This document shows, piece by piece, positions 1-64,000 of a DNA stretch of 64,000 nt (position 1 is the first letter of the stretch; each line of letters begins with the position of its first letter). This DNA comes from Tardiphaga robiniae (GTDB lineage Bacteria; Pseudomonadota; Alphaproteobacteria; Rhizobiales; Xanthobacteraceae): the NCBI RefSeq assembly GCF_001618955.1, contig NZ_LVYV01000055.1:186001-250000 (forward strand), given 5' to 3'. Below the pieces are notes generated by a model, which was not told the DNA's origin, did not search any database, and saw only the letters and a program-made list of their open reading frames with translations. The position numbers and the translations under genes are program-made.

Positions 1-355
1 CGGCACGGACCACGATCGGAACGGTCCCGGCACGGCCGCCATACATGTACTTCCACTTCGCGGCGAGATTGATCAGTTGGTCGAACGCGAGAAACATGAA
101 GTCGTTGCGCGGATGCACGATGACTGGGCGCTTGCCGACCGCCGCTGCTCCGATCGCGATGCCGGTTAGGGCATTTTCCATCGCCGGCGTATCAAACACA
201 CGGGCCTTGCCGAAGCGCTTATAGGCTTCCGTGGTCGTGCCGAAGATGCCCGACGGATAATCCACGGCGATGCCAGCGACGAAAATGGATGGATCGCATT
301 CCATCGCTTGGACGGTGGCTTCGGAAATCGCCTCGGCGTAGCTAAGTGTGCGCAT
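1..355 (-). CDS. TPP-dependent dehydrogenase E1 component, beta subunit (partial, 3' end outside window)
   Basis: The visible 118 residues begin MRTLSYAEAISEA, the usual opening of transketolase-like E1 beta subunits of 2-oxoacid dehydrogenases. The segment TPAMENALTGIAIGAA matches the cofactor-contacting region and keeps the glutamate that activates TPP in this family. In E1 heterotetramers the beta subunit shares the TPP site with alpha. The alpha gene lies 28 bases upstream on the same strand, so the two are almost certainly co-transcribed. No E2 or E3 gene is visible, although any further genes of this operon would lie beyond the left edge. The setting beside polysaccharide genes suggests, by inference only, a role in making a sugar or acyl precursor rather than central metabolism. 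Confidence 0.88.
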   Translation of the reverse strand, partial: MRTLSYAEAISEATVQAMECDPSIFVAGIAVDYPSGIFGTTTEAYKRFGKARVFDTPAMENALTGIAIGAAAVGKRPVIVHPRNDFMFLAFDQLINLAAKWKYMYGGRAGTVPIVVRA

Positions 356-383
356 GAATTCGCTCAGGGTTGAATCAAAATTA

Positions 384-1406
384 TCAGGCGTTTTCGAACA
401 AGGTGTCGACTGCCGGCCACGGCGCCTGGCGGGCACGCTCTACGGTAGCCTCGATTTCAGCTTTGGTCTCCGCAGCCCAGACTTCGACCTCGGCAGCCGT
501 TGCAACGCCCTGCTCGATCAGCCGGGTGGCCGAGCGCCGAACGGGGTCCCTGGCAACCCAAGCGTCGAATTCGGCCTTGTCGCGATAGCTGCGCTTTGCG
601 TCGTGGTCGAACATCGGCCCGACGTGTTCGCGCCAACGATAGGTCATGCACTCCAGGAACACTGGACCGCCACCGGACCGTGCCTGCTGAACGGCGCGGA
701 CGGCTGCATCGTAGACCGCGGCTACGTCATTGCCGTCAACGCGCTCGCTGGTCACCTTGAACGCACGCAGACGGTCGCACAGGTCCGACCCCGGCGCCTG
801 ACGAACTGACAGCGGACTCTCAGTCGCATAGAGGTTATTCTCACACGCGAAGACGACAGGCAGCTTGCGGATCGACGCAAAGTTGATCGCCTCGTAGAAT
901 GCGCCTTCATCGAGCGTGCCCTCGCCGAAAAAGCACACCGCGACCTTTGCCTCGCCATCCATAGCATAGGCCAGCGCAGTGCCGACGGCAGTCGCCACTG
1001 TTTCAGCGAGAATCGCCGATGAGACCATGAAACCTTTGTCGCGATCCGTCAGATGAACCGAACCGCCGCGGCCGAGCGAACAGCCATCGATGCGGCCATA
1101 GAGTTCAGCAGCCAGCTCATAGACGCTACCGCCGCGGGCGATGAAATGATTGTGCGAGCGATGATGGGTATAGACCATGTCTCCGGCATCGAGTGCCGAA
1201 CAGACGCCCACGGCTACGGCTTCCTGTCCGGTGCCGAAATGCGTCGGAGTGCGCATTTCCTGCTCGGTGTAACGGGTCGCCAGAGTCTCCTCGGTCATTC
1301 GTACGCGGAGCAGCGAACGATGCATCTCAATGGACTTTTCGGCGCTGGGAAGCACCAGAGAATTGCTGCGGGACACGATCTCGGTGCCAGAATGACTTTG
1401 GCTCAA
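384..1406 (-). CDS. TPP-dependent dehydrogenase E1 component, alpha subunit
   Basis: The 340-residue protein is the standard length for E1 alpha of the pyruvate/acetoin/branched-chain family, which decarboxylates a 2-oxoacid on TPP. The HFGTGQEA segment (about 57-63) and the region with THHRSHNHFIARGG (about 80-93) are typical. The TPP/Mg motif reads GEG at 161-163 and ends ENN at 189-191; the usual form is GDG...NN, so a glutamate replaces the Mg-binding aspartate. The start is TTG at 1406, supported by a strong G-rich ribosome binding site (AAGGGGGG) four bases upstream. It pairs with the beta gene downstream. With no E2/E3 in view it may work as a carboligase or decarboxylase, which is inference. 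Confidence 0.9.
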   Translation of the reverse strand: MSQSHSGTEIVSRSNSLVLPSAEKSIEMHRSLLRVRMTEETLATRYTEQEMRTPTHFGTGQEAVAVGVCSALDAGDMVYTHHRSHNHFIARGGSVYELAAELYGRIDGCSLGRGGSVHLTDRDKGFMVSSAILAETVATAVGTALAYAMDGEAKVAVCFFGEGTLDEGAFYEAINFASIRKLPVVFACENNLYATESPLSVRQAPGSDLCDRLRAFKVTSERVDGNDVAAVYDAAVRAVQQARSGGGPVFLECMTYRWREHVGPMFDHDAKRSYRDKAEFDAWVARDPVRRSATRLIEQGVATAAEVEVWAAETKAEIEATVERARQAPWPAVDTLFENA

Positions 1407-1731
1407 AATTCCCCCCTTGGCGGACGATACGACCGGGCCCCATCGGGATTATCTGCGTCGACGACCCACTACCGACCAGCTAAAGTAGGTGGTTATGGTG
1501 CCCCCGATGGGGTGTCAATAGCGCGGACGAAATGCAACCGCACTCCTCAATGCTCTTTTTGGAACCATCAGCGGCGCCGAAGCATGCAGTCACATAACGG
1601 CAAATATTCTCATCTCTGAATTGAGTATTTCGGTACTCGAATCCTCGAAATCAATTGCGCTGTGAAGCAATTGCTGATTGTTCCCTAGTCGCAGTGATAG
1701 CGGCCGACACGCTCCCAAACCATGAGGAAAA
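1407..1731. other. Intergenic region between divergent genes
   Basis: This 325-base gap separates the minus-strand E1 pair from the plus-strand flippase-like gene, so it should contain both promoters. It is more AT-rich at 1600-1690 than its surroundings. I see no convincing -35/-10 pair, repeat or small gene in it. A GAGGA ribosome binding site lies just before the ATG at 1732. Confidence 0.5.
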
Positions 1732-2703
1732 ATGAAGACGGTAGTTCTCGCGATCGTCAAGCTTGGTTTGACTCTAGGCCTGTTTGCCCTCGTTCTGCGC
1801 TCGATCGATATTGTTGACGTCATCCTTCACATCAAGCGCCTGCCCGCCTTGACCGTGCTGGTGGTCGCGCTGCTGTTCGTGGGTCAGTTGATCGTCTCGG
1901 GCATCCGGCTGTCAGCAATCACGGGCATCATCGCGCATCCCGTTCCGCTCGCGATGACGGTGAGAATCAACTGGATCGGCGCGTTCTTCTCCCAGGCACT
2001 GGTTACGTTTGTCAGCGGCGACGTCGTTCGTGCCATGATCCTGACCCGGCGATGCGCAATTCCGATGCGAAACAGCGCCCGCGGCGTGGCGCTCGACCGA
2101 CTGATCGGCCTGCTGTCGTCGCTTCTGATCGTGTCTCTCACCGCCCCTTGGGCGATCCAGTTGACGGGCGACGAAACGATGCGTCACAGCATTGTCGTAA
2201 TGGCGATCGTCGGGATCGCGCTGATCGCAGCCTTCGCCTTCGTCGGCTATCTTGCACGTCATCCCGCTCTCGTGCAGGTCGCGCGGGCAAAGATCAAGAA
2301 ATATCGGGTGGTTTACGCCATCCTCGACACTCTGTCGGTCATCCGCCATTTGATCACCGGTTGGCGGCACATGCCGAAAATCCTGCTGACCAGCCTGACC
2401 CTTCAGCTCATCAACGTCGCAATCATCTTCTATCTCATCAATGGAATGGGTGCCGAGGTCTCGATGTGGCAGTGCCTGCTCATAGTGCCAACGGTCATGC
2501 TGATATCGCTGCTGCCGTTCTCCATTGCTGGCTGGGGTCTTCGCGAAAGCGCAATGGCCACTGGTTTTTCGTTGATCCATGTACCGGCAGCCGCTGCCCT
2601 TGCCGCGTCGGTCATGTTCGGCATTTTCACACTGTTGCTGGCTTTGCCCGGGGGCGTGATGTGGTGGTGGTCGGGCAGCAAGATTCCCCTGCCCGAACAA
2701 TGA
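1732..2703 (+). CDS. Flippase-like integral membrane protein (LPG-synthase TM / UPF0104 type)
   Basis: A 323-residue polytopic protein with about eight hydrophobic segments. Two signatures of the lysylphosphatidylglycerol-synthase TM/AglD-like family are visible: the DRLIGL segment (about residue 122) and the SIAGWGLRE segment (about residue 266). In polysaccharide loci members of this family are thought to move or modify lipid-linked intermediates. The soluble catalytic domain of true MprF proteins is absent, so aminoacyl transfer to lipid is unlikely. It is followed by a plus-strand GT2 gene that could make the lipid-linked sugar. The ATG follows GAGGA by four bases. The substrate is not evident. 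Confidence 0.8.
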   Translation: MKTVVLAIVKLGLTLGLFALVLRSIDIVDVILHIKRLPALTVLVVALLFVGQLIVSGIRLSAITGIIAHPVPLAMTVRINWIGAFFSQALVTFVSGDVVRAMILTRRCAIPMRNSARGVALDRLIGLLSSLLIVSLTAPWAIQLTGDETMRHSIVVMAIVGIALIAAFAFVGYLARHPALVQVARAKIKKYRVVYAILDTLSVIRHLITGWRHMPKILLTSLTLQLINVAIIFYLINGMGAEVSMWQCLLIVPTVMLISLLPFSIAGWGLRESAMATGFSLIHVPAAAALAASVMFGIFTLLLALPGGVMWWWSGSKIPLPEQ

Positions 2704-2898
2704 CCGATGCGCCGAAACGGGCGCCATCCTGGAACTTTTGCTGCAAAATCTCGGGTTTCCCAACCCCAATTAGCCATCTCCCGTGTGTTGGCCCAACTCC
2801 CGGATTGTGGCACGGTGTGGCCGAAAAGTGACTCCTCGAGTGGCTAACCTGTCTATAGTTGTCCCTCTGTTTCACGAAATCATCCACGGGATGTGCAT

Positions 2899-3756
2899 AT
2901 GCTGGATCGCACCACGGCTTCGTCTCCGACCTCGCGACAGTCGCGACCAATCAGTGACAATGCCTCGGCTCTGGCGGGAAGCATCTCGATCGTCATTCCC
3001 GCGCTGAACGAGGAAGTAGTCCTCGACGGCGTGGTGCGGGACATCGAGAAGCAGGTCACCGCGTTTTTTCGTGACTACGAGATTATTCTGATCAACGACG
3101 GCTCCGCCGACAAGACCGGCGAGATCATGGACCGGCTCGCGACCGAACTGCCGAATATCCGCGTGCTGCACAACCCCCGCAATATCGGACTTGGCGCAAG
3201 CTATAAGCGCGGCGTCGAAGAAGCGCGCTGCACCTATCTGATGATGCTGTGCGGCGATGGCGGCATGCCGGCTGCCAGCCTGCCTCCGATCTTCTCGGCC
3301 GTCGGCTCTGCCGATCTCGTGGCGCCTTACGTCACCAATCTGCGCACGATCAAATCGCCTATGCGCTACTTCACCTCCCGGGTCTATACTAATCTGCTGA
3401 ACATCCTGTTCGGCCAGAAGATCAAGTACTACAATGGTCTTCCCGTGCATCGCGTCGACTTGCTGCGTCAGTTGCGCATCAACAGCACCGGCTTCGCGTT
3501 CCAGGGCGAGATCCTGACCAAGCTGCTGCGCAGCGGCTGCTCGATGACCGAAGTCGGCGTCGCCGGCGCCGAAATGACGCGCAACTCAAGTGCTCTGCGC
3601 CTCAAGGGCCTGATCAACATTGCCAAGGTACTGGCCCTGCTGGTTTGGGAAGTGCGGCGTTTCGATGGGCGCCAGATCAAGCGCGAGGCGCTTCCCCGCT
3701 CGGCAAGCGAAGAGAACGACATGCTGGAAGGTCACGCGGCGTCCGCGCAAGCTTGA
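2899..3756 (+). CDS. Family 2 glycosyltransferase (polyprenyl-phosphate sugar transferase type)
   Basis: A GT-A fold protein of about 285 residues. It shows SIVIPALNEE, ILINDGSADKTGEI and RNIGLGASYKRG, matching DPM1/polyisoprenyl-phosphate glycosyltransferases, which transfer a sugar from a nucleotide donor to polyprenyl phosphate at the inner membrane face. The usual DAD metal site appears as CGDGGMP. No multi-span C-terminal membrane domain is present, but a hydrophobic stretch near the end (IAKVLALLVW) could anchor it. I prefer ATG at 2899 because CGGGA lies seven bases upstream; an in-frame GTG at 2893 is too close to that site. The neighbouring flippase-like gene suggests the pair makes and flips a lipid-linked donor sugar. 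Confidence 0.85.
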   Translation: MLDRTTASSPTSRQSRPISDNASALAGSISIVIPALNEEVVLDGVVRDIEKQVTAFFRDYEIILINDGSADKTGEIMDRLATELPNIRVLHNPRNIGLGASYKRGVEEARCTYLMMLCGDGGMPAASLPPIFSAVGSADLVAPYVTNLRTIKSPMRYFTSRVYTNLLNILFGQKIKYYNGLPVHRVDLLRQLRINSTGFAFQGEILTKLLRSGCSMTEVGVAGAEMTRNSSALRLKGLINIAKVLALLVWEVRRFDGRQIKREALPRSASEENDMLEGHAASAQA

Positions 3757-4015
3757 GCCCCACCTGCGGAACGATCGCGCTACGCCCGATATCGCTAAAT
3801 CTGGGACGCGCAATTGGCCGCCAATATTGAACGAAAGAGTGCTACAGTGGCGCTTCTTTTTGCTTTTTTTCGGCGATATATTACTACATCATCGAAAAGA
3901 GAACCCTAAGTCGTAGGGCGTTGGGCGCGGTCGCGAACAACAGCTGCGCCAAAGCAATTCACCGAAATTGCACTGATCTACTGCAGAACGCGGTGGTGCG
4001 GACAAGGATCGTATT

Positions 4016-6589
4016 TTGCCTACCATCCCCCAATTGAAGATATCAGACACGTCCAACTCCATCTCAGCCGTCAAAGCAACCTTAGAAAACCGCTACCTCG
4101 TTCTTCTGACGGTTCTCTTCATCCTCTACTTGTTGCCGACCCTATGCGGGTATCCATTTTGGCCCGGTGCCGCCACAACGGCGAAAGCGATCAGGTACGA
4201 CAATATTTGGGATATATTGACCTTTAGTGCCGACCATCGGCCAATTCGTGAATTTATCGCTAAAGAACTTTGGTCAGGTCGGCTGCCACTATGGATGCCT
4301 CACAACATTCTCGGCCTGCCGATCCTCGAGCAATACGAGTATCAACTCCTCAATCCGCTGGAATGGCTCACTTATCTAGGGCACGACATTTGGTGGACCG
4401 TTTTGCTTTGCGCTTATCTATTTGTTGGCGCGCTTGGCGTCGAAGCGATAGCGGAGGATCTCGGGGCAAGCAGGCTCGCCGCTATTGGTGGCGCTGTCTC
4501 ATACGTTGCAGCTGGTCATATCCCACTCTTCTATAGCGTACCCTCTTGGTACGCCGTGACTCCGATCCTTCCGTGGATACTGTACTGCATTTCCCAACTG
4601 ATAGCATGTCCACGATCAGCGAAGCATTTTGTTGGCCTCTGGCTATCTGTTGTGCTCCTGCTACTTTCGGGCCAGCCACAGATTATACTATGCACTTGCT
4701 ATTTTACGGCCTTCTTCTTCATCGCGTTCCTTACCATTGACACCAAGAATGACTACGCTAGAGCTAGGTCTGCCATCGCTGTCTGTTTAGCGGCTTGCGC
4801 ATTAGCTATTTTGACGGCAATGCCGCAGATTATGCCATTTGCCGAGTTCGTAGTTTCAAAAGATGCATTCACTGGGCACCCGTTTGATCTGAGCGGATGG
4901 AGGATTACTGCCGTCAACCTCTTGAATCTGGTTTTCCCTTGGTCGATGGGAGTAACGCCTTACGAAAACTGGACTCATGACGTCGCAATACGTCTGAAGC
5001 CGTCCGAAGACTTCCCGATTACCTACTACGCTGTCGGCAGCCTATTGGCATCAATGGGCGTCTGTCACGCTTTCCGCGCGCACACCGCTCAAAGAAAGCG
5101 CATGATCTACGCTGGTACCGTCATCTTCACGTTGTGCACCATTTCTTTTTACGGAATGCTTAACTGGCCTGTTTGGCCATTCGAATTCGTCCATCTAGCC
5201 CGCTATACCTGCCCGGTGCTAGCGGCTCTGCTGTCCGTGATGATCGCTCTAGGCTTGACCTCAATTGAAAAACATACCCGCACCGATGCCATTTTGTCCT
5301 TCGCAATTATAGGCATTGGAACTCTTACCCTTGGCTACATTATACTATCAAACTACCGCAGCGAAATCGTACGATCGTTCTCGATTCTCGAACAAGTCAG
5401 CATTTTAAGCATCACCTCCTTATTGTCTGCATGCGCTGTGACTTGGATGGTAATTCGCCCAACATCGAGGACAGCAGTTGCTGCGCTCATTATATTCATT
5501 GCAGATGCTACGCTTCAGATTCGATACGGCTTCACCCTCGCAGGCGACAGATATCGCTACATCCCCTTCTTGATTGCGTTGATCACAGCGATATCGTTCA
5601 ATTATCGTAACACCCGGCTTCTTGCTCCGATCATTGGCAGCATTGGCGTCATAGTAGCAGGCTGGGTGTACTTCTATATCAAAGAGGCGAGGCCTTGGCC
5701 TGCTGCCGAGATTCCAAGAGCTGGTTTGCAGAAAGGCGATCGCATCGCAACAAGTCTGCTTGCCCTCTCAGCCGACAGCAACATGAATTACGACCTAAAC
5801 GTTCTCGGATCGAGGAATCCAATCACCTTCAATAGCCTCCAAAAATTTCTTTTCCAGCCCGGGCTGGATATCGCGAAAGACGCGCCTCCCATCACAACTA
5901 CGATAAGAGATTGGCGTGGATTTTCGGATCTAACAACCGGGCCAGAGCAGGAGTTAATTCGCTGGACCTCCTATTGTGCATACCGCACTCGGTTCAACGC
6001 AATCTCGGTGAACAAAATCGTCGCCTACCGCGGCGGAACCATTGACGAGATCGCCAAATATCAAGGATGCGAGAGTGGACTAGCCCCAATCGACCTTGGC
6101 AGTGCTCGATTCTCTGGATACGTCGACGAACAGACTACACCTCGCGCGTATCTTGCCAGCTCGTGCCGACCAATCGGGCCGAATGATGTCTCGCTCGTCG
6201 TCAGAGACATTCACAACATTTCAACCGCTCCATTCGTAGAAAATAATGGAGAACTACTGGCCTGCGAATCTGGCCAACGGTCGTCCGCGAAGCCACTTAC
6301 TGTTCGAGATCTATCTCCAACCATCGTCGAAATTGACGTGCCTAACGATGCATCAGGGCTAGTTGTCCTCAACGATCAGTATTTCAAGGGGTGGGTGACA
6401 TATGCTGATGGATTGAAAATAACTACTTATCGAGTTAACTCAATAATGCGTGGAGCCATAATTCGAGGTGGTACCAAAACGATCAGATTTGAATATGAGC
6501 CAAACTTTATGCCTTACTTGGCCGCAAGCCTCTCCAGCCTTTTTCTTGTCCTCATCTTAACACTCTCGATGCGAAAAAGAGCAATGTAG
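4016..6589 (+). CDS. Large polytopic membrane protein, YfhO-like
   Basis: 857 residues with about a dozen membrane spans in the first 570 residues, then a soluble, presumably periplasmic domain, and one last span near the C-terminus (about 835-852). The early loop with WMPHNILGLPILEQYEYQ and the GQPQ motif (about 220) resemble the YfhO/GT-C-like family, whose members add or modify sugars on polymers using lipid-linked donors. I cannot see a defining catalytic motif, so activity is inferred. TTG at 4016 is preceded by AAGGA with seven bases spacing. The coding sequence is visibly richer in A/T-ending codons (ATA, TTA, AGA) than its neighbours, a sign of separate origin. Confidence 0.75.
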   Translation: MPTIPQLKISDTSNSISAVKATLENRYLVLLTVLFILYLLPTLCGYPFWPGAATTAKAIRYDNIWDILTFSADHRPIREFIAKELWSGRLPLWMPHNILGLPILEQYEYQLLNPLEWLTYLGHDIWWTVLLCAYLFVGALGVEAIAEDLGASRLAAIGGAVSYVAAGHIPLFYSVPSWYAVTPILPWILYCISQLIACPRSAKHFVGLWLSVVLLLLSGQPQIILCTCYFTAFFFIAFLTIDTKNDYARARSAIAVCLAACALAILTAMPQIMPFAEFVVSKDAFTGHPFDLSGWRITAVNLLNLVFPWSMGVTPYENWTHDVAIRLKPSEDFPITYYAVGSLLASMGVCHAFRAHTAQRKRMIYAGTVIFTLCTISFYGMLNWPVWPFEFVHLARYTCPVLAALLSVMIALGLTSIEKHTRTDAILSFAIIGIGTLTLGYIILSNYRSEIVRSFSILEQVSILSITSLLSACAVTWMVIRPTSRTAVAALIIFIADATLQIRYGFTLAGDRYRYIPFLIALITAISFNYRNTRLLAPIIGSIGVIVAGWVYFYIKEARPWPAAEIPRAGLQKGDRIATSLLALSADSNMNYDLNVLGSRNPITFNSLQKFLFQPGLDIAKDAPPITTTIRDWRGFSDLTTGPEQELIRWTSYCAYRTRFNAISVNKIVAYRGGTIDEIAKYQGCESGLAPIDLGSARFSGYVDEQTTPRAYLASSCRPIGPNDVSLVVRDIHNISTAPFVENNGELLACESGQRSSAKPLTVRDLSPTIVEIDVPNDASGLVVLNDQYFKGWVTYADGLKITTYRVNSIMRGAIIRGGTKTIRFEYEPNFMPYLAASLSSLFLVLILTLSMRKRAM

Positions 6590-6632
6590 GATCATCGATA
6601 TTGCTGCCGAATCTCGGCACTAGAAGCTAATT

Positions 6633-7334
6633 TTAAGCTTTCTTGTTGCAGCAAAGCGCCAGTACATAATGTGCCATCTTGTGATAACCAACATGCAGCA
6701 CTTCATCGTTCATACAGAACATAAAAACGTTGTGGAAATGCCGCTGCATCGTCTCCTTGAGCGCCGGCTGACTCTTGCAGTTAACGTGTCCTTCCTTGCT
6801 CAACTTTGATGCGTAAGGCTGACTCTCCAGAGACGGCATACCGATGATCATGGTGCCATTGGGATCGAGCGATGCGGCCATGTTCGACAGGAACAGATCC
6901 TCGTTCTCCGGAACAATGTGCTCAAGGACGTCGAGCGCGTACATACCGTCATATTGGCCCTGCGGCGGACCCGACAGCATGTCGTGGACGAAAGCGCCTG
7001 CCAGCTCCCAGCCTGCAACGCTACGGCGCTGCGCTTCCTGAATGAAGATCGGGTCGAAGTCCGTCACGGTCAGCTTGCCCACCTCCTGCTGAACGATACG
7101 GCTTGGAAATGCGTCACCGCAGCCGACCTCCAGCACATTCTGGCAGCCAGTGAGCATCCGCGCCGCGAACTTGTAACGTGCAAAGGTGAAGGTCAGCCGC
7201 TTCGGATCATCGTGCCAGGCTTGATTCATCATCAGGCCGAGTTCTGTGCGCCCGTGATGCTCAGCGACCTCCAGCAACCGATTGTATTGCACTTCACGGG
7301 TCGAGGCATCGTCAGCACGCTCGGGAGATGACAT
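6633..7334 (-). CDS. Class I SAM-dependent methyltransferase
   Basis: A 233-residue Rossmann-type methyltransferase. Motif I reads VLEVGCGDAFPSR, motif II ends in VTDFDP, and a later YALDVLEHI segment matches the motif IV region of UbiE/type 11 methyltransferases. Its place in a polysaccharide cluster suggests methylation of a sugar, either within the repeat or as a chain cap. I place the start at ATG 7334, preceded by AAGGAAG five bases upstream; an open frame ten codons longer exists but lacks such a site. It is transcribed in the same direction as the long minus-strand operon upstream, 162 bases downstream of the large membrane protein gene. Confidence 0.85.
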   Translation of the reverse strand: MSSPERADDASTREVQYNRLLEVAEHHGRTELGLMMNQAWHDDPKRLTFTFARYKFAARMLTGCQNVLEVGCGDAFPSRIVQQEVGKLTVTDFDPIFIQEAQRRSVAGWELAGAFVHDMLSGPPQGQYDGMYALDVLEHIVPENEDLFLSNMAASLDPNGTMIIGMPSLESQPYASKLSKEGHVNCKSQPALKETMQRHFHNVFMFCMNDEVLHVGYHKMAHYVLALCCNKKA

Positions 7335-7496
7335 GATTTCTTCCTTCAGATCGAACTCGGGCAACCTGGCCCAACCATATTTGACGATGCAGACAACCTG
7401 CTCGGATTTGTCAACAGCAGTGCACCTTGCAGACCACGACAGCGCGGATGATGTCAGCTCCGGGTATTGCCAACAGACTTCTTTTGACCGACCGCT

Positions 7497-10400
7497 TCAA
7501 GGTTGTATTTCCTTGATCGTCAATTGTTCCAGGCCGATCCCGAGAGCACGGTTGTCCGCCGATACACCCAGGCTTGCCGGAGACGTAGGACTGGCAATCT
7601 CGAAAGAAAGCCGAAGGCTCGAATGACCGGCCAGGACGGACCTTGGGATCCGGGCCGTAACGACACGCGGGGAATCTGCTGCTGAAAAGGCCCAATTTGC
7701 GATGGGCTCGCCATTGGCGAGTACGCGGACACTCTGCTCTTTCCCGGCTCCTGGCAGAAAACTGCGGACCACCGCTTCGAGCACGAAATCCGCCGCCACG
7801 GCTTCACCTGGAAGCGGCAGCGGTGGCAAGGTAGCACGCCGGCCGACCGTCCAGACCCCCCATGCTTCCCGCCCGCCCCACCCGGCCGCGATGCTCGACA
7901 GATTGCTGTCCGTGAACAGACCGGAGGCCAGCACATTCGGACATCGCGTCAGCGCCGGCGCCCCTGTCGCATCAGTATGACTGACCCAGACGTTGCCAGA
8001 TTTGGGGTCGCTGACACCATCGACGGATTCAACCCAGGCCCGAACCCGAACACTGCCATGGAAACCTGATGGCAGTTTGAAAGGGACATCACCGTTGGAG
8101 GTCTGAACGACTTTCATCTCCGGCGCCGCCGCGCTGCAACTCGCTTGCGTCCCGACAAGAAGCTCGAATGTCCGTGAGGTGACCGGCGCCTCCGGACGAT
8201 GGCGCACGATAGGCAGCCCCTGAATGAGCCAGCCATCGTCGCGCAACTGAACCTGGGTCTCGATCCCTTCAAGTCGCGGGCGCGATTTGCCAAGCTCCAC
8301 GATCGACCAGTACCGTGCGGGCGTCGCATCTGCCGCCACCACTTTGTCGTTGAATGGCGACTCCCTCCATTTTTCTGTCTCGCTGTCGCAAAACAGAACG
8401 CGGCCGGCAGAGCGCGAAGGATCGCGCAAGGCCAGCGCCGTATCGAAAGACTGCATCTTCATGCAGGCGTAGTATTGCGGATACCGGTAGTCGCTATTGG
8501 AGCTCCAATCAGCGAACCAATGATACGATCGATCTGTCAGACGTTGCTCCGCATCACTAGTTGAATCAATCGACGGCTTCTGCATGGCGTCGATGTAAGC
8601 CCAGCTGCGGGTGTAATAGGCCACGACCGCGGCATAGTTATTGACGGCGAAGGAAGCTCCCTTGAAGGGAGGCTGTGTCAACGTCCGGGCGAACGTGAGA
8701 TAGTTCGATGGAAGCAGCTTTGCATAATACATCTGGACCTTGATCCAGAGCAGCGAGGTCGTCGCGATGGCAAATACGACACACACCGGCACCCAGATAC
8801 GGCTGGCTTTGAGGCTCCATTGGAAATCAAGTGCTGTGAAGGCTCTGGAATATCTGCAGCCGGCAACGGCGACAGCGCAGATGGCAATGGCAGGAATAAA
8901 CATCAGAAAGAATATTGCGAAGGGTGCCAGTCGCTCCACATACCCGCTGAAAACGTATCCCGGTGAAAGAACGTAGATGGTGGCATAGCCGGCAAGACCG
9001 AGCGTAAACAGCGCCAGCGAACGACCAATGAAGGTCTTCCACGCCTCACCAAACGACTGGCGTGCTCCCATGACCGCAAAGGCCATCCCGCCGGCGGCGG
9101 CCAATAGAATGGCTACCCTGACCAGAATTCGCACCTCCGCGCTCTGATAAACCATCAGCCAGACGTCGCTATAGTTCTGATCGAACATCCGATAGCTTCT
9201 GGCGATCAGGACGGCGATCAACACCGACGTCATTGCTCCACGCACGACCGGTAGCAGGGACGGAGAAGCTAAATGGCCAAGCGCGAGCCCCACCCCCGTC
9301 AGAACGAGTACAAGAATGAGATCGAAAGAACGTAAGACCATCAGGTCAGCGAGCCGCTGCACAATCGGCACTTCAAAGATGATGACTGCGAGCACAGCTA
9401 CCATCATCGCAAGCAGTGAAAAGATCGCAGCCTGACCGACGACCTTGACCACCGGATGATACAGATGGCCGACAAACATAACTAACAGCGATGCGACCAT
9501 CGCGACCAACAACACAAATCTCATGCCGGGATACGGCGAGCTTGGCACCATTCCGAACACAAGACCGACCGTCAACAATTCGTGCAGGACAAGGGCCGCA
9601 CCGGCCACGAGCGTAGCGAGACCGGCGCAACGCACCAGCTGAACGTGGCGATCAGGACTGAGGCCCACGGCGCTCCAGAAGCCAAACATCGCGTGACCTT
9701 GCCCGACGCCTCCAGCAGACAAACCGGCGACACAAGGGCGTGGCCTTCTCTCGAGGAATGAGACGATGACGCCGATCAGCGATGCACAGACGAGTATGAA
9801 GAATGCCGGCGTCCAGACCTGAAATACGCCGGCGCCAATGGACCTGGCAAATGCAGCCATCGAGCGAAGCACCGCGCCGTCCCTGAAATTCATCCAGAAA
9901 ACGATGTTGTGGTTGTGAAAGAATTCACCGATCGACTCGACCGACGCGCCGTTTGCGGCCGCATTGCGGGCCAGGAACGTCGTGGTGAAGTCCGTCTTGA
10001 TAACATCCAAGCCCATTGCCAGGACGAGTTGCCCGAACAGCAATCCGATGCCAGCGACGAGGCCAGTAGCCTGCACGGCATAGAGTGCCACAATCCGTTT
10101 TGGCTTTCCCCAGTGCAGCCAGAGACCCAGAAGACCTGCAATGACCGATACGTAAGCGGCGAATATCAATTCGAAGTAGAACAGCAGAAAGAACAATGTG
10201 CCAAGAAGTGGGTAAGGCCACACTTTGCGTTCCTCGGACGCGCCGACGATGGCGAACCAGGTTCCGAAGAACAGGAATCCGTACCAAACGCGATAGGTGA
10301 CGACGTGCCACTGCGCATAAAGCAGATAATCGGAGAACAGCAGCACGCAGAAAACGAACGCAATCGCGGGGTGCGTTATTTTCGCAATCGATGCGTAACA

Positions 10401-10781
10401 GAAGTACAGCGTCAGATTGCCGATGATCAGCGTTGTCACAATCACCTGTGCCTCAACCGTCCGCGCGCCGAGCGCGTAGATCAGAAAGCCGAACAGGCGG
10501 GGCATGTTGCCCTGATGGGTATGAAAGTACGGATGGGCCGCCGCAGAAAAACTAAACGATTCGTCAGTCAATCCGAACGATTTCCAGAACGAGAAGCTGT
10601 AGAGATTATGCGCATGCCACCAGACCGAGAACGTCTCGTTGCCATCCATAACATAGGGCACGAAAGACGATCGTATCAAAAACCAGCCGTAATATAGCTG
10701 ATGCAGGCAAACCAGAATCCAGAACAACGTCCAAAAAGGAGAGAGAGTGTCGCGTCCTCGCATGGAAAAGGCGCGGAGCAT
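7497..10781 (-). CDS. Very large membrane protein of unknown function (about 1,094 aa)
   Basis: The first roughly 700 residues are mostly hydrophobic with well over a dozen predicted spans and short charged loops. The last roughly 370 residues are soluble, rich in G, V, T and S, and look beta-rich, consistent with a carbohydrate-binding or jelly-roll-like periplasmic domain. I do not recognise a defined family; the architecture resembles GT-C glycosyltransferases or large acyltransferases of O-antigen loci, by analogy only. ATG 10781 has AAGGCGG upstream; a GTG at 10844, three bases after the upstream stop, is an alternative start without a ribosome binding site. It lies in the minus-strand operon between two methyltransferase genes. 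Confidence 0.7.
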   Translation of the reverse strand: MLRAFSMRGRDTLSPFWTLFWILVCLHQLYYGWFLIRSSFVPYVMDGNETFSVWWHAHNLYSFSFWKSFGLTDESFSFSAAAHPYFHTHQGNMPRLFGFLIYALGARTVEAQVIVTTLIIGNLTLYFCYASIAKITHPAIAFVFCVLLFSDYLLYAQWHVVTYRVWYGFLFFGTWFAIVGASEERKVWPYPLLGTLFFLLFYFELIFAAYVSVIAGLLGLWLHWGKPKRIVALYAVQATGLVAGIGLLFGQLVLAMGLDVIKTDFTTTFLARNAAANGASVESIGEFFHNHNIVFWMNFRDGAVLRSMAAFARSIGAGVFQVWTPAFFILVCASLIGVIVSFLERRPRPCVAGLSAGGVGQGHAMFGFWSAVGLSPDRHVQLVRCAGLATLVAGAALVLHELLTVGLVFGMVPSSPYPGMRFVLLVAMVASLLVMFVGHLYHPVVKVVGQAAIFSLLAMMVAVLAVIIFEVPIVQRLADLMVLRSFDLILVLVLTGVGLALGHLASPSLLPVVRGAMTSVLIAVLIARSYRMFDQNYSDVWLMVYQSAEVRILVRVAILLAAAGGMAFAVMGARQSFGEAWKTFIGRSLALFTLGLAGYATIYVLSPGYVFSGYVERLAPFAIFFLMFIPAIAICAVAVAGCRYSRAFTALDFQWSLKASRIWVPVCVVFAIATTSLLWIKVQMYYAKLLPSNYLTFARTLTQPPFKGASFAVNNYAAVVAYYTRSWAYIDAMQKPSIDSTSDAEQRLTDRSYHWFADWSSNSDYRYPQYYACMKMQSFDTALALRDPSRSAGRVLFCDSETEKWRESPFNDKVVAADATPARYWSIVELGKSRPRLEGIETQVQLRDDGWLIQGLPIVRHRPEAPVTSRTFELLVGTQASCSAAAPEMKVVQTSNGDVPFKLPSGFHGSVRVRAWVESVDGVSDPKSGNVWVSHTDATGAPALTRCPNVLASGLFTDSNLSSIAAGWGGREAWGVWTVGRRATLPPLPLPGEAVAADFVLEAVVRSFLPGAGKEQSVRVLANGEPIANWAFSAADSPRVVTARIPRSVLAGHSSLRLSFEIASPTSPASLGVSADNRALGIGLEQLTIKEIQP

Positions 10782-10847
10782 GTCAGCATCCGCCTTGCTG
10801 GAACGAGTGGTACAGATCAGTTCTGGCCGATGCTCCCATTGCACACG

Positions 10848-11501
10848 TCATTGAAGCACCGTCCAATAGTAATCTCCGGTGTAACCGCAGGATGCGAATA
10901 GCGCTTCCCAAGCCTCCGGCATGTAATAGCTCTTGGCCGTCAGCATCCAGTCTTCGAACAGCTGCCGTTCCGCGGCGCTGCGGTAAGCATCGACCTGGAT
11001 GAATCCCTGCCCCTTCGACACCCGCTGCAGCTCGCGGATGGCTATGGCACAGTGCTCGGGATCAAGATTATGGATGGTGTTAATGCAGATCACCGCATCA
11101 AAGCTCCGATCGGAAAAAGGCAGCGCATCGCAGGAGCCCCGCACGGTTCGCCCCGCGACATCCGCATGTGCGTGCGTCAGCGCATATTCCGATATATCCA
11201 GGCCATAGACCTCGAGGCCGGGACAGACATCGGTGAGATCCTTGACCAAAAATCCCTTGGCGCAGCCGACATCGAGCACGCGGTCACCAGGCTTCAGTCC
11301 AAAATGGGTAACGAAGGTCTGCGCGATCGGTACCCATCGTCCGTCATAACGATAGCCGCCATAGCCCTGCTCGCGCGGCCCGTCGAAATACTCGAAGCCA
11401 AATTTTAAAGCCAGTTCGCGATTGGCTTCCTTGCCCTGGACACGCTGCGCGATGTCGCGCACGGCCTTGGGATAGGTCTTGAGCAGGTTGACCTCAGCCA
11501 T
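10848..11501 (-). CDS. Class I SAM-dependent methyltransferase
   Basis: A 217-residue methyltransferase with motif I VLDVGCAKGFLVKDL, the acidic ribose-binding residue in VYGLDIS, and a motif IV-like segment FDAVICINTIHNL. It matches type 11/25 sugar or lipid methyltransferases. ATG 11501 is chosen because it overlaps the 3' end of the upstream SDR gene by eight bases, a translational-coupling arrangement repeated in this operon; upstream in-frame codons read as a shadow of the SDR gene. Likely role: methylation of the sugar made by the neighbouring dehydrogenases (inference). Confidence 0.87.
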   Translation of the reverse strand: MAEVNLLKTYPKAVRDIAQRVQGKEANRELALKFGFEYFDGPREQGYGGYRYDGRWVPIAQTFVTHFGLKPGDRVLDVGCAKGFLVKDLTDVCPGLEVYGLDISEYALTHAHADVAGRTVRGSCDALPFSDRSFDAVICINTIHNLDPEHCAIAIRELQRVSKGQGFIQVDAYRSAAERQLFEDWMLTAKSYYMPEAWEALFASCGYTGDYYWTVLQ

Positions 11502-12387
11502 CGCTCCTGCCCTCGCCGCGCCGATGCACCTCTGCCACGACAGCTTCCAGCGACTGGAAGTGGAAGTTCGGAAACGCCTGATGCAGCGCTGTGACATCGA
11601 AGTGCCGATGCGTCACCGCACCACCACCGCCCGAAAAACTGACTTCGGCCGGCGGGACGAATGTCGCGGCGACAAGACGAGCAACCTCGGCAAACGAATG
11701 GGATCGGCCCGAAACCGCATTCAGCAGGCCCGCGGACCGGTGCACCAGCACAAGCCGGATCAGTTCAGCCACATCATCGGCGAAGACGTGGTCGCGGGTT
11801 TCCTTGCCTTCGCCGCCCAGCGTGATCTTGCCATCCCTGGCGGCCTGCCGACGAAACCGGTTCGGCCCATAGGAATTGTGCGTATCGTCGGCAGCGCAAA
11901 CCAGCGTGCACCGCAAGATCGCCAACGCATCGGCCTGCACGGCGCTCATCATGATGACCTCGCGCGCCTTGTGCATGACACCGTAGAGATCGAGTGGATC
12001 GGCCGGCGTCGTCTCATCAACCGTCCCGTTGCCAAAAGGATAGACGGCATCCGAACTCATGTAGATGACGTGCCGACATTTGACGCTGGATACGGCACTG
12101 GCGACCGCCTCGGCCATCCGCAGGTTTTTCATCAAGGTGGCAACGTCACGCCCCTTGTCTGGTGTCAGCGCCGACAGGAACACCACGGCATCGTCAGCCT
12201 TGAGCAGGCGCTGCAATTTATCGCTGGCGTCCGCAGCCTGCAGGTCGATATCCGCTGATCCGACGCCGAGCGCCACGACCCCGTCGGCCTTGAGACGCGC
12301 CAGGAGCGGCTTGCCGAGCACGCCGCCAGCACCCAGCACGACAACCCGTGCGGGTTTTTCAGGGTGAGCATTTTGATGGGCCAGCAT
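11494..12387 (-). CDS. NAD-dependent epimerase/dehydratase (extended SDR)
   Basis: 297 residues. The nucleotide-binding GAGGVLGKPL lies near residue 19, MSSDAVYP gives the active-site serine region, and YGVMHKAREV supplies the YxxxK catalytic pair. Extended SDRs of this type epimerise, dehydrate or reduce nucleotide sugars. The segment YGPNRFRR and the downstream DHV..DDVAELI closely match the protein encoded at 18567-19442, so the two are paralogs bracketing the operon. The ATG follows GGAGA. It overlaps the next gene by eight bases and follows the UGD-like gene by 38 bases. Confidence 0.87.
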   Translation of the reverse strand: MLAHQNAHPEKPARVVVLGAGGVLGKPLLARLKADGVVALGVGSADIDLQAADASDKLQRLLKADDAVVFLSALTPDKGRDVATLMKNLRMAEAVASAVSSVKCRHVIYMSSDAVYPFGNGTVDETTPADPLDLYGVMHKAREVIMMSAVQADALAILRCTLVCAADDTHNSYGPNRFRRQAARDGKITLGGEGKETRDHVFADDVAELIRLVLVHRSAGLLNAVSGRSHSFAEVARLVAATFVPPAEVSFSGGGGAVTHRHFDVTALHQAFPNFHFQSLEAVVAEVHRRGEGRSDG

Positions 12388-12425
12388 CTCGTTGTCTCCA
12401 GATCGGCTTCGAACAAGCGGCGCGG

Positions 12426-13694
12426 TCAGGAGACCCCGAGCTTATGATATTCAAGTCCGGCAGCGAGCGCGGCGCGGCGATCGAGCATGCCATATGGATC
12501 AATTACGACCTTGCCACGGAGGCTTTTGGCAAGACTGCCGATGTCGATCGTGCGAAATTCGGGCCAGGGCGTCATGATGAGCACCACGTCGGCACCAGCG
12601 CAGGCCGCAATCGGATCGGCGCTGGCGGTCAGCGCCGGGTGCCATTGTGCGCGGGGCGCCACGACGGGATCGTAGGCCTGGATGCTGAACGGCAGCAGCG
12701 CCTCGATGAGGGCGACGGCCGGCGAGTTCTTCACCGAATCTGTATTCTCTTTATAGGCAAGCCCCAGCACGGCAATCACCGGATCCGTAGCATGGCACAG
12801 CACGGCGGTATGGAGCGTGCGAAGCGCCCAGTTGCGACGATAGCCGCTGTTGTGCTGCCAAGCGCGCACGACGCCGGTCGATGTGCCCAGCGCATCGCCA
12901 AAATTATTGAACGTCGCCAGATCGCGTTCGAGATTGCCCCCTGAAATACCCATTCCAGGGCTGATATAGGCATAGGCACCGATGCGCCGGTCGAGTCTGA
13001 GCGCGGGAACGATCTCGCCGTAGTCGGCCCCGATATTCTCGCACAGCTCGGCGATGGTGTTGGCGCAGGTGACCTGCGCCACCAGCACCATATTGATCGA
13101 GATCTTGCATAGTTCCGCGCTCTCGTAGCGCATCGGAAGAATCGGACACTCGAACGCAGCAAGGTAGGTCGCCAGCGACGGCGGCAACGGCACGGCGGGA
13201 TCCGCGCAGCCAACGATGAAGCGTTCGGGATACATGGCACGCTCGATAGCGCGCCCGAAGATCAACGTCTCGACCTGATAGTACCGTGTCGCCAATGACC
13301 GGCGCAGACCGCGGGTGAAGCCCGGCGGCACCTGACTGAGGATGACCAGGATCGCAGCCGGCGCCATCGCCTCACCGACGCGATCGATCAGGCCGCGGAT
13401 CGGACCGAGGTCGCTGGTGCCCTTGTCGTCAGTCGGCACGTCAGGCGCGACATAGATTACATCGCAAGCCTTGAGCATGCCCGGATCGGTCGTGAACGTC
13501 AGTTGCGCACGGCGGCGTGCAAACATGTCCGGGAGATCCGGTTCGACCACGGGAAGCTCGCCGGCATTCAGCGCACCGATACGCGTAGCATCGGGATCGA
13601 AGCAGATGACGTCAAAGCCGCGCTCGGCCGACGCCACGGCGGAATTCAGGCCGAGATGCGTCATTCCGGCAAAGCCAATCACGGGTTTGGTCAT
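12426..13694 (-). CDS. UDP-glucose/GDP-mannose dehydrogenase family protein lacking the catalytic cysteine
   Basis: 422 residues with the three-domain layout of nucleotide-sugar 6-dehydrogenases: an N-terminal NAD domain (IGFAGMTHLGLNSAV), a central helical domain, and a C-terminal UDP-binding domain (LGLAYKENTDSVKNSPA). The conserved lysine and asparagine of the central domain are present (K197, N201). The thioester-forming cysteine of the usual GFGGSC motif is replaced: the segment reads GISGGNLERD, with N254 (codon AAT, 12933-12935) at the Cys position. Four-electron oxidation to a uronate should therefore be blocked; a two-electron oxidation or other chemistry is possible. ATG 13694 overlaps the upstream stop by four bases (ATGA). 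Confidence 0.9.
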   Translation of the reverse strand: MTKPVIGFAGMTHLGLNSAVASAERGFDVICFDPDATRIGALNAGELPVVEPDLPDMFARRRAQLTFTTDPGMLKACDVIYVAPDVPTDDKGTSDLGPIRGLIDRVGEAMAPAAILVILSQVPPGFTRGLRRSLATRYYQVETLIFGRAIERAMYPERFIVGCADPAVPLPPSLATYLAAFECPILPMRYESAELCKISINMVLVAQVTCANTIAELCENIGADYGEIVPALRLDRRIGAYAYISPGMGISGGNLERDLATFNNFGDALGTSTGVVRAWQHNSGYRRNWALRTLHTAVLCHATDPVIAVLGLAYKENTDSVKNSPAVALIEALLPFSIQAYDPVVAPRAQWHPALTASADPIAACAGADVVLIMTPWPEFRTIDIGSLAKSLRGKVVIDPYGMLDRRAALAAGLEYHKLGVS

Positions 13695-14617
13695 TGTCCC
13701 TCGCCCGACAAAGCGGCAGCACCGAGTGAATTCAGCGTCCGGCTGATCCACATATCTGTCTCGAGCGCGGAACCGCCGTTCGTACACAACGATTTAAAAT
13801 GATCATACTCCAGCGCCCAGGTCGGATCGGCCTGCACCAGCGTCACGGCATCCTCGTCCGGCCGTCCCGATGGCAGCACACGGCCGCGCTGGATGAATGT
13901 GCTCGGTCCCCATTTGCAAAGTGACGTAATGTGAGCACTGCCTTTCTCGGCGTGGACATCGGCATAGAAGTGATTGCGCCAGCTGAGCAGCGATGTTTCG
14001 AGCTGAAGCAGGGGTTTTCCGGCGGCACCAAACGTGACGTGATCGAATGACAGATTTTCGAAGCGAGATGCCGAAATCACTTTGAAGGGCTGCGAAATCG
14101 GTCCGAGCCAGAACGATAGCGTATCGAGCAAATGCGAGCCGAGATCGAATAGCACGCCGGTGCCGGTATCCCGCCACGGCGATGCCTTCACCTGTGCTGC
14201 GGTGCCGTTTCCGTAATACATACGGACCGTATAGATCTCACCGAGCTTACCGGACTGGATGAGATCGCGCATGCGCACGAAATGCGGCTCGAACCTGTGG
14301 TTATAAGCGGTGTAACAAACCGTACCGGTCTTCGCTGCCAGCGCCGCCAGCGCGCTAAGATCCGCTTCGCGCTCGGACAGTAACGGCTTCTCGACAAGCG
14401 CATGTTTGCCATTGCCGAGCAAATAGGTCAGGAGTTCAACCTTCGGATCGTCCGGAACGCACAACAGAGCCGCGTCATACGAACTAAGCGGCACGTCTTC
14501 GATCCGACGATACCCTGCATCGGGAAGCACGGGATCAACGATAGCGACGACCTCCGGCCCAGCGATCGCGGTCCGCTTTCGACCCTGAACGCCCAAACCG
14601 ATAACGACGACGCGCAT
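13691..14617 (-). CDS. Gfo/Idh/MocA family oxidoreductase
   Basis: 308 residues. The N-terminal NAD(P) fold reads VVVIGLGVQGRKR, and the family signature EKP (in HALVEKPLL) is at about residue 93. It is followed by the C-terminal alpha/beta substrate domain containing GVLFDLGSHLLDTLSFWLG, whose histidine matches the family's catalytic HxxD-like region. Members oxidise or reduce sugars, inositols and nucleotide sugars. It sits between the nucleotidyltransferase-kinase and the Cys-less dehydrogenase with a four-base overlap, so it probably acts on the same sugar intermediate. The substrate cannot be read from sequence. Confidence 0.88.
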   Translation of the reverse strand: MRVVVIGLGVQGRKRTAIAGPEVVAIVDPVLPDAGYRRIEDVPLSSYDAALLCVPDDPKVELLTYLLGNGKHALVEKPLLSEREADLSALAALAAKTGTVCYTAYNHRFEPHFVRMRDLIQSGKLGEIYTVRMYYGNGTAAQVKASPWRDTGTGVLFDLGSHLLDTLSFWLGPISQPFKVISASRFENLSFDHVTFGAAGKPLLQLETSLLSWRNHFYADVHAEKGSAHITSLCKWGPSTFIQRGRVLPSGRPDEDAVTLVQADPTWALEYDHFKSLCTNGGSALETDMWISRTLNSLGAAALSGEGQ

Positions 14618-14691
14618 TCCCGTTCACCCCATAAGACCCAAGCGGAGCGAGCTTCGTTCCGCAAAATTGACGTCGATCGATCGTGAGCGGC

Positions 14692-16245
14692 CTAGCTCAG
14701 AACGGCAAGGCGCTCGATCGCATCGATCTTCTTTCGCATCGCATCCAGCGTCACCGGGATATTGCCGTCATGCTCGCATTCGATACCCGCGGCGATCGAG
14801 CCGAGGATCGAGGCAATGATGTCATTGCCCGTCAGCTTCAGCGCCAATGACGAATAGGCGAGCAGTGCGTCGCCTGCACCGACAGCATCCACCACGCGAT
14901 CGACGAAGCTGTCGATCACGGCGAAGGTGCGCGGATCTTCCGGCGGTCGCGTACGGTAGGTGAGAATACCGCGATCGCCGAGCTTGAGGATCAGCGTCTT
15001 GCAGTTCGCCTGGCTGAACAGGCTGGTGGCCAACGGGCGCACGTGAGAATCTTGATCGCCGAGTGCAAAGCGCGCTTCGCGCTCGTTCGGCGTCAACAGG
15101 TCGAAGCCCTGGAACTCAAGGATATTGCCCCAGCGGCTGGCGACCTGGCTGTCCGCCACCTTGAACAAGCCCTGCGGAATCGCGCCCGTCAGGATCGGAA
15201 CCGTGGAGCGATTGAAGACGCCATGCCGGAAGTCGCTGAACACCAGAACATCGGTCTCGATTTCGGCAATCTGGCTGCAGAACTTCGCGCAGATCTTGTC
15301 CGAAATGGTGCGGTTGTCGAGGGTATCGACCTTCAGCATGCGATAACCTTCGGTGATGATCGCATTCTTGTTGGTCGTGGGGCGGGTCGAGTCAGGGATA
15401 TCCTTCATGACGACACCGGCCGCACGCAAATCCTCGCGCACGAAGGCTGCGTCGGCGTCATCCCCGAGAACGGTCGAGAATGTCACTTCAGCGCCTGCCG
15501 CCTTGAGATGCTTGGCAACGATGCCCGCACCGCCCACATAGCTGTCCTTGCGCTCGAAGCGAACGCTGATCGTCGGGGTCTTCGACTGACCGCCAATCAT
15601 GGCGCAATAGGTATAGCTGTCGACGATGGTGTCGCCGACGACGTGGGCGCGCATGCCCTTGAACTTGTCGAGAATGGTGCGAAGGTCATTGAACGTAACG
15701 CCCTCCTCCATCATCAGCATGTTGAGCTTTTCGAGCGAGATATCCGGCGGCTGCATCTCGATCAGTGCCGACGACGAGTAGACGACGTCGCCCGGCGTGA
15801 AAATCACCTCGCCGCCGTAGCCCTCCAGGATGCCAATTTCATCCTGCGTCTTCGGGTGGATCTCGTTGTCCTTGCCGTACTCGTAACCCTTGGCGAAATA
15901 GTCGGGTTGAATTGCGGAAATATTGTCGAGTGGTGTCGAATTGCGATCGATGATGACGTAATCGACCATTTCCAGCGCGGCCAGATTGAGCGCACGAATG
16001 TCTTCCGGAATGTAAGGCCGCATATTGGCCTTCATGATGTGGCGATCCGCGGTCAGGCTTGCGACCAGCACGTCACCCTTGCTCTTGGCATAGATCAAAT
16101 GTCGGATGTGACCAGGGTGCACGACGTCGAACACGCCGTGGCACATGATGACCTTCTTGGCCCGCGGACGCGGCCCGACCAGCCCGACTATTTCGTCAAG
16201 GGTCTTGACCTTGTGGCTGAGTAACTTGCGACTTGCCTCATCCAT
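14692..16245 (-). CDS. Bifunctional nucleotidyltransferase-PfkB sugar kinase (HldE-like, inverted domain order)
   Basis: 517 residues. Residues about 30-170 form a cytidylyltransferase-like nucleotidyltransferase (GVFDVVHPGH, with HxGH at 43-46). Residues about 205-510 form a ribokinase/PfkB kinase with GGAGIVAKHL and DAVGAGD at 453-459, the latter carrying the catalytic base. E. coli HldE, which phosphorylates heptose 7-phosphate at C1 and adenylylates it, has the kinase first; here the order is reversed. The protein probably phosphorylates a sugar and converts it to an NDP-sugar. No GmhA/GmhB genes are in view, so heptose is not proven. Its start overlaps the upstream SDR gene by eight bases. 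Confidence 0.9.
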   Translation of the reverse strand: MDEASRKLLSHKVKTLDEIVGLVGPRPRAKKVIMCHGVFDVVHPGHIRHLIYAKSKGDVLVASLTADRHIMKANMRPYIPEDIRALNLAALEMVDYVIIDRNSTPLDNISAIQPDYFAKGYEYGKDNEIHPKTQDEIGILEGYGGEVIFTPGDVVYSSSALIEMQPPDISLEKLNMLMMEEGVTFNDLRTILDKFKGMRAHVVGDTIVDSYTYCAMIGGQSKTPTISVRFERKDSYVGGAGIVAKHLKAAGAEVTFSTVLGDDADAAFVREDLRAAGVVMKDIPDSTRPTTNKNAIITEGYRMLKVDTLDNRTISDKICAKFCSQIAEIETDVLVFSDFRHGVFNRSTVPILTGAIPQGLFKVADSQVASRWGNILEFQGFDLLTPNEREARFALGDQDSHVRPLATSLFSQANCKTLILKLGDRGILTYRTRPPEDPRTFAVIDSFVDRVVDAVGAGDALLAYSSLALKLTGNDIIASILGSIAAGIECEHDGNIPVTLDAMRKKIDAIERLAVLS

Positions 16246-17248
16246 TGCCGTCAGCCTTTGTCATATACTGGAACCAGACCTTGCTTGCCTGCGCGATTGA
16301 CTGCGGGTCCCACAACGGGGCTTCACGCCAGTAATCGATCTGTTCGAGAATCGTGCCCACCCCCTCTTCGAAGCTGACGCGGGGGCGCCAGTCCAGATCG
16401 CGCGTAATAGCGGTGATATCCGCATAGGTCACGTCGGGTTCGCCTGGTCGCTTTGGAATGTAGACGACCTCGCCACCCAGCAGAGAAACAAGTTTGTTGA
16501 CCGGCTGCGGATTGCCGGCGCCGAGATTCCAGATACGGCCCGTCAGATTGGTTTCACAAGCTGCGACGAAAGCTGCGGCCACATCAGTCACGTAAAGGAA
16601 GTCGCGCGACTGGGTGCCGTCGCCGACAACGGTGAACGGCTTGCCTGCGATCTTCTGTCGCAAGAACACGCCGAACACGGCACCATAGGCGCCCGAGGTC
16701 CGCGACCGCGTGCCATAGGCATTAAAGATACGGACGGAATTGACCGGAAGGCCGTACACGTCGTGCCAGTGAAGCGCGGCCTGTTCGCCGTGATACTTGC
16801 TTAGCGCATAGGGATATTTCGGACGGATCGGATGATCCTCCCGCGTCGGCGTATCGGCAAGACCGTAGCAGGATGACGAAGCGGCATACACGAACTTGGA
16901 AACGCCTGCCTCGCGGGCACATTCAAGAACCTGCACGGTGCCTTGCCCATTGACGGACATGTATTCGAGCGGCTGCTCGATCGACGGCACGATGTCACCG
17001 ATGCCGGCGAAGTGAAACACCCGATGAGCCCCCTTGAAGATCGAGGCTCCCGTCTCAAGTGCACGAATGTCGGACTTCAGAAAATGCAGTTTCGAATTAC
17101 CGGCGTGGTGCGCGAGATTGATTTCGCGACCGCCGACCAGATTATCGATCACCCGAACTTCATAACCACGATCGAGCAGCAGATCGACAACATGGCTTCC
17201 GATGAAGCCGGCGCCGCCGGTGACGACGGCAACCTGTTTGTCGCTCAT
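16238..17248 (-). CDS. NAD-dependent epimerase (UDP-glucose 4-epimerase-like SDR)
   Basis: 336 residues. VTGGAGFIGSHV binds NAD; the active site has AASSSCYG and YALSKYHGE (YxxxK); RIFNAYGTRSR and GDGTQSRDFLYV are the classical substrate-side motifs of GalE/WbpP-type 4-epimerases. It is probably cytosolic and acts on a nucleotide sugar for the polysaccharide. ATG 17248 overlaps the upstream SDR stop by four bases and the downstream nucleotidyltransferase-kinase by eight, a strictly coupled operon. Substrate specificity (Glc, GlcNAc, uronate or an unusual sugar) is not decidable here. Confidence 0.9.
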   Translation of the reverse strand: MSDKQVAVVTGGAGFIGSHVVDLLLDRGYEVRVIDNLVGGREINLAHHAGNSKLHFLKSDIRALETGASIFKGAHRVFHFAGIGDIVPSIEQPLEYMSVNGQGTVQVLECAREAGVSKFVYAASSSCYGLADTPTREDHPIRPKYPYALSKYHGEQAALHWHDVYGLPVNSVRIFNAYGTRSRTSGAYGAVFGVFLRQKIAGKPFTVVGDGTQSRDFLYVTDVAAAFVAACETNLTGRIWNLGAGNPQPVNKLVSLLGGEVVYIPKRPGEPDVTYADITAITRDLDWRPRVSFEEGVGTILEQIDYWREAPLWDPQSIAQASKVWFQYMTKADGNG

Positions 17249-18246
17249 GCCACTTCGACCGTCTTCATGTTCTGCACATTGAAATACAGCGGATCATCGA
17301 AACTGTTGGGCAGGTCGCCGCGCGCAAAGGCCTTGCATAGATCGCGCACAGCATCTTCCACCGTATGCCTCGGGCGATAACCCAGAACCCGGAAGATTTT
17401 GTCCGAGTTGATGTGATAGGACCGATTGTCGTTGGTCTCGGTGCGAACGATTTCGATCGGCGGCTTGTTAGGGAACTGCTCCTGGACGACATTCCGCACG
17501 ATCTCTGCAATCTCCATGACCTTCAGGTTCTGGTAACCGATATTGAAGGTCTCTCCGTCGATCTTCTCCGCGGGCGCTTCGATCATCAGCTTGTAGGCCT
17601 CGACCATGTCCTGGATATGCAGGTTCGGACGACGCTGGTCGCCACCGAACACAGTGATCTTGCCACGATTGACGGCATGGTTGGTCAGGATGTTCACGGT
17701 GAGATCGAGGCGCGTACGCGTGCTGTAACCGCAAACCGTCGCCGGCCGAATTGTGACGCAGGTGAAGCCCGGGCCGCGATGCTTCCAGAGCAGCGGCTCG
17801 CAGAGCCCCTTGAACTTGTTGTACAGCGTCAACGGAACCAGCGGATGATCTTCCGTCACGTCGGGCGCATCACTGACGCCATAAACGGAGCTCGACGAGC
17901 AATAGACAAAGCGGGACACGCCGGCCTTCTTGGCCGCGATCACCATCGGCTCGAAACAATCGTAGTTGATCGATTCGGACAGGCCCGAATCGAGCTCGAA
18001 GCTAGGATCGTTAGAAATGCAGGCGAGATGAAGGACCGTATCGACGCCCTCGAAGTGCTTGGCAAGCTTGGCGGTATCCCGGATGTCGCCTTCGACCAGC
18101 GTGAGGCTCGGGTTGTCCTTCGGCATCTTGCTGTTGCCGTACCACATCATGTCGTAAACGACGACAGAGTAACCGGCATCAAGCAATTGAGGCGTCAGCA
18201 TATGGCCGACATAACCCGCACCGCCTGTGATCAGAATCTTTTTCAT
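17245..18246 (-). CDS. NAD-dependent epimerase/dehydratase (extended SDR)
   Basis: About 333 residues. It opens MKKILITGGAGYVGHML, carries CSSSSVYG and a catalytic pair in YNKFKG, and has GDQRRPNLHIQDM followed by FNIGYQN in the C-terminal half. This matches SDRs that work beside sugar kinase/nucleotidyltransferases. ATG 18246 has GGGG six bases upstream; in-frame ATGs at 18252 and 18264 are alternatives. It is the first gene of the minus-strand operon that runs to about 6.6 kb, so its upstream region should carry the operon promoter. Confidence 0.88.
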   Translation of the reverse strand: MKKILITGGAGYVGHMLTPQLLDAGYSVVVYDMMWYGNSKMPKDNPSLTLVEGDIRDTAKLAKHFEGVDTVLHLACISNDPSFELDSGLSESINYDCFEPMVIAAKKAGVSRFVYCSSSSVYGVSDAPDVTEDHPLVPLTLYNKFKGLCEPLLWKHRGPGFTCVTIRPATVCGYSTRTRLDLTVNILTNHAVNRGKITVFGGDQRRPNLHIQDMVEAYKLMIEAPAEKIDGETFNIGYQNLKVMEIAEIVRNVVQEQFPNKPPIEIVRTETNDNRSYHINSDKIFRVLGYRPRHTVEDAVRDLCKAFARGDLPNSFDDPLYFNVQNMKTVEVA

Positions 18247-18566
18247 CGCCATCCCCGTAAGCACTTAAGCTCTGAAAGCTATCAACGACTGATTGAGCTG
18301 ACCGCCAGTTTCGGTAGATCACCATCCACGAACCGCGAGCACGTTCCTTGGGGGTTCTCAGGACTCTTGTCAAGATTGTGGCAGTTTTCGCAACTAAATA
18401 ATGCCGACGCATCAGTCCGCTCAAAACGGTTCCGGAACGCTGCTGCCTCAAGTCGCACATTGACCCAAAACGTGGCATGGATTGCCCCTGCTTTCAACCG
18501 GAACGCGGATTGGAACATCGTCCTCATCCGCCCTCATCCGGGACAAAAAAGTGTCATGGAGCCAGT
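18247..18566. other. Divergent intergenic region
   Basis: About 320 bases between the head of the minus-strand sugar operon and the plus-strand SDR/transporter genes. It must hold both promoters. I see no clear sigma-70 hexamer pair, inverted repeat or RNA gene. GGAG at 18558-18561 is the ribosome binding site of the plus-strand gene. Confidence 0.45.
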
Positions 18567-19442
18567 ATGATCAGCCATCTCAATTCGACACCACAGCCAC
18601 CAAAGCGAGCCGTTATCATCGGCTCCGCGGGATTCGTTGGCAGCGCCATCGTGAAGCGCCTTCAAGGAGATAACATTCCCACATTATCCCTAAGCCGCGC
18701 GGAGCTCGACCTTCTCTCACCTGAAGCATCAAATATCCTCGCCGGCCTGCTGAAGCCAACCGACGCCGTTGTTGCCGTCGCCGCCATCGCACCGGTCAAG
18801 AGCGCCCGCATGCTATCCGATAACATGCGGCTGGTCGCCAACGTCGTTGAGGCGCTCGGCAGGGCGAAAGTCGCACATGTGATCAACATCAGTTCCGACG
18901 CTGTTTACGCAGACGGGCCACTGCCGCTCACCGAACAGTCGCCGATGACGCCCGGCAGCCTGCACGGCGCCATGCATCTTGCCCGCGAACTGGCGTTCGG
19001 CGCCGAAGCGAACGTGCCGCTTATCCATCTACGTCCGACGTTGATCTATGGATCTTCGGATCCGCATAACGGCTACGGCCCCAATCGCTTTCGTCGACTG
19101 GCCGACGCCGGGGAGGATATCGTCCTGTTCGGTGAGGGTGAGGAACGTCGCGACCATGTCCATGTCGATGACGTCGCCGAATTGATCTTCCAGGCCCTCC
19201 TTCACAAGAGCGTCGGCGCACTCAACGTAGTCACGGGACAAGTCCACTCGTTTGCGGACATCGCCAAGGCGGTGGTCGCAATGTCTGGCAAACAAATCCC
19301 GATCAGGATATCTCCGCGCATTGGCGCCATGCCGCATAATGGCTATCGACCCTTCGACAACACAGCGTGCAAATCGGCATATCCGCAGTTCAACTTTACG
19401 CCGTTGCAGGACGGCCTGAGACGCGCGGCGCTCCGGCTGTGA
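18567..19442 (+). CDS. NAD-dependent epimerase/dehydratase (extended SDR), paralog of 11494-12387
   Basis: 291 residues. The NAD motif is IIGSAGFVGSAIV and the serine region is ISSDAVYADG. The usual YxxxK appears to be replaced: the equivalent segment is LHGAMHLAREL, so the Tyr and Lys positions read H and L or are displaced. The C-terminal half (YGPNRFRRL, RDHVHVDDVAELI, VHSFADI) is clearly related to the SDR at 11494-12387, whose YGVMHKAREV keeps the pair. The ATG is supported by GGAG five bases upstream; an upstream in-frame ATG at 18477 lacks a site. It may be a binding or altered-activity paralog (inference). Confidence 0.85.
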   Translation: MISHLNSTPQPPKRAVIIGSAGFVGSAIVKRLQGDNIPTLSLSRAELDLLSPEASNILAGLLKPTDAVVAVAAIAPVKSARMLSDNMRLVANVVEALGRAKVAHVINISSDAVYADGPLPLTEQSPMTPGSLHGAMHLARELAFGAEANVPLIHLRPTLIYGSSDPHNGYGPNRFRRLADAGEDIVLFGEGEERRDHVHVDDVAELIFQALLHKSVGALNVVTGQVHSFADIAKAVVAMSGKQIPIRISPRIGAMPHNGYRPFDNTACKSAYPQFNFTPLQDGLRRAALRL

Positions 19443-19483
19443 TCCCGCGCTGCGCGACGACGTTCGATTGAGGCGGTGCCGCA

Positions 19484-20320
19484 TTGGACATTCTGACCAC
19501 CGGCCTAATGCTTGCCGCCGGCCTGCTGCACGCCAGCTGGCACAGCCTCGTGAAATCCGGGCAGAACCAGATTACGGTGCTGGCCGGTATGGGCGCTGTC
19601 GCGGGACTATGCGCCTGCGCCGCGCTGCCACTGGTGCCGACGCCTCCTCCCGCAGTGTGGCCGGTATTGTTGCTCTCTGTGACACTGCATATCGGCTACA
19701 AGCTCTGCCTCGCGGGCGCCTATATGCGCGGCGATTTCGGACAGGCATTTCCCATTGCGCGCGGAATGGTGCCGTTGTTTGCGACGCTGATCGCATTCGT
19801 CAGTCTCGGCCAGATGCCATCCATCACCCAATGCGTTGGCATCGCTCTTGTCTCATCGGGCCTGCTGCTACTCGCCTTCGACAAGCTGAACGGACTGGCG
19901 CCCTGGCCACTGTTGACGACGGCTACGGCAGCCGGCGCAGCGGTTGCCGCCTATTCGACGGTGGATGCCTATGGCACACGGCTGTTCGGCGATTGGCTTG
20001 GTTTCACCGCATGGCTGATCGCTCTCGACAGTCTCACATTTTTCCTGGTGAGTTGGGTGCTGCGTGGCGGCAATCTTTGGGTGGAACTACACGCTACGCG
20101 CTGGCGCATACTCGTTTCCGGGCTGTTGGGCCTGCTTTCCTTCTGCGTGTTTCTCTGGGCCCTCAGTCGCAATGCTGTCGGTGCAGTTACCACCGTTCGC
20201 GAAACCAGCGTCTTGTTTGCCATGGCGATAGGTGTCGTGCTGCATCACGAAGCACTATCCTGGCGCCGGATCGGCGGAGCAGTTCTGATTTTCGCCGCGA
20301 TCGTCGTGATTGCGATATGA
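19484..20320 (+). CDS. EamA/DMT-family transporter
   Basis: 278 residues with about ten hydrophobic segments in two repeats, typical of the drug/metabolite transporter superfamily (EamA domains). In polysaccharide loci such proteins can flip undecaprenyl-linked sugars (ArnE/ArnF type) or export metabolites. The start is TTG 19484 with GAGGCGG about nine bases upstream. It follows the SDR by 41 bases and precedes the ABC exporter genes, so it probably belongs to the same plus-strand operon. The substrate is unknown. Confidence 0.85.
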   Translation: MDILTTGLMLAAGLLHASWHSLVKSGQNQITVLAGMGAVAGLCACAALPLVPTPPPAVWPVLLLSVTLHIGYKLCLAGAYMRGDFGQAFPIARGMVPLFATLIAFVSLGQMPSITQCVGIALVSSGLLLLAFDKLNGLAPWPLLTTATAAGAAVAAYSTVDAYGTRLFGDWLGFTAWLIALDSLTFFLVSWVLRGGNLWVELHATRWRILVSGLLGLLSFCVFLWALSRNAVGAVTTVRETSVLFAMAIGVVLHHEALSWRRIGGAVLIFAAIVVIAI

Positions 20321-20476
20321 ACGCGGAAAAAGCCATTTTGAGGGCCCGCGGTCACCCCTGTGTCAAGCGGTCAAAGTGCCATCAAGTCTACGTCCAACAG
20401 CCGTTTCTTTCGCCTGGCAGATGGGCTAGTTAGAGGCCGCCGTAGACACGTCACAGACGGCCGGATTGATCTTAAA

Positions 20477-21334
20477 ATGACAACGATTCTAAACGACCAG
20501 CCTGGGAAGGGCACGCATTCCCAATTCGTGACACGTGGCGGTAGTGGCTTCGCCGTCCGCGCCGCACTGGCCGACTTTGGTACCGGCGTTTCGCTGTGGC
20601 CACTGTGGATACGCCTTGGTTGGAACGATATCCTGCAGCGCTACCGTCGCTCGATGCTGGGGCCCTTCTGGCTAACGGCAAGCATGGCGATCATGGTGAT
20701 AGCGCTCGGCGTCCTCTACGCTGAACTTTTCAACACTCCGATCCACGATTTCCTGCCCTATTTGTGCGTGGGACTTCTGGTCTGGAATCTGATCTCCAGC
20801 TTCCTGATCGAGGGCGGCACCCTTTTTACCGGCGCAGAGTCCTACATCAAGCAGATCAGGCTGCCTTACTCAGTATACGTCTTCCGCTCGAGCTGGAGCA
20901 AGCTGGCGATCTTCGCGCATAACTTTGTCATCTATTTCGGCGTGCTGATCTATTTCCAGATATGGCCCGGCGCGGTCGCCTTGCTGGCCATTCCCGGACT
21001 GCTTCTGGTACTGATCAATGGCGCTGCCACGACGCTCCTGATCGGCATGATCTCCGCGCGTTTTCGCGACGTTCCGCAGCTCATCAGCTCGCTGGTGCAG
21101 ATCGTTTTCTTTATCACGCCGATCATGTGGAAGCCCGAACTGCTGCGTACACGAACCTATATCGCGGAATTCAACCCCTTCTATCATCTGGTCGAAGTGG
21201 TCCGCGGACCGCTGCTTGGTAGCGTGCCGTCCAGCCAGACCTATCTCGCGGTCTTGCTGTTGACCCTGATCAACCTGATCGTCGTCGGGACGTTTTTTGC
21301 ACGCTTCCGTTCGCGCATTTCCTACTGGGTCTGA
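20477..21334 (+). CDS. wzm: ABC-2 type polysaccharide exporter permease (Wzm-like)
   Basis: About 285 residues with six membrane segments. It shows ILQRYRRSMLGPFWLT near the N-terminus and the late segment FNPFYHLVEVVRGPLLG, both hallmarks of the Wzm/KpsM/TagG family. It forms the inner-membrane channel that exports lipid-linked O-antigen or capsule. The ATPase gene follows after five bases. I chose ATG 20477; earlier in-frame codons (to 20360) encode an unlikely basic leader. Presence of the exporter indicates an ABC-dependent rather than Wzx/Wzy pathway, meaning polymerisation is completed in the cytoplasm. Confidence 0.9.
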   Translation: MTTILNDQPGKGTHSQFVTRGGSGFAVRAALADFGTGVSLWPLWIRLGWNDILQRYRRSMLGPFWLTASMAIMVIALGVLYAELFNTPIHDFLPYLCVGLLVWNLISSFLIEGGTLFTGAESYIKQIRLPYSVYVFRSSWSKLAIFAHNFVIYFGVLIYFQIWPGAVALLAIPGLLLVLINGAATTLLIGMISARFRDVPQLISSLVQIVFFITPIMWKPELLRTRTYIAEFNPFYHLVEVVRGPLLGSVPSSQTYLAVLLLTLINLIVVGTFFARFRSRISYWV

Positions 21335-21339
21335 GATCG

Positions 21340-22122
21340 ATGACAATCGGCACCATCAACGCGGTCGAACACAGCGAGCTCTCGCTCAAGAACGTGAGCG
21401 TTTCCTTTCCAATCTATCACGGCGGCTCGCGCTCGCTGAAGAAGAGCCTTCTGTTCCGCAGCTCCGGCGGACAGCTGGCGAGCGACGCCAGCCAGCGGAT
21501 CACGGTCGAAGCACTGCGCAACGTCTCGCTGGGATTTCGCACCGGCGATCGCGTGGCCCTGATCGGCAACAACGGCGCCGGAAAGACCACCCTGCTGCGG
21601 GTAATGGCCGGCATCTATGAGCCGGTCTCCGGCGAAGTGAGAAGCCGCGGCCGGATCTCGCCGATGTTCGACATCAGCCTCGGCATCGACGGCGACATCT
21701 CGGGTTACGACAATATCCGCCTGCGCGGATTGATCCTGGGCCTGTCGGCGAAGGAAATCGAAGAGCGCATGGAGGATATCACTGCGTTCACCGAACTCGG
21801 TGACTACCTCGACATCCCCGTTCGCACCTATTCCTCTGGCATGATGACGCGCCTGACCTTCGCGGTCGCCACCTGCTTCGAGCCGGAAATCCTGCTGATG
21901 GATGAGTGGATTGTCGCGGGTGACGCAGGCTTTCTCGTTAAGGCGCAACACCGTATCGAAAATTTCGTGGAGAAGGCGGGTATCCTCGTACTCGCATCCC
22001 ATAGCACCGAAATCTGCAAGCGCTGGTGCAATAAGGCGGTGTGGATGGAACGTGGTGAAGTGAAGCTGACGGGCGACATCGACATGGTGCTCGACAGCTA
22101 TAACGCCGTCGCAGCGGCCTGA
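21340..22122 (+). CDS. wzt: ABC transporter ATP-binding protein for polysaccharide export (Wzt-like, short form)
   Basis: 260 residues. The Walker A motif is GNNGAGKTTLL, the signature is YSSGMMTRL, and Walker B is ILLMDEWI followed by the D-loop. The SMF/GRI loop (RGRISPMFDIS) is typical of Wzt/TagH/KpsT ATPases. Length stops at the nucleotide-binding domain: the C-terminal carbohydrate-binding domain that lets many Wzt proteins recognise a capped chain end is missing. Export is therefore probably not gated by a terminal residue through Wzt-C, as in KpsT-like systems. It is coupled to the permease gene upstream. Confidence 0.92.
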   Translation: MTIGTINAVEHSELSLKNVSVSFPIYHGGSRSLKKSLLFRSSGGQLASDASQRITVEALRNVSLGFRTGDRVALIGNNGAGKTTLLRVMAGIYEPVSGEVRSRGRISPMFDISLGIDGDISGYDNIRLRGLILGLSAKEIEERMEDITAFTELGDYLDIPVRTYSSGMMTRLTFAVATCFEPEILLMDEWIVAGDAGFLVKAQHRIENFVEKAGILVLASHSTEICKRWCNKAVWMERGEVKLTGDIDMVLDSYNAVAAA

Positions 22123-22142
22123 AGCGCGGCACGAATACTTCG

Positions 22143-22691
22143 TCAGATCAGGTCCAGTGCCTGGCAGACGGCGCCGACGTGAAGCAGGTGGCTGAATTCG
22201 CCGCGATTGATCGCCACTTTCAAATCCTGCAACGTCAGGAAAGCGCAGCGGATGTCTTCCTGGTCATCGAGCTGCGTCGCTGCAATCGACACAGCTCGAC
22301 AGGCGAAGATGTGGACGCTGTTGGCGTGGGTCGCCGGATTGGTGGCATAGCTGCCGCAGGCACGCCACTGATCGGCGGTAATACCGGTTTCTTCGCGAAG
22401 TTCACGCTTGGCCGCAGCAAGCGGATCCTCGCCCGCTTCGATGACGCCGCCGGGGAGCTCCATCACCGTCCTCGCTACGGCGTGACGATACTGCGAAACC
22501 ACGCAGATGCGATCGTCTCGATCGAGGCAGACGATATGCGCCCAGTCCGGATAGTGCAGAACATAGTAAGGCGCAATATTGATGCCCGCCGCCGTCGTGC
22601 AATCTTCGGCACGAAGGTCGATCCAGCGATCCTTGATCACCGTCGCCGAACTGTTCACGATCCATGGTGCCATCGGGACTGACTTCGTCAT
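22143..22691 (-). CDS. NUDIX hydrolase (ADP-ribose pyrophosphatase-like)
   Basis: 182 residues. A complete Nudix box starts GGVIEAGEDPLAAA and ends REETGI, with all the metal-binding glutamates of the REXXEE core. The preceding ELPGG context matches ADP-ribose/nucleotide-sugar pyrophosphatases (NudF-like). It could hydrolyse nucleotide sugars, which would fit its position, or be housekeeping. It converges on the ABC exporter genes, with only 20 bases between the stops. Confidence 0.9.
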   Translation of the reverse strand: MTKSVPMAPWIVNSSATVIKDRWIDLRAEDCTTAAGINIAPYYVLHYPDWAHIVCLDRDDRICVVSQYRHAVARTVMELPGGVIEAGEDPLAAAKRELREETGITADQWRACGSYATNPATHANSVHIFACRAVSIAATQLDDQEDIRCAFLTLQDLKVAINRGEFSHLLHVGAVCQALDLI

Positions 22692-22716
22692 GAGCTGCTC
22701 AGGTCTGTTCGGGACG

Positions 22717-23556
22717 CTATTTAAAGACAGGGTGAAACGGCCTCGGATTCCAATTGAAGTCCTCGATCGCCGCGGTCGGATCGAAAGTCATGTCCTTTGA
22801 CATGCGACTGCCCATGGCCACGTTGGCATTTGCCACAAACGGCTTCGCCATCGCAAACGCAGCGCGCCAGAGCACCGGCGGAACCGGGAGTATACGGCGT
22901 GGCTTGTGCAAGCCATCGAAGATGCGGCCGATCATCTCGCGATAGCTGACGGTGTCGGTGCCGGGCAGCGCGTAGATCTTGTTGGCAGCTGCGGGACTAT
23001 GCGCGGCGGCAATGGCACCAATGGCAAGATCCTCCGCATGCACCGGCTGGCGCAGGCCGGAACCGGCGCCGGCCAGCGGCATGAAGCCGGCTTTCTGGAT
23101 CAGCCGCGCCAGCCGCGTGATATTGGCATCGCGTCCCTCGGCATAGATGATCGTCGGCCGCAGCACCGTCCATTCGACGCCGAGCTTTTCGCAAGTGGCT
23201 ATCAGCCGCGCTTCAGCCTCGGCCCAGTGACGGACATGCTCGCGCTCCTCCGCAATCTCCGAGTCCTGCTTCGTCACCAGGCTCGTGGATGTGAAGGCCA
23301 CGACCCGCTTCAGATCCGGCAGGGCGAAATGCGGCAACGCGTCGGCAAGCAGGCCCGCATGGGCCGTGCAATACAGCGTCGCGACACCAAGCAAATTCAG
23401 CGACGTGGGTGCAGCGAGATCCGCCACGAGCCAATCGACACCATCCGACTGGCGCTGCGTACGCGACAGCGCAACTGGTCGCTCACCGGCCGCCGTGAGG
23501 CAATCGACGATATAGTGGCCGACGATACCGCTCGCCCCCAAGACGATGCTTCTCAT
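22717..23556 (-). CDS. NAD-dependent epimerase/dehydratase (atypical SDR)
   Basis: 279 residues. The N-terminus is MRSIVLGASGIVGHYIV, an NAD(P)-binding GxxGxxG variant. AFTSTSLVTKQ occupies the serine position and the usual YxxxK is not evident. The later VLRPTIIYAEG and GLRQPVHAEDLA segments are typical of the complex-I 39 kDa-like/atypical SDR branch. I set the start at ATG 23556; the frame is open further upstream but antisense to the GT gene. It lies immediately upstream of the Nudix gene on the same strand, with a 25-base gap. Its role in the polysaccharide pathway is inferred from context. Confidence 0.85.
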   Translation of the reverse strand: MRSIVLGASGIVGHYIVDCLTAAGERPVALSRTQRQSDGVDWLVADLAAPTSLNLLGVATLYCTAHAGLLADALPHFALPDLKRVVAFTSTSLVTKQDSEIAEEREHVRHWAEAEARLIATCEKLGVEWTVLRPTIIYAEGRDANITRLARLIQKAGFMPLAGAGSGLRQPVHAEDLAIGAIAAAHSPAAANKIYALPGTDTVSYREMIGRIFDGLHKPRRILPVPPVLWRAAFAMAKPFVANANVAMGSRMSKDMTFDPTAAIEDFNWNPRPFHPVFK

Positions 23557-23683
23557 CCCATAGTCCCACAGTCTGGCATTCCGATCGCGAAGTCGGTAAC
23601 AGTAGCCGCGCGAAACGAAAAGGGGCCAGCCCCGTTTCGTTGGCAATGACCGGGAAATTTGTAAATCGGCCCGAAAGGGGTCC

Positions 23684-24607
23684 ATGGGGTCCAGTGACGT
23701 GACGACCGATGCACGCCCTTTGTGGCGTCGATTGCTGCCGCGGCCGCCGCTCTGGGCATTCGACCAGTATCCGCCGCGCCCCGTGACACCGAACCGTGCG
23801 CAGCCGCCCATGCCGCCGCATGATCCGCTGCCACGCATTGCCATCGTGACACCGAGCTTCAATCATCGCCAATATCTGCAGGCCACGATCGACAGCGTGC
23901 TCGGCCAGAACTATCCGGCGCTCGCCTATCACGTGCAGGATGGTGGCTCGCAGGATGGCACCACCGACCTGCTCGCGAGCTATGACGACCGGCTGAGCTG
24001 GCGCAGCGTGCGCGACAGCGGACAGGGCCATGCCATCAATACCGGCTTTGCGATTCTCGGCGCCGGGTGCGATGTCATGGCCTATCTCAACAGCGACGAT
24101 ACGCTGATGCGGGGCACGCTGGCCTATGTCGCGCACATCTTCCAGACCCGCCCCGAGATCGACATCGTCTATGGCCACCGCATCATCATCGATGGCGAGG
24201 GCCTGGAGACCGCACGCGCGGTGCTGCCGCCCCATGACACCAAGGCCCTCACCTATCTCGGCTACATTCCCCAGGAGACAATGTTCTGGCGGCGGCGCGT
24301 CTGGGACAAGATCGGCCCTATCGACGAGAGCTTTCGTTTCGCGATGGACTGGGACTTCATGCTGCGCGCGCAGAATGCCGGCTTTCGATATCTCAGGCTG
24401 CCGCGTTTTCTCGGCTGCTTCCGCGTCCATGCCGAACAGAAGACTTCCGCGATGATGAATGTCGGATTCGCGGAGATGCAGCGTATCCGAAAGCGCCAGC
24501 ACGGCCGCGAATTGACACGAGCAGAAATCAATCTGCCCGTCCTGCCATTCGTGACGCGCCAGTTTATGTATCACTGGCTCTACCGCTTAAACATCCTGAA
24601 ATATTGA
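23684..24607 (+). CDS. Family 2 glycosyltransferase
   Basis: 307 residues. The GT-A core starts IAIVTPSFNHRQYLQATID (about 51), has VQDGGSQDGT and the DxD-like YLNSDD (about 130), and ends with MDWDFMLRA, the ED-type acceptor motif. It has no obvious membrane span, so it is probably a cytoplasmic or peripheral enzyme that adds a sugar to the growing chain. It is divergent from the SDR on the minus strand, 128 bases away. The ATG follows AAAGGGG closely. Residues 1-48 are proline- and arginine-rich and may be flexible. Confidence 0.88.
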   Translation: MGSSDVTTDARPLWRRLLPRPPLWAFDQYPPRPVTPNRAQPPMPPHDPLPRIAIVTPSFNHRQYLQATIDSVLGQNYPALAYHVQDGGSQDGTTDLLASYDDRLSWRSVRDSGQGHAINTGFAILGAGCDVMAYLNSDDTLMRGTLAYVAHIFQTRPEIDIVYGHRIIIDGEGLETARAVLPPHDTKALTYLGYIPQETMFWRRRVWDKIGPIDESFRFAMDWDFMLRAQNAGFRYLRLPRFLGCFRVHAEQKTSAMMNVGFAEMQRIRKRQHGRELTRAEINLPVLPFVTRQFMYHWLYRLNILKY

Positions 24608-24719
24608 GCCGACATGCACGGCGACAGGGTGACGCGCCGTTATAGCCAGACATTGTTGGCCCCGGCGCATGAGCTCGCTATAGTGCGCTCCTTATCACAC
24701 CAGCCACGGCGGATTGTAT

Positions 24720-26447
24720 TTGAACGATTGTCCTGAATCCGCTCGAATCCCCGCGCGACATTTCCATGCCATTCTCCTGATCGCACTGTTTGTCCTCGAG
24801 GCAGCGATCTTCTATGTCCATATCGCGCGCAGCGTTGCGCCGTTTTATCCGCCGACCTATGATCAGCTGTTCTACTATCTGTCGACCTACGATCTGATCC
24901 ACGCAGCGCATGTCCGGGGCATGCAGGCATTCATTGAGGAACTATTCCAGCCTCTTAGCGCAACGGGATCGACCTTTGTCTTGCAAGGGGGCCTGCTGTC
25001 GTTGCTCGGCGGAGCCAATCGGACGACGATACTCAGCATCAATCTCATATATCTGATTGCGCTTCAGGCGGTGCTGTTCGGGGTCATCCGGTCCGTGAGC
25101 AGTGCGGCCTTTGCCTGGACAGGAATAGCGCTGCTGCTTTGCACGACGACTATCTTCAACGCTGCGGGCGGTATCTACGATTACCGCATCGATTTCTCGG
25201 CGCTCTGCCTCTACGGCATCTGGTGTTGCCTGGTTGTTTGGTCCCGTGCGTTTCAAGATACTGGCAAGGTCCTTCTGGTGGCGCTGGCCGGCATCCTGCT
25301 GGTTTACAGCCGCTTCTTCACCATCATCTATATCGCCGGCGTTCTCGGCGCGCTGCTGCTCATCAACATCGTTGCCATCTGGCGGTCCCCGGCGCTCGAT
25401 CGGAAAGATCTCGCCAAACAACGCGCACGCAACATCGCACTGTGCGGCGTGATCGTCGCCGCCGCCTGCCTGCCCCGGCTGTATCTCTCGCGAGACGCGA
25501 TCTACGGCTACTACATGATCGGCCATGTGCTCGGAGAGGAAAAGTTCATTCGTGCAAACGAGCTCGGCATCGGCAGTCTCGCGGAGCACCTCCTCTACTA
25601 CCCGAAGTCTATCTTGAAGGATCATATTGGTCCTCTGACGTGGGTCCTGGCACTTGCGCTTGCGTGTTGGTCATTCGCGCGTGATCGTGTGACCATTCGT
25701 GAAGTGCTCGGACGGCTACCGATCTTCGGACAGGAATTCGTGGCGCTCGGCCTCGCAGTGCTGATCCCCCTCGCCATTCTGACCGTCAATACCTCCAAGT
25801 CGCCGGTCGTCGGCGGTATCGCCACCGTTCCCATCATTCTCATGATGGTGTTGTTCGGCGCAGCGACCTGGCCGCGCGGCGTGACGATCCGGCTGCCATC
25901 ATTAGGGGTACTGAACGTTGCTGTGCTCGCGATGATAGTCGGGCTTATTGCCTTCGGCCTTCGGGGATTGTCCACGAAACATCTGGCCCCACGTGCGGAT
26001 CTCGATCGCATTGCGCTCATGGCCACTACAATCGCGCGCTATGCTGCCGACAATCATCTTGATCACATCTCGATGTCGGTTGATCGTGTCGTCGACTATC
26101 AGAACGCCTCGGTTCCGAAGCTCTACAGCATCGAGCAGCTTCACAGAAATCTGGAGGTCAGCGGTCTCTTGGGCCACGGCGCCTACGGTATTTTCGCCAC
26201 TTCGCGTGACGATGCACGCCGACTGCTGGCAGAAAGTGATGTCATAGTGCTAACCGATCCATACATCGACCGTTCACACCCCTACCCCATGAACACCAAA
26301 ATCAAGGAGTATTGGGGTGAGCTCGCGCAATGGACCAACGAGCATTGCAGCTTAATTTACTCCACGGAAATTCTCGGAATCCCCTACCGTGTCTATGTCC
26401 GACCGCGGGCTCAGACGCCGGCGAAACAGGGGTCCATCGCAAACTGA
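24720..26447 (+). CDS. Polytopic membrane protein of unknown function (about 575 aa)
   Basis: Roughly the first 420 residues contain about eleven to thirteen hydrophobic spans; the last roughly 140 residues are soluble. The first large loop (PTYDQLFYYLSTYD) recalls the acidic first loop of GT-C glycosyltransferases such as PMT/ArnT, but I cannot assign the family. Start choice: TTG 24720, seven bases after GGCGG; TTG 24714 is an alternative. It is probably a glycosyltransferase acting at the periplasmic face (inference from topology and context). Confidence 0.7.
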   Translation: MNDCPESARIPARHFHAILLIALFVLEAAIFYVHIARSVAPFYPPTYDQLFYYLSTYDLIHAAHVRGMQAFIEELFQPLSATGSTFVLQGGLLSLLGGANRTTILSINLIYLIALQAVLFGVIRSVSSAAFAWTGIALLLCTTTIFNAAGGIYDYRIDFSALCLYGIWCCLVVWSRAFQDTGKVLLVALAGILLVYSRFFTIIYIAGVLGALLLINIVAIWRSPALDRKDLAKQRARNIALCGVIVAAACLPRLYLSRDAIYGYYMIGHVLGEEKFIRANELGIGSLAEHLLYYPKSILKDHIGPLTWVLALALACWSFARDRVTIREVLGRLPIFGQEFVALGLAVLIPLAILTVNTSKSPVVGGIATVPIILMMVLFGAATWPRGVTIRLPSLGVLNVAVLAMIVGLIAFGLRGLSTKHLAPRADLDRIALMATTIARYAADNHLDHISMSVDRVVDYQNASVPKLYSIEQLHRNLEVSGLLGHGAYGIFATSRDDARRLLAESDVIVLTDPYIDRSHPYPMNTKIKEYWGELAQWTNEHCSLIYSTEILGIPYRVYVRPRAQTPAKQGSIAN

Positions 26448-26544
26448 GACCACAACGCTTGTAGTGCAGGGCGGCACTTTGGCTGGATTCGATCTTGCTT
26501 CCCTGCTAAACGTGACGCAGGTAGGAACCGTTAGCGACAAGCGC

Positions 26545-26784
26545 ATGAAATTTGTCAATCGACCGAAGAAGACCACCGCGGAGCTGATCGCACTCATCAA
26601 TCAGCGTCAGGCTGATTGGTGGCCAGCCGATTTCGATATCAACATTGATCGATCCGCCGAACACGACTGGATTGCGATCGTCGATTCCGACGTCGAACGT
26701 ATGGATCGCGGAGCTGATTTTACCCGCAGTCTCGGACAGGTCGTCGCCGACCTGCGGCTCCGCAACGCCTGGACAGGCTATTGA
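26545..26784 (+). CDS. Small hypothetical protein
   Basis: 79 residues beginning MKFVNRPKKTTAEL. Composition is balanced and hydrophilic with one helix-like stretch, and codon use is like that of real genes here (GC-rich third positions). I do not recognise the family. The frame stays open upstream; TTG 26479 preceded by AGGGCGG is an alternative start. It is 97 bases downstream of the membrane protein gene. Confidence 0.4.
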   Translation: MKFVNRPKKTTAELIALINQRQADWWPADFDINIDRSAEHDWIAIVDSDVERMDRGADFTRSLGQVVADLRLRNAWTGY

Positions 26785-27273
26785 CTGAATTGATTGATCC
26801 AACCGTCCCGCATTCAGCAAACCCGCATGAATCGATGATGCGCTAGCGCTGCGTCGGTGTCAGTGCGTTGTGGACGTAACGTTGGATGTTTACCAGCCGG
26901 CACAGCGCTGCCTCCGGCTAGCGCGCTCCGTCGCACTGAATAATTCTCCATGCAGCACATCCGCCCGGCAGGCCATCACCCGCAGCGCCAGCGTATAGCG
27001 GACCGCGAAAACGATAAGTGCCAAAAGAATACTTTCAAAGGCGCGAAAATTCAAATAATTCCTTATAATTCAAATGGTTACATCAAGGACCCAGCTGTTG
27101 CGCGAGTTCGGCACCCAATGGCAACCAGGTGCGGCACCCCGGTTACTTGGATTTTTGCGCGGGGTGGCGGGGATGCACGCCCCGCCGGCGACGGCAGGGG
27201 CATGACAAGCCCGCCGGTTTGCGCGAAAGGTAAGAGGACCTTCCGGACCCACGGCACCATCGGAGCCCTCTGA
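26785..27273. other. Long intergenic region upstream of the CoA-transferase gene
   Basis: About 490 bases without a convincing gene. An AT-rich island at about 27010-27090 contains a perfect TATAAT at 27064-27069 but no matching -35 hexamer 16-18 bases upstream, so a promoter is possible but weakly supported. The last 100 bases are very GC-rich. No RNA gene or repeat was recognised. Confidence 0.4.
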
Positions 27274-28467
27274 ATGCCCTTCCCGCGCGCCTCGCAGGCC
27301 CTCTCCCGCTTTACCGTTCTCGACCTCACCCGGATCCGATCGGGTCCGACAGCGGTGCGCCAGTTCGCGGATTGGGGGGCCAATGTCATCAAGATCGATG
27401 CGCTGAGCGACGACGCCGGTTCCGAGCAGCCCGGCGGCCCCCGGCAGGGCTCGGACTTCCAGAACCTGCACCGCAACAAGCGGGCCATGACCCTGAACCT
27501 CAAGGACCCGCGTGGTCTCGCCGTGTTCAAGCGACTGGTCGCCAAGGCGGACGTGGTGGTCGAGAATTTCCGCCCGGATGTTAAGGCCCGGCTCGGCATT
27601 GATTACGAGAGCCTGAAGGCGATCAATCCCGGCATCGTCTATGGCAGCATTTCGGGCTTCGGCCAGGACGGCCCCTATCACAAGCGGCCGGGGTTCGATC
27701 AGATCGCCCAGGGCATGGGCGGCCTGATGTCCATTACAGGCGCCCCTGGCGAGGGCCCAATGCGGGTCGGCATTCCCGTGGCAGATCTCACCGCCGGGCT
27801 GTTCTGCGCGCTGGGCGTGCTTACAGCGCTGCTGGAGCGCGACGTCTCCGGCCAGGGTCAGTGGGTCCAGACCTCGCTGCTGCAAGCGCAGATCTTCATG
27901 CTGGATTTCCAGGCCGCGCGCTGGCTGATGGAACAGGACGTGCCCAAGCAGGCCGGCAACAACCACCCGACCAGCATTCCCACCGGCGTGTTCAAGACCT
28001 CCGACGGCTACATCAACATCGCCACCACCGGCGGCAAGATCTGGGAGCGCTGCGCCCAGGCCATCGGCGCCCCTGAACTGATCACCCATCCCGATTACGC
28101 CACCGGCCCCGCGCGCTCGAAGAACCGCGACGCGCTCAATACTGCCATCAGCGCCTGTACCGAGAAGCGGTCGACCGAGGAATGGGTTAACGACCTCAAT
28201 GCCGCCGGCGTGCCCTGTGGTCCGATCTACTCCGTCGACCAGATGTTCGCCGATGCGCAGGTCAAGCATCTGGGCCTCGCCCAGGACGTTCCCAACGACC
28301 AGAACCGCAAGATCACGCTGGTCGCTCAGCCCTTCACGCTGTCGCGCACGCCGAGCCAGATGGCCGCGCGTCCCCCTGAAGTCGGCGAGCAGACAGAGGA
28401 GCTACTCGCCGAATTTGGCTTTGGTGCCGAAGAGATCGCCGAACTACGACGAGGCAAGGTGGTCTGA
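27274..28467 (+). CDS. CaiB/BaiF family (class III) CoA-transferase
   Basis: 397 residues, the normal length of formyl-CoA/succinyl-CoA transferase-like enzymes. FTVLDLTRIRSGPTAVRQFADWGANVIKI is replaced as a unit in few families; the LDLTR and ADWGA parts are diagnostic. NLHRNKRAMTLNLKDP, YGSISGFGQDGPY and PVADLTAG follow; the aspartate in PVADLTAG is the catalytic acyl-carrying residue. Class III enzymes swap CoA between carboxylic acids. It stands alone inside the polysaccharide region, so its substrate is unclear; it may be an insertion of unrelated metabolism. Confidence 0.93.
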   Translation: MPFPRASQALSRFTVLDLTRIRSGPTAVRQFADWGANVIKIDALSDDAGSEQPGGPRQGSDFQNLHRNKRAMTLNLKDPRGLAVFKRLVAKADVVVENFRPDVKARLGIDYESLKAINPGIVYGSISGFGQDGPYHKRPGFDQIAQGMGGLMSITGAPGEGPMRVGIPVADLTAGLFCALGVLTALLERDVSGQGQWVQTSLLQAQIFMLDFQAARWLMEQDVPKQAGNNHPTSIPTGVFKTSDGYINIATTGGKIWERCAQAIGAPELITHPDYATGPARSKNRDALNTAISACTEKRSTEEWVNDLNAAGVPCGPIYSVDQMFADAQVKHLGLAQDVPNDQNRKITLVAQPFTLSRTPSQMAARPPEVGEQTEELLAEFGFGAEEIAELRRGKVV

Positions 28468-28589
28468 GGCGGCGAGCTGTCAAATACTGTGAAAATTAAC
28501 GCCATAGGCTGCATTAATCGGGAGCACATATTCGTCCGGGTGCAGTTGATCGGAGATCGTGCTGCGCCTCGAACCCGCCGGAAAGCTCC

Positions 28590-29519
28590 ATGACCGCACC
28601 GCCCCGCGTCGCTATCCTGATCCCCTGCTTCAATGAAGAGGTCGCAGTCGCAACGGTCGTGAACGATTTCCGGAAGGCGCTGCCGGCCGCCACGATTTAT
28701 GTCTACGACAACAACTCGACAGATCGCACATGCGAAGTCGCGTCGCAGGCGGGCGCGGTTGTTCGCGGCGAGCCCCGTCAAGGCAAGGGTCATGTCGTCC
28801 GCCGTATGTTCGGTGACGTCGATGCCGATATCTACGTTCTTGTAGATGGCGATGCGACCTACGACGCGACATCCGCGCCAGCTATGATCGAAGCGCTGTT
28901 AAACGATCGCCTCGATATGGTGGTGGGCCGCCGCATCGAACAGCAGGTTGCCGCCTATCGCCTTGGCCACCGCACCGGCAACTCACTGCTCACCGGCTTT
29001 CTGTCAATGACGTTCGGTCAGAACTTCAAAGATGTGCTGTCAGGCTATCGCGTATTCTCGAGACGCTTTGTCAAATCCTTCCCGGTGCTGTCCGATGGTT
29101 TCGAGATCGAGACCGAACTGAGCGTTCATGCGCTGCAGCTCGCACTACCGGTCGCTGAAATCGAGACGCCGTATTTCGCGCGACCGCAGGGCTCCATCAG
29201 CAAGCTCAGCACGTGGAAGGACGGCTTCCGGATCCTCGGCACCATCATGAAGCTCTATCGTTCGGAAAAGCCGCTGCGCTTCTTCGGCACAATTGGCCTG
29301 TTTTTCGGTATCGTCTCCATCGGCCTCGCGATTCCCATCACCGTCACCTATCTGGAAACGGGGTTGGTGCCTCGGCTACCCACCGCCGTGCTCTCGACTG
29401 GCCTGATGATCGTCGGCGTGCTCTCATTTTCGTCGGGCCTCGTGCTCGACACTGTCACCCGCGGACGCCGCGAGATAAAGCTGCTAGCATATCTCGCGCA
29501 GCCGTCATTGCCGGACTAG
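28590..29519 (+). CDS. Family 2 glycosyltransferase with C-terminal membrane anchor
   Basis: 309 residues. The GT-A domain opens VAILIPCFNEE, contains VYDNNSTDRT and the metal site VDGDATYD. SGYRVFSRRFVKSFP and SKLSTWKDGFRIL are typical of the membrane-bound DPM1/GtrB-like group. Two hydrophobic segments follow at about 230-255 and 265-290. It is likely to transfer a sugar to polyprenyl phosphate or to a lipid-linked chain. ATG 28590 has GGAAAG upstream. It is the last gene of the polysaccharide region and converges with the Tct transporter genes. Confidence 0.88.
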   Translation: MTAPPRVAILIPCFNEEVAVATVVNDFRKALPAATIYVYDNNSTDRTCEVASQAGAVVRGEPRQGKGHVVRRMFGDVDADIYVLVDGDATYDATSAPAMIEALLNDRLDMVVGRRIEQQVAAYRLGHRTGNSLLTGFLSMTFGQNFKDVLSGYRVFSRRFVKSFPVLSDGFEIETELSVHALQLALPVAEIETPYFARPQGSISKLSTWKDGFRILGTIMKLYRSEKPLRFFGTIGLFFGIVSIGLAIPITVTYLETGLVPRLPTAVLSTGLMIVGVLSFSSGLVLDTVTRGRREIKLLAYLAQPSLPD

Positions 29520-29548
29520 GCCTCCCTCCAGCCAGGCGCGAGCCCGAC

Positions 29549-31066
29549 TTACGTCGTCACCGGCGTCGGCCGCCACATGCGTGCAACGGCCGTAAAGGCA
29601 CGATCGATCAGTGGCCAGAACAGCAGCGTAATCGCCAGCGTGGTGATGGTGCCGACGAGGCCATTGGACCAGAACACGCCGACGCTGCCGCCGGAGCCGA
29701 TCATGGCGAGGCGGAACGCATCCTCGGCGCGGCTGCCGAGCACCAGCGCGAGCGTGAACGGCGCGAGCGGAATGCCGATCTTCTTGAAGATGTAGCCGAC
29801 GACGCCGAAGCCGAGCATCAGCCAGATGTCGAACATGGCATTCTGGATCGCATAGGCGCCGATGGCACAGGACACCACGATCATCGGTGCCACTGCCGCA
29901 AACGGCACGCGCAGGATCGAGGCGAAGACCGGCACGGTGGTCAGCACGATGACGAGACCGACCACATTGCCGAGATACATCGAGGCGATCAGGCCCCAGA
30001 CGAAATCCTTGTGCTCGACGAACAGCAGCGGGCCTGGGTTGAGGCCCCACACCATCAGGCCGCCGAGCAGGATCGCCGCGGTGCCGGAACCGGGAATGCC
30101 GAGCGCCAGCATCGGCAGCAGCGCTGCGGTGCCGGAGGCGTGGGCGGCCGTTTCCGGCGCGAACACGCCCTCGATGCGCCCCTTGCCGAAGCTTTCGGGA
30201 TCCTTGGAGAAGCGCTTGGCGAGGTTGTAGCCCATGAAGGAGGCCGCAATGGCGCCGCCCGGCGTGATGCCGAGCCAACAGCCGATCACCGACGAGCGCA
30301 GCAGCGTCACCCAGTATTTCGGCAGATCCATCCAGACCTTGAGCACCGTGCGCAGGCTAATCTTGGCGGCGTGTCCGCGCAGCGCGAGGCGTTCTTCCAT
30401 GGTGAGCAGGATTTCGCTGATGCCGAACAGGCCGATCACCGCGACGAGGAAGTTGATGCCGCGCAGGAGATTGTCCGAGCCGAAGGTCATGCGCAGATTG
30501 CCCGACACCGTGTCCATGCCGATGCCGGCGATCAACAGCCCCAGCGCCATCGAGATGACGGTCTTGTGCTTGGCCTCGCGGCCGAGACCGACGAAGGAGC
30601 AGAAGGTCAGCAGATAGACCGCAAAGAATTCCGGCGGGCCGAATTTCAGCGCGAAGGATGAGATCATCGGCGCCAGAAATGTGATCAGCATCACCGCCAC
30701 CAGCGAGCCGATGAAGGACGAGGTAAACGCCGCCGTCAGCGCTTCCGCAGCCTTGCCTTGCTGCGCCATCGGATAGCCGTCGAAGGTCGTGGCCACCGAC
30801 CACGCCTCGCCGGGGATGTTGAACAGGATCGAGGTGATGGCGCCGCCGAACAGCGCGCCCCAATAGATGCAGGACAGCATCACGATGGCCGAGGTCGGAT
30901 CCATGGTGAAGGTCAGCGGCAACAGAATGGCGACGCCGTTGGGGCCGCCGAGGCCCGGCAGCACGCCGACAAAGATGCCAAGCACGAGACCGACGACCAT
31001 CAGCGAGATGATCTTCCAGGTCATCAGCACGGCAAAGCCGTGCATCAACAGTCCGAACGCTTCCAT
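29549..31066 (-). CDS. tctA: Tripartite tricarboxylate transporter, large permease TctA
   Basis: 505 residues and about twelve spans. LGIFVGVLPGLGGPNGVAI and the paired repeat LPMLALGIPGSGTAAILLGG are the two signature loops of TctA. With TctB and the periplasmic TctC it forms a sodium- or proton-driven importer of di/tricarboxylates or other organic acids. It is last in the tctC-tctB-tctA operon. The start is ATG 31066, ten bases after the tctB stop. Confidence 0.95.
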   Translation of the reverse strand: MEAFGLLMHGFAVLMTWKIISLMVVGLVLGIFVGVLPGLGGPNGVAILLPLTFTMDPTSAIVMLSCIYWGALFGGAITSILFNIPGEAWSVATTFDGYPMAQQGKAAEALTAAFTSSFIGSLVAVMLITFLAPMISSFALKFGPPEFFAVYLLTFCSFVGLGREAKHKTVISMALGLLIAGIGMDTVSGNLRMTFGSDNLLRGINFLVAVIGLFGISEILLTMEERLALRGHAAKISLRTVLKVWMDLPKYWVTLLRSSVIGCWLGITPGGAIAASFMGYNLAKRFSKDPESFGKGRIEGVFAPETAAHASGTAALLPMLALGIPGSGTAAILLGGLMVWGLNPGPLLFVEHKDFVWGLIASMYLGNVVGLVIVLTTVPVFASILRVPFAAVAPMIVVSCAIGAYAIQNAMFDIWLMLGFGVVGYIFKKIGIPLAPFTLALVLGSRAEDAFRLAMIGSGGSVGVFWSNGLVGTITTLAITLLFWPLIDRAFTAVARMWRPTPVTT

Positions 31067-31076
31067 TTCAGCAGTC

Positions 31077-31619
31077 CTAGCGACCGAGAGCCGATTCGAT
31101 CGGCCCCTTCGGCATGATGACGTCGAACGCGACATCGAAGGTGACGAACATGATCGCGGTGAACACGAAGGCGGTCAGCAGCGACTTCCACAGCGCGATC
31201 TTGCCGACCATGCGCATGAAGCCGGCGATCAGCACGAAACTCGCGACATAGATGCCGAGAAACTGCGTGGCGAGACAAAACAGTGCGGTGGGAATGAACA
31301 CCAGCGCCACGCGCCGTAATTGTGCGCGGGTGACGAAAGTGTCGGAACCGCCACTGCGAGCGAAGAACGTCGTGATCAGCCCGTAAAGGCTGGCGCCGCC
31401 GAGAATGACCGAGAGATAGAACGGGAAATAGCCGGGCTGAGGCCCGGTGGAGTCCCAGGCGATGCCGGTGCGCCAGTTGTCAAAGCCAAGCACGATGGCG
31501 AGTGCCAGCAGAATCAGCGAGACGATGATCTCGATGGTGCGCGTGCTGACAACGGAGGGCGAGTCGTCCTCCGGAGCGGTGGGATCTTCGACGATGATTT
31601 CGAGGTCGGTGTTGGACAT
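31077..31619 (-). CDS. tctB: Tripartite tricarboxylate transporter, small permease TctB
   Basis: 180 residues with about four hydrophobic spans beginning at residue 27 (IEIIVSLILLALAIVLG). The GPQPGYFPFYLSVILGGASL segment is the TctB family hallmark. It is the small membrane subunit of the TctABC carboxylate importer. ATG 31619 starts MSNTDLEIIVED. A palindromic repeat lies between this gene and tctC upstream, which may uncouple expression of the binding protein from the permeases. Confidence 0.92.
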   Translation of the reverse strand: MSNTDLEIIVEDPTAPEDDSPSVVSTRTIEIIVSLILLALAIVLGFDNWRTGIAWDSTGPQPGYFPFYLSVILGGASLYGLITTFFARSGGSDTFVTRAQLRRVALVFIPTALFCLATQFLGIYVASFVLIAGFMRMVGKIALWKSLLTAFVFTAIMFVTFDVAFDVIMPKGPIESALGR

Positions 31620-31662
31620 GGGAATTTTCTGTTTTAATTTCGGAAAGGCGGAACGCTGATCT

Positions 31663-31810
31663 TCCCCTCTCCCCTTGCGGGAGAGGGTGGCCGCGCGCAG
31701 CGCGGACGGGAGAGGGGTTGCCCCATACGAAGGCCCCTCTCCCGGCCCGGACTTCGTCCGGTCCACCCTCTCCCGCCTGCACAAAGCTGCGCTTTGTTTG
31801 GGGGAGAGGG
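31663..31810. repeat. Interspersed palindromic repeat element (REP-like)
   Basis: About 150 bases made of nested inverted repeats: the outer arms CCCCTCTCCC and GGGGGAGAGGG, a second GGGAGAGG/CCCTCTCCC pair, and short hairpins CCGGACTTCGTCCGG and CAAAGCTGCGCTTTG. It encodes nothing and sits in the tctC-tctB intergenic space. The layout resembles the palindromic intergenic elements common in Bradyrhizobium and Rhodopseudomonas. On the minus strand it could fold into a large structure that stabilises tctC mRNA or attenuates tctBA. Confidence 0.75.
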
Positions 31811-31833
31811 AAAGAAGAGCTTCTCACTTAGCC

Positions 31834-32841
31834 TTACTTCGCCACGAACCCCGCTTCGGTCATCAGCGACTTGTTGAGCGCATCGTCCTCTTCGAGGAAC
31901 TTGAGCATCTCCGGCCCCTTCAGGAAGATCGGCTTCAGCGCCTGCTTCTCCATGTAGTCCTTGTATTCGGCCGTCTTGGTCACCTTCTCGAACAGGTCGA
32001 CATAGAAAGCCTGCTGCTCGGGCGTGACCTTGCCGGGCAGGAACATGGCGCGCAGCATCAGATACTGCACGTCGAGGCCCTCTTCCTTGCAGGTAGGGAT
32101 GTCGTTCCACGACTGCGTCTCGGTGACCTTGGTCTTGTAGGAGATGCGTTCCTTGTCGAACACGCAGAGCGCACGCACCTGACCGGCGCGCCAGACTTCA
32201 AGGTTCTCTGAAGGGTTGTTGACGTTGGCTTCGGTGTGATTGCCGACCAGCTGCGTCGCCGCCTCGCCGCCCGACTTGTAGGGCAGATAGGAAAACTTGG
32301 CGCCGGTCTGCTTCTCCATGAACACCGTCAGCACATGGTCTTCACGCTTGGATCCGGTGCCGCCCATCTTGAACGGCGACGATGCAGCCTTGGCCGCCGC
32401 GATGAATTCCTTCACCGTCTTGGCGCCACCCGCATTGTCCCACAGCACGAACTGGTCCATCGCGACGACGGACACCGGTGTGAGGTCGCGCCAGTTGAAC
32501 GGAATCTTGGCGGACAGCGGCAGCATGTAGATCAGCGAATAGGCGATCAGCACCTTATTGGCGTCACCGTCGCTCGACTTCATGTAGATCAGCGCTTCGG
32601 CGCCGGACGCGCCGCCCTTGAGCGACACCACCACCGGCGCCTTCATCAAATTGTTCTTCTGGATCGCAGCCTGCATCATGCGCGCCATCTGGTCGGATGC
32701 GCCACCGGCGCCCGCTGCAACGACGATTTCGACGGGCTTCGTGGGCTCCCAGGCCATGGCCGGCGACGTGGCCGATGAGAGGATGGGCGCGCTGGCGAGC
32801 ACGGCTGCAAGCGCAGCTGTGGCCCTGATCGAGTTGGACAT
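31834..32841 (-). CDS. tctC: Tripartite tricarboxylate transporter substrate-binding protein TctC (Bug family)
   Basis: 335 residues. A Sec signal peptide of about 29 residues ends AMA, followed by WEPTKPVEIVVAAGAGGASDQ, the standard N-terminus of Bug/TctC binding proteins. MGGTGSKREDH and FSYLPYKSGGEA line the ligand site in this family. The mature protein should bind an organic carboxylate in the periplasm and deliver it to TctAB. It is first in the operon. A hairpin with arms AGCGGGC/GCCCGCT lies 24-44 bases upstream of the start. Confidence 0.93.
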   Translation of the reverse strand: MSNSIRATAALAAVLASAPILSSATSPAMAWEPTKPVEIVVAAGAGGASDQMARMMQAAIQKNNLMKAPVVVSLKGGASGAEALIYMKSSDGDANKVLIAYSLIYMLPLSAKIPFNWRDLTPVSVVAMDQFVLWDNAGGAKTVKEFIAAAKAASSPFKMGGTGSKREDHVLTVFMEKQTGAKFSYLPYKSGGEAATQLVGNHTEANVNNPSENLEVWRAGQVRALCVFDKERISYKTKVTETQSWNDIPTCKEEGLDVQYLMLRAMFLPGKVTPEQQAFYVDLFEKVTKTAEYKDYMEKQALKPIFLKGPEMLKFLEEDDALNKSLMTEAGFVAK

Positions 32842-33222
32842 TGGTTTCTTCCCTGTAGACCTGAAGCGGGCATTGGACGCCCGCTATTCTTCATTGATTC
32901 TATTGTGCGGGGTATCGGGCGCGACTTCAAGCATGCCGCGCTGCGGCCCGCCGAACTTTGGTCAGGGTGATAAATTTTGGGCGCCGCTGGGCAGCCTCCC
33001 GCAGATATTTTCGCGATTCGAGGCGCCGAAGAAAAGATAATGAAAACAGCATATTGAATGGAATATACGCGTACAGGCGGGACAATGGCGGCCAAGGCCG
33101 TCTAAGTGCCCGCAATTGATAGACTTTTCGATCCATTGCTTGTAATGGGCAGAAACATTGCGGTGCGGCTTTTCGGTCGTCATGCAGCGCCACGGCAACC
33201 TCGGACCCCGGCCGATCGACCG
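32842..33222. other. Divergent intergenic region tctC / MBOAT gene
   Basis: About 380 bases. It contains a 7-bp hairpin (32865-32885, AGCGGGC/GCCCGCT) in the presumed tctC leader and an AT-rich block at about 33010-33070 that could house a promoter. The frame of the MBOAT gene stays open back to a GTG at 33106, but the encoded 39 residues are not typical of the family. No other feature was recognised. Confidence 0.45.
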
Positions 33223-34620
33223 ATGCCCTTCAATTCAGTCATCTTCATTTTCATCTTTGCGCCGGTCGTCATTGGCCTGTCGTTACTATTCCGTTCGTTC
33301 GCGAACAGGATCATTCTGACGGCTAGCGCAATGTTCTATGCGTGGGGCGAGCCAAAATTCGTCGGAGTCGTTATTGTTTCGGCAATGCTGGACTACCTGC
33401 TCGCAGCGGGCATCGCGCGTACTCCAAACGTCTCCATACAGAAGCTGCTGCTTACAACCGGCATTGCAGCCAATCTGACCCTGTTGGTTTACTGCAAGTA
33501 TGCCGCCTTTTTCGTAGAAACACTGGGTGCGCTCTTCGGCGCCAGCAGCCTTCCTATCATGCAGATACTGCTGCCGCTTGGCATCTCGTTTATCGTCTTC
33601 GAAAAGATTACTTATCTGGTCGATGTCTATCGGCGCACCACGTCGCCGGCGCAATCCATCTTCGATTATCTATTCTTTGTCTTCTTCTTTCCGAAGATGC
33701 TTGCAGGACCGATCATTCAGTACCACGATATTCGCGCCCAGATCGAACAGCGCAGCGTGTCGCTTGACGATGTCGAGGCCGGCGCGACGCGGTTTCTGCT
33801 CGGCCTCGCCAAGAAGGTGTTGATCGCGGATACGATGGCCCCGCTCGTCGACAAGCTGTTCTCGGCACCGGTTGCGCAGCTCGGCTTCGCCGATGCTTGG
33901 CTTGGCGCAGTGTGCTTCACAGTTCAGATCTATTTTGATTTTTCGGGCTATTCAGACATGGCCATCGGCTTGTCGCGCGTCCTCGGCTTTCGCCTGAAGG
34001 AGAATTTCAATCAGCCTTATCTGGCGATAGGATTTAGCGATTTTTGGCAGCGCTGGCATATTTCGTTGTCGTCCTGGATCCGCGACTATCTGTATATCCC
34101 GCTCGGTGGAAATCATGGATCGCGCCTGCGGGTAACCTTGAACCTGTGGATTTGCTTCCTCGCATCCGGGCTCTGGCACGGTGCGAGTTGGACCTTCGTG
34201 TTCTGGGGCGCCTATCATGGCCTATTCGTCTCGCTTGATCGCATCGCGCGCGAGCGCGCATGGCCGCGTTTGCCGTCATTGGTCGGTATCGCCGCGACTT
34301 TTTTTCTGGTGCTTATAGGCTGGGTCTTCTTTCGTGCCACGACGATCTCCCAGGCCTTCGCATTTCTCGGCGCGATGGCCGATCCGACCCGTGTCTCCGG
34401 ACTGCCCGATCTGTGGGTGACTACCGACGTCTACATCTTGCTCGCTGTCGGTTTCGTGTTGTCGTTCCTTCCGCTGCAACAGGTCCGACGCTGGACAGCG
34501 TCGCTGTCGGAGCCATTGGTTCGCGCGACGCAGCATGTGTTTCTGTGGGCCGCGACGGCGTGGAGCCTCGGCCACGTCTATACGTCGTCGTTTCAACCCT
34601 TCATCTATTTCCGGTTCTGA
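33223..34620 (+). CDS. MBOAT family O-acyltransferase (AlgI-like)
   Basis: 465 residues from ATG 33223, which gives MPFNSVIFIFIFAPVV, the canonical AlgI opening. About eleven spans follow. FDFSGYSDMAIGLSR, WHISLSSWIRDYLYIPLGG and SGLWHGASW are present; the histidine of LWHGA is the invariant MBOAT residue. AlgI-type proteins carry acetyl groups across the inner membrane for polysaccharide O-acetylation. The next gene encodes an AlgJ-like SGNH protein, giving a complete transfer pair. No alginate genes are nearby, so the target is probably another exopolysaccharide or the O-antigen. Confidence 0.92.
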   Translation: MPFNSVIFIFIFAPVVIGLSLLFRSFANRIILTASAMFYAWGEPKFVGVVIVSAMLDYLLAAGIARTPNVSIQKLLLTTGIAANLTLLVYCKYAAFFVETLGALFGASSLPIMQILLPLGISFIVFEKITYLVDVYRRTTSPAQSIFDYLFFVFFFPKMLAGPIIQYHDIRAQIEQRSVSLDDVEAGATRFLLGLAKKVLIADTMAPLVDKLFSAPVAQLGFADAWLGAVCFTVQIYFDFSGYSDMAIGLSRVLGFRLKENFNQPYLAIGFSDFWQRWHISLSSWIRDYLYIPLGGNHGSRLRVTLNLWICFLASGLWHGASWTFVFWGAYHGLFVSLDRIARERAWPRLPSLVGIAATFFLVLIGWVFFRATTISQAFAFLGAMADPTRVSGLPDLWVTTDVYILLAVGFVLSFLPLQQVRRWTASLSEPLVRATQHVFLWAATAWSLGHVYTSSFQPFIYFRF

Positions 34621-34623
34621 ACG

Positions 34624-35763
34624 ATGCGGTCAGTTCAATCCATTCTGTTCCTGCTCGGTGTCGCCGTCCTCGTTCTGGCGCCTGGCTTGGCGCTGCTGGC
34701 CCAGACGAGCGATTCACCGCAGTGGGACGCACTGCGCCGGAACAGACTGGTGGGTGCGGTTATCAACGCGAAAACACCGGCACTTGACGCCCAGAGCTTC
34801 TGGGACGGTCAGGGGCAATCCGGCATCGAACCATGGCTCGCCGAGCGGATGGGCGCGCCGCGCGAGTTCCTCATCCGCGTCAATAACATGTTCGACTACT
34901 GGGCCGGCCGCACCAAGGTGCCGGGCCTTCTGATCGGTCGGGACGGCTATCTGTTCGGCCCACCGATGCTGACGGACTGGTGCCTGCGTCGCGATCCCGG
35001 ACTTTCGGCGGAGATGGCCATCGGCCTGAAACGCGCGCAGCAGAAGCTCGAAAGCCTCGGTAAAACGTTTGTCTACGTTATGAGTCCGAACAAGGCGGCG
35101 ATCTATCCGGAATATGCGCCCGGCTATTGCAAGCCATCCACCACTCCGCGCTTCCACGATCGCTTCGCGGAGGAACTGACGCGCAACGGCGTCAATTTCG
35201 TCAATGCCCATGCCCTGCTCGACGCCGAGCCCAAGACGCCCATAATGTTCGGCAAATATGGCGGTCACTGGAACGACATCGGCCAATTTTACACCGTGCG
35301 TGCGCTGCTCGCTTTGCTGGAAGCCAAAGGCGGTCGCGCGATCGGCCAGCTCGAACTCCGTGACGTGCGAACCGATCGAAAGCCGCGATGGGATGAAGCC
35401 GATGCGGGCGCCCTATTGAACCTGCCCTATGAGCTGGCCGCGGAATCGCCGCACGCCCGGTTCGGCATCGCCGCCCGCGGCAAGCCGATCAATGCCATCT
35501 TCATCGGCTCCAGCTTCATGTGGGGGCCGATGCGGCTCCTGAGCGAGCAAGGACTGATCGGGAACGCCAGGCTCTACTACTATTTCAACTCTACCTACCG
35601 TTACACCGGAACATCGGAACAGCAGGTGCATGTTCCGAACGTGGTGCGCGAAGACTTCGGAAAGGCTCTGCTCGACGTGGACTACGTCATCCTCGAAAGC
35701 AACGACGAGTGGCTGGAATCGCCGCATGTCACCAACTTCATCAAGGCCGTCGACAGCCTGTAA
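34624..35763 (+). CDS. AlgJ/AlgX-like SGNH-fold acetyltransferase
   Basis: 379 residues: an N-terminal signal anchor (about 5-27), then a periplasmic domain. The features LLIGRDGYLFG, VYVMSPNKAAIYPEY and GGHWNDIGQFY mark the AlgJ/AlgX family. In characterised members an Asp-x-His-Trp motif and a Gly-Asp-Ser-Phe block form the catalytic triad. Here these read GGHW and GSSF, so the usual aspartates appear replaced while His and Ser stay. It starts three bases after the MBOAT stop. Likely role: transfers acetyl from the MBOAT partner to a polysaccharide, with possibly altered activity. Confidence 0.85.
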   Translation: MRSVQSILFLLGVAVLVLAPGLALLAQTSDSPQWDALRRNRLVGAVINAKTPALDAQSFWDGQGQSGIEPWLAERMGAPREFLIRVNNMFDYWAGRTKVPGLLIGRDGYLFGPPMLTDWCLRRDPGLSAEMAIGLKRAQQKLESLGKTFVYVMSPNKAAIYPEYAPGYCKPSTTPRFHDRFAEELTRNGVNFVNAHALLDAEPKTPIMFGKYGGHWNDIGQFYTVRALLALLEAKGGRAIGQLELRDVRTDRKPRWDEADAGALLNLPYELAAESPHARFGIAARGKPINAIFIGSSFMWGPMRLLSEQGLIGNARLYYYFNSTYRYTGTSEQQVHVPNVVREDFGKALLDVDYVILESNDEWLESPHVTNFIKAVDSL

Positions 35764-35863
35764 GGCGCTGGCGCCGTGTCGCGGCAGCCGACGCGGCTGC
35801 CCATCCGCGCCGGAGCGGTCGGGAACGTCCGCACGGACCATCCCGCCGCCATTCCCTCTCGCC

Positions 35864-36661
35864 CTACTTGCCCTGCCAGTTTGGCTTGCGCTTGTTCAGG
35901 AAGGCGTCCATGCCCTCGCGGAAATCCTCGCTCATATAGGCCTTGAGCACGAGATCCTTGCCCTCCTCGCGGGTCAGGGTCGGGCGCAGCCGACGCACGG
36001 CTTCCTTGGTCACTTCGAGGGTGATCGGCGCATGGCTGGCCACCAGTTGCGCGAGTTCCAGCGCGCGGCGCTGCAGCGTCTCAACATCGGGCACGATCTC
36101 GTTGATCAGACCCTGCGCCAGCGCCTCATCAGCCTCGATCAGGCGGGCGGTGAAGATCATGTCCTTGGTGCGGGCCGGTCCGACCAGCGCCATCACGCGG
36201 CTGATATTGGACATCGACAGGCAGTTGCCGAGGGTGCGGGCAATCGGGAAGCCCATGCGCGTGGCCGCCGTGCCGATGCGCAGGTCGCAGCAAGCGGCAA
36301 TGCCGGCGCCGCCCCCGGTGCAGGCGCCGGCGATCGCGGCGATGGTCGGCACCCGGCAGGTCTCCAGCGCGGTCAGCACGCGGTCGATCCGCGCTTCGTA
36401 ATCGAGCGCATCCTGCGCCGTCTTGAACTCACGGAATTGCGAGATGTCGGTGCCCGAGGCGAAGGCCTTGTCGCCGGCACCGGTCAGGATGATCGCCTTG
36501 ATCGAGCGGTCCTCGTTGGCAGCCTGGCAGATCTCCGCCATCCGCTCGTACATCGAGAATAGCATCGCATTGCGCGCCTGCGGACGGTTGAACGTGATCT
36601 TCGCGATCCCGTTCTCGACGGAATACAGCAGGTCTCCAGTGGCAGGCGTTGGCGCGTTCAT
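35864..36661 (-). CDS. Enoyl-CoA hydratase/isomerase (crotonase) family protein lacking both usual catalytic glutamates
   Basis: 265 residues with the crotonase fold: ITFNRPQARNAML near residue 22, AFASGTDISQF for the oxyanion-hole region (about 66), and ACTGGGAGIAACCDLRI (about 113). In enoyl-CoA hydratase two glutamates carry the reaction; here the first position is G120 (GGGAG) and the second I140 (GFPIA), so simple hydration is unlikely. Other crotonase chemistries (isomerisation, hydrolysis, decarboxylation) remain possible. ATG 36661 has GAGGA eight bases upstream. The gene is downstream of the aminotransferase on the same strand but separated by a terminator. Confidence 0.88.
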   Translation of the reverse strand: MNAPTPATGDLLYSVENGIAKITFNRPQARNAMLFSMYERMAEICQAANEDRSIKAIILTGAGDKAFASGTDISQFREFKTAQDALDYEARIDRVLTALETCRVPTIAAIAGACTGGGAGIAACCDLRIGTAATRMGFPIARTLGNCLSMSNISRVMALVGPARTKDMIFTARLIEADEALAQGLINEIVPDVETLQRRALELAQLVASHAPITLEVTKEAVRRLRPTLTREEGKDLVLKAYMSEDFREGMDAFLNKRKPNWQGK

Positions 36662-36701
36662 GTGATTCGTCCTCTGGTGCAGCATTCCGCCGCAACATGT
36701 T

Positions 36702-36730
36702 GAAAAGGCTGGAGCGATTATGCTCCAGCC
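36702..36730 (-). terminator. Rho-independent terminator after the aminotransferase gene
   Basis: A 9-bp perfect stem (GGCTGGAGC / GCTCCAGCC, 36707-36730) with a six-base loop. Read on the minus strand it is followed by TTTTC. It lies 42 bases past the stop of the aminotransferase gene and before the crotonase start, so it should end the aminotransferase transcript. Confidence 0.75.
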
Positions 36731-36772
36731 TCCAGTAGATTGTTAGGCCTCAAAGACGGGAATTCGTGCGCT

Positions 36773-37972
36773 TTAAGCCACCGCCGCCTTGGTCATCGGC
36801 ACCACGCTTTTGCCGGTCAGCACATCCATCGCTGCCATCACGCCGCCAGCGCGGTGCGGGACCTTGGCGAGTTCAAGACCCATCTCGACGCCGGCCAGTG
36901 TGCCCATCAGCATCAGGTCGTTGAAGTGACCGATATGGCCGATGCGGAAGATCTTGCCTTTCCACTTGTTGAGGCCGGTGCCGAGCGACATGTCGAAGTT
37001 TTCGAGCACCACCTTGCGGAACTTGTCGGCATCGTGCCCTTCCGGCATCAGCACTGCGGTCAGCGCCGGCGAGTGATCATGCGACTCGATGGAGACGGTC
37101 TCGAGGCCCCAGGCCTTGACGGCGGCGCGGGCGGCAGCGCCATGACGCTTGTGGCGCGCGAACACGTTGTCGAGCCCCTCCTCCTCCAGCATCGCCACGC
37201 CTTCCTTCAGCGCGTAGAGCAGATTGGTCGCGGGCGTATAGGGCCAGGAGCCGAGCTTGTTGGCGGCGATGATCTCCTCCCAGTCCCAATAGGACCGGAA
37301 CGAGCTGTTGGTCTTGGAGGCCGCCAGCGCCTTGTCGGACACGGCGTTGAAGCCGAGGCCCGGCGGCAGCATCAGGCCCTTCTGCGAGCCGGCGACGGAG
37401 ACGTCGATGCCCCAGGCGTCATGTTCGTATTCGAGCGAGCCGAGACCCGAGACGGTGTCGACCATCAGCAGCGCCGGGTGCTTCACGCGGTCCATGATCT
37501 TGCGGACGTCCTGCGGATGGGTGACGCAACCGGTCGAGGTCTCGTTATGGACGATCATCACGGCCTTGATGGCGTGCGACTTGTCGGCAGCGAGACGCTT
37601 CTCGATCTCTGCGAGATCGGCGCCGTGGCGCCAGTCGCCCGGCACGAAATCGATGTCGAGCTTGAATTTTTCGGCGAGGCCGCGCCACAGCGTGGCGAAC
37701 TGGCCGGTCTCGGCCATCAGCACCTTGTCGCCCGACGACAGCGTATTGACGATAGCGGCTTCCCAGGCGCCGGTGCCCGAGGAGGGATAGATTATCACCG
37801 GCTGCTTGGTCCGGAATACACGCTGCATCGCAGCAATGACATGGAGACCGAGTTCGGCGAATTCGGGACCGCGATGGTCCAGCGTGGGCATATCCATCGC
37901 CCGCAGTACCCGGTCGGGTACGTTGGTCGGGCCAGGAATCTGCAGGAAATGCCTTCCGGTGTGCACGGTCAT
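36773..37972 (-). CDS. Serine-glyoxylate / alanine-glyoxylate aminotransferase (class V, PLP)
   Basis: 399 residues, the size of SgaA. It opens with HFLQIPGPTNVPDRVL and LDHRGPEF, both diagnostic for the serine-glyoxylate branch. MVDTVSGLGSLE contains the PLP-binding aspartate and VAGSQKGLMLPPGL the PLP lysine. It should convert glyoxylate plus serine (or alanine) to glycine. The divergent neighbour is a glycolate-oxidase-type fusion followed by GlcG, so glycolate to glyoxylate to glycine is a coherent local pathway. Confidence 0.93.
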   Translation of the reverse strand: MTVHTGRHFLQIPGPTNVPDRVLRAMDMPTLDHRGPEFAELGLHVIAAMQRVFRTKQPVIIYPSSGTGAWEAAIVNTLSSGDKVLMAETGQFATLWRGLAEKFKLDIDFVPGDWRHGADLAEIEKRLAADKSHAIKAVMIVHNETSTGCVTHPQDVRKIMDRVKHPALLMVDTVSGLGSLEYEHDAWGIDVSVAGSQKGLMLPPGLGFNAVSDKALAASKTNSSFRSYWDWEEIIAANKLGSWPYTPATNLLYALKEGVAMLEEEGLDNVFARHKRHGAAARAAVKAWGLETVSIESHDHSPALTAVLMPEGHDADKFRKVVLENFDMSLGTGLNKWKGKIFRIGHIGHFNDLMLMGTLAGVEMGLELAKVPHRAGGVMAAMDVLTGKSVVPMTKAAVA

Positions 37973-38141
37973 GTCTCGTCCTTCCCAGGGAGTCCATTTT
38001 TATTGAAACGCCCGGATAGCACCTTTCAAACGGCTTGTCCCGCGTCTGGTATACCAGAGCGCTGAAGAAAAACGTGGGGCAGCCATGAGGATTTCTTATC
38101 CCTCCCGTATCCCCTCCTTGCCACCGTAGGAGCACAGCACC

Positions 38142-38160
38142 TCCGGGTTGCCAACCCGGA
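38142..38160. promoter_or_regulatory. Strong inverted repeat upstream of the glycolate-oxidase-type gene
   Basis: TCCGGGTT and AACCCGGA form a perfect 8-bp stem with a three-base spacer, 45 bases before the ATG at 38205, in the divergent region with the aminotransferase gene. It may be an operator or a leader hairpin. The function is unproven. Confidence 0.45.
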
Positions 38161-38204
38161 ATCCGGATGCAAGACAGGACGATAGAGGGACAAGGCGGGA
38201 ATCC

Positions 38205-41174
38205 ATGGCGAAGGCAGCAATCATTCGGAGCACGGCTGCAGACAGCGCGCTGGCTGCAAAGCTCGCGCGCGAAGTCTCCGGCGACGTGTTCTTCGACCCG
38301 TTCAATCGCGGCCGTTATGCCACCGATGCCTCGTTCTACCAGATCGTACCGTTCGGTGTGGTCGTTCCGCGCACCATCGACGAGGCGCTGCGCGCGCTGG
38401 CGATCTGCCGTGACGACGGCCGCATCGTTACGCCGCGCGGCGGCGGCACCTCGCAATGCGGACAGACCGTCAATGACGGCATCGTCATCGACCTCTCCAA
38501 ACATCTCAACAAGCTCATCTCGCTCGACGTCGAGAACCGCACCTGCATCGTCGAGCCCGGCATCGTGCTGGATGATCTCAACCGGCAGCTGAAGAAACAC
38601 GGGCTGTGGTTTCCAGTGGATGTCTCCACCGCGTCGCGCGCCACTATCGGCGGCATGGCCGGCAACAATTCCTGCGGCGGCCGTTCGCTGCGCTATGGCA
38701 CCATGCGCGACAACACGATTGCGATGGATGCCGCACTGGCCGACGGCAACCTGCTGCATTTCGGCGAAGTGAATTCCGGCGATGATGCGCCTGCCCTGTT
38801 TCGCGACATGCTGGCGCTCGGCGAGCGTGAAGCGACCGAGATCGCGGAGCGCTTCCCGCAGGTGCAGCGCCGTGTCGGCGGCTACAATCTCGATGCGCTC
38901 ACGCCGCGCAACACCGCCAACAACATGGCGCATCTCCTCGTGGGCTCCGAAGGCACCCTCGCCTTCACCACGCAGGTTGAACTCAAGCTGTGGCCGCTCA
39001 TCGGCAGCAAGGCGCTTGGTGTCTGTCACTTCGGCAGCTTTTATGAAGCGATGGATGCGACCCAGCATCTGGTCAAACTAAAGCCCATCGCCGTCGAACT
39101 GGTCGACCGCACCATGATCGCACTCGGCCGCGACATCGCGATGTTCCAGCCAATCATCAAGAGCGCCGTGCGCGGCGATCCGGATGCACTGCTGATCGTC
39201 GAGTTCGCCGAAGCGGATCAGGCCGTGAATGCCGCCAAGCTGAAAGAGCTGGGCGCATTGATGGGCGATCTCGGCTTTGGCTGGAACAACCCGACGCGCA
39301 AATGGGGCGGCGTCGTCGATGTCACCGAACCTGCTCTGCAGTCGGGCATCGCCGAGTTTCGTGCCGCCGGCCTCAATGTCATGATGTCGATGAAACAGGA
39401 CGGCAAGCCGGTCTCCTTCATCGAGGACTGCGCGGTACCGCTGCCGCATCTGGCCGATTATACCGAGCGGCTGTCCGCGATCTTCAGGAAGCACGACACC
39501 ACCGGCACCATGTATGCCCACGCCTCGGAAGGCTGCCTGCATGTACGTCCGGTGCTGAACCTGAAGCTCGACAAGGACGTCAAGGCGATGCGCGCCATCG
39601 CCGAAGAAGCCTTCGTGATGGTCAGGGAATACAAGGGCTCGCATTCCGGCGAGCACGGCGACGGACTCGTGCGCTCGGAATTCCACGCCGAAATGTTCGG
39701 CGAGCGCATCATCAGCGACTTTGCCGAAGTGAAGCATCGCTTCGATCCGCAAAACGTCCTTAATCCCGGCAAGATTGTCGATCCGCCCAAGATGGATGAT
39801 CGTTCGCTGTTTCGTTACACGCCGGACTATCGCGTCGGCGAACTCAAGACCGCGCTCGACTGGTCCGCATGGCCCGGCGCCGGTGGCGGTTTCCAGGGCG
39901 CCATCGAGATGTGCAACAACAATGGCACATGCCGGAAGTTAGAGGGCGGCGTGATGTGCCCGTCCTATCGCGCGACGCGCAACGAGAAAGACGTCACCCG
40001 CGGCCGTGCCAACACGCTGCGGCTGGCAATCTCCGGCCAGCTTGGCCCGGATGCGCTGACGTCGGATGCCATGGCCGACACCATGAAGCTTTGCGTGTCG
40101 TGCAAGGCCTGCCGCCATGAGTGCCCGACCGGCGTCGATATGGCCAAGATGAAGATCGAGGTTCTGTCCGCACGCGTCACGAAGCACGGCCTCACGCTAC
40201 GCGACCGCCTCGTCGGCTATCTGCCGCGCTACGCTGCATTGGCCGCACGCGCCGCACCGCTGGCGAATTTGCGCAACAAGAGCCCGCTACTGCGCAACCT
40301 GCTGGAACGCTATGCAGGGATCAGCGCAAAACGCAGCCTGCCGGAATGGCGCAGCGATGTGTTTCATCGCGACGAAGAAGCCTTCGGCCCGGCAGATGGC
40401 CTCGAGGTCGTGCTGTTCGTCGACACCTTCAACCGCGCCTATGAGCGCGAGAATCTCGACGACGCGCTGCATGTGCTCACCGCGGGTGGCTATCGCGTGC
40501 ATCTGCCGAAGCCGGCGGATCGCAGCAGCCGCGCACTCTGCTGCGGCCGTACCTTCCTTTCGGCAGGCCTCATCGATCAGGCCCGCGCCGAACTCGACCG
40601 TCTCGTCGCCACCTTTGCGCCCTTCGCGGCACGCGGCGTCCCTATCGTCGGGCTGGAGCCGAGTTGCCTGCTGACGCTACGCGATGAATTGCTGTCGCTA
40701 CGTTCCGACGATACGGCCAGGAGTGTCAGCGCGCACGCCATGCTGTTCGAGGAATTCCTGGTCCGCGAAGCCGAGGCCGGCCGGCTGCAACTGCCGCTGA
40801 AGCCGATCGCGCCGAAGGCGATAGTGCATGGCCACTGCCATCAAAAGTCATTCGGTGCGTTCAAGCCGGTCGAACAGGCCTTGCGCCTGATCCCGGATCT
40901 GAAGGTCGAGACCATCGAATCCAGTTGCTGCGGCATGGCGGGCGCGTTCGGCTATGGTGCCGACACCTATGACGTCTCGATCCAGATGGCCGAAGCGTCC
41001 TTGCTACCCGCCGTGCGCAAGGCCGACGCCGATACGCTGATCGTCGCCGACGGCACATCCTGCCGCCACCAGATCGTCGACGGCGCCTCGCGCCATGCGT
41101 TGCATGTCGCACGCGTGCTGGCCATGAGCCTCGACGGCGCCGCAACAAACGTCCATTCTTCCATGCTCAACTAG
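38205..41174 (+). CDS. FAD-binding oxidase fused to Fe-S (CCG-domain) subunit, GlcD-GlcF type
   Basis: 989 residues. The N-terminal FAD-binding-4 domain includes VTPRGGGTSQCGQ and ATIGGMAGNNSCGGRSLRYG. The vanillyl-alcohol-oxidase-type C-terminal domain ends in GEHGDGLVRSEF, with FDPQNVLNPGKI. Two Fe-S centres follow: CNNNGTC...MCPS and CVSCKACRHECP. The two cysteine-rich CCG units (ALCCGR and SSCCGMAG) close the protein. It combines GlcD and GlcF functions in one chain and should oxidise a 2-hydroxy acid such as glycolate or D-lactate. GlcG lies 12 bases downstream. A GlcE-like subunit is not present. The ATG follows GGCGGGA. Confidence 0.92.
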   Translation: MAKAAIIRSTAADSALAAKLAREVSGDVFFDPFNRGRYATDASFYQIVPFGVVVPRTIDEALRALAICRDDGRIVTPRGGGTSQCGQTVNDGIVIDLSKHLNKLISLDVENRTCIVEPGIVLDDLNRQLKKHGLWFPVDVSTASRATIGGMAGNNSCGGRSLRYGTMRDNTIAMDAALADGNLLHFGEVNSGDDAPALFRDMLALGEREATEIAERFPQVQRRVGGYNLDALTPRNTANNMAHLLVGSEGTLAFTTQVELKLWPLIGSKALGVCHFGSFYEAMDATQHLVKLKPIAVELVDRTMIALGRDIAMFQPIIKSAVRGDPDALLIVEFAEADQAVNAAKLKELGALMGDLGFGWNNPTRKWGGVVDVTEPALQSGIAEFRAAGLNVMMSMKQDGKPVSFIEDCAVPLPHLADYTERLSAIFRKHDTTGTMYAHASEGCLHVRPVLNLKLDKDVKAMRAIAEEAFVMVREYKGSHSGEHGDGLVRSEFHAEMFGERIISDFAEVKHRFDPQNVLNPGKIVDPPKMDDRSLFRYTPDYRVGELKTALDWSAWPGAGGGFQGAIEMCNNNGTCRKLEGGVMCPSYRATRNEKDVTRGRANTLRLAISGQLGPDALTSDAMADTMKLCVSCKACRHECPTGVDMAKMKIEVLSARVTKHGLTLRDRLVGYLPRYAALAARAAPLANLRNKSPLLRNLLERYAGISAKRSLPEWRSDVFHRDEEAFGPADGLEVVLFVDTFNRAYERENLDDALHVLTAGGYRVHLPKPADRSSRALCCGRTFLSAGLIDQARAELDRLVATFAPFAARGVPIVGLEPSCLLTLRDELLSLRSDDTARSVSAHAMLFEEFLVREAEAGRLQLPLKPIAPKAIVHGHCHQKSFGAFKPVEQALRLIPDLKVETIESSCCGMAGAFGYGADTYDVSIQMAEASLLPAVRKADADTLIVADGTSCRHQIVDGASRHALHVARVLAMSLDGAATNVHSSMLN

Positions 41175-41186
41175 GAAACAACCGAT

Positions 41187-41618
41187 ATGGCCGACCTCAC
41201 CCTCGATACAGCCCGCAAGATCATCGATGGCGCTCTCGCCAAGGTGATCGAGATGAAGCTCAAGCCGATGGTCATCACGGTGCTCGACGCTCGCGGCTGC
41301 GTGAAGGCCACCATCGCGCAAGACGGCACCAGCCTGATGCGCGGCGAAGTCGCACACGGCAAAGCCTATGGCGCGCTGGCGATGGGTCTGGGTTCACGCG
41401 CGCTGTTCAAGCGTGCGGAAGAGCAGCCGTTCTTCATCGATGCCGTGAATACCATGGCGCGCGGCGCGCTGATCCCGGTGCCGGGCGGCGTTCTCATTCA
41501 CGACGCATCGGGCAGCCTGCTCGGTGCCATCGGCATCTCCGGCGATACATCGGACAATGACGAGATCGCAGCCGTCGCGGGCATCGAGACGGCCGGCCTC
41601 AAGGCCTCGACCGGCTAG
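41187..41618 (+). CDS. glcG: GlcG/HbpS family heme-binding protein
   Basis: 143 residues with the complete DUF336 layout: LTLDTARKIIDGALAKV, VITVLDARGCVKA, HGKAYGALAMG and the C-terminal GVLIHDASGSLLGAIGISG. Family members bind heme or corrinoids and are often encoded with glycolate oxidase genes. The gene is coupled to the GlcD-GlcF fusion upstream, so a role in glycolate use is likely, although its biochemical job is not settled in general. Confidence 0.92.
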   Translation: MADLTLDTARKIIDGALAKVIEMKLKPMVITVLDARGCVKATIAQDGTSLMRGEVAHGKAYGALAMGLGSRALFKRAEEQPFFIDAVNTMARGALIPVPGGVLIHDASGSLLGAIGISGDTSDNDEIAAVAGIETAGLKASTG

Positions 41619-41625
41619 AACGGCA

Positions 41626-42594
41626 TTGTCCCGACCACCGCATCTCCCGATCGACGACAGCGCGCTCCGCCCGCTGATCGACCGCATCGGGGATGCGCAT
41701 GTGAAGGCACGGCTGGAGATCGAGACCCATCGCGATCACCAGCTGTTCGGCCAGGGCCGCCTGTTCTTCAATCTTGAGAACTGGCTCACCGCACCGCCTA
41801 TCGTCCGCACCGCGCTGCAACTCGCCGGCCTCTATGGCCGCGCCCGCCGCGAGGCCAACCGCGTGTTGGTGCGCGAGAATATCGTCGCCTCACCGCACCT
41901 GCCCGCCGCGTTCGACGGCTTCACGATCCTGCATATCAGCGATCTCCACGTCGATCTCAGCGAAAACGCGCTGCGCCACCTGATCTCCTTCGTCGGCGAT
42001 CTCGATTACGACATCTGCGTGCTGACCGGCGACTATCGCGGCAAGACCTATGGGCCGTATCAGCGCGCTACCGAAGGTGTCGGTGAACTGCGCGCGAAGC
42101 TGCGTGATTCCGTCTATGGCGTTCTCGGCAATCACGACAGCATCCGCATGACGCCGGCGTTGGAATCAATGGGCATCCGCATGATGTTCAACGAATGCGA
42201 CGTGATTACCCGCGGCGATGACAGCATCTACATTGCCGGCGTCGACGATCCGCATTTCTATCTCGCCGACGACATCCCGAAGGTCGCATCGCAAATTCCG
42301 ACGGACGCCTTCTCGATCCTGCTGTCACACACGCCGGAGACCTATGCCGAGGCGGCCGAGCACAATTTCGACCTCATGCTGAGCGGCCACACCCATGGCG
42401 GCCAGCTCTGCCTGCCCGGCGGCTACGCCATCAAGCTGGAGGCTGTGCTACCGCGCCATATGGGCAACGGCGCATGGCGCCATGAAGGCATGGCCGGCTA
42501 TACGTCCGTCGGCGTCGGCACCAGCCTGCTCCCGGTGCGACTGAACTGCCCTCCGGAAGTGACGCTGCATCGCTTACAGAGCGAGCGCCGATAG
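41626..42594 (+). CDS. Calcineurin-like metallophosphoesterase (YaeI/YkuE type)
   Basis: 322 residues. Metal motifs run in order: ISDLHVD (DxH), LTGDYRG (GDxxG-type), GNHDS (GNHD), LLSHTPE and SGHTHGGQ (GHxH). This order is typical of the UDP-2,3-diacylglucosamine hydrolase-like/YaeI group. I see no cleavable signal peptide; a hydrophobic patch lies in the first 60 residues. The start is TTG 41626, just past the GlcG stop; the frame is open further upstream but overlaps glcG. A GTG at 41701 is an alternative. Confidence 0.87.
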   Translation: MSRPPHLPIDDSALRPLIDRIGDAHVKARLEIETHRDHQLFGQGRLFFNLENWLTAPPIVRTALQLAGLYGRARREANRVLVRENIVASPHLPAAFDGFTILHISDLHVDLSENALRHLISFVGDLDYDICVLTGDYRGKTYGPYQRATEGVGELRAKLRDSVYGVLGNHDSIRMTPALESMGIRMMFNECDVITRGDDSIYIAGVDDPHFYLADDIPKVASQIPTDAFSILLSHTPETYAEAAEHNFDLMLSGHTHGGQLCLPGGYAIKLEAVLPRHMGNGAWRHEGMAGYTSVGVGTSLLPVRLNCPPEVTLHRLQSERR

Positions 42595-42700
42595 CGCGCC
42601 GAGGCACTAACGTCGCAACCATAGACTGCGGACACATTTACCTGCGATTAAGCATAAACATCCATAGTCAGCCTCGAGGCTAACATCATGGATGGCTCAG

Positions 42701-42802
42701 ATGGCTTCGTTCAACCAGATTTTGCGTTTGGTCAGCCTGCCAATTGCGGGCGGCGTTTTCCTGATCGCGGTTCAGCTCTCGACCGGCATGGGATTTCGAT
42801 AA
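42701..42802 (+). CDS. Candidate 33-residue membrane peptide
   Basis: A short frame, MASFNQILRLVS followed by a hydrophobic stretch and ending TGMGFR. It would form one membrane span. Codon third positions are GC-rich, but the ribosome binding site is weak. It lies alone between convergent genes. Size alone makes this uncertain. Confidence 0.3.
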   Translation: MASFNQILRLVSLPIAGGVFLIAVQLSTGMGFR

Positions 42803-42838
42803 CCGCCGCTTGCTCTGGCGGCCGCCGTCGCACGCATA

Positions 42839-43618
42839 TTACTTCCCCGGCCACACCGGCTTGCGCTTCTCGCCAAACGCCTTGAGGCCTTCTTTCGCAT
42901 CCTCGGTCATCGAGAGGATCGCGATCTGGCTTTCGGTATAGGCAATACTCTCGTCGAACGACATCGCGGCGATGGCGCGCATCGCATATTTGCCGCGGCG
43001 GATGGCGGTCGGCGACTTGTCGGTGATGCGCGAGATCAGCCAGTCGACCTTGCTGTCGAGCTCGGCCGCCGGCACCACGTGATTCAGCAGGCCAGCGCCA
43101 AGCGCGGTCTGCGCGTCGAACGGCTCGCCGGTGATGCACCATTCGTTGACCAGACGACGTGGCGCAATGGACTGCAGCAGCGCCAGCACCTGCATCGGAA
43201 ACACGCCGACCTTCACCTCGGGCAGACCAAAGATCACGTTGTCTGCGGCCACCGCCATGTCGGTCATGCACAGCAACCCCATGCCACCGGCCATACAGAC
43301 GCCGTTAACGCGGGCGATCGCAGGCTTGGTGGCGTTTTGCGACAGCCGCATCAGATCGGCGAGATCGCCATTCGGCTTGGAGAAATCCATCGAGAAGGCC
43401 GCACCCGCATTGGCCAGATCAGCGCCGGCGCAGAACGCCTTCTCGCCCGCACCGGTCAGCACGATGACGCGCACGCTCGCCTCCTCATGCGCCATGCGAT
43501 AGCCGTTGGCGATGCCGGCGATGACATCGCCATTCATGGCATTGCGCTTCTGCGGCCGGTTGATGGTGATCCAGAGTGCGGCGCCCTTCTTCTCCAAGAT
43601 TACGCTATCATCGGCCAT
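42839..43618 (-). CDS. Enoyl-CoA hydratase/isomerase (crotonase) family protein
   Basis: 259 residues. ITINRPQKRNAMN, AFCAGADLANAG and CMAGGMGLLCMTD give the crotonase CoA-binding and oxyanion regions. At the two classical glutamate positions, the first is glycine (G114 in AGGMGL) while the second is kept (E134 in GLPEVKVG). This one-Glu pattern occurs in isomerases and other crotonases, so hydratase activity is uncertain. A glutathione S-transferase gene lies 44 bases upstream on the same strand, suggesting co-transcription. Confidence 0.9.
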   Translation of the reverse strand: MADDSVILEKKGAALWITINRPQKRNAMNGDVIAGIANGYRMAHEEASVRVIVLTGAGEKAFCAGADLANAGAAFSMDFSKPNGDLADLMRLSQNATKPAIARVNGVCMAGGMGLLCMTDMAVAADNVIFGLPEVKVGVFPMQVLALLQSIAPRRLVNEWCITGEPFDAQTALGAGLLNHVVPAAELDSKVDWLISRITDKSPTAIRRGKYAMRAIAAMSFDESIAYTESQIAILSMTEDAKEGLKAFGEKRKPVWPGK

Positions 43619-43662
43619 CGGTCTGCTCGCTTGGTTGAAGTTGATGCGGCTGGTATAGCCGC

Positions 43663-44313
43663 TCAGAAGCGGCGCGCCAAACCCAGCGCATCGCCGGCGC
43701 GGTTCTCGGATTCAATCGCACGCAGGTAGCCCTCGCGCTGCTGCAATCGCGCCCAATAGGCTGTGACACTCGGGCCGAATTGCGATGCAAGCCCGAGACG
43801 ACTGGCCAGCAGCAGTGCATAGCCGACGGAAATGTCCGCGGCGGTGAAACGGCCGGCGCAGATATAATCGTTGGTGGTCGTGATGCTCTCGATCATGCGC
43901 AGCCGGCCGAGAAAGAACTTCGAGTAATCCTCGACCACCTGCGGATGGCGGCGCTCTTCCGGCTCGAGTTTCGAATAACGCAGCACCAGCGCCTGCGGGA
44001 AGGTCAGCGTCGCCTCGCCGAAATGCAGCCAGTTCAGGAACGGGCCGTAGTCCGGCTCGTCGATGCCGACGGCCAGCGGCGTCGGGCCATGTTTGGTCAC
44101 CAGATATTGCGCGATCGCCGCCGATTCCGTCATCCGGGTCTCGCCATCGAGCATCAGCGGGATGGTGCCGAGCGGATTGATGCCGAGATATTCCTTGGCA
44201 AAGACACGCGGCGGGAACGGCAGCATCTTCAGCTCATAAGGCAGCCCGAGCTCTTCAAGCGTCCATAGCGGGCGAAACGAGCGCGCGCGGGCGCAGTGGT
44301 AGAGCGTGATCAT
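43663..44313 (-). CDS. Glutathione S-transferase
   Basis: 216 residues. The thioredoxin-like N-terminal domain opens ITLYHCARARSFRPLW and carries the cis-proline region NPLGTIPLML with the glutathione-binding TESAAI. The all-helical C-terminal domain includes FTAADISVGYAL, the conserved N-capping box of GSTs. It may conjugate or isomerise electrophiles. ATG 44313 follows GGAGG by about eight bases; the longer open frame is not needed. It likely shares a transcript with the crotonase gene downstream. Confidence 0.92.
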   Translation of the reverse strand: MITLYHCARARSFRPLWTLEELGLPYELKMLPFPPRVFAKEYLGINPLGTIPLMLDGETRMTESAAIAQYLVTKHGPTPLAVGIDEPDYGPFLNWLHFGEATLTFPQALVLRYSKLEPEERRHPQVVEDYSKFFLGRLRMIESITTTNDYICAGRFTAADISVGYALLLASRLGLASQFGPSVTAYWARLQQREGYLRAIESENRAGDALGLARRF

Positions 44314-44380
44314 CGGGCGAGACCTCCAAGCAGGCACGGACTATCGCCGTGCTGCCAGCCAATGAGAAGCAGCCGCGAGG

Positions 44381-44420
44381 CTTCGTCAAGACCTGCCCTT
44401 CTTCATCAAGACTTGCCCTT
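44381..44420. repeat. Short tandem duplication (2 x 20 bp)
   Basis: CTTCGTCAAGACCTGCCCTT is followed directly by CTTCATCAAGACTTGCCCTT: two 20-base units with two mismatches, in the gap between the GST and acyltransferase genes. It looks like a simple local duplication; no function is evident. Confidence 0.6.
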
Positions 44421-44554
44421 CGCTACATGGTCCCGACAGACCGGTTTCGCCCTTCCCGATCGACGACACCCATCACCACGCGCACGTCACCGAGGCCGAT
44501 CACGACGGCTTCGCGCCTCGGTTGCAACTGATGCGGCCGGCGGCGCAGCCGACA

Positions 44555-45844
44555 TTAGTTCACCCGACTGCGACAAACTCCTGGCCAGATCGTCATCAGT
44601 TGCGGAGGCTCGTCAGCCGGCTTGGCACGATCCTCCGGGGAGAAAAATGCTGCGCGCACAAACCCGGCGGACAGGCCGCTCTGGGTGACGTTTGCTCCCT
44701 TTGTGCCGACCGGTTCCACCGGCCTGGTGCCGCTGAAATTCTGTTTCAGCTTCGCCATCGGATTTTCCAGCAGATAGTAAGACAGGATCGACAGACCAAG
44801 CGTAATGCCGAAAGCGATCGCGACCTGGAGGATCGGCACCTCGGTGCCATGGGTCGCAGCATCGTTGAGGCCGAGATAGAACAACACCGGCAGGTGAAAC
44901 ACATACATCGCGTAAGAGAGAGAGCCGAGCCTACGGAACAGGGACAGCGACAGGATCGCCGTCATCACACGCTTGACAATGCCGCGATCGAACACCAGCG
45001 TCGCGACGAAGGACACGCTCACCATCGAATAGGCGATCAACGCAAGGATCCAGTAGACTGGTTGCGAGGTGATGATGCCGAGGTCGCGGCCCTTGCGATC
45101 GATCACGAGGATCACCAACGCTGCGACCACGAGCGCTGCACAGCGCCAGCCGCGCAGCGGCCGGTTCTCGAATTCGCGCAGCGCCAGCCAGCCGCCGCGT
45201 GATAGCGACAGCATGCGGGTGAACAGCGACATATAGACGACGTCACCCGCCTCTCGCGGCTCGTGATTGATGAGCAGCAGCGCCATCAACAAACCGCTCG
45301 CCACCGCCAGCAGCGGAATCACCCGTCCGGTCACGACATTAAGCCAGCCCGGCGCCACGATGAGGATCAGGAGCGGCCAGAAGAAATAGAACTGCTCCTC
45401 CACCGACAATGACCAGGTGTGTTCCAGCGGGTTCGGCACCGCATGCAGCGGATGATAGAAATTGAATGTGTAGGTCAGAAGACTCAGCATATCCGCTGGG
45501 CCTAATCTGAAGATGAAGTAGCAGGCGAGCACCGTGAGGTAATAGACCGGGAAGATGCGCAGCGCCCGGCGCATATAGAAGTCCTTGAAGGAAATGCGGC
45601 CGGTCTTGGCCCGCTCGCGCAACAGCAAACGCGTGATGAAGAAGCCAGAGATCACGAAGAAGATGTCGAGCGCGATATAGCCCACACGTGACAGCTGATT
45701 GGCGTACCAGATTGCGTTGTAGGCGCTGCTGTCCAGCACCTGCGGGCAATGGGTGAACACGACCACCACCACGCCGATTCCCCGAAAGCCGTCGAACGCC
45801 GGAAATTTCTCCAGCCGCGTGGCGATACCTGCATTCTCCGACAT
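44555..45844 (-). CDS. Acyltransferase 3 family protein (OafA/NodX type)
   Basis: 429 residues with about ten spans. FPAFDGFRGIGVVVVVFTH (residue about 14), DIFFVISGFFITRLL, RRALRIFPVYY and the WSLSVEEQFYFFWP block are the family's signatures; the R, H and E residues in these motifs are those implicated in acyl transfer. It likely O-acetylates a surface glycan or Nod-factor-like substrate in the inner membrane. It stands alone, with no glycan genes within several kb except the MBOAT pair about 9 kb to the left. Confidence 0.93.
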   Translation of the reverse strand: MSENAGIATRLEKFPAFDGFRGIGVVVVVFTHCPQVLDSSAYNAIWYANQLSRVGYIALDIFFVISGFFITRLLLRERAKTGRISFKDFYMRRALRIFPVYYLTVLACYFIFRLGPADMLSLLTYTFNFYHPLHAVPNPLEHTWSLSVEEQFYFFWPLLILIVAPGWLNVVTGRVIPLLAVASGLLMALLLINHEPREAGDVVYMSLFTRMLSLSRGGWLALREFENRPLRGWRCAALVVAALVILVIDRKGRDLGIITSQPVYWILALIAYSMVSVSFVATLVFDRGIVKRVMTAILSLSLFRRLGSLSYAMYVFHLPVLFYLGLNDAATHGTEVPILQVAIAFGITLGLSILSYYLLENPMAKLKQNFSGTRPVEPVGTKGANVTQSGLSAGFVRAAFFSPEDRAKPADEPPQLMTIWPGVCRSRVN

Positions 45845-46114
45845 TGCGATCTCCCCGTTTGAACCGGGGATAGCAACGGCGCGAATAACGAGGGTGAAGG
45901 CGATTTACATGTCTACCACCTCAGGTGAAATGTTCGGCCTTAACCTGAATGCCCGTTTGCACGGGAGCGTTAGGGTTGACGCCGCCGCGTTTACCACAAC
46001 CTGGACAAACTTCACTGCGACTCCAACACCGCTTACGATCCGTTAAGGATCTGGGAACAGGCTGGGAACGATCGAAATTGACTCAACTTGTATCGACAAG
46101 TGTGAGGACAGCAG

Positions 46115-46297
46115 ATGACCAGGGTTCAGTATCTCAGAGAACAAGCGACCCGCGCCGAACGGTTGGCAAAGACTATTCTGGATGCCGTCACCGTCACGCG
46201 ACTTGTCGAAGCATCGCACGCATACCGCCAGGAAGCCGATCGCCTTGAGCAACACGAGGCGAGCGATCAGGCGACAACGATGTGGATGCCTCACTAG
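46115..46297 (+). CDS. Small hypothetical protein
   Basis: 60 residues: MTRVQYLREQATRAERLAKT, then a helix with VTRLVEASHAYRQEA. The whole protein is predicted to be helical and charged. GAGGA lies six bases before the ATG. Small proteins of this pattern are frequent in rhizobial genomes (from memory), but no function is known to me. Confidence 0.6.
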   Translation: MTRVQYLREQATRAERLAKTILDAVTVTRLVEASHAYRQEADRLEQHEASDQATTMWMPH

Positions 46298-46427
46298 TTG
46301 AACGGGCGCAAGAGGCATCAGAATCCTTTGCTCGACAAAAAGGACGACTGAACGCCGCTAAGTCTGCCCGCCCTGCGAATCAGAGCCTAACTAGTGAACA
46401 GCGCCCCTCGCCGGAAAAATACCGCGT

Positions 46428-47183
46428 TCACGTCGCACGAACATGGCCGAGTGCCAGGCCGATGGTGTGCGCCGCTTCCATCACGTGAACGGCGTATTCC
46501 TTGATCTGCTTTCGTTTGACCCGGATGTCCGGGCCAGACATGCCGATGGCTCCAACGAGTTCACCGGAGCGTCCAACGATGGCGCAAGCACAGGCGGCGA
46601 TACCTTCCCGCCATTCGCCATGCAACACTGACGAGTAGCCTTGTACCCGTGCCGCATGGATGTCTTCGCGCAACTCCTCGATGGTCGTTCGCGTCGTATC
46701 CGTATAACGCCTGAGATGTGGGCGAAAGTTCTCCAGATATTCGTCTGGCATTTGCGCGAGCATCGCCTTCCCGGTTGCCATGGTGAATGCAGGCGCACGC
46801 ATGCCGACGCTGGTATGCGCACGGATATGATGCGCGCTTTCAATCTTGTCCACATAGACAACGTCGGTGCCCTCGAGCACCGACAGATGAACGGTCTCTC
46901 CGGTGACTTCAGCCAGCGTCGTCATCGCCGGGCGTGCGATACGGATCAGATCCATGCGCTGAATGACGTGATTGCCGAGCACCCATAGCTTGGTTGTGAG
47001 CTCGTAGGTGCTGTGCGGCGGAATCTGGCGAACGAAGCCCTGCGATTGCAGCGTCGCCAGCAGTCGATGCACATTGCTCTTGGTGAACTTCAGCTCATTG
47101 GCGAGATCGGTGACCCCGCGCGGCTGCTCGCTCATCGCGAGCGCCTCGACGAGCCTCAGTCCCTTGATAAATGCCTTATCCAT
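46428..47183 (-). CDS. IclR family transcriptional regulator
   Basis: 251 residues. An N-terminal winged helix (GLRLVEALAMSEQPRGVTDLA and TKSNVHRLLATLQSQG) is followed by the IclR effector domain (GETVHLSVLEGTDVVYVDKI, ATGKAMLA, GIAACACAIVG). These proteins usually respond to an aromatic or aliphatic acid and bind short palindromes. It is the last gene of the leftward ABC importer operon, so it is probably co-expressed with it. The three-half-site palindrome at 51533-51558 is the best candidate operator; regulation of both divergent operons is inferred. Confidence 0.93.
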   Translation of the reverse strand: MDKAFIKGLRLVEALAMSEQPRGVTDLANELKFTKSNVHRLLATLQSQGFVRQIPPHSTYELTTKLWVLGNHVIQRMDLIRIARPAMTTLAEVTGETVHLSVLEGTDVVYVDKIESAHHIRAHTSVGMRAPAFTMATGKAMLAQMPDEYLENFRPHLRRYTDTTRTTIEELREDIHAARVQGYSSVLHGEWREGIAACACAIVGRSGELVGAIGMSGPDIRVKRKQIKEYAVHVMEAAHTIGLALGHVRAT

Positions 47184-47266
47184 CCAAGCAGCCGATGTGG
47201 GGGAGTTCTCTGTTGCGAACAGACCGGCGGCCCTGGGCCGCCGGCCTCATTGTTGTATGGCGCGAT

Positions 47267-48355
47267 TTACTGGGCAAGCAGTGCGTTCAGCTTTTCCTGC
47301 GCATATTCTTCATTGGTTGAATTGCCAGCGGGCGAAGGCGCCCCCCAGAAGTCCGGGCTCCATTCGATCGCCTTGGAGATGTTCTCAGGATTGTTCGCCC
47401 AATAGCGCGCGACGTTCTTATCCGTCGCCGCGTCGAACACGACCTTCGATGGAAGCGCGACCGGGAAAGTGGAGGTCAGCTGGGCGGCGCGCTTGGGGTC
47501 GAGACGCCAGGACAGCAGCTTGAGTGCGTTATCGTAGTTCGGCGCGCCCTTCGGGATCGAGAAGAAGTCGTAATAGACGAAGCCCTGATTGAAGGTGAGA
47601 TCAATCGGAGCGCCTTCCAGTGCCAGTTTGCTCATCGAGCCCGTATAGGCCTGGCACATATCGGCTTCGCCATCGAGGATCAGCTGCGGCGGCTGCGCGG
47701 CGGTGGTCCACCATTTGACGATATGCGGCTTGATCTCTTTGATCTTCTTGAGCGCACGCTCCATGTCGATCGGATACAGCTTGCTCTTGTCGACACCGTC
47801 GGCCATCAGCGCGGCCTCGAAGGTGAAGCGCGGCCAGGCTGGCATGCAGCGGCGCCCCGGAAACTTCTTCACGTCCCAGAAGTCGGCCCAGTTCTGCGGT
47901 GCCTTATCGCCCTTGAACTTGTCCTTGTTGTAGACGAGGCCGACGCCGATCACCTGCAGCGCAATACCCTTCTTGCGCTTCAGATTGTCCGGCATCGCCG
48001 CCAGGGTCTTCTGCGCGGATTCCGACAGTTTGGAATAGTCGATGTCAGCCAGGCAGCAGTCGCCGAGCAGCTTGGTTTCCTGATCGAAGATGAAGGTCAG
48101 ATCCCACTGCGCCTTGCCGGCTTCGGCCTGCGCCTTGATGCGCGGACCGCTGCGCGCTTCCTGCACGGTGACGACCTTGATGCCGGTTTCCTTCTCGAAC
48201 GGATCGTACATCACCTTGCGCAGCGCATCGCCATAGCCGCCGCCTGGATCCTGCATGATGACGACGTTGCTCTGGGCAACGGCCAGACCCGTCCCCATGG
48301 CGATGAACGCCGCCGAAGCCAAGGCCGGCAGCCTAAAGCGTTTCATTCCCAGCAT
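47267..48355 (-). CDS. ABC transporter substrate-binding protein (spermidine/putrescine-type)
   Basis: 362 residues with a Sec signal peptide ending about AVAQ. The body is a type II periplasmic fold: VVIMQDPGGGYGDALRKVMYDPFEKET near the start, then KKFPGRRCMPAW and MCQAYTGSMSKLAL. This resembles PotD/AfuA-type proteins that bind polyamines, opines or metal complexes. GGAGGAG lies eight bases before the ATG. The permease gene is 31 bases upstream. Ligand identity cannot be read here. Confidence 0.9.
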   Translation of the reverse strand: MLGMKRFRLPALASAAFIAMGTGLAVAQSNVVIMQDPGGGYGDALRKVMYDPFEKETGIKVVTVQEARSGPRIKAQAEAGKAQWDLTFIFDQETKLLGDCCLADIDYSKLSESAQKTLAAMPDNLKRKKGIALQVIGVGLVYNKDKFKGDKAPQNWADFWDVKKFPGRRCMPAWPRFTFEAALMADGVDKSKLYPIDMERALKKIKEIKPHIVKWWTTAAQPPQLILDGEADMCQAYTGSMSKLALEGAPIDLTFNQGFVYYDFFSIPKGAPNYDNALKLLSWRLDPKRAAQLTSTFPVALPSKVVFDAATDKNVARYWANNPENISKAIEWSPDFWGAPSPAGNSTNEEYAQEKLNALLAQ

Positions 48356-48386
48356 AGTATGTCTCCTCCTGTTTGATCGTTTGTCA

Positions 48387-50180
48387 TCAGGTCGCTTTTT
48401 GCGACGTTGCGAGCACTGGCCGGGCGAGGAACAGTCCTCCCACGACCAGCAGCACTTCGAGCGTGGACACGACAGCCAGTACCGGATTGAGCCGGTAATT
48501 GATGTCGCCCCACAGCATCAACGGAAGCGTCTTCAGTTGCGCGCTCGACAGGAACAGGGTCAGCACCAATTCGTCGAACGAATGCAGGAACGCAAAGAAG
48601 GTCGCGGCCGCAAGGCCCGGCGCAATGGCCGGCAGCGTCACCAGCCGCAGCACCGTGAGCGACGACGCGCCATGGACCGCGGCGGCCTGTTCGAGCCGCG
48701 AGTCCACGCCCTGCAGCGCAGCAGACAGGATCACCACCACAATCGGCAAACCTCCGATGGCATGGGCCGCCGCAAGGCCAAACACCGAGCCGACCAGATC
48801 GAACTTCAGGAATAGCGTGTAAAGCGACAGGCCGAGCACCACCGGCGGCACGATGATCGGGCTGACCAGCAGCAGCATGATCACAGATTTGCCGCGCACA
48901 TTACCCCTGACGATGCCCAGCGCCGCGCATGTGCCGAGACCGACCGCAATGAAGGCCGAGACTGCCGCGATCAGCGCGGATGTCCAGAACGCGCGCATCC
49001 AGTTGGTGTCGGAGAAGAACTGCTCGTACCAGCGCAGCGAGAAGCCCGGCGGCGGGAAGGTCAGATAGCTGGCGCTGCTGAACGAGATGATCATGACGAC
49101 GATGATGGGTAGGATCAGCAGCGCGACCACCACGCCGCCCATCAGACGGACCGTCCATGTGCCGCAACTGGCCGGGAGCATGCCGAATAGCCGGAGCAGC
49201 GGCCAGCCGATGGCGTCAGCGAATGCGCTGCCGAAGCTGCGACGTGCGGTGCCGGACGTTGCCGCTAGTGCGGCCTTCCCTGCTGTCGTCTCGGTGAGCT
49301 TGCGCCCGCCCCAGATGAATTCCAGGCCAAGGAAACGTCCGGCGATGGCGACCACCAGCAGCGTGATCAGCAACAGCACGACGCCCAGCGCTTGCAGGAA
49401 GCCCTCCGACGTCACCGAGTCCGCCTGCTGCGTGATATGCATGGCGAACATCTGGTCGCCCGGGCCACCGAGCAGCGTCGGCGTGATGAAGAAGCCGATC
49501 GCGGCCACGAAAACCAACAGGAAGCCGGCGCCGATGCCGGGCAGCGTCAGCGGCAGCAGAACCCGCCAGAATACGGCGATGGGCCCGGCACCGCTGGCCA
49601 GCGCCGCGCGCGTCAGGCCAGGATCCAGCCGCGACACGCTCGAATAGATGGTCAGCACCATCAGCGGCAGCAGCACCGCCGTCATGCCGAGCAGCACTGT
49701 GCCGCGATGAAACAAGAGCTGAACCGGCTCGCTCAGGATACCGATCGATACCAGGAACTTGTTGACCGGGCCGTTGCGGCCGAGCAGCACCATCCAGGCA
49801 TAGGTGCGGATCAGGATCGCGATGAAGTATGGCAGCACGATCGCGGTGGCGATCAGAGCACGGGTAATGCCGCGGGTGCGATGGATCAGCAGCGCGGTGG
49901 GATAGCCGAACAAAAGGCACAGGAATGCGACCGTGACCGAGATCTGCATAGTCCGGACCAGCGATTCCCAATAGAGCGGCACCGCAAAGACGCGCTGAAA
50001 ATAGGTCAGCCAGCTCGGCCCGCTGATGCTGATGCGAATGAGATCGACCAGCGGCAGCAGATAGATGAACGACAGGAAAGCGACCGCGGGCAGCAGCAGC
50101 AGCGCGGGGTTCTTGAGCTTCATGGCCAGGCTGGAACTCGCCTGATGCCGCGGCTCCTCGGACAGCGAGATCGTCGTCAT
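48387..50180 (-). CDS. Double-length ABC permease (fused PotB-PotC type)
   Basis: 597 residues containing two binding-protein-dependent permease domains in one chain, roughly 20-290 and 340-590, each with six spans. The EAA-type loops appear as RAALASGAGPIAVFWRVLLPL in the first half and QAAAVHGASSLTVLRLV in the second. Fused permeases are typical of the ferric-iron and thiamine (ThiP, FbpB) importers and occur in some polyamine-type systems. Its start overlaps the ATPase stop by four bases. It forms the whole transmembrane pore of the importer. Confidence 0.92.
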   Translation of the reverse strand: MTTISLSEEPRHQASSSLAMKLKNPALLLLPAVAFLSFIYLLPLVDLIRISISGPSWLTYFQRVFAVPLYWESLVRTMQISVTVAFLCLLFGYPTALLIHRTRGITRALIATAIVLPYFIAILIRTYAWMVLLGRNGPVNKFLVSIGILSEPVQLLFHRGTVLLGMTAVLLPLMVLTIYSSVSRLDPGLTRAALASGAGPIAVFWRVLLPLTLPGIGAGFLLVFVAAIGFFITPTLLGGPGDQMFAMHITQQADSVTSEGFLQALGVVLLLITLLVVAIAGRFLGLEFIWGGRKLTETTAGKAALAATSGTARRSFGSAFADAIGWPLLRLFGMLPASCGTWTVRLMGGVVVALLILPIIVVMIISFSSASYLTFPPPGFSLRWYEQFFSDTNWMRAFWTSALIAAVSAFIAVGLGTCAALGIVRGNVRGKSVIMLLLVSPIIVPPVVLGLSLYTLFLKFDLVGSVFGLAAAHAIGGLPIVVVILSAALQGVDSRLEQAAAVHGASSLTVLRLVTLPAIAPGLAAATFFAFLHSFDELVLTLFLSSAQLKTLPLMLWGDINYRLNPVLAVVSTLEVLLVVGGLFLARPVLATSQKAT

Positions 50181-51328
50181 GTCAGCACCCAGCAGTCTTC
50201 CGGACCCCAGCTCACATGCAGGCGATCGCCAACATCGGGCAGCGGCCGCCTAGCGGTGTCGGTGCAGCGGATCAGCAGCGTGTCGCCGCCGTCCATCTGC
50301 GCCTCGATGCGCAGGATCTCACCAAGGAAGATCGCCGACGTCACAGTCACCGGCGTCGAGCTTGCGGTCGGCTCATTGGCAATCGCAATGCGCTCGGGCC
50401 GCACCAGCACGGTGACGCGGCCAACATCGATGGCGTCGCGGCTCTCGGCATCGAACACATAGCCGGCGCGGTTCTTCAGCGTCACAGTGGTGCCGCGCTT
50501 CTGCATGATCTCGGCTTCAATCAGATTGCTCTCGCCGACAAACGACGCCACGAAACGATTGGACGGGTGGCGATAGATCTCGAGTGGGCGGCCGATCTGC
50601 ACGATCTTGCCGGCATCCAGCACGGCGATGCGATCGCTCATGGTGAGCGCTTCGCCCTGATCATGCGTCACGAACAGGATCGTGCTGCCGATCGTCTGGT
50701 GCAGATCGCGTATCTCGATCTGGATCGATTCGCGCAGCCGGCGGTCGAGCGCGCTGAGCGGCTCGTCCATCAGCACGACCTTCGGCCGCATCACGATGGC
50801 GCGCGCAATCGCGACGCGTTGCTGCTGTCCGCCGGACATTTCCGACGGCGATTTGTTCGCATGATCCGACAGACGCATGATTTCCAGCGTCTCGGCGACG
50901 CGCCGCTCGGTGGTGGCGCGATCGACGCCGGCCATGCGCAGCGGGAACGCGACATTCTGTGTCACCGTCATATTGGGAAACAGCGCATAGCTCTGGAACA
51001 CCATGCCGAATCCACGCTTATGCGTGGGCACGTTGTGCACCGGCCTGCCGTCCACGAGAATCTCGCCGCCGTCGAGGCTCTGGAAACCGGCCAGCAGGTT
51101 CAGCAATGTGGTCTTGCCGCTACCGGACGGGCCGAGCAGCGTGATGAATTCGCCGGGTTCGATATCGAGATTGATGCGATTGACGGCATGGAACTGGCCG
51201 TATCGTTTCTCGGCATCGCGAACTGCAATGCGCGAACCGATGACCTGACGCTCGCTTGCGCCGCCCGACTGCGATGCCCGAACACCCGCGCCGGGATATC
51301 CCACGCGCAGCGCCAATGGCTCAGCCAT
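50177..51328 (-). CDS. ABC transporter ATP-binding protein (PotA/FbpC type)
   Basis: 383 residues. Walker A is LLGPSGSGKTTLL, the Q-loop is MVFQSYALFPNMT, the signature is SGGQQQRVAIARA and Walker B is VVLMDEPLSALD, followed by the H-loop in FVTHDQGEALT. The C-terminal TOBE domain (from about residue 270) is typical of polyamine and iron ABC importers. I use ATG 51328, six bases after GGGAGG; ATG 51331 is too near that site. It is first in the leftward operon (ATPase, permease, binding protein, IclR). A GTTCTA half-site lies just upstream in the leader. Confidence 0.93.
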   Translation of the reverse strand: MAEPLALRVGYPGAGVRASQSGGASERQVIGSRIAVRDAEKRYGQFHAVNRINLDIEPGEFITLLGPSGSGKTTLLNLLAGFQSLDGGEILVDGRPVHNVPTHKRGFGMVFQSYALFPNMTVTQNVAFPLRMAGVDRATTERRVAETLEIMRLSDHANKSPSEMSGGQQQRVAIARAIVMRPKVVLMDEPLSALDRRLRESIQIEIRDLHQTIGSTILFVTHDQGEALTMSDRIAVLDAGKIVQIGRPLEIYRHPSNRFVASFVGESNLIEAEIMQKRGTTVTLKNRAGYVFDAESRDAIDVGRVTVLVRPERIAIANEPTASSTPVTVTSAIFLGEILRIEAQMDGGDTLLIRCTDTARRPLPDVGDRLHVSWGPEDCWVLT

Positions 51329-51345
51329 CATCAACCTCCCTGGTC

Positions 51346-51362
51346 GTTCTATATTATGAGAC
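51346..51362. promoter_or_regulatory. Imperfect GTTCTA-type half-site near the importer start
   Basis: GTTCTATATTATGAGAC: a perfect left half-site GTTCTA and a right half that keeps only three of six bases of TAGAAC. It overlaps the leader of the ABC ATPase gene, 18 bases before its start, and may be a weak second binding site for the IclR regulator. Confidence 0.4.
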
Positions 51363-51498
51363 GTTATTCCAATTATTGTTGGCATGACGCATCGTCTTGT
51401 CAAGTGAATGCGCGGTGCGACGCCGCGCCAATCATCATCGACTTACCGACGGCTTTGCATTTTCCCCTATCCGCAAAGCGCTCCGCGACACAAACGGA

Positions 51499-51528
51499 TT
51501 GACAGCCGCGGCGCCGCGCGACTAATTT
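51499..51528 (+). promoter_or_regulatory. Candidate promoter for the rightward catabolic operon
   Basis: A perfect -35 hexamer TTGACA at 51499-51504 is followed after 18 bases by TAATTT (51523-51528), a weak -10. The palindromic operator begins five bases further on, where a repressor would block RNA polymerase. The start codon of the first gene is at 51580. Confidence 0.5.
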
Positions 51529-51532
51529 TATT

Positions 51533-51558
51533 TAGAACTACGTTCTACAATATAGAAC
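51533..51558. promoter_or_regulatory. Three-half-site palindromic operator, probably for the IclR regulator
   Basis: TAGAACTACGTTCTA (51533-51547) is a perfect inverted repeat with a three-base spacer. GTTCTACAATATAGAAC (51542-51558) is a second perfect inverted repeat with a five-base spacer that shares the middle half-site. IclR-family proteins often recognise GTTC/GAAC-containing palindromes, so the co-located IclR gene is the likely binder (inference). It lies between the candidate -10 and the ribosome binding site of the CoA-transferase gene. Confidence 0.7.
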
Positions 51559-51579
51559 AAATAAATCGGGAGGCGAATT

Positions 51580-52386
51580 GTGGTAAGCGATCTTCGCGCG
51601 TTGGCGAAGTATGTGGAGCCGGGAGTCCGGCTGGCGCTGCCGGTGGATTATGCCGGCGTCTCGATGGCGATGACGCGCCCGATCATTGAGCGCAACGCGC
51701 GCAATCTCGATCTGGTCTGTGTGCCGACCGGTGGCCTTCAGGTGGACCAGCTCATCGGTGCCGGTCTGGTTCGGTCGGTCGAGACCAGCGCCGTATTGCT
51801 CGGCGAAGCCGGCGGCGCGCCGCGCTTCAACGCAGCCGTCAAGGACGGCGCGATCGCATTGAAGGACGCCACCTGCCCCGCTATCCATGCCGGCCTGATG
51901 GCCGCGCAAAAAGGCAGCCCATTCATGCCAATGCGCGGGCTGATCGGCAGCGACCTGCTGCACCACCGCAGCGACTGGCGCGTTATCGACAATCCGCTGG
52001 CGGATGGCGGCGATCCCATCGTGCTCATCCCCGCGATCAAACCGGACATCACGATCTTCCATGCACCGATGGCCGACCGATTCGGCAATGTGTGGATCGG
52101 GCGACGCCGCGAGCTCGCCGCGATGGCCTATGCATCGGCCACCACGCTTGTCACTGTCGAGCGCATCGTGGACGAAAGCCTGCTCGCCAGCGAGATGAGC
52201 GCGGCGGGCGCGCTGCCGGCGCTCTATGTCACCGAAGTCGCCGTCGCGCCGAAGGGCGCGTGGCCTTACGGCCTGTGGGGCGAATATCCGACCGACACCA
52301 CCGAGATCCTGCGCTATGCGCGCGCCGCGCGCAGCGCCGTGGGTTTTGCCGACTACATGACGAACGCACAGATGGAACCCGCATGA
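51580..52386 (+). CDS. CoA-transferase subunit alpha (class I, GctA/IpdA-like)
   Basis: 268 residues. A two-layer class I CoA-transferase fold is suggested by GVSMAMTRPIIERNARNLDLV, PTGGLQVDQLIGAGLVRSVE and the later IKPDITIFHAPMADRFGNV, which matches glutaconate/steroid-ring CoA-transferase alpha subunits. It works with the beta subunit encoded immediately downstream, whose ATG overlaps its stop. GTG 51580 has GGGAGG six bases upstream. It probably activates an organic acid with CoA. It is the first gene of the rightward operon. Confidence 0.88.
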   Translation: MVSDLRALAKYVEPGVRLALPVDYAGVSMAMTRPIIERNARNLDLVCVPTGGLQVDQLIGAGLVRSVETSAVLLGEAGGAPRFNAAVKDGAIALKDATCPAIHAGLMAAQKGSPFMPMRGLIGSDLLHHRSDWRVIDNPLADGGDPIVLIPAIKPDITIFHAPMADRFGNVWIGRRRELAAMAYASATTLVTVERIVDESLLASEMSAAGALPALYVTEVAVAPKGAWPYGLWGEYPTDTTEILRYARAARSAVGFADYMTNAQMEPA

Positions 52387-53153
52387 TGAGCGAGGTTCAC
52401 CCGCGCGAGATCCTGATCTGCACCATCGCCAAACTGCTCGACGGCGTCCGGCATGTCGCTGTCGGCGCGTCCTCGCCGATCCCCGCGGCCGGCGCCATGC
52501 TGCTGCGCGCACTGAGGCAGCAAGCCGGAGAGAAAGGCCCGCGCATCTCGATTCTCGGATCGGTGGAGCACAATTTCTTCACCAACGGCTCGGCCGAACT
52601 GTTCGATTGCGCCGGCCAGGGCCGCATCGATGCCTTCTGCCTCGGAGGCGGCCAGATCGACGGCCGCGGCAATGTCAACCTGGTGGGCACCGGCGACTAT
52701 CCGCAGACGCCAGTGCGATGGCCCGGCTCGTTCGGATCGGCCTATCTGTATTACGTCGTGCCGCGCGTGATCTTGTTTCGCGAGGAGCACACGCCGCGCG
52801 CTCTGGTCGAGAAGGTGGATTTCATCAGCACGCCCGGCGTCAGCAACGATGGCGTTTACCGCAGTGGCGGCCCGATCGCACTGCTGACCAGCAAGGCGCT
52901 GTTCCGCTTCGACAAGACGCGTCCGGGCTTCGACCTGCAGAGCATCCATCCCGGACACGACCTCGCAGGTATCAAGGACGCCACCGGCTTTCAGTTCGCC
53001 CATGAAAGCCAGCCGGAACAGACCGCGCTGCCGAATCCGCAGACGCTGGCTTTGCTGCGCGGGCGTGTTTACGACGAGGTCGCAGAAACCTATCCGGACT
53101 TCGCCGCGCAGATGCGGCGCGAGATCGAACGGCCGCTGTCCCATGCATCCTGA
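52383..53153 (+). CDS. CoA-transferase subunit beta (class I, GctB/IpdB-like)
   Basis: 256 residues. ILICTIAKLLDGVRHVAVGASSPIPAAGAM, LGGGQIDGRGNVNLVG, FISTPGVSNDG and the C-terminal TGFQF and PQTLALLRG match beta subunits of glutaconate-type CoA-transferases. The catalytic glutamate of the family may be the one in GSVEHNFF, but the surrounding motif is not canonical. It is coupled to the alpha gene by an ATGA overlap. The heterodimer would transfer CoA between two acids; the substrate is unknown. Confidence 0.88.
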   Translation: MMSEVHPREILICTIAKLLDGVRHVAVGASSPIPAAGAMLLRALRQQAGEKGPRISILGSVEHNFFTNGSAELFDCAGQGRIDAFCLGGGQIDGRGNVNLVGTGDYPQTPVRWPGSFGSAYLYYVVPRVILFREEHTPRALVEKVDFISTPGVSNDGVYRSGGPIALLTSKALFRFDKTRPGFDLQSIHPGHDLAGIKDATGFQFAHESQPEQTALPNPQTLALLRGRVYDEVAETYPDFAAQMRREIERPLSHAS

Positions 53154-53186
53154 CGGGACCGGCCAGCAACGACACGGAGACGATGC

Positions 53187-55499
53187 GTGAGTGAGATCAA
53201 GCGGATCCCGCATTGCAGTCACTGGGGCGCCTATACGATCCTCGTGCAGGACGAGCAGATCGTGGGCATCGAGCCGTTCGCCCACGATCCCGCCCCCTCG
53301 CCGATCATCCATTCGGTACCGGAATGGGCCAATCCTGAACGCCGCGTTCTGCGTCCGATGGTGCGCTCCGGCTGGCTCGACAAGCGCGAACACAGCGATC
53401 GGCGCAAGCGCGGCGCGGAGAAGTTCGTGTCCGTCAGCTGGGATGAGGCGACCACGCTGGTGGCCGACGAAATCCGCCGCGTCTCCAGTACCCATGGCAA
53501 TGCGTCGATCTTCGCGGGCTCCTATGGCTGGACCAATTCGGGCCGGCTGCATCATGCGTCGTCTTTGCTCAAGCGCATGCTCAATCTGGTCGGCGGTTTC
53601 ACCCGGCATGTGGATACGTATTCCATTGCTGCTGGCCCGGTGATTTTGCGCCATACGCTGGGAAGCTCGGATGCTTGCGACGGTCAGGCCAATACGCTCG
53701 ACACCATAGCCGCACACACCGAGACGCTGGTGGTGTTCGGCGCGCTGTCGCCGCGCACCGCGCAGACCGAAGCCGGTGGCATCGGCGCCCACCGCCTCGA
53801 ATCCTATCTCAGGAAAATCGCCGAGCGCGGCATCCGCATCGTTCACGTCTCGCCGCTGAAGGACGATATGCCGGATTGGGTCGATGCCGAATGGTGGCCG
53901 ATCCGCCCGAACACCGATACCGCGCTGATGCTGGGCCTCGCCGGCGAGATCGTGAAGGCAGGCCGGCCCGCCCGGGATTTCCTTGATCGCTGCACCAGCG
54001 GCGCCGAGCGACTGCTCGGCTATCTCGACGGCTCGTCCGATGGCATTCGCAAGGATGCAGCCTGGGCCGCGGAGATCTGCGGGCTCGATGCCGATGGCAT
54101 CCGCCAGCTGGCGAGACGCCTCGTCGATACCCGCAGCATGCTTACCGTGAGCTGGAGCCTGCAGCGCGCGCATCATGGCGAGCAGCCGTTCTGGGCAGCA
54201 CTCGGCCTCGCCTCCATCGTCGGCCAGATCGGGCTGCCGGGCGGCGGTGTCGGCTACGGCTATGCCTCGCTGGGCGGCGTCGGCTCGCCCTTCAATCTCG
54301 GCAAGTCACCGGCCATCTCGCAACTGACGCGCCCGATCGACAGTTTCATCCCGGTGGCGCGCATCAGCGACATGCTGCTCAATCCCGGCGCGACCTTCAC
54401 CTATGAGGGCGAGACGCGAACCTATCCGGACACAAGGCTGGTCTACTGGGCAGGCGGCAATCCCTATCATCACCATCAGGATCTCAACCGGCTGTCCGAA
54501 GCCTGGACGCGGCCCGAGACCATCATCGTCCAGGATCCGATGTTCACCGCGACGGCGCAGCGCGCCGATATCGTGCTACCGGCAACCACATCGATCGAAC
54601 GCAATGACCTCGCCGGCAACAAGCGCTCCGACTTCATCATCGCGATGAAGCAGGCCATCAAGCCGGTCGGAGACTCGCTGCCCGACTTCGAGATTTTCGA
54701 CCGCATCGCCGGCAAGCTCGGCGTTGCCGACCGCTTCAACGAAGGCCGCGACGAAATGGGCTGGGTCCGTCATCTCTACGAGGCGAGTCGGCAGGACGCT
54801 TCCGAGCGGCTCGGCTTCGACATGCCCGACTTCGAAACATTCTGGCACGACGGCTACGCGCGCTGCCCGGTGCGCGCCGACCACACTTTCCTCGCCGATT
54901 TCCGCATCGATCCCGAGGCGCATGCGCTCAAGACCGAAAGCGGTAAGATTGTGCTCGGCAGCGAGACCCTCGCCCGGCTCGGTTATGCCGATTGTCCGTC
55001 GCATCCGGCCTGGGTTGAGCCGGCGGAATGGCTCGGCAACGGCAGCGATGCGTCCGATTTGCATATGATCTCGCATCAGCCGGCCGGCCGACTGCACAGC
55101 CAGATCGAAACCGGCGTCGCCAGCGTGGCCAACAAGCGCAACGGCCGCGAACAGGCACGGCTGCATCCCGACGACGCCGCCGCACGCGGCGTCAGTGACG
55201 GACAGACCATCCGCATCTGGAATGCACGTGGCGCCTGCCTCGCCACTGCTGACGTCACCGACAGCGTGCGCCCCGGCGTGCTGGTGCTGCCGACCGGCGC
55301 CTGGTTCACCCCGCGCGCCGAGACGGGTCTCGAAGTCGCCGGCAATCCGAACGTGCTGACGCTAGACATCGGCACCTCGCAATTCGGCCAGGGCTGCTCG
55401 GCGCATACATGCCTGGTCCGCGCCGAACCCCATATTGCAGATCAACGCGACGCTTTTGAAGAATACCAGGACAGACTGGTTGCACTCGCGACCGCCTGA
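53187..55499 (+). CDS. Molybdopterin-dependent oxidoreductase, DMSO-reductase family (BisC/DorA-like)
   Basis: 770 residues. SYGWTNSGRLHHASSLLKR and RHVDTYSIAAGP carry the Tyr-Gly-Trp and the serine that binds Mo in DMSO/TMAO/biotin-sulfoxide reductases. No N-terminal Fe-S cysteine motif is present, as expected for that branch. There is no Tat signal (it starts MSEIKRIPHCSHWGAY), so the enzyme should be cytoplasmic, like BisC. The C-terminal domain ends with the molybdopterin-dinucleotide binding fold (HSQIETGVA and VLPTGAWFTP). GTG 53187 follows GGAGA. It would reduce an S- or N-oxide or a related substrate. Confidence 0.93.
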   Translation: MSEIKRIPHCSHWGAYTILVQDEQIVGIEPFAHDPAPSPIIHSVPEWANPERRVLRPMVRSGWLDKREHSDRRKRGAEKFVSVSWDEATTLVADEIRRVSSTHGNASIFAGSYGWTNSGRLHHASSLLKRMLNLVGGFTRHVDTYSIAAGPVILRHTLGSSDACDGQANTLDTIAAHTETLVVFGALSPRTAQTEAGGIGAHRLESYLRKIAERGIRIVHVSPLKDDMPDWVDAEWWPIRPNTDTALMLGLAGEIVKAGRPARDFLDRCTSGAERLLGYLDGSSDGIRKDAAWAAEICGLDADGIRQLARRLVDTRSMLTVSWSLQRAHHGEQPFWAALGLASIVGQIGLPGGGVGYGYASLGGVGSPFNLGKSPAISQLTRPIDSFIPVARISDMLLNPGATFTYEGETRTYPDTRLVYWAGGNPYHHHQDLNRLSEAWTRPETIIVQDPMFTATAQRADIVLPATTSIERNDLAGNKRSDFIIAMKQAIKPVGDSLPDFEIFDRIAGKLGVADRFNEGRDEMGWVRHLYEASRQDASERLGFDMPDFETFWHDGYARCPVRADHTFLADFRIDPEAHALKTESGKIVLGSETLARLGYADCPSHPAWVEPAEWLGNGSDASDLHMISHQPAGRLHSQIETGVASVANKRNGREQARLHPDDAAARGVSDGQTIRIWNARGACLATADVTDSVRPGVLVLPTGAWFTPRAETGLEVAGNPNVLTLDIGTSQFGQGCSAHTCLVRAEPHIADQRDAFEEYQDRLVALATA

Positions 55500-55514
55500 G
55501 AGGAAACAGAAACC

Positions 55515-56084
55515 ATGACCACCCCAGCCATCAGCCGCTTCCCCGTCCCCGAAATCTCCAGCCTGCCGGAGGACATCCGCACCCGCATCCTCGCGGTGCA
55601 GGAAAAGTCCGGCTTCGTGCCCAACGTGTTCTTGACGCTGGCACATCGGCCCGACGAATTCCGCGCCTTCTTCGCCTATCATGATGCGCTGATGGACAAG
55701 CCAGGCCCGATCACCAAGGCCGAGCGCGAGATGATCGTGGTGGCCACCAGCAATGCCAACCAGTGCCAATATTGCGTGGTGGCGCATGGCGCCATCCTGC
55801 GCATCCGCGCCAAGAACCCGCTGATTGCCGACCAGATCGCGGTGAACTATCGCAAGGCTGATATCACGCCGCGGCAACGCGCGATGCTCGATTTCGCCAT
55901 GAAGGTCTCGATGCAGGCTTACGAAGTCGGCGATGCCGATATCGAGGCGCTGAAGCGCCACGACTTCACGGAGGACGACGTCTGGGATATCGCTGCCATC
56001 GCCGCCTTCTTCGGCATGTCGAACCGGTTAGCGAATGTCACCAGCATGCGGCCGAACGACGAGTTCTTCGCCATGGGGCGCTGA
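55515..56084 (+). CDS. Carboxymuconolactone decarboxylase / AhpD-like CxxC protein
   Basis: 189 residues, helical. The AhpD motif is complete: a glutamate in AEREMIVVA, then NQCQYCVVAHGA with the CxxC and its histidine. Members of the peroxidase-related subgroup act as thiol-dependent reductases of hydroperoxides or related chemistry. It sits between the molybdoenzyme and the aldolase genes, 15 bases after the former, suggesting a redox-coupled or detoxifying task in the pathway. Confidence 0.9.
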   Translation: MTTPAISRFPVPEISSLPEDIRTRILAVQEKSGFVPNVFLTLAHRPDEFRAFFAYHDALMDKPGPITKAEREMIVVATSNANQCQYCVVAHGAILRIRAKNPLIADQIAVNYRKADITPRQRAMLDFAMKVSMQAYEVGDADIEALKRHDFTEDDVWDIAAIAAFFGMSNRLANVTSMRPNDEFFAMGR

Positions 56085-56161
56085 CCCGCCTCACACCGGA
56101 TATAATGATCGCCCGCAGCGGCCGGTAAGAGCCGCAGCGACGACTTTCGAGGAAACAAGCC

Positions 56162-56848
56162 ATGACGCATCCAAGCCCCGCAGACGTCGCAACCCGGCAG
56201 GCCATCATCGATGCCTGCCACGAAATGTCGGCTGCTGGTATCAATCAGGGCACGTCGGGCAATATCAGCGTCCGCACCGAGGACGGCATCCTGCTGACGC
56301 CGTCCGGTGTTCCCTACGACAGCATGCGGCCGGAAGACATCGTTGCGATGAAATGGGATGGCTCGTGGACGGCACCGCAAGGCCGCGTGCCCTCGACGGA
56401 GTGGCGTTTCCACCTCGACATACTCAAGGCCAAGCCAGAAACGAATGCCGTCGTGCACGCGCATCCGATCTTCTGCACGATCATCGCAATCATGAACCGC
56501 AGCATTCCCGCGATCCACTACATGATCGCGGCGGCCGGCGGCAACGACATCCCCTGCGCACCCTATGCGCAGTATGGCACCGCGGAATTGTCGCAAGCGG
56601 CACTGGAGGCGCTGCGCTATCGCCGCGCCTGCCTGCTCGCCCATCACGGGCTGATCGCTATCGGCCCTAATCTGCGCAAGGCGATGTGGCTTGCGGTGGA
56701 GGTGGAGGTGCTCGCCAAGCAGTATCACGGCTGCTTGCAACTCGGCACGCCGCCGCTGCTGCCGGATGCCGAGATCGACAGCATCCTGAAGCGATGGGGA
56801 CAATACGGCCTGCGCGACAGCGACGGCACGCCGAAAACCTCGACCTAA
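56162..56848 (+). CDS. Class II aldolase/adducin family protein (fuculose-1-phosphate aldolase-like)
   Basis: 228 residues. QGTSGNISVR binds the phosphate. PSTEWRFH supplies the family's catalytic glutamate, HAHPIFCT the first two zinc histidines, and LLAHHGLIAIG the third. FucA/RhaD/AraD-type enzymes cleave or epimerise a sugar phosphate using Zn. A PfkB kinase and an SDR follow, a typical set for oxidising, phosphorylating and cleaving a sugar or polyol. Confidence 0.92.
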   Translation: MTHPSPADVATRQAIIDACHEMSAAGINQGTSGNISVRTEDGILLTPSGVPYDSMRPEDIVAMKWDGSWTAPQGRVPSTEWRFHLDILKAKPETNAVVHAHPIFCTIIAIMNRSIPAIHYMIAAAGGNDIPCAPYAQYGTAELSQAALEALRYRRACLLAHHGLIAIGPNLRKAMWLAVEVEVLAKQYHGCLQLGTPPLLPDAEIDSILKRWGQYGLRDSDGTPKTST

Positions 56849-56881
56849 CCAACCAGCACCAACAATTGCGAGACTTGCCAT

Positions 56882-57841
56882 ATGGCCCATCCCCACGACG
56901 TCAGCGTCTGCGGCACCTACATCCTGGACGTCCTCGGCGTCCCCATCACTGAAATCCCGGCCGGCGGCGGCCGCGCGCTGATCGATGAGATCCGGCTCAC
57001 GGTCGCCGGCACCGCGGGCGGCACTGTGGTGCCCTGCGCGCGCCTCGGACTGAAGGCGCTCGCTGTCGGCGCGGTCGGCGCCGACGAGAAGGCCGACTGG
57101 GTGCTGAATGCGATGGAGCGCGAGGGCATTGATATTTCGGTGATGGAGCGGATGGCCGGCGTGCCGACCTCCGCCACCATCCTGCCGATCCGTCCGGATG
57201 GCTCGCGGCCGGTGCTGCATGCGCGCGGCGCCTCCGCGCGCTGGAAGATTTCGCCCGAAGCGCAGAAAGCCGCTTGCCGCAGCAAGGTCCTGCATCTTGG
57301 CGGCGTCGGGTCGCTGCTGGCGATGGACGGCGAGCCCACGGTCGCGCTGCTGCGCGATGCCAAGGCGGCCGGCTGCATCACCACCGTCGATCTCATCCAG
57401 GCACGCGGCGAGACGCTGGCGCTGGTCGAACCGCTGATGCCCTATACGGACTTCTTCATGCCGAGCATCGACGAGACCCACGCGCTGGTCGGCACCGACG
57501 ACCCCGCGGCCTGCGCGCAATATTTCATCGGTAAGGGCGCCGGTGCCTGCGCGATCTCGCTCGGCGAGCACGGCTCTTTCGTCATGACGCGTGACGGGCG
57601 GCAATTCACGGTACCGGCCTTCGAGGTGACGGTGCGCGACACCTCCGGCTGCGGCGATTCCTATACCGGCGGCTTCATCGCCGGCCTCGTCCGCGACTGG
57701 GACCTGCTGGACTGCGCAAAACTGGCGACAGCCACCGCCGCCATCGTCGCGACGGGGCTCGGTTCCGGCGCCAATCTCGTGTCCTTCGAGGAGACGGTCA
57801 AGGCGATGAACACGCTGCCCGTCCGCGGCGCGCGCGCCTAA
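56882..57841 (+). CDS. PfkB-family carbohydrate kinase
   Basis: 319 residues of ribokinase fold: the N-terminal VSVCGTYILDVLGVP, the AGGTVVPCARLGLKA loop, and DTSGCGDSYTGGF near residue 255, where the usual GAGD reads GCGD but the catalytic aspartate remains. It should phosphorylate a sugar or polyol with ATP. It lies directly between the aldolase and SDR genes, so its product is probably the aldolase substrate. Confidence 0.92.
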   Translation: MAHPHDVSVCGTYILDVLGVPITEIPAGGGRALIDEIRLTVAGTAGGTVVPCARLGLKALAVGAVGADEKADWVLNAMEREGIDISVMERMAGVPTSATILPIRPDGSRPVLHARGASARWKISPEAQKAACRSKVLHLGGVGSLLAMDGEPTVALLRDAKAAGCITTVDLIQARGETLALVEPLMPYTDFFMPSIDETHALVGTDDPAACAQYFIGKGAGACAISLGEHGSFVMTRDGRQFTVPAFEVTVRDTSGCGDSYTGGFIAGLVRDWDLLDCAKLATATAAIVATGLGSGANLVSFEETVKAMNTLPVRGARA

Positions 57842-57880
57842 TTCATCCGTCGACAGCTTTCATAGAAGCAGGAACATCAC

Positions 57881-58627
57881 ATGACCAGACATGCCATCGT
57901 CACAGGTGCCAGCCGCGGAATCGGACGCGCCATCGCCCTTGGCCTCGCCAAGCGGGGCTACAATCTCGCTCTGACCGACATCGCAGCGCAGGAGAGCGCG
58001 CTGCTGGAGACCGTCACGGATGTGAAGAAGCTCGGCGGCAACTGCATTCCGGTTCTGGCCGATGTCAGCAAGCTCGAGGATTGCCAGCGCTCGGTTGCGG
58101 AAGCGGTCGCGGGTCTCGGCCATGTCGATGTTCTCGTCAACAATGCCGGCATCCTGCGTCTCGCGACCATCGAGGAGACCACGCCCGAACACTGGGACCA
58201 GACCTTCGCCGTGAACGTCCGCGGCGTGTTCCAGATGACCCAGGCGATGGTTGTCCACATGAAGGAGCGCAAATACGGGCGCATCGTCAACATTGCCTCG
58301 CTGGCTGCACGCACGGGCGGCCCCGGCCAATCGCACTATGCCGCGTCGAAATCCGCTGTGGTGGGCTTCACGCGGGTGTCGTCGATGGAATTCGGTGGCC
58401 ACGGCATCACGGTGAATGCCGTATGCCCCGGCATCATCCTGACCGAAATGGGCCGCAACAATCTGCGCGATCCGGAGCGGGTCACCTATTTCGAGAAGAT
58501 CACCGATCTGCATCGGCTCGGCGAGCCGGAAGACGTCGTCGGCCCCGTCGCATTCTTCGCCTCCGACGATTCCGCCTTCGTGACGGGCCAGGCACTCAAC
58601 GTGGATGGCGGTATCTTCTACAGCTGA
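57881..58627 (+). CDS. Short-chain dehydrogenase/reductase (FabG-like)
   Basis: 248 residues, classical SDR. VTGASRGIGRAIALG binds NAD(P), VLVNNAGIL is the NNAG motif, the catalytic serine precedes AARTGGPGQSHYAASKSAV (YxxxK), and the C-terminus NVDGGIFYS is typical of polyol or 3-oxoacyl reductases. The operon setting with a sugar kinase and an aldolase favours a polyol/sugar dehydrogenase. It is the last gene of the rightward operon. Confidence 0.92.
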   Translation: MTRHAIVTGASRGIGRAIALGLAKRGYNLALTDIAAQESALLETVTDVKKLGGNCIPVLADVSKLEDCQRSVAEAVAGLGHVDVLVNNAGILRLATIEETTPEHWDQTFAVNVRGVFQMTQAMVVHMKERKYGRIVNIASLAARTGGPGQSHYAASKSAVVGFTRVSSMEFGGHGITVNAVCPGIILTEMGRNNLRDPERVTYFEKITDLHRLGEPEDVVGPVAFFASDDSAFVTGQALNVDGGIFYS

Positions 58628-58985
58628 GCGACATCAATCCGAAATCGGCGTCCGGTAGCGAACGCACGACCCTGTAGGACTTCCGCGGACGTGCGTGTCC
58701 GGGACCGCGCACCACTGCATGGACAGCAACAGGCTGAACCATGCGGTGGCTCCTGCTCCATACTCACGAACGCTTGCGCAGCGCTTCGAGCAAATGTGAA
58801 GGCAGCGGTCGGACATCGAAGCGATCCTGGACGCGTCCTATCTGGACGTTAGGCTTGGGACTTTGGCGCGGTCAGAATGAAGTTACGACCGCCTAGGCCG
58901 GCAGCTTTTTTTGCCCTGCGCCGCAACCAACGAGGTTCATGAATGTTGCAGCATTTGCTGGGTGGCCGTCCATAGGAGCACATCC
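58628..58985. other. Intergenic region
   Basis: About 360 bases after the SDR gene. No open frame in it looks coding, and no terminator hairpin is obvious right after the SDR stop. AGGAG at 58974-58978 is the ribosome binding site of the next gene. Confidence 0.45.
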
Positions 58986-59405
58986 ATGTGTGATTACAGC
59001 CTGCACGCGGTCGCCAACCGTCCCGCAGAGGTGGCGGATAGGTTGGTATCGACAAGATTTCCTTCGACGACAACCAAAGGGTTCGCAAGCTTCGACGACC
59101 CGAACGTTGCGGTATGCCTTCGCCCTGGCACCGAGATCGCTTTTGAAGAAAACGTCCGCGTCGATGGATGGGTGTTTCGCCGCAACGTCAACGATCGACT
59201 AGCCCGTTTCCGCCAAATTGAGTTGGGCCAGTATCACAATCACCACGACGCGCTGGAATTCTCAAATGGCAGGATTGTCCTCGTCACAGACCTGAGGCCC
59301 GGGCAGAAGGCAATCGTGCTGCAATTACCGGTCAGTCAGGCAATCCAGAAAAACAAGACCACTGCGCCTGCTGCGACGCCGCGGGTCGCTCGGACCACTC
59401 CCTGA
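58986..59405 (+). CDS. Conserved hypothetical protein (rhizobial type)
   Basis: 139 residues beginning MCDYSLHAVANRPAEVAD. The first 110 residues look like a small beta-rich domain (VAVCLRPGTEIAFEENVRV); the last 30 are alanine-, threonine- and proline-rich. AGGAG lies seven bases before the ATG. I recall MCDYSL-type small proteins in rhizobia but know of no function. It is followed by a strong terminator, so it forms its own unit. Confidence 0.75.
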   Translation: MCDYSLHAVANRPAEVADRLVSTRFPSTTTKGFASFDDPNVAVCLRPGTEIAFEENVRVDGWVFRRNVNDRLARFRQIELGQYHNHHDALEFSNGRIVLVTDLRPGQKAIVLQLPVSQAIQKNKTTAPAATPRVARTTP

Positions 59406-59430
59406 CGAGCGTATCGCCAGTAGGTAGAAG

Positions 59431-59459
59431 AAACCCGCCGGCGCAGCTCGGCGGGTTTT
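59431..59459 (+). terminator. Rho-independent terminator
   Basis: AAACCCGCCG and CGGCGGGTTT form a perfect 10-bp stem with an eight-base loop, followed by a short T-run. It starts 26 bases after the stop of the preceding gene and should end its transcript. Confidence 0.9.
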
Positions 59460-59744
59460 CATTGCATTGGTAGGGTCTGGGCTATGCTCGACGTCTCGCG
59501 GCATATCGCCGAACCGAAGACCACCACAGCCCGCTCGATACCCTCCGGCGTTTTTTCTTGGGTTCCCTTGAACCTTTTAGCTAAATCCATCGTACCAACT
59601 TACGCTGGGGATTTGAGGCCCAGTGTTGAACCAACGTCGCCGGGGCGATCATACTCCGCTCAGGGCGACGTTGCGCGTGCGGTCTCCACCCGCCCTCACT
59701 TGCGGGCTTTTGCAGGGCCGCACGCCATCGGGTAGAGTGGCGGG

Positions 59745-59981
59745 ATGACGAATACAAAAGCATGGCAGTCCAAGCTGCTCGACGAACCCAGGATCGGCTT
59801 TGTTGAAGAGCACGGTTCGCGCGCGGCCAATGCCGAGCGCGCCATGGTCGTCGAGCGCCGGCACAAACCGACGGCATCCCCTCGGACGACTCCGAAACAC
59901 GATCCTCTGGCGAAGATCCTAAACGAACCGCGCGTGGGCTTCGATACTATCCATCGATCCGCCTCAAGGTCGCCAAAATGA
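59745..59981 (+). CDS. Small hypothetical protein with duplicated motif
   Basis: 78 residues. KLLDEPRIGF near the N-terminus recurs as KILNEPRVGF about 45 residues later, suggesting an internal duplication of a short linear motif separated by a basic linker. Third positions are GC-rich. There is no good ribosome binding site. The opposite strand has a longer but compositionally poor open frame, so the call is tentative. Confidence 0.4.
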   Translation: MTNTKAWQSKLLDEPRIGFVEEHGSRAANAERAMVVERRHKPTASPRTTPKHDPLAKILNEPRVGFDTIHRSASRSPK

Positions 59982-60421
59982 AAGGGCCGCCACTGAGGCG
60001 GCCTTACGGAGGGGTAAGGTATGCCGAATTGGCTAGGGCTGCTTCGAGTTGACACCTTGCGTGGAATGGTACCGGCGGGATTTTTCGGCGGACGCCGTCG
60101 ACATCGTGGCGCCAGCGAGGAGAAGCCGCAGCGCCGAAGGTGCCGGCCCGCATGCCCCCGATAAGAAAACAAACGAAGCAAGCCCTTACCGGTCGCCCTC
60201 GCGGGCCTGGTGACGGGCCGTAACTTTCGGCCCCAGGCGCAGATGTCCAGCGAAGTTTGATCGGCAAAAGTCAGCTTGGCTAAGACATAGCCGCCCAGAT
60301 CAAAGACCAGCGACTCATTGGAGCCCTTGAAGCGCACCACCGCGTTGCCGTGCTGGTGAGTGACGTTAACGTGGTCACGAGAATATCCAGTGATGGCGGC
60401 GTGATGTCACGGCGGAAATCA
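59982..60421. other. Gene-poor stretch
   Basis: About 440 bases without a supported gene. A minus-strand frame starting at 60340 (MVRFKGSNESLVFDLGGYV) reads plausibly for about 40 residues and then turns into low-quality sequence, so it may be the remnant of a decayed gene. No RNA or repeat was recognised. Confidence 0.35.
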
Positions 60422-60625
60422 TCAGGGTGAAACGGGAGGCCAAAATCGCAGCAATGCTGAGACTAACAGTAGGAGTAAACCCGCGCCCATTATCCTTCGC
60501 CTGCCATCTACCGCCGCGATGGCCCGCAGCACAATCCATGATCCGATGAGCCAACCAAACGCTTCGCGGACGCCTTGCGCTCTATCTAAAACTCTCGCCA
60601 CTGCAGATTCATCCCTGTCCACCAT
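60422..60625 (-). CDS. Small membrane protein (hypothetical)
   Basis: 67 residues: a soluble N-terminus (MVDRDESAVARVLDRAQGV), a span at about 23-40 (GWLIGSWIVLRAIAAV), a basic DGRRR loop and a second span (LLLLLVSALLRFW). The ATG 60625 is preceded closely by GGGAGG; an upstream TTG at 60670 is an alternative. The function is unknown. Confidence 0.5.
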   Translation of the reverse strand: MVDRDESAVARVLDRAQGVREAFGWLIGSWIVLRAIAAVDGRRRIMGAGLLLLLVSALLRFWPPVSP

Positions 60626-60833
60626 CGCCTCCCACGTTATAGGAACATAGTCTGAACGAAGTGTGTTCAAATTATGGGCTTATCATCCTATTTTGATACG
60701 AAAGACGCCGTCGGATCAGCGACAGGGCGAATGTCAGCCTCTTGGAGTTCCACTGCAACTGGGCGACGTCGAACCTTCCAGCCTCAGTGGCGACCAAGGG
60801 GAAACGCGATCACCCCTCACCCGAGCGCCCACT

Positions 60834-61382
60834 ATGTCTGCGACCCTGCCGCTACGCCTGTCCCACTTCCGCATGCTGGCTGTGGCCGCGCTGATCGCCG
60901 GCATCGGCGCGACGCAGGTCACAGCCGCCATGCCGACGCCAATCGGCCCGGCGGGCGATTATGACATCTGCCTGGGCGACACCGACGACAGGGCCATCGC
61001 CGCCTGCAATCGTGCCATCGAGCGCAATCACTATCGCGGCGAGGAACTGGCGATGCTCCATGTCAGCCGTTCGGTCGGCTATCTGCTGTCGGGCGATCCG
61101 GATGCCGCCATTGTCGATGCGGATGTTGCGATCATGTTTGATCGCGCTCTGGCGGTCGCGTTTTGGAGCCGGGGCAGCGCCTGGCAGAACAAGAATGAGC
61201 CTGTGCGCGCCATTGCCGATTTCAGCGAAGCCATTCGCCTCGATCCCGCGGATGCGTCATCGCTGATCCAGCGCGGCATCGCCAGGGAACAGATCGGCGA
61301 TACCGCCGGCGGCGCCCGCGACCTCGCCGAAGCCACGGGCATCGATCCGCAGCTGACGGCACGAAAATACGTCAGGAAGTGA
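60834..61382 (+). CDS. TPR-repeat protein with signal peptide
   Basis: 182 residues. A signal peptide (MLAVAALIAGIGATQVTAA) precedes a domain of about 140 residues. That domain has three TPR-like helical pairs: AIAACNRAIERN, AAIVDADVAIMFDRALAVAFWSRG is split between two, and AIADFSEAIRLDP. It is probably a periplasmic scaffold or lipid-associated protein. ATG 60834 is preferred; the frame stays open upstream to 60663 but that part looks non-coding. It stands alone. Confidence 0.75.
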   Translation: MSATLPLRLSHFRMLAVAALIAGIGATQVTAAMPTPIGPAGDYDICLGDTDDRAIAACNRAIERNHYRGEELAMLHVSRSVGYLLSGDPDAAIVDADVAIMFDRALAVAFWSRGSAWQNKNEPVRAIADFSEAIRLDPADASSLIQRGIAREQIGDTAGGARDLAEATGIDPQLTARKYVRK

Positions 61383-61512
61383 CGGCGCTCATCCTCTCCG
61401 ACTGATGTGTCGTTGCATCCGTGATGTCAGATCGCCGTGCCCGGCCGTGCAAGCCCGAACAGCGGCTCCATTGGCTCGAGGGGGCCCCTGCGGCGCCGCG
61501 CATCGACATCCG

Positions 61513-61662
61513 TCAGCGATCGCGGTGGACGTCCCAGTAATTGGTCACGCCTTCTTCGTGATTCCTGCCGCTGGGCGGCGCTCGCGGCGTGTGCAGGAAG
61601 GCGCGATACAGAACGGCGAGGATTCCGATCAGCAGCAGCAGCGGCAAGACCCAGTCTGGCAT
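61513..61662 (-). CDS. 49-residue single-span membrane protein
   Basis: MPDWVLPLLLLIGILAVLY forms a membrane span, then comes a basic, proline-rich tail ending WDVHRDR. GAGGAG lies eight bases before the ATG at 61662 and overlaps the end of the frameshifted gene upstream (stop at 61675), so the two are probably co-transcribed. The function is unknown. Confidence 0.6.
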   Translation of the reverse strand: MPDWVLPLLLLIGILAVLYRAFLHTPRAPPSGRNHEEGVTNYWDVHRDR

Positions 61663-61674
61663 TGGCGTATCTCC

Positions 61675-62220
61675 TCAGGTTTCCGGCCGACATCCAAACA
61701 GCAGCTCCATCGGCTGACCGTCGAGATCGCGCAGATCGTGAGTAGCGCCAAGCATCACCAGCGCATGATGCAGCAGGCCGAACGGATCGGCGGGAATCCT
61801 GAGGCCGAGTTGCTGCTGCAACAAACGGGCGATTGTCGGCGATCGCCGGGTCGTTATCGATCGCTGCCGCGTCCAGCTCCGCGCCGTCCTCGGCGATTAT
61901 TTCGCGCATATCGGCCAGGTCGCCGCTGGCGGATGACGCGATCTGCTCCCACCAGGGATGCGCGCGATAAACTCATGCAGGCTGGCCGCCACAATGAGGG
62001 CCTGCCCTTCGCTCGTCAGGTGCAGCACATGGTTGATATCACCGACCAGCGCGAAGACGCCGCCAGATCCGTTCTGGCCGACGACCTCAAATGGCTCCAG
62101 CACCGAGACATCCATCCAGACCGGACCATGGGACTTGTTGTCCTCGACGGTGAATTCGAACGGCCACAGCCTGTCGCGCATCGCCTGGCTCGCGCCAAGC
62201 ATCGCCGGTGTCACACTCAT
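61675..62220 (-). pseudogene. Frameshifted hypothetical gene (compensating -1/+1 pair)
   Basis: Starting at ATG 62220 the frame reads MSVTPAMLGASQAMRDRL and continues well to HEFIARI near 61955. It then runs out of frame to a TAA at 61897. A -1 shift there gives PWWEQIASSASGDLADM and DGAELDAAAIDNDPA. A +1 shift near 61832 returns to the original frame as ARLLQQQLGLRIP and ends MELLFGCRPET at 61675. Start and final stop are in the same frame (182 codons). It looks like one real gene of about 181 residues with two indels, natural or from sequencing. I do not recognise the family. Confidence 0.65.
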
Positions 62221-62301
62221 GGCAATCGCTCGGTCGGCATCGCCGCCGCGCGACCAGGCACCAGGCGCGGTGGAGCAACAAGGCGGCAAATGCGATGACG
62301 A

Positions 62302-62484
62302 TTACGGCCAGCAGGCCGAACGCCTGACGCGGTCGGCGCCGGACGACGACAGTCCCACGACAAGCGCGCCAATCACAAGGCAAACCAGCCCCACCACTTC
62401 CCCGACGAACGGCCATTTCGCTGTCGTCAAATCGGAGACGAATTCGACAGCGATATCGATGAGCAGCTCGACGATCAAGGACAT
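62302..62484 (-). CDS. Small membrane protein, possibly frameshifted
   Basis: 60 residues with an amphipathic N-terminus (MSLIVELLIDIAVEFV) and one span (VVGLVCLVIGALVVGLS). Just beyond the stop, a different frame encodes another clear span (FGLLAVIVIAFAALLL), suggesting the intact protein had two spans and a frameshift near 62330. It is on the same strand as the other disrupted gene. The ribosome binding site is weak. Confidence 0.4.
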   Translation of the reverse strand: MSLIVELLIDIAVEFVSDLTTAKWPFVGEVVGLVCLVIGALVVGLSSSGADRVRRSACWP

Positions 62485-62561
62485 AATGACGGTACCAATT
62501 CAGCGACGTTGCCGGTTAGGCGTCGCAGCACAGTCTTTGGTTCAAGAGGTCGCCGGCCCGC

Positions 62562-63266
62562 TCAGGGCATGGCGGTCGGGTCCGCCGGCGCGGTGATCTC
62601 GATCAACTCCACCGGCCCGCCCGGCAGCGCGTCATCGAACACGCCGATCACCAGCCGACCGGTTTTCCAGGCATAAGTGTCAAGATTACTGCGGCCCTGT
62701 TTCAGCAGCGGCCCATCGGCATGGCGGTCATGGCCGTGCACCACATGGCGCGCGCCCTCACCTGCATCATGGCCGGACGCGTCATCATCCGCATAGCGCT
62801 TGGTCATCAGCAATACGGGATCCTGCTGCGCCAACGGCAGCGCGGGATCGACGCCGGCATGGACATAGACGCGATGCGCATCCACGTGCCACAGCGGCCG
62901 GCCATCGAGCCAGTCGATGTCATGCACCGGCACATCGGCGATGTCGCCGCCATAGGATGCGAGCGCGGTATCGCCGCCCTTCGCGAGCCAGTTCGCCACG
63001 GCAACATCGCCGCGCAAAACGCCGACCATCAGCGCATCGTGATTGCCCTTGAGCATCGCCAGCCGCAGACCCGGCGCCACCCCTGCCCGCAAACGCGCAA
63101 TCACGCCGCGCGAATCCGGGCCCTTGTCGACGTAGTCGCCGAGCACGACGATGGTGGCTTCCTTGCCGCCGGCATGCGCCTCGATCCGCAACAGTGCCGC
63201 ATCGAGCAGATCGCGCCGGCCGTGCAGATCGGGGATGACAAATGTTTGGGAACCCTCTCCGGCCAT
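62562..63266 (-). CDS. Metallophosphoesterase / serine-threonine protein phosphatase-like
   Basis: 234 residues. The PPP-type order of metal motifs is VIPDLHGR (GDxHG-like), VVLGDYVDKG (GDxVDRG) and LKGNHDALM (GNHD), followed by YVHAGVDP and VVHGHDRHADG. These place it with bacterial PrpA/ApaH-like phosphatases acting on phosphoproteins or diadenosine polyphosphates. In the first motif GD is replaced by PD, so the metal site is retained. ATG 63266 follows AGGAA by seven bases; the longer frame upstream is less likely. It stands alone on the minus strand. Confidence 0.9.
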   Translation of the reverse strand: MAGEGSQTFVIPDLHGRRDLLDAALLRIEAHAGGKEATIVVLGDYVDKGPDSRGVIARLRAGVAPGLRLAMLKGNHDALMVGVLRGDVAVANWLAKGGDTALASYGGDIADVPVHDIDWLDGRPLWHVDAHRVYVHAGVDPALPLAQQDPVLLMTKRYADDDASGHDAGEGARHVVHGHDRHADGPLLKQGRSNLDTYAWKTGRLVIGVFDDALPGGPVELIEITAPADPTAMP

Positions 63267-63448
63267 TGCGCGTTCCTGGCTTCGATCACAATAATCCACA
63301 GATGCGCCGCAGCCGTTTGCCGCGCAATTGTGCAAGATTGCCACGCAAACCTGACCACGTCACGATTAACGCAGAACAACATATAGTCTTGGTGCCCTGG
63401 CAATCTGCGACGACACGTCCGATGAGAACGCACTCCACGGAGAAGATC

Positions 63449-63652
63449 ATGACGACACAGCTAGAAACCACCCGACAACGCGTCAAGCGGATGGTCACGC
63501 GCGAACTAGCCGCTTTCGAACGCCGAGAAAACGAGATCAATGCGGAAGAGCGCCGCGAGCGTGCCCGAGCGCTGGGCCTGCCGCTGTCGCTCTCAGAACG
63601 GATAAGGGACGATCGCCGAACTGGCGCGCGATCTATGCACTCCTCCGGCTAA
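63449..63652 (+). CDS. Small, highly charged hypothetical protein
   Basis: 67 residues beginning MTTQLETTRQRVKRMVTRE, very rich in Arg and Glu and predicted to be one long helix. GGAGAA lies just upstream of the ATG. Its function is unknown; composition suggests a nucleic-acid- or protein-binding helix. Confidence 0.55.
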   Translation: MTTQLETTRQRVKRMVTRELAAFERRENEINAEERRERARALGLPLSLSERIRDDRRTGARSMHSSG

Positions 63653-63969
63653 ATGCTCCCTCCAGCGGCCCGGTTCCCGGCTCCTCGCTCCTCGTTGAGC
63701 GTCACGAATTCAGCGCAGTTGCCCAGCCCGATATCGCAAGTTCCGCAGCGTCGAGCGAACGCACGGCGTTTGATCACCTAAACGGATCGATGCCGTCGCA
63801 TGGGATGATGTAGCGACCTGTCCTCTGTTCCTCATGACTGCTTGGATTTCCATATTGGCTTATGTGAGTAGACCAGCTTTGTGATTTTGCCTTTCCCAGA
63901 CTGATCTCTCGGAACCATTCCCCCGCCGCAGTCGTTACCTCCATTCACGCAAGCTTTGGGAGAACGACA
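63653..63969. other. Intergenic region at the right end
   Basis: About 320 bases with no supported gene, hairpin or repeat. The part after 63830 is relatively AT-rich and probably contains the promoter of the gene that begins at 63970. Confidence 0.4.
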
Positions 63970-64000
63970 ATGAGACTGACCGATCGCGTCGCGTGTGCGG
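63970..64000 (+). CDS. Start of a gene cut by the right edge
   Basis: Only MRLTDRVACA is visible. GGGAGA lies six bases before the ATG, which supports a real start. Nothing can be said about function. Confidence 0.4.
   Translation, partial: MRLTDRVACA

What the first reader, a model, noticed from the sequence alone, without database searches (positions are those of the whole stretch)
46428..58627. Divergent IclR-controlled regulon: ABC importer opposite CoA-transferase, molybdoenzyme, AhpD-like, aldolase, kinase, SDR
I know of no described pathway that combines a polyamine-type importer, a class I CoA-transferase, a cytoplasmic DorA/BisC-type reductase, a CxxC AhpD-like protein and an SDR-kinase-class II aldolase triad. 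Spacing and overlaps indicate two coherent operons. A reducible (S- or N-oxide-like) substrate that is reduced, oxidised/phosphorylated, cleaved, and its acid fragment activated with CoA would use every gene.
Basis: partly seen in the sequence, partly recalled or inferred. Interest (0 to 1): 0.75.

Follow-up and report, generated by a model that had tools for sequence, protein, structure and literature searches.

The report
Uptake-and-breakdown regulon around aldolase Ald2
A soil bacterium carries a tightly conserved set of eleven genes, apparently switched by one local regulator, that imports an unidentified compound and breaks it down through an aldolase whose counterpart in a related bacterium is known to cut a sulfur-containing sugar phosphate; the substrate of the whole set is still unknown.

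Summary
Observation confirmed: eleven intact genes at 46428-58627 form two divergent operons. All eleven are collinear in 26 of 27 related loci, the 27th cut by its contig end, and the system recurs rearranged from Bosea and Paracoccus to Rhizobacter. A 17-bp palindrome, GTTCYAN5TRGAAC, stands at the catabolic start in 36 of 36 loci (at most 1 mismatch) and at the importer start (0-2 mismatches).

The aldolase appears to be the orthologue of Rhodopseudomonas Ald2 (RPA4655), which in vivo cleaves 5-(methylthio)ribulose-1-phosphate to DHAP and (methylthio)acetaldehyde (PMC5893883). The host Tardiphaga has no detectable MtnA or MtnK, so the dehydrogenase and kinase presumably feed the aldolase: a DHAP-shunt variant. 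The molybdoenzyme keeps the DMSO-reductase residues. The 'CoA-transferase' lacks the catalytic glutamate and resembles the decarboxylase AibAB. Elsewhere dehydrogenase, kinase and aldolase are exchanged for non-orthologous counterparts. One distant carrier (L167) shows importer and sugar enzymes without the molybdoenzyme or CoA-fold pair.

Substrate unproven; a methylthio or methylsulfinyl pentose-type compound is my leading guess. New variant of a known kind.

The parts
46428..47183 (-). IclR-family regulator, last gene of the importer operon; presumed regulator of both operons
   Evidence: Pfam IclR_C 140 bits, HTH_IclR 47.5; best NCBIfam BhcR 167.6 bits, below its cut-off of 350; present in 26 of 27 loci. 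Binding to the palindromes is inferred.
47267..48355 (-). Periplasmic binding protein (SBP_bac_8, PotD superfamily); close relative of PDB 3RPW
   Evidence: 3RPW 799 bits over all 362 residues; 3RPW equals the Rhodopseudomonas G199 protein by eye
48387..50180 (-). ABC permease, two permease halves joined in one 597-aa ORF
   Evidence: two BPD_transp_1 stretches; PotB-like residues 61-278, PotC-like 349-587
50177..51331 (-). ABC ATPase (start by ribosome-binding site; the ORF opens at 51403)
   Evidence: TIGR01187 potA 367.5 bits, cut-off 355.6
51346..51362 (.). Operator-like palindrome next to the importer start (GTTCTATATTATGAGAC, two mismatches in the window)
   Evidence: same place in 36 of 36 intergenic regions: 21 exact, 11 one mismatch, 4 two mismatches
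51375..51403 (-). Promoter-like TTGACA-17-AACAAT of the importer operon
   Evidence: 10 of 12; the scan as a whole is not above chance; TGTCAA in 36 of 36 regions
51499..51528 (+). Promoter-like TTGACA-18-TAATTT of the catabolic operon
   Evidence: read by eye, not listed by the scan; TTGACA in 35 of 36 regions
51542..51558 (.). Operator-like palindrome GTTCTACAATATAGAAC next to the catabolic operon start
   Evidence: 32 exact, 4 one mismatch of 36; the only other exact match in the host genome lies inside a called ORF
51580..52386 (+). CoA-transferase-fold alpha subunit (glutaconate CoA-transferase / AibA / IpdA family)
   Evidence: Pfam CoA_trans 34.5 bits; PDB hits AibA, GctA, IpdA
52383..53153 (+). 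CoA-transferase-fold beta subunit without the catalytic Glu (Ile56 there); AibB-like
   Evidence: model pLDDT 76.9, best Foldseek hits AibA/AibB decarboxylase
53187..55499 (+). BisC/DMSO-reductase-family bis-MGD enzyme, no leader, presumed cytoplasmic
   Evidence: TIGR00509 1009 bits, cut-off 1017.55; Tyr113/Trp115/Ser146 align with Tyr114/Trp116/Ser147 of 1EU1
55515..56084 (+). AhpD-like CxxC protein (TIGR01926), possible thiol redox partner of the molybdoenzyme
   Evidence: 213.7 bits, cut-off 81.8; C84/C87/H91 in 37 of 37 rows; adjacent to the molybdoenzyme in 36 of 40 loci
56162..56848 (+). FucA-type class II aldolase, inferred orthologue of Ald2 (RPA4655) of R. palustris
   Evidence: 54.6% to E. 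coli FucA; tree; PMC5893883
56882..57841 (+). PfkB-family sugar kinase
   Evidence: PfkB 145.6 bits; nearest PDB relative by sequence YdjH
57881..58627 (+). SDR dehydrogenase (FabG-like)
   Evidence: 231 NCBIfam models match; of the 25 shown none passes an equivalog cut-off, one subfamily (NF005559) is passed, 218.6 against 215

Best explanation
It is one IclR-controlled uptake-and-catabolism regulon. An ABC importer brings in a compound with a pentose- or pentitol-like chain. The SDR makes the 2-ketose and the PfkB kinase phosphorylates its end. The Ald2-type aldolase then splits it into DHAP, which enters glycolysis, and a short aldehyde that carries the substituent. This is a DHAP-shunt variant that does not need MtnA. 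The cytoplasmic BisC-type enzyme, perhaps served by the CxxC AhpD-like protein, reduces an S-oxide (or N-oxide) on the substrate or on the released fragment. The fragment's acid goes on through CoA chemistry, in which the Glu-less alpha/beta pair acts as an acyl-CoA decarboxylase or hydrolase rather than a transferase. Leading substrate guess: a methylthio- or methylsulfinyl-substituted five-carbon sugar or polyol. Shown: gene content, conservation, palindrome signal, active-site residues, no MtnA or MtnK found in the host. From the literature through inferred orthology: the aldolase reaction. Inferred: IclR binding, order of steps, S-oxide, CoA steps, substrate.
For: All 11 genes collinear in 26 of 27 loci. 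Palindromes at both starts. Aldolase: positions E80, H99, H101 and H161, which align with E73, H92, H94 and H154 of FucA, kept in 37 of 37 rows. Its clade groups, with moderate support 91/89, with four Bradyrhizobium-type aldolases, two of which sit beside mtnP- and mtnA-like genes. RPA4655 = Ald2, 5-(methylthio)ribulose-1-P aldolase in vivo. The gene numbers fit the order: binding protein RPA4648 (COG0687) plus seven genes is RPA4655; hmgA, given among RPA4670-4675, lies about 35 kb beyond the binding protein; each of the four Rhodopseudomonas genomes with the cluster has one FucA-like match at E<=1e-60, in the cluster. mtnA not found in the host and in 6 of 7 other Tardiphaga carriers tested (7 of the 10 known); MTR kinase not found in the host. 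Exchange of the triad for non-orthologous enzymes of the same classes, with a mixed case in L237. DMSO-reductase residues 39 of 39 rows. AibB-like fold and no catalytic Glu. 2-Methylthioethanol oxidises in air to the S-oxide 2-methylsulfinylethanol. A rhodanese-like ORF in L139 and an aldehyde-dehydrogenase-like ORF after IclR in Paracoccus versutus, both by eye.
Against: No assay. The binding protein's probable orthologue bound p-coumaric acid, which is neither a sugar nor a sulfur compound (PMC3223731). FucA-type aldolases accept various aldehydes (recalled), so a methylthio group is not required. A bona fide mtnK-mtnA-linked aldolase (L069) falls elsewhere in the tree, and two of the four nearest aldolases are not mtn-linked. 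L167 keeps importer and sugar enzymes without molybdoenzyme or CoA-fold pair in 21 kb; L074 and L140 keep molybdoenzyme and AhpD without sugar module. No aldehyde dehydrogenase or CoA-forming enzyme lies in the window's cluster. R. palustris may simply borrow the aldolase for MTA salvage. The BisC clade also occurs in unrelated contexts (L116-L134). The RPA numbers were matched by order and position, not by reading the CGA009 record.
Confidence: 0.4

Rival explanations
1. A sulfur-free version: the regulon catabolises an ordinary deoxypentose or pentitol (for example a 5-deoxypentitol) through SDR, kinase and aldolase, and the molybdoenzyme and AhpD serve redox repair.
For: Ald2-type enzymes also act on 5-deoxyribulose-1-P (PMC10986504 passages); 2-hydroxyacid dehydrogenase/FGGY/class II aldolase triads with ABC genes occur as plain operons (L064, L066, L070); L167 has importer and sugar enzymes without the molybdoenzyme.
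Against: The molybdoenzyme, AhpD and alpha/beta pair are conserved as strongly as the sugar enzymes in 26 of 27 close loci; a PotD-type binding protein is unusual for a plain sugar (recalled); CoA chemistry is not needed for acetaldehyde or glycolaldehyde.
Confidence: 0.23
2. The substrate is a conjugate. The core unit (CoA-fold pair, molybdoenzyme, AhpD) handles an acid or aromatic part, and the SDR/kinase/aldolase handles an attached sugar part.
For: The core unit exists without the sugar module in L074 (CTA-CTB-MO-AhpD-AcuI) and partly in L140, and the sugar module without the core in L167; sugar modules are exchanged as blocks; the probable orthologue RPA4648 bound p-coumaric acid.
Against: No hydrolase, esterase or glycosidase that would split a conjugate is in the cluster.
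Confidence: 0.2
3. The substrate is an aromatic or heteroaromatic polyol, aryl-(CHOH)n-CH2OH with n of 3 or more, split to an aryl aldehyde and DHAP.
For: p-Coumarate binding of RPA4648 (PMC3223731); ORFs that look like protocatechuate 4,5-dioxygenase genes beside the cluster in Ca. Burkholderia verschuerenii (L167, by eye).
Against: One instance of adjacency in a genome with many broken genes; arylglycerols are excluded, because a retro-aldol that releases DHAP needs at least a four-carbon chain.
Confidence: 0.1
4. The cluster is part of MTA/methionine salvage, as Ald2 is in R. palustris.
For: RPA4655 deletion data (PMC5893883).
Against: mtnA not found in the host and in three distant carriers tested, and MTR kinase not found in the host; mtnA lies about 200 kb away in Rhodopseudomonas; 13 of the 28 carrier genomes have a further FucA-like aldolase at E<=1e-60.
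Confidence: 0.06

Closest known systems
DHAP shunt (MtnP or MtnN/MtnK, MtnA, Ald2) of R. rubrum, R. palustris and some E. coli
   Same: Probably the same aldolase (Ald2/RPA4655 orthologue); DHAP plus an aldehyde as products; kinase before aldolase
   Different: No MtnA or MtnK found in the host; a dehydrogenase takes the place of the isomerase; own importer, regulator, molybdoenzyme and CoA-fold pair
L-fucose pathway (FucI-FucK-FucA)
   Same: 54.6% identical aldolase; kinase then retro-aldol to DHAP
   Different: Dehydrogenase instead of isomerase; PfkB instead of FGGY kinase in the window
AibAB/AibC of myxobacteria and IpdAB of steroid degraders
   Same: Glutaconate-CoA-transferase fold without a transferase Glu; AcuI-type reductases nearby in L139, L156 and L074 resemble the AibC role (recalled)
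   Different: Position 56 is Ile/Val, not Cys; 22-25% identity; substrate unknown
BisC/DorA/TorA reductases
   Same: Tyr, Trp and Ser of the DMSO-reductase site; no leader, as in BisC (recalled)
   Different: Distinct clade, next to an AhpD-like CxxC protein in 36 of 40 loci; just under the TIGR00509 cut-off

Membership tests
DHAP shunt | Ald2-type class II aldolase acting on 5-substituted ribulose-1-phosphates | tested here: inconclusive
   Inferred orthologue of RPA4655 by gene order and uniqueness; the CGA009 record was not read and activity not assayed
DHAP shunt | MtnA isomerase in the genome | tested here: not met
   TIGR00512: 0 matches in G000; 8 of 18 genomes tested have it
DHAP shunt | MtnK kinase | tested here: not met
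   TIGR01767: 0 matches in the host
DHAP shunt | MtnP phosphorylase or MtnN nucleosidase | not tested
   no search made
Class I CoA-transferase | Fold | tested here: met
   Pfam CoA_trans; Foldseek to AibB, GctB, IpdB, AtoDA, SCOT
Class I CoA-transferase | Catalytic Glu in the beta subunit | tested here: not met
   Ile/Val at position 56 in 38 of 38 cluster rows, no Glu on that strand in the 13-row family alignment. The placement rests on strand and motif spacing; HMMER left the region unaligned
BisC/DMSO reductase, S/N-oxide type | Ser Mo ligand, Tyr114, Trp116 | tested here: met
   39 of 39 rows; alignment to 1EU1; the roles of the residues are recalled
BisC/DMSO reductase, S/N-oxide type | TIGR00509 curated cut-off | tested here: not met
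   1009.1 bits against 1017.55, a near miss
BisC/DMSO reductase, S/N-oxide type | Reduction of an S- or N-oxide | not testable with these tools
   needs enzyme
L-fuculose-phosphate aldolase FucA | Subfamily NF005984 / equivalog TIGR01086 | tested here: inconclusive
   266 bits against 264 (met); 256.8 against 400.25 (not met)
Polyamine importer PotABCD | PotD equivalog binding protein | tested here: not met
   NF007048 54.3 bits against 582
AhpD-like peroxidase-related family TIGR01926 | Curated cut-off and CxxCxxxH motif | tested here: met
   213.7 against 81.8; 37 of 37 rows

The most novel reading that the evidence does not exclude
A previously undescribed, widely exchanged catabolic regulon for environmental organosulfur carbohydrates. 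A methylsulfinyl-substituted pentose or polyol is imported, its S-oxide is reduced in the cytoplasm by a BisC-type enzyme that takes electrons from a dedicated AhpD-like CxxC protein, and a dehydrogenase-kinase-Ald2 route that needs no MtnA frees DHAP. A Glu-less CoA-transferase-fold enzyme then processes the sulfur-bearing fragment. This would be a new terrestrial route to methanethiol and could supply some of the 'unknown enzymes' that act after Ald2 in R. palustris.
Probability: 0.2. Interest if true: 0.78.

Novelty: new variant of a known kind. Interest (0 to 1): 0.56.

Why it matters
If right, it gives a home, a regulator and partner genes to an aldolase so far studied, in the papers I saw, with MtnP and MtnA only. 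It proposes that dehydrogenase plus kinase can replace MtnK/MtnA in front of Ald2, and it names testable candidates for the unsolved steps from (methylthio)acetaldehyde or 2-(methylthio)ethanol to methanethiol, a volatile of the global sulfur cycle. The module exchanges across the class suggest which step each enzyme stands for. It also gives a setting to a molybdoenzyme-AhpD pair and to an AibAB-like enzyme of unknown reaction.

Tried and rejected
Polyamine import: rejected on PotD scores and on the p-coumarate result for the probable orthologue. Arylglycerol as substrate: rejected on chemistry, since retro-aldol release of DHAP needs R-CHOH-CHOH-CO-CH2OP; a paper search for it listed one genome paper, not read. 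A wider IclR regulon in the host: the second exact pattern match (C1:977470) lies inside a called ORF; the 18 further places with one mismatch were not followed, and the pattern as a whole is not enriched (20 places per strand against 68 for the reversed control). Structure of the extra Bradyrhizobium gene (L048:10717-11481): model failed, pLDDT 31.5; no Pfam or NCBIfam hit, so its function is open. Literature: 0 papers; 1, unrelated by title; RPA4649-4653 and RPA4655: only PMC5893883, for RPA4655; RPA4647, 4654, 4656-4658: 0; methylthioribulose with sulfoxide reductase: 5, unrelated by title; 3RPW: 1, unrelated; RPA4648: only PMC3223731. I therefore say only that these searches of this library found no description of the cluster. 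The 40 CoA-fold loci come from 40 of the 87 matching genomes; the 13 rows were chosen by hand; of the 80 loci the script looked at 27 (L145-L171), 24 of them with a binding protein of 62% or more. Script tables keep only the best non-overlapping hits. Gene calls in scripts use a simple GC3 rule and are rough; names given to ORFs of relatives without a family search (rhodanese, aldehyde dehydrogenase, LigAB, MtnP/MtnA beside aldolases, ClC, GlpD, the 23-locus CaiB cluster) are by eye.

Full report
What is there. The two operons diverge from a 248-bp gap. The permease is a single ORF holding two permease halves. The cluster was sought in 391 genomes of the family, drawn from a larger group, through its aldolase: 27 genomes besides the host hold a match of 86% identity or more. 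All 27 loci were fetched; 26 hold all eleven genes collinear, and the 27th (L041) ends at its contig end with five genes visible. In the host genus, 11 of 18 sampled genomes have it. A few genes look split or short in relatives (permease in L035, PfkB in L042, molybdoenzyme in L047, SDR in L049), which may be decay or sequencing error.

One regulon. The 36 intergenic regions aligned (window, 26 close and 9 distant loci) were recounted against GTTCYAN5TRGAAC: beside the catabolic start 32 are exact and 4 have one mismatch; beside the importer start 21 are exact, 11 have one and 4 have two mismatches, the window among the last. TTGACA is on the plus strand in 35 of 36 and on the minus strand (TGTCAA) in 36 of 36, although the general promoter scan of the window finds no more than chance. 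In a scan of 23 sources with one mismatch allowed, 15 had a pair (14 distinct loci), three had one site (the window, L164, L167) and five had none; of these, L158 and L160 do not contain the gap, and L074, L140 and L110 lack this importer arrangement. Control loci gave 6 hits in 2.02 Mb. The host genome has two exact matches, this one and one inside a called ORF. That IclR binds here is inference. In L237 the pair lies between the alpha gene and PfkB-SDR-IclR. In L154, however, aldolase-PfkB-SDR stand apart behind a second IclR-like gene (45%) and without the palindrome.

The system elsewhere. A scan of named genomes with the binding protein kept 80 loci, 24 of them at 62% or more; I examined 27, and besides them L067, L139 and pieces of some genomes. 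Most, as far as the stretches reach, show the same importer with the CoA-fold pair, often a CaiB-type class III transferase, the molybdoenzyme and AhpD. Exceptions: L167 has importer, aldolase, PfkB and SDR but neither CoA-fold pair nor molybdoenzyme in 21 kb; L165, an 8.3-kb contig, shows only importer, dehydrogenase and aldolase, and its genome gave no AhpD match; L067 has no AhpD or CaiB match. Two sugar modules alternate. Type A is aldolase, PfkB and SDR (Tardiphaga, Rhodopseudomonas, Bradyrhizobium, Bosea, L154, L157, L158, L160, L168). Type B is a D-2-hydroxyacid dehydrogenase, another aldolase clade, an FGGY kinase and, where the stretch reaches, a TPP enzyme (L067/L163, L139, Paracoccus L159 and L162, Pseudaminobacter L161/L232, Rhizobacter L164). 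In the tree the A and B aldolases are separate clades (99/95 and 99/97), and L237 couples a B aldolase with an A kinase and SDR. Replacement by non-orthologous enzymes of the same broad classes suggests that 'oxidise, phosphorylate, retro-aldol' is the needed sequence. In Rhizobacter (L164) twelve genes, from the ATPase to the molybdoenzyme, run in one direction. L074 (CTA-CTB-MO-AhpD-AcuI) and L140 (MO-AhpD-AcuI) show parts of the core without the sugar module.

The aldolase. It is 54.6% identical to E. coli FucA; the four Glu/His positions tested are kept in 37 of 37 rows (their catalytic roles are recalled). Its A clade groups, with moderate support (91/89, below the program's star), with four Bradyrhizobium-type aldolases: two sit beside genes that look like mtnP and mtnA (L062, L063) and two beside a ClC-like gene (L059, L061). 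Against a simple reading, the aldolase of an mtnK-mtnA-aldolase cluster (L069) falls elsewhere, on a long branch. The key link is to R. palustris. PMC3223731 (abstract, sections 10 and 14, and passages seen) lists RPA4648 as a COG0687 binding protein stabilised by p-coumaric acid. PMC5893883 (abstract, section 9 and passages seen) gives RPA4655 as Ald2, with deletion, complementation and labelled-metabolite data for 5-(methylthio)ribulose-1-P cleavage to DHAP and 2-(methylthio)acetaldehyde, and says that ald2 lies away from mtnP and mtnA. The cluster order makes the aldolase the seventh gene after the binding protein, the same spacing as 4648 to 4655. hmgA (homogentisate genes are RPA4670-4675 in PMC3223731) lies about 35 kb beyond the binding protein in G170. 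All four Rhodopseudomonas genomes with the cluster have a single FucA-like match at the threshold used, the one in the cluster. I did not read the CGA009 record itself, so this is a strong inference, not a look-up.

Not simply methionine salvage. mtnA was not found in the host, in 6 of the 7 other Tardiphaga carriers tested (10 are known), or in Pseudaminobacter, P. versutus and Rhizobacter; it is in 8 of the 18 genomes tested, among them Rhodopseudomonas, Bradyrhizobium and Bosea. The host has no MTR kinase match. MtnP and MtnN were not searched for. So in the host the ketose-1-phosphate cannot come from a recognisable MtnA, and the SDR and PfkB kinase are the natural suppliers. In R. palustris the enzyme may serve both.

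The molybdoenzyme and AhpD. The enzyme aligns end to end with mature DMSO reductase (632 bits) and has no leader; Tyr114, Trp116 and Ser147 are matched and kept in the 39 rows found among 41 loci. It scores just under the BisC family cut-off. This favours S-oxide (or N-oxide) chemistry without proving it. PMC10986504 (passages seen) reports that 2-methylthioethanol, the end product after Ald2 in that E. coli, oxidises in air to 2-methylsulfinylethanol, so S-oxides do arise on this route. The AhpD-like protein keeps CxxCxxxH in 37 of 37 rows and adjoins the molybdoenzyme in 36 of 40 loci with a molybdoenzyme of 60% or more; the four others are L067, L154, L116 and L164, whose stretch ends inside the molybdoenzyme gene. 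That it is the electron donor is my guess. Against: 19 loci of the wider clade (L116-L134) sit in varied contexts without an AhpD match.

The CoA-fold pair. Related pairs are common in the class (87 of 385 genomes with an alpha match at E<=1e-15); in the 40 loci fetched, a CaiB-type gene clusters in 23. The beta subunit has Ile/Val where the family's catalytic Glu is expected (38 of 38 rows; none of the 13 chosen family rows has Glu on that strand). The exact column rests on the strand after the first long helix in the model (53-57) and on spacing, because HMMER left this stretch unaligned. Foldseek places the model first with the decarboxylase AibA/AibB, then glutaconate CoA-transferase and IpdAB, then true CoA-transferases. 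I therefore read it as an acyl-CoA decarboxylase or hydrolase fed by another CoA-forming enzyme. The window's cluster contains no such enzyme, which is a gap.

Verdict. The regulon is real and conserved; DHAP-forming cleavage is likely (about 0.85); feeding by SDR and PfkB without MtnA is probable (about 0.7); an S-oxide step about 0.5; a methylthio-type substrate about 0.35. The p-coumarate result is unexplained. It is a new variant of a known kind, with a clear experimental path.

Noticed in passing
L059:6383-8836, L061:11405-13858 and rows marked '1 TAG': In many Bradyrhizobium-type genomes a FucA-like aldolase gene is followed in the same frame, past a single TAG stop, by more open frame (717-867 aa in many rows, under 300 aa in others); in L059 and L061 the next ORF looks like a ClC-type chloride channel. 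Could be a read-through pair or a recent fission.
   Followed up: partly
L048:10717-11481: Extra 254-aa gene between AhpD and aldolase in most Bradyrhizobium clusters, no Pfam or NCBIfam match; a remnant of about 49 codons persists in L052. Structure model failed.
   Followed up: partly
L064, L065, L066, L070: Operons with ABC genes, FGGY kinase, 2-hydroxyacid-dehydrogenase-like gene ('GDRFMLP' start), class II aldolase and (L064, L070) a GlpD-like gene: a likely DHAP-forming triad related to module B, substrate unknown.
   Followed up: no
L135 (G000:C17): The host's second BisC-family gene (46%) follows a TPP-enzyme-like gene, with CaiB-type, acyl-CoA-dehydrogenase-like and P450-like ORFs upstream; the TPP-molybdoenzyme neighbourhood repeats that of module B.
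   Followed up: no
L167:14428-18326: In Ca. Burkholderia verschuerenii, ORFs resembling protocatechuate 4,5-dioxygenase (LigB, LigA), an MFS transporter and an amidohydrolase follow the SDR; several genes of this locus look broken.
   Followed up: no
L119:7238-16206: Another BisC-family gene stands among two class II aldolase/adducin-like genes, a VOC-like gene, a CaiB-type gene and a CMD/AhpD-like gene, a second combination of the same enzyme classes.
   Followed up: no
L042, L047, L049, L035: PfkB split (L042), molybdoenzyme split (L047), SDR match short (L049) and permease match short (L035) in cluster copies; could be decay or assembly error.
   Followed up: no
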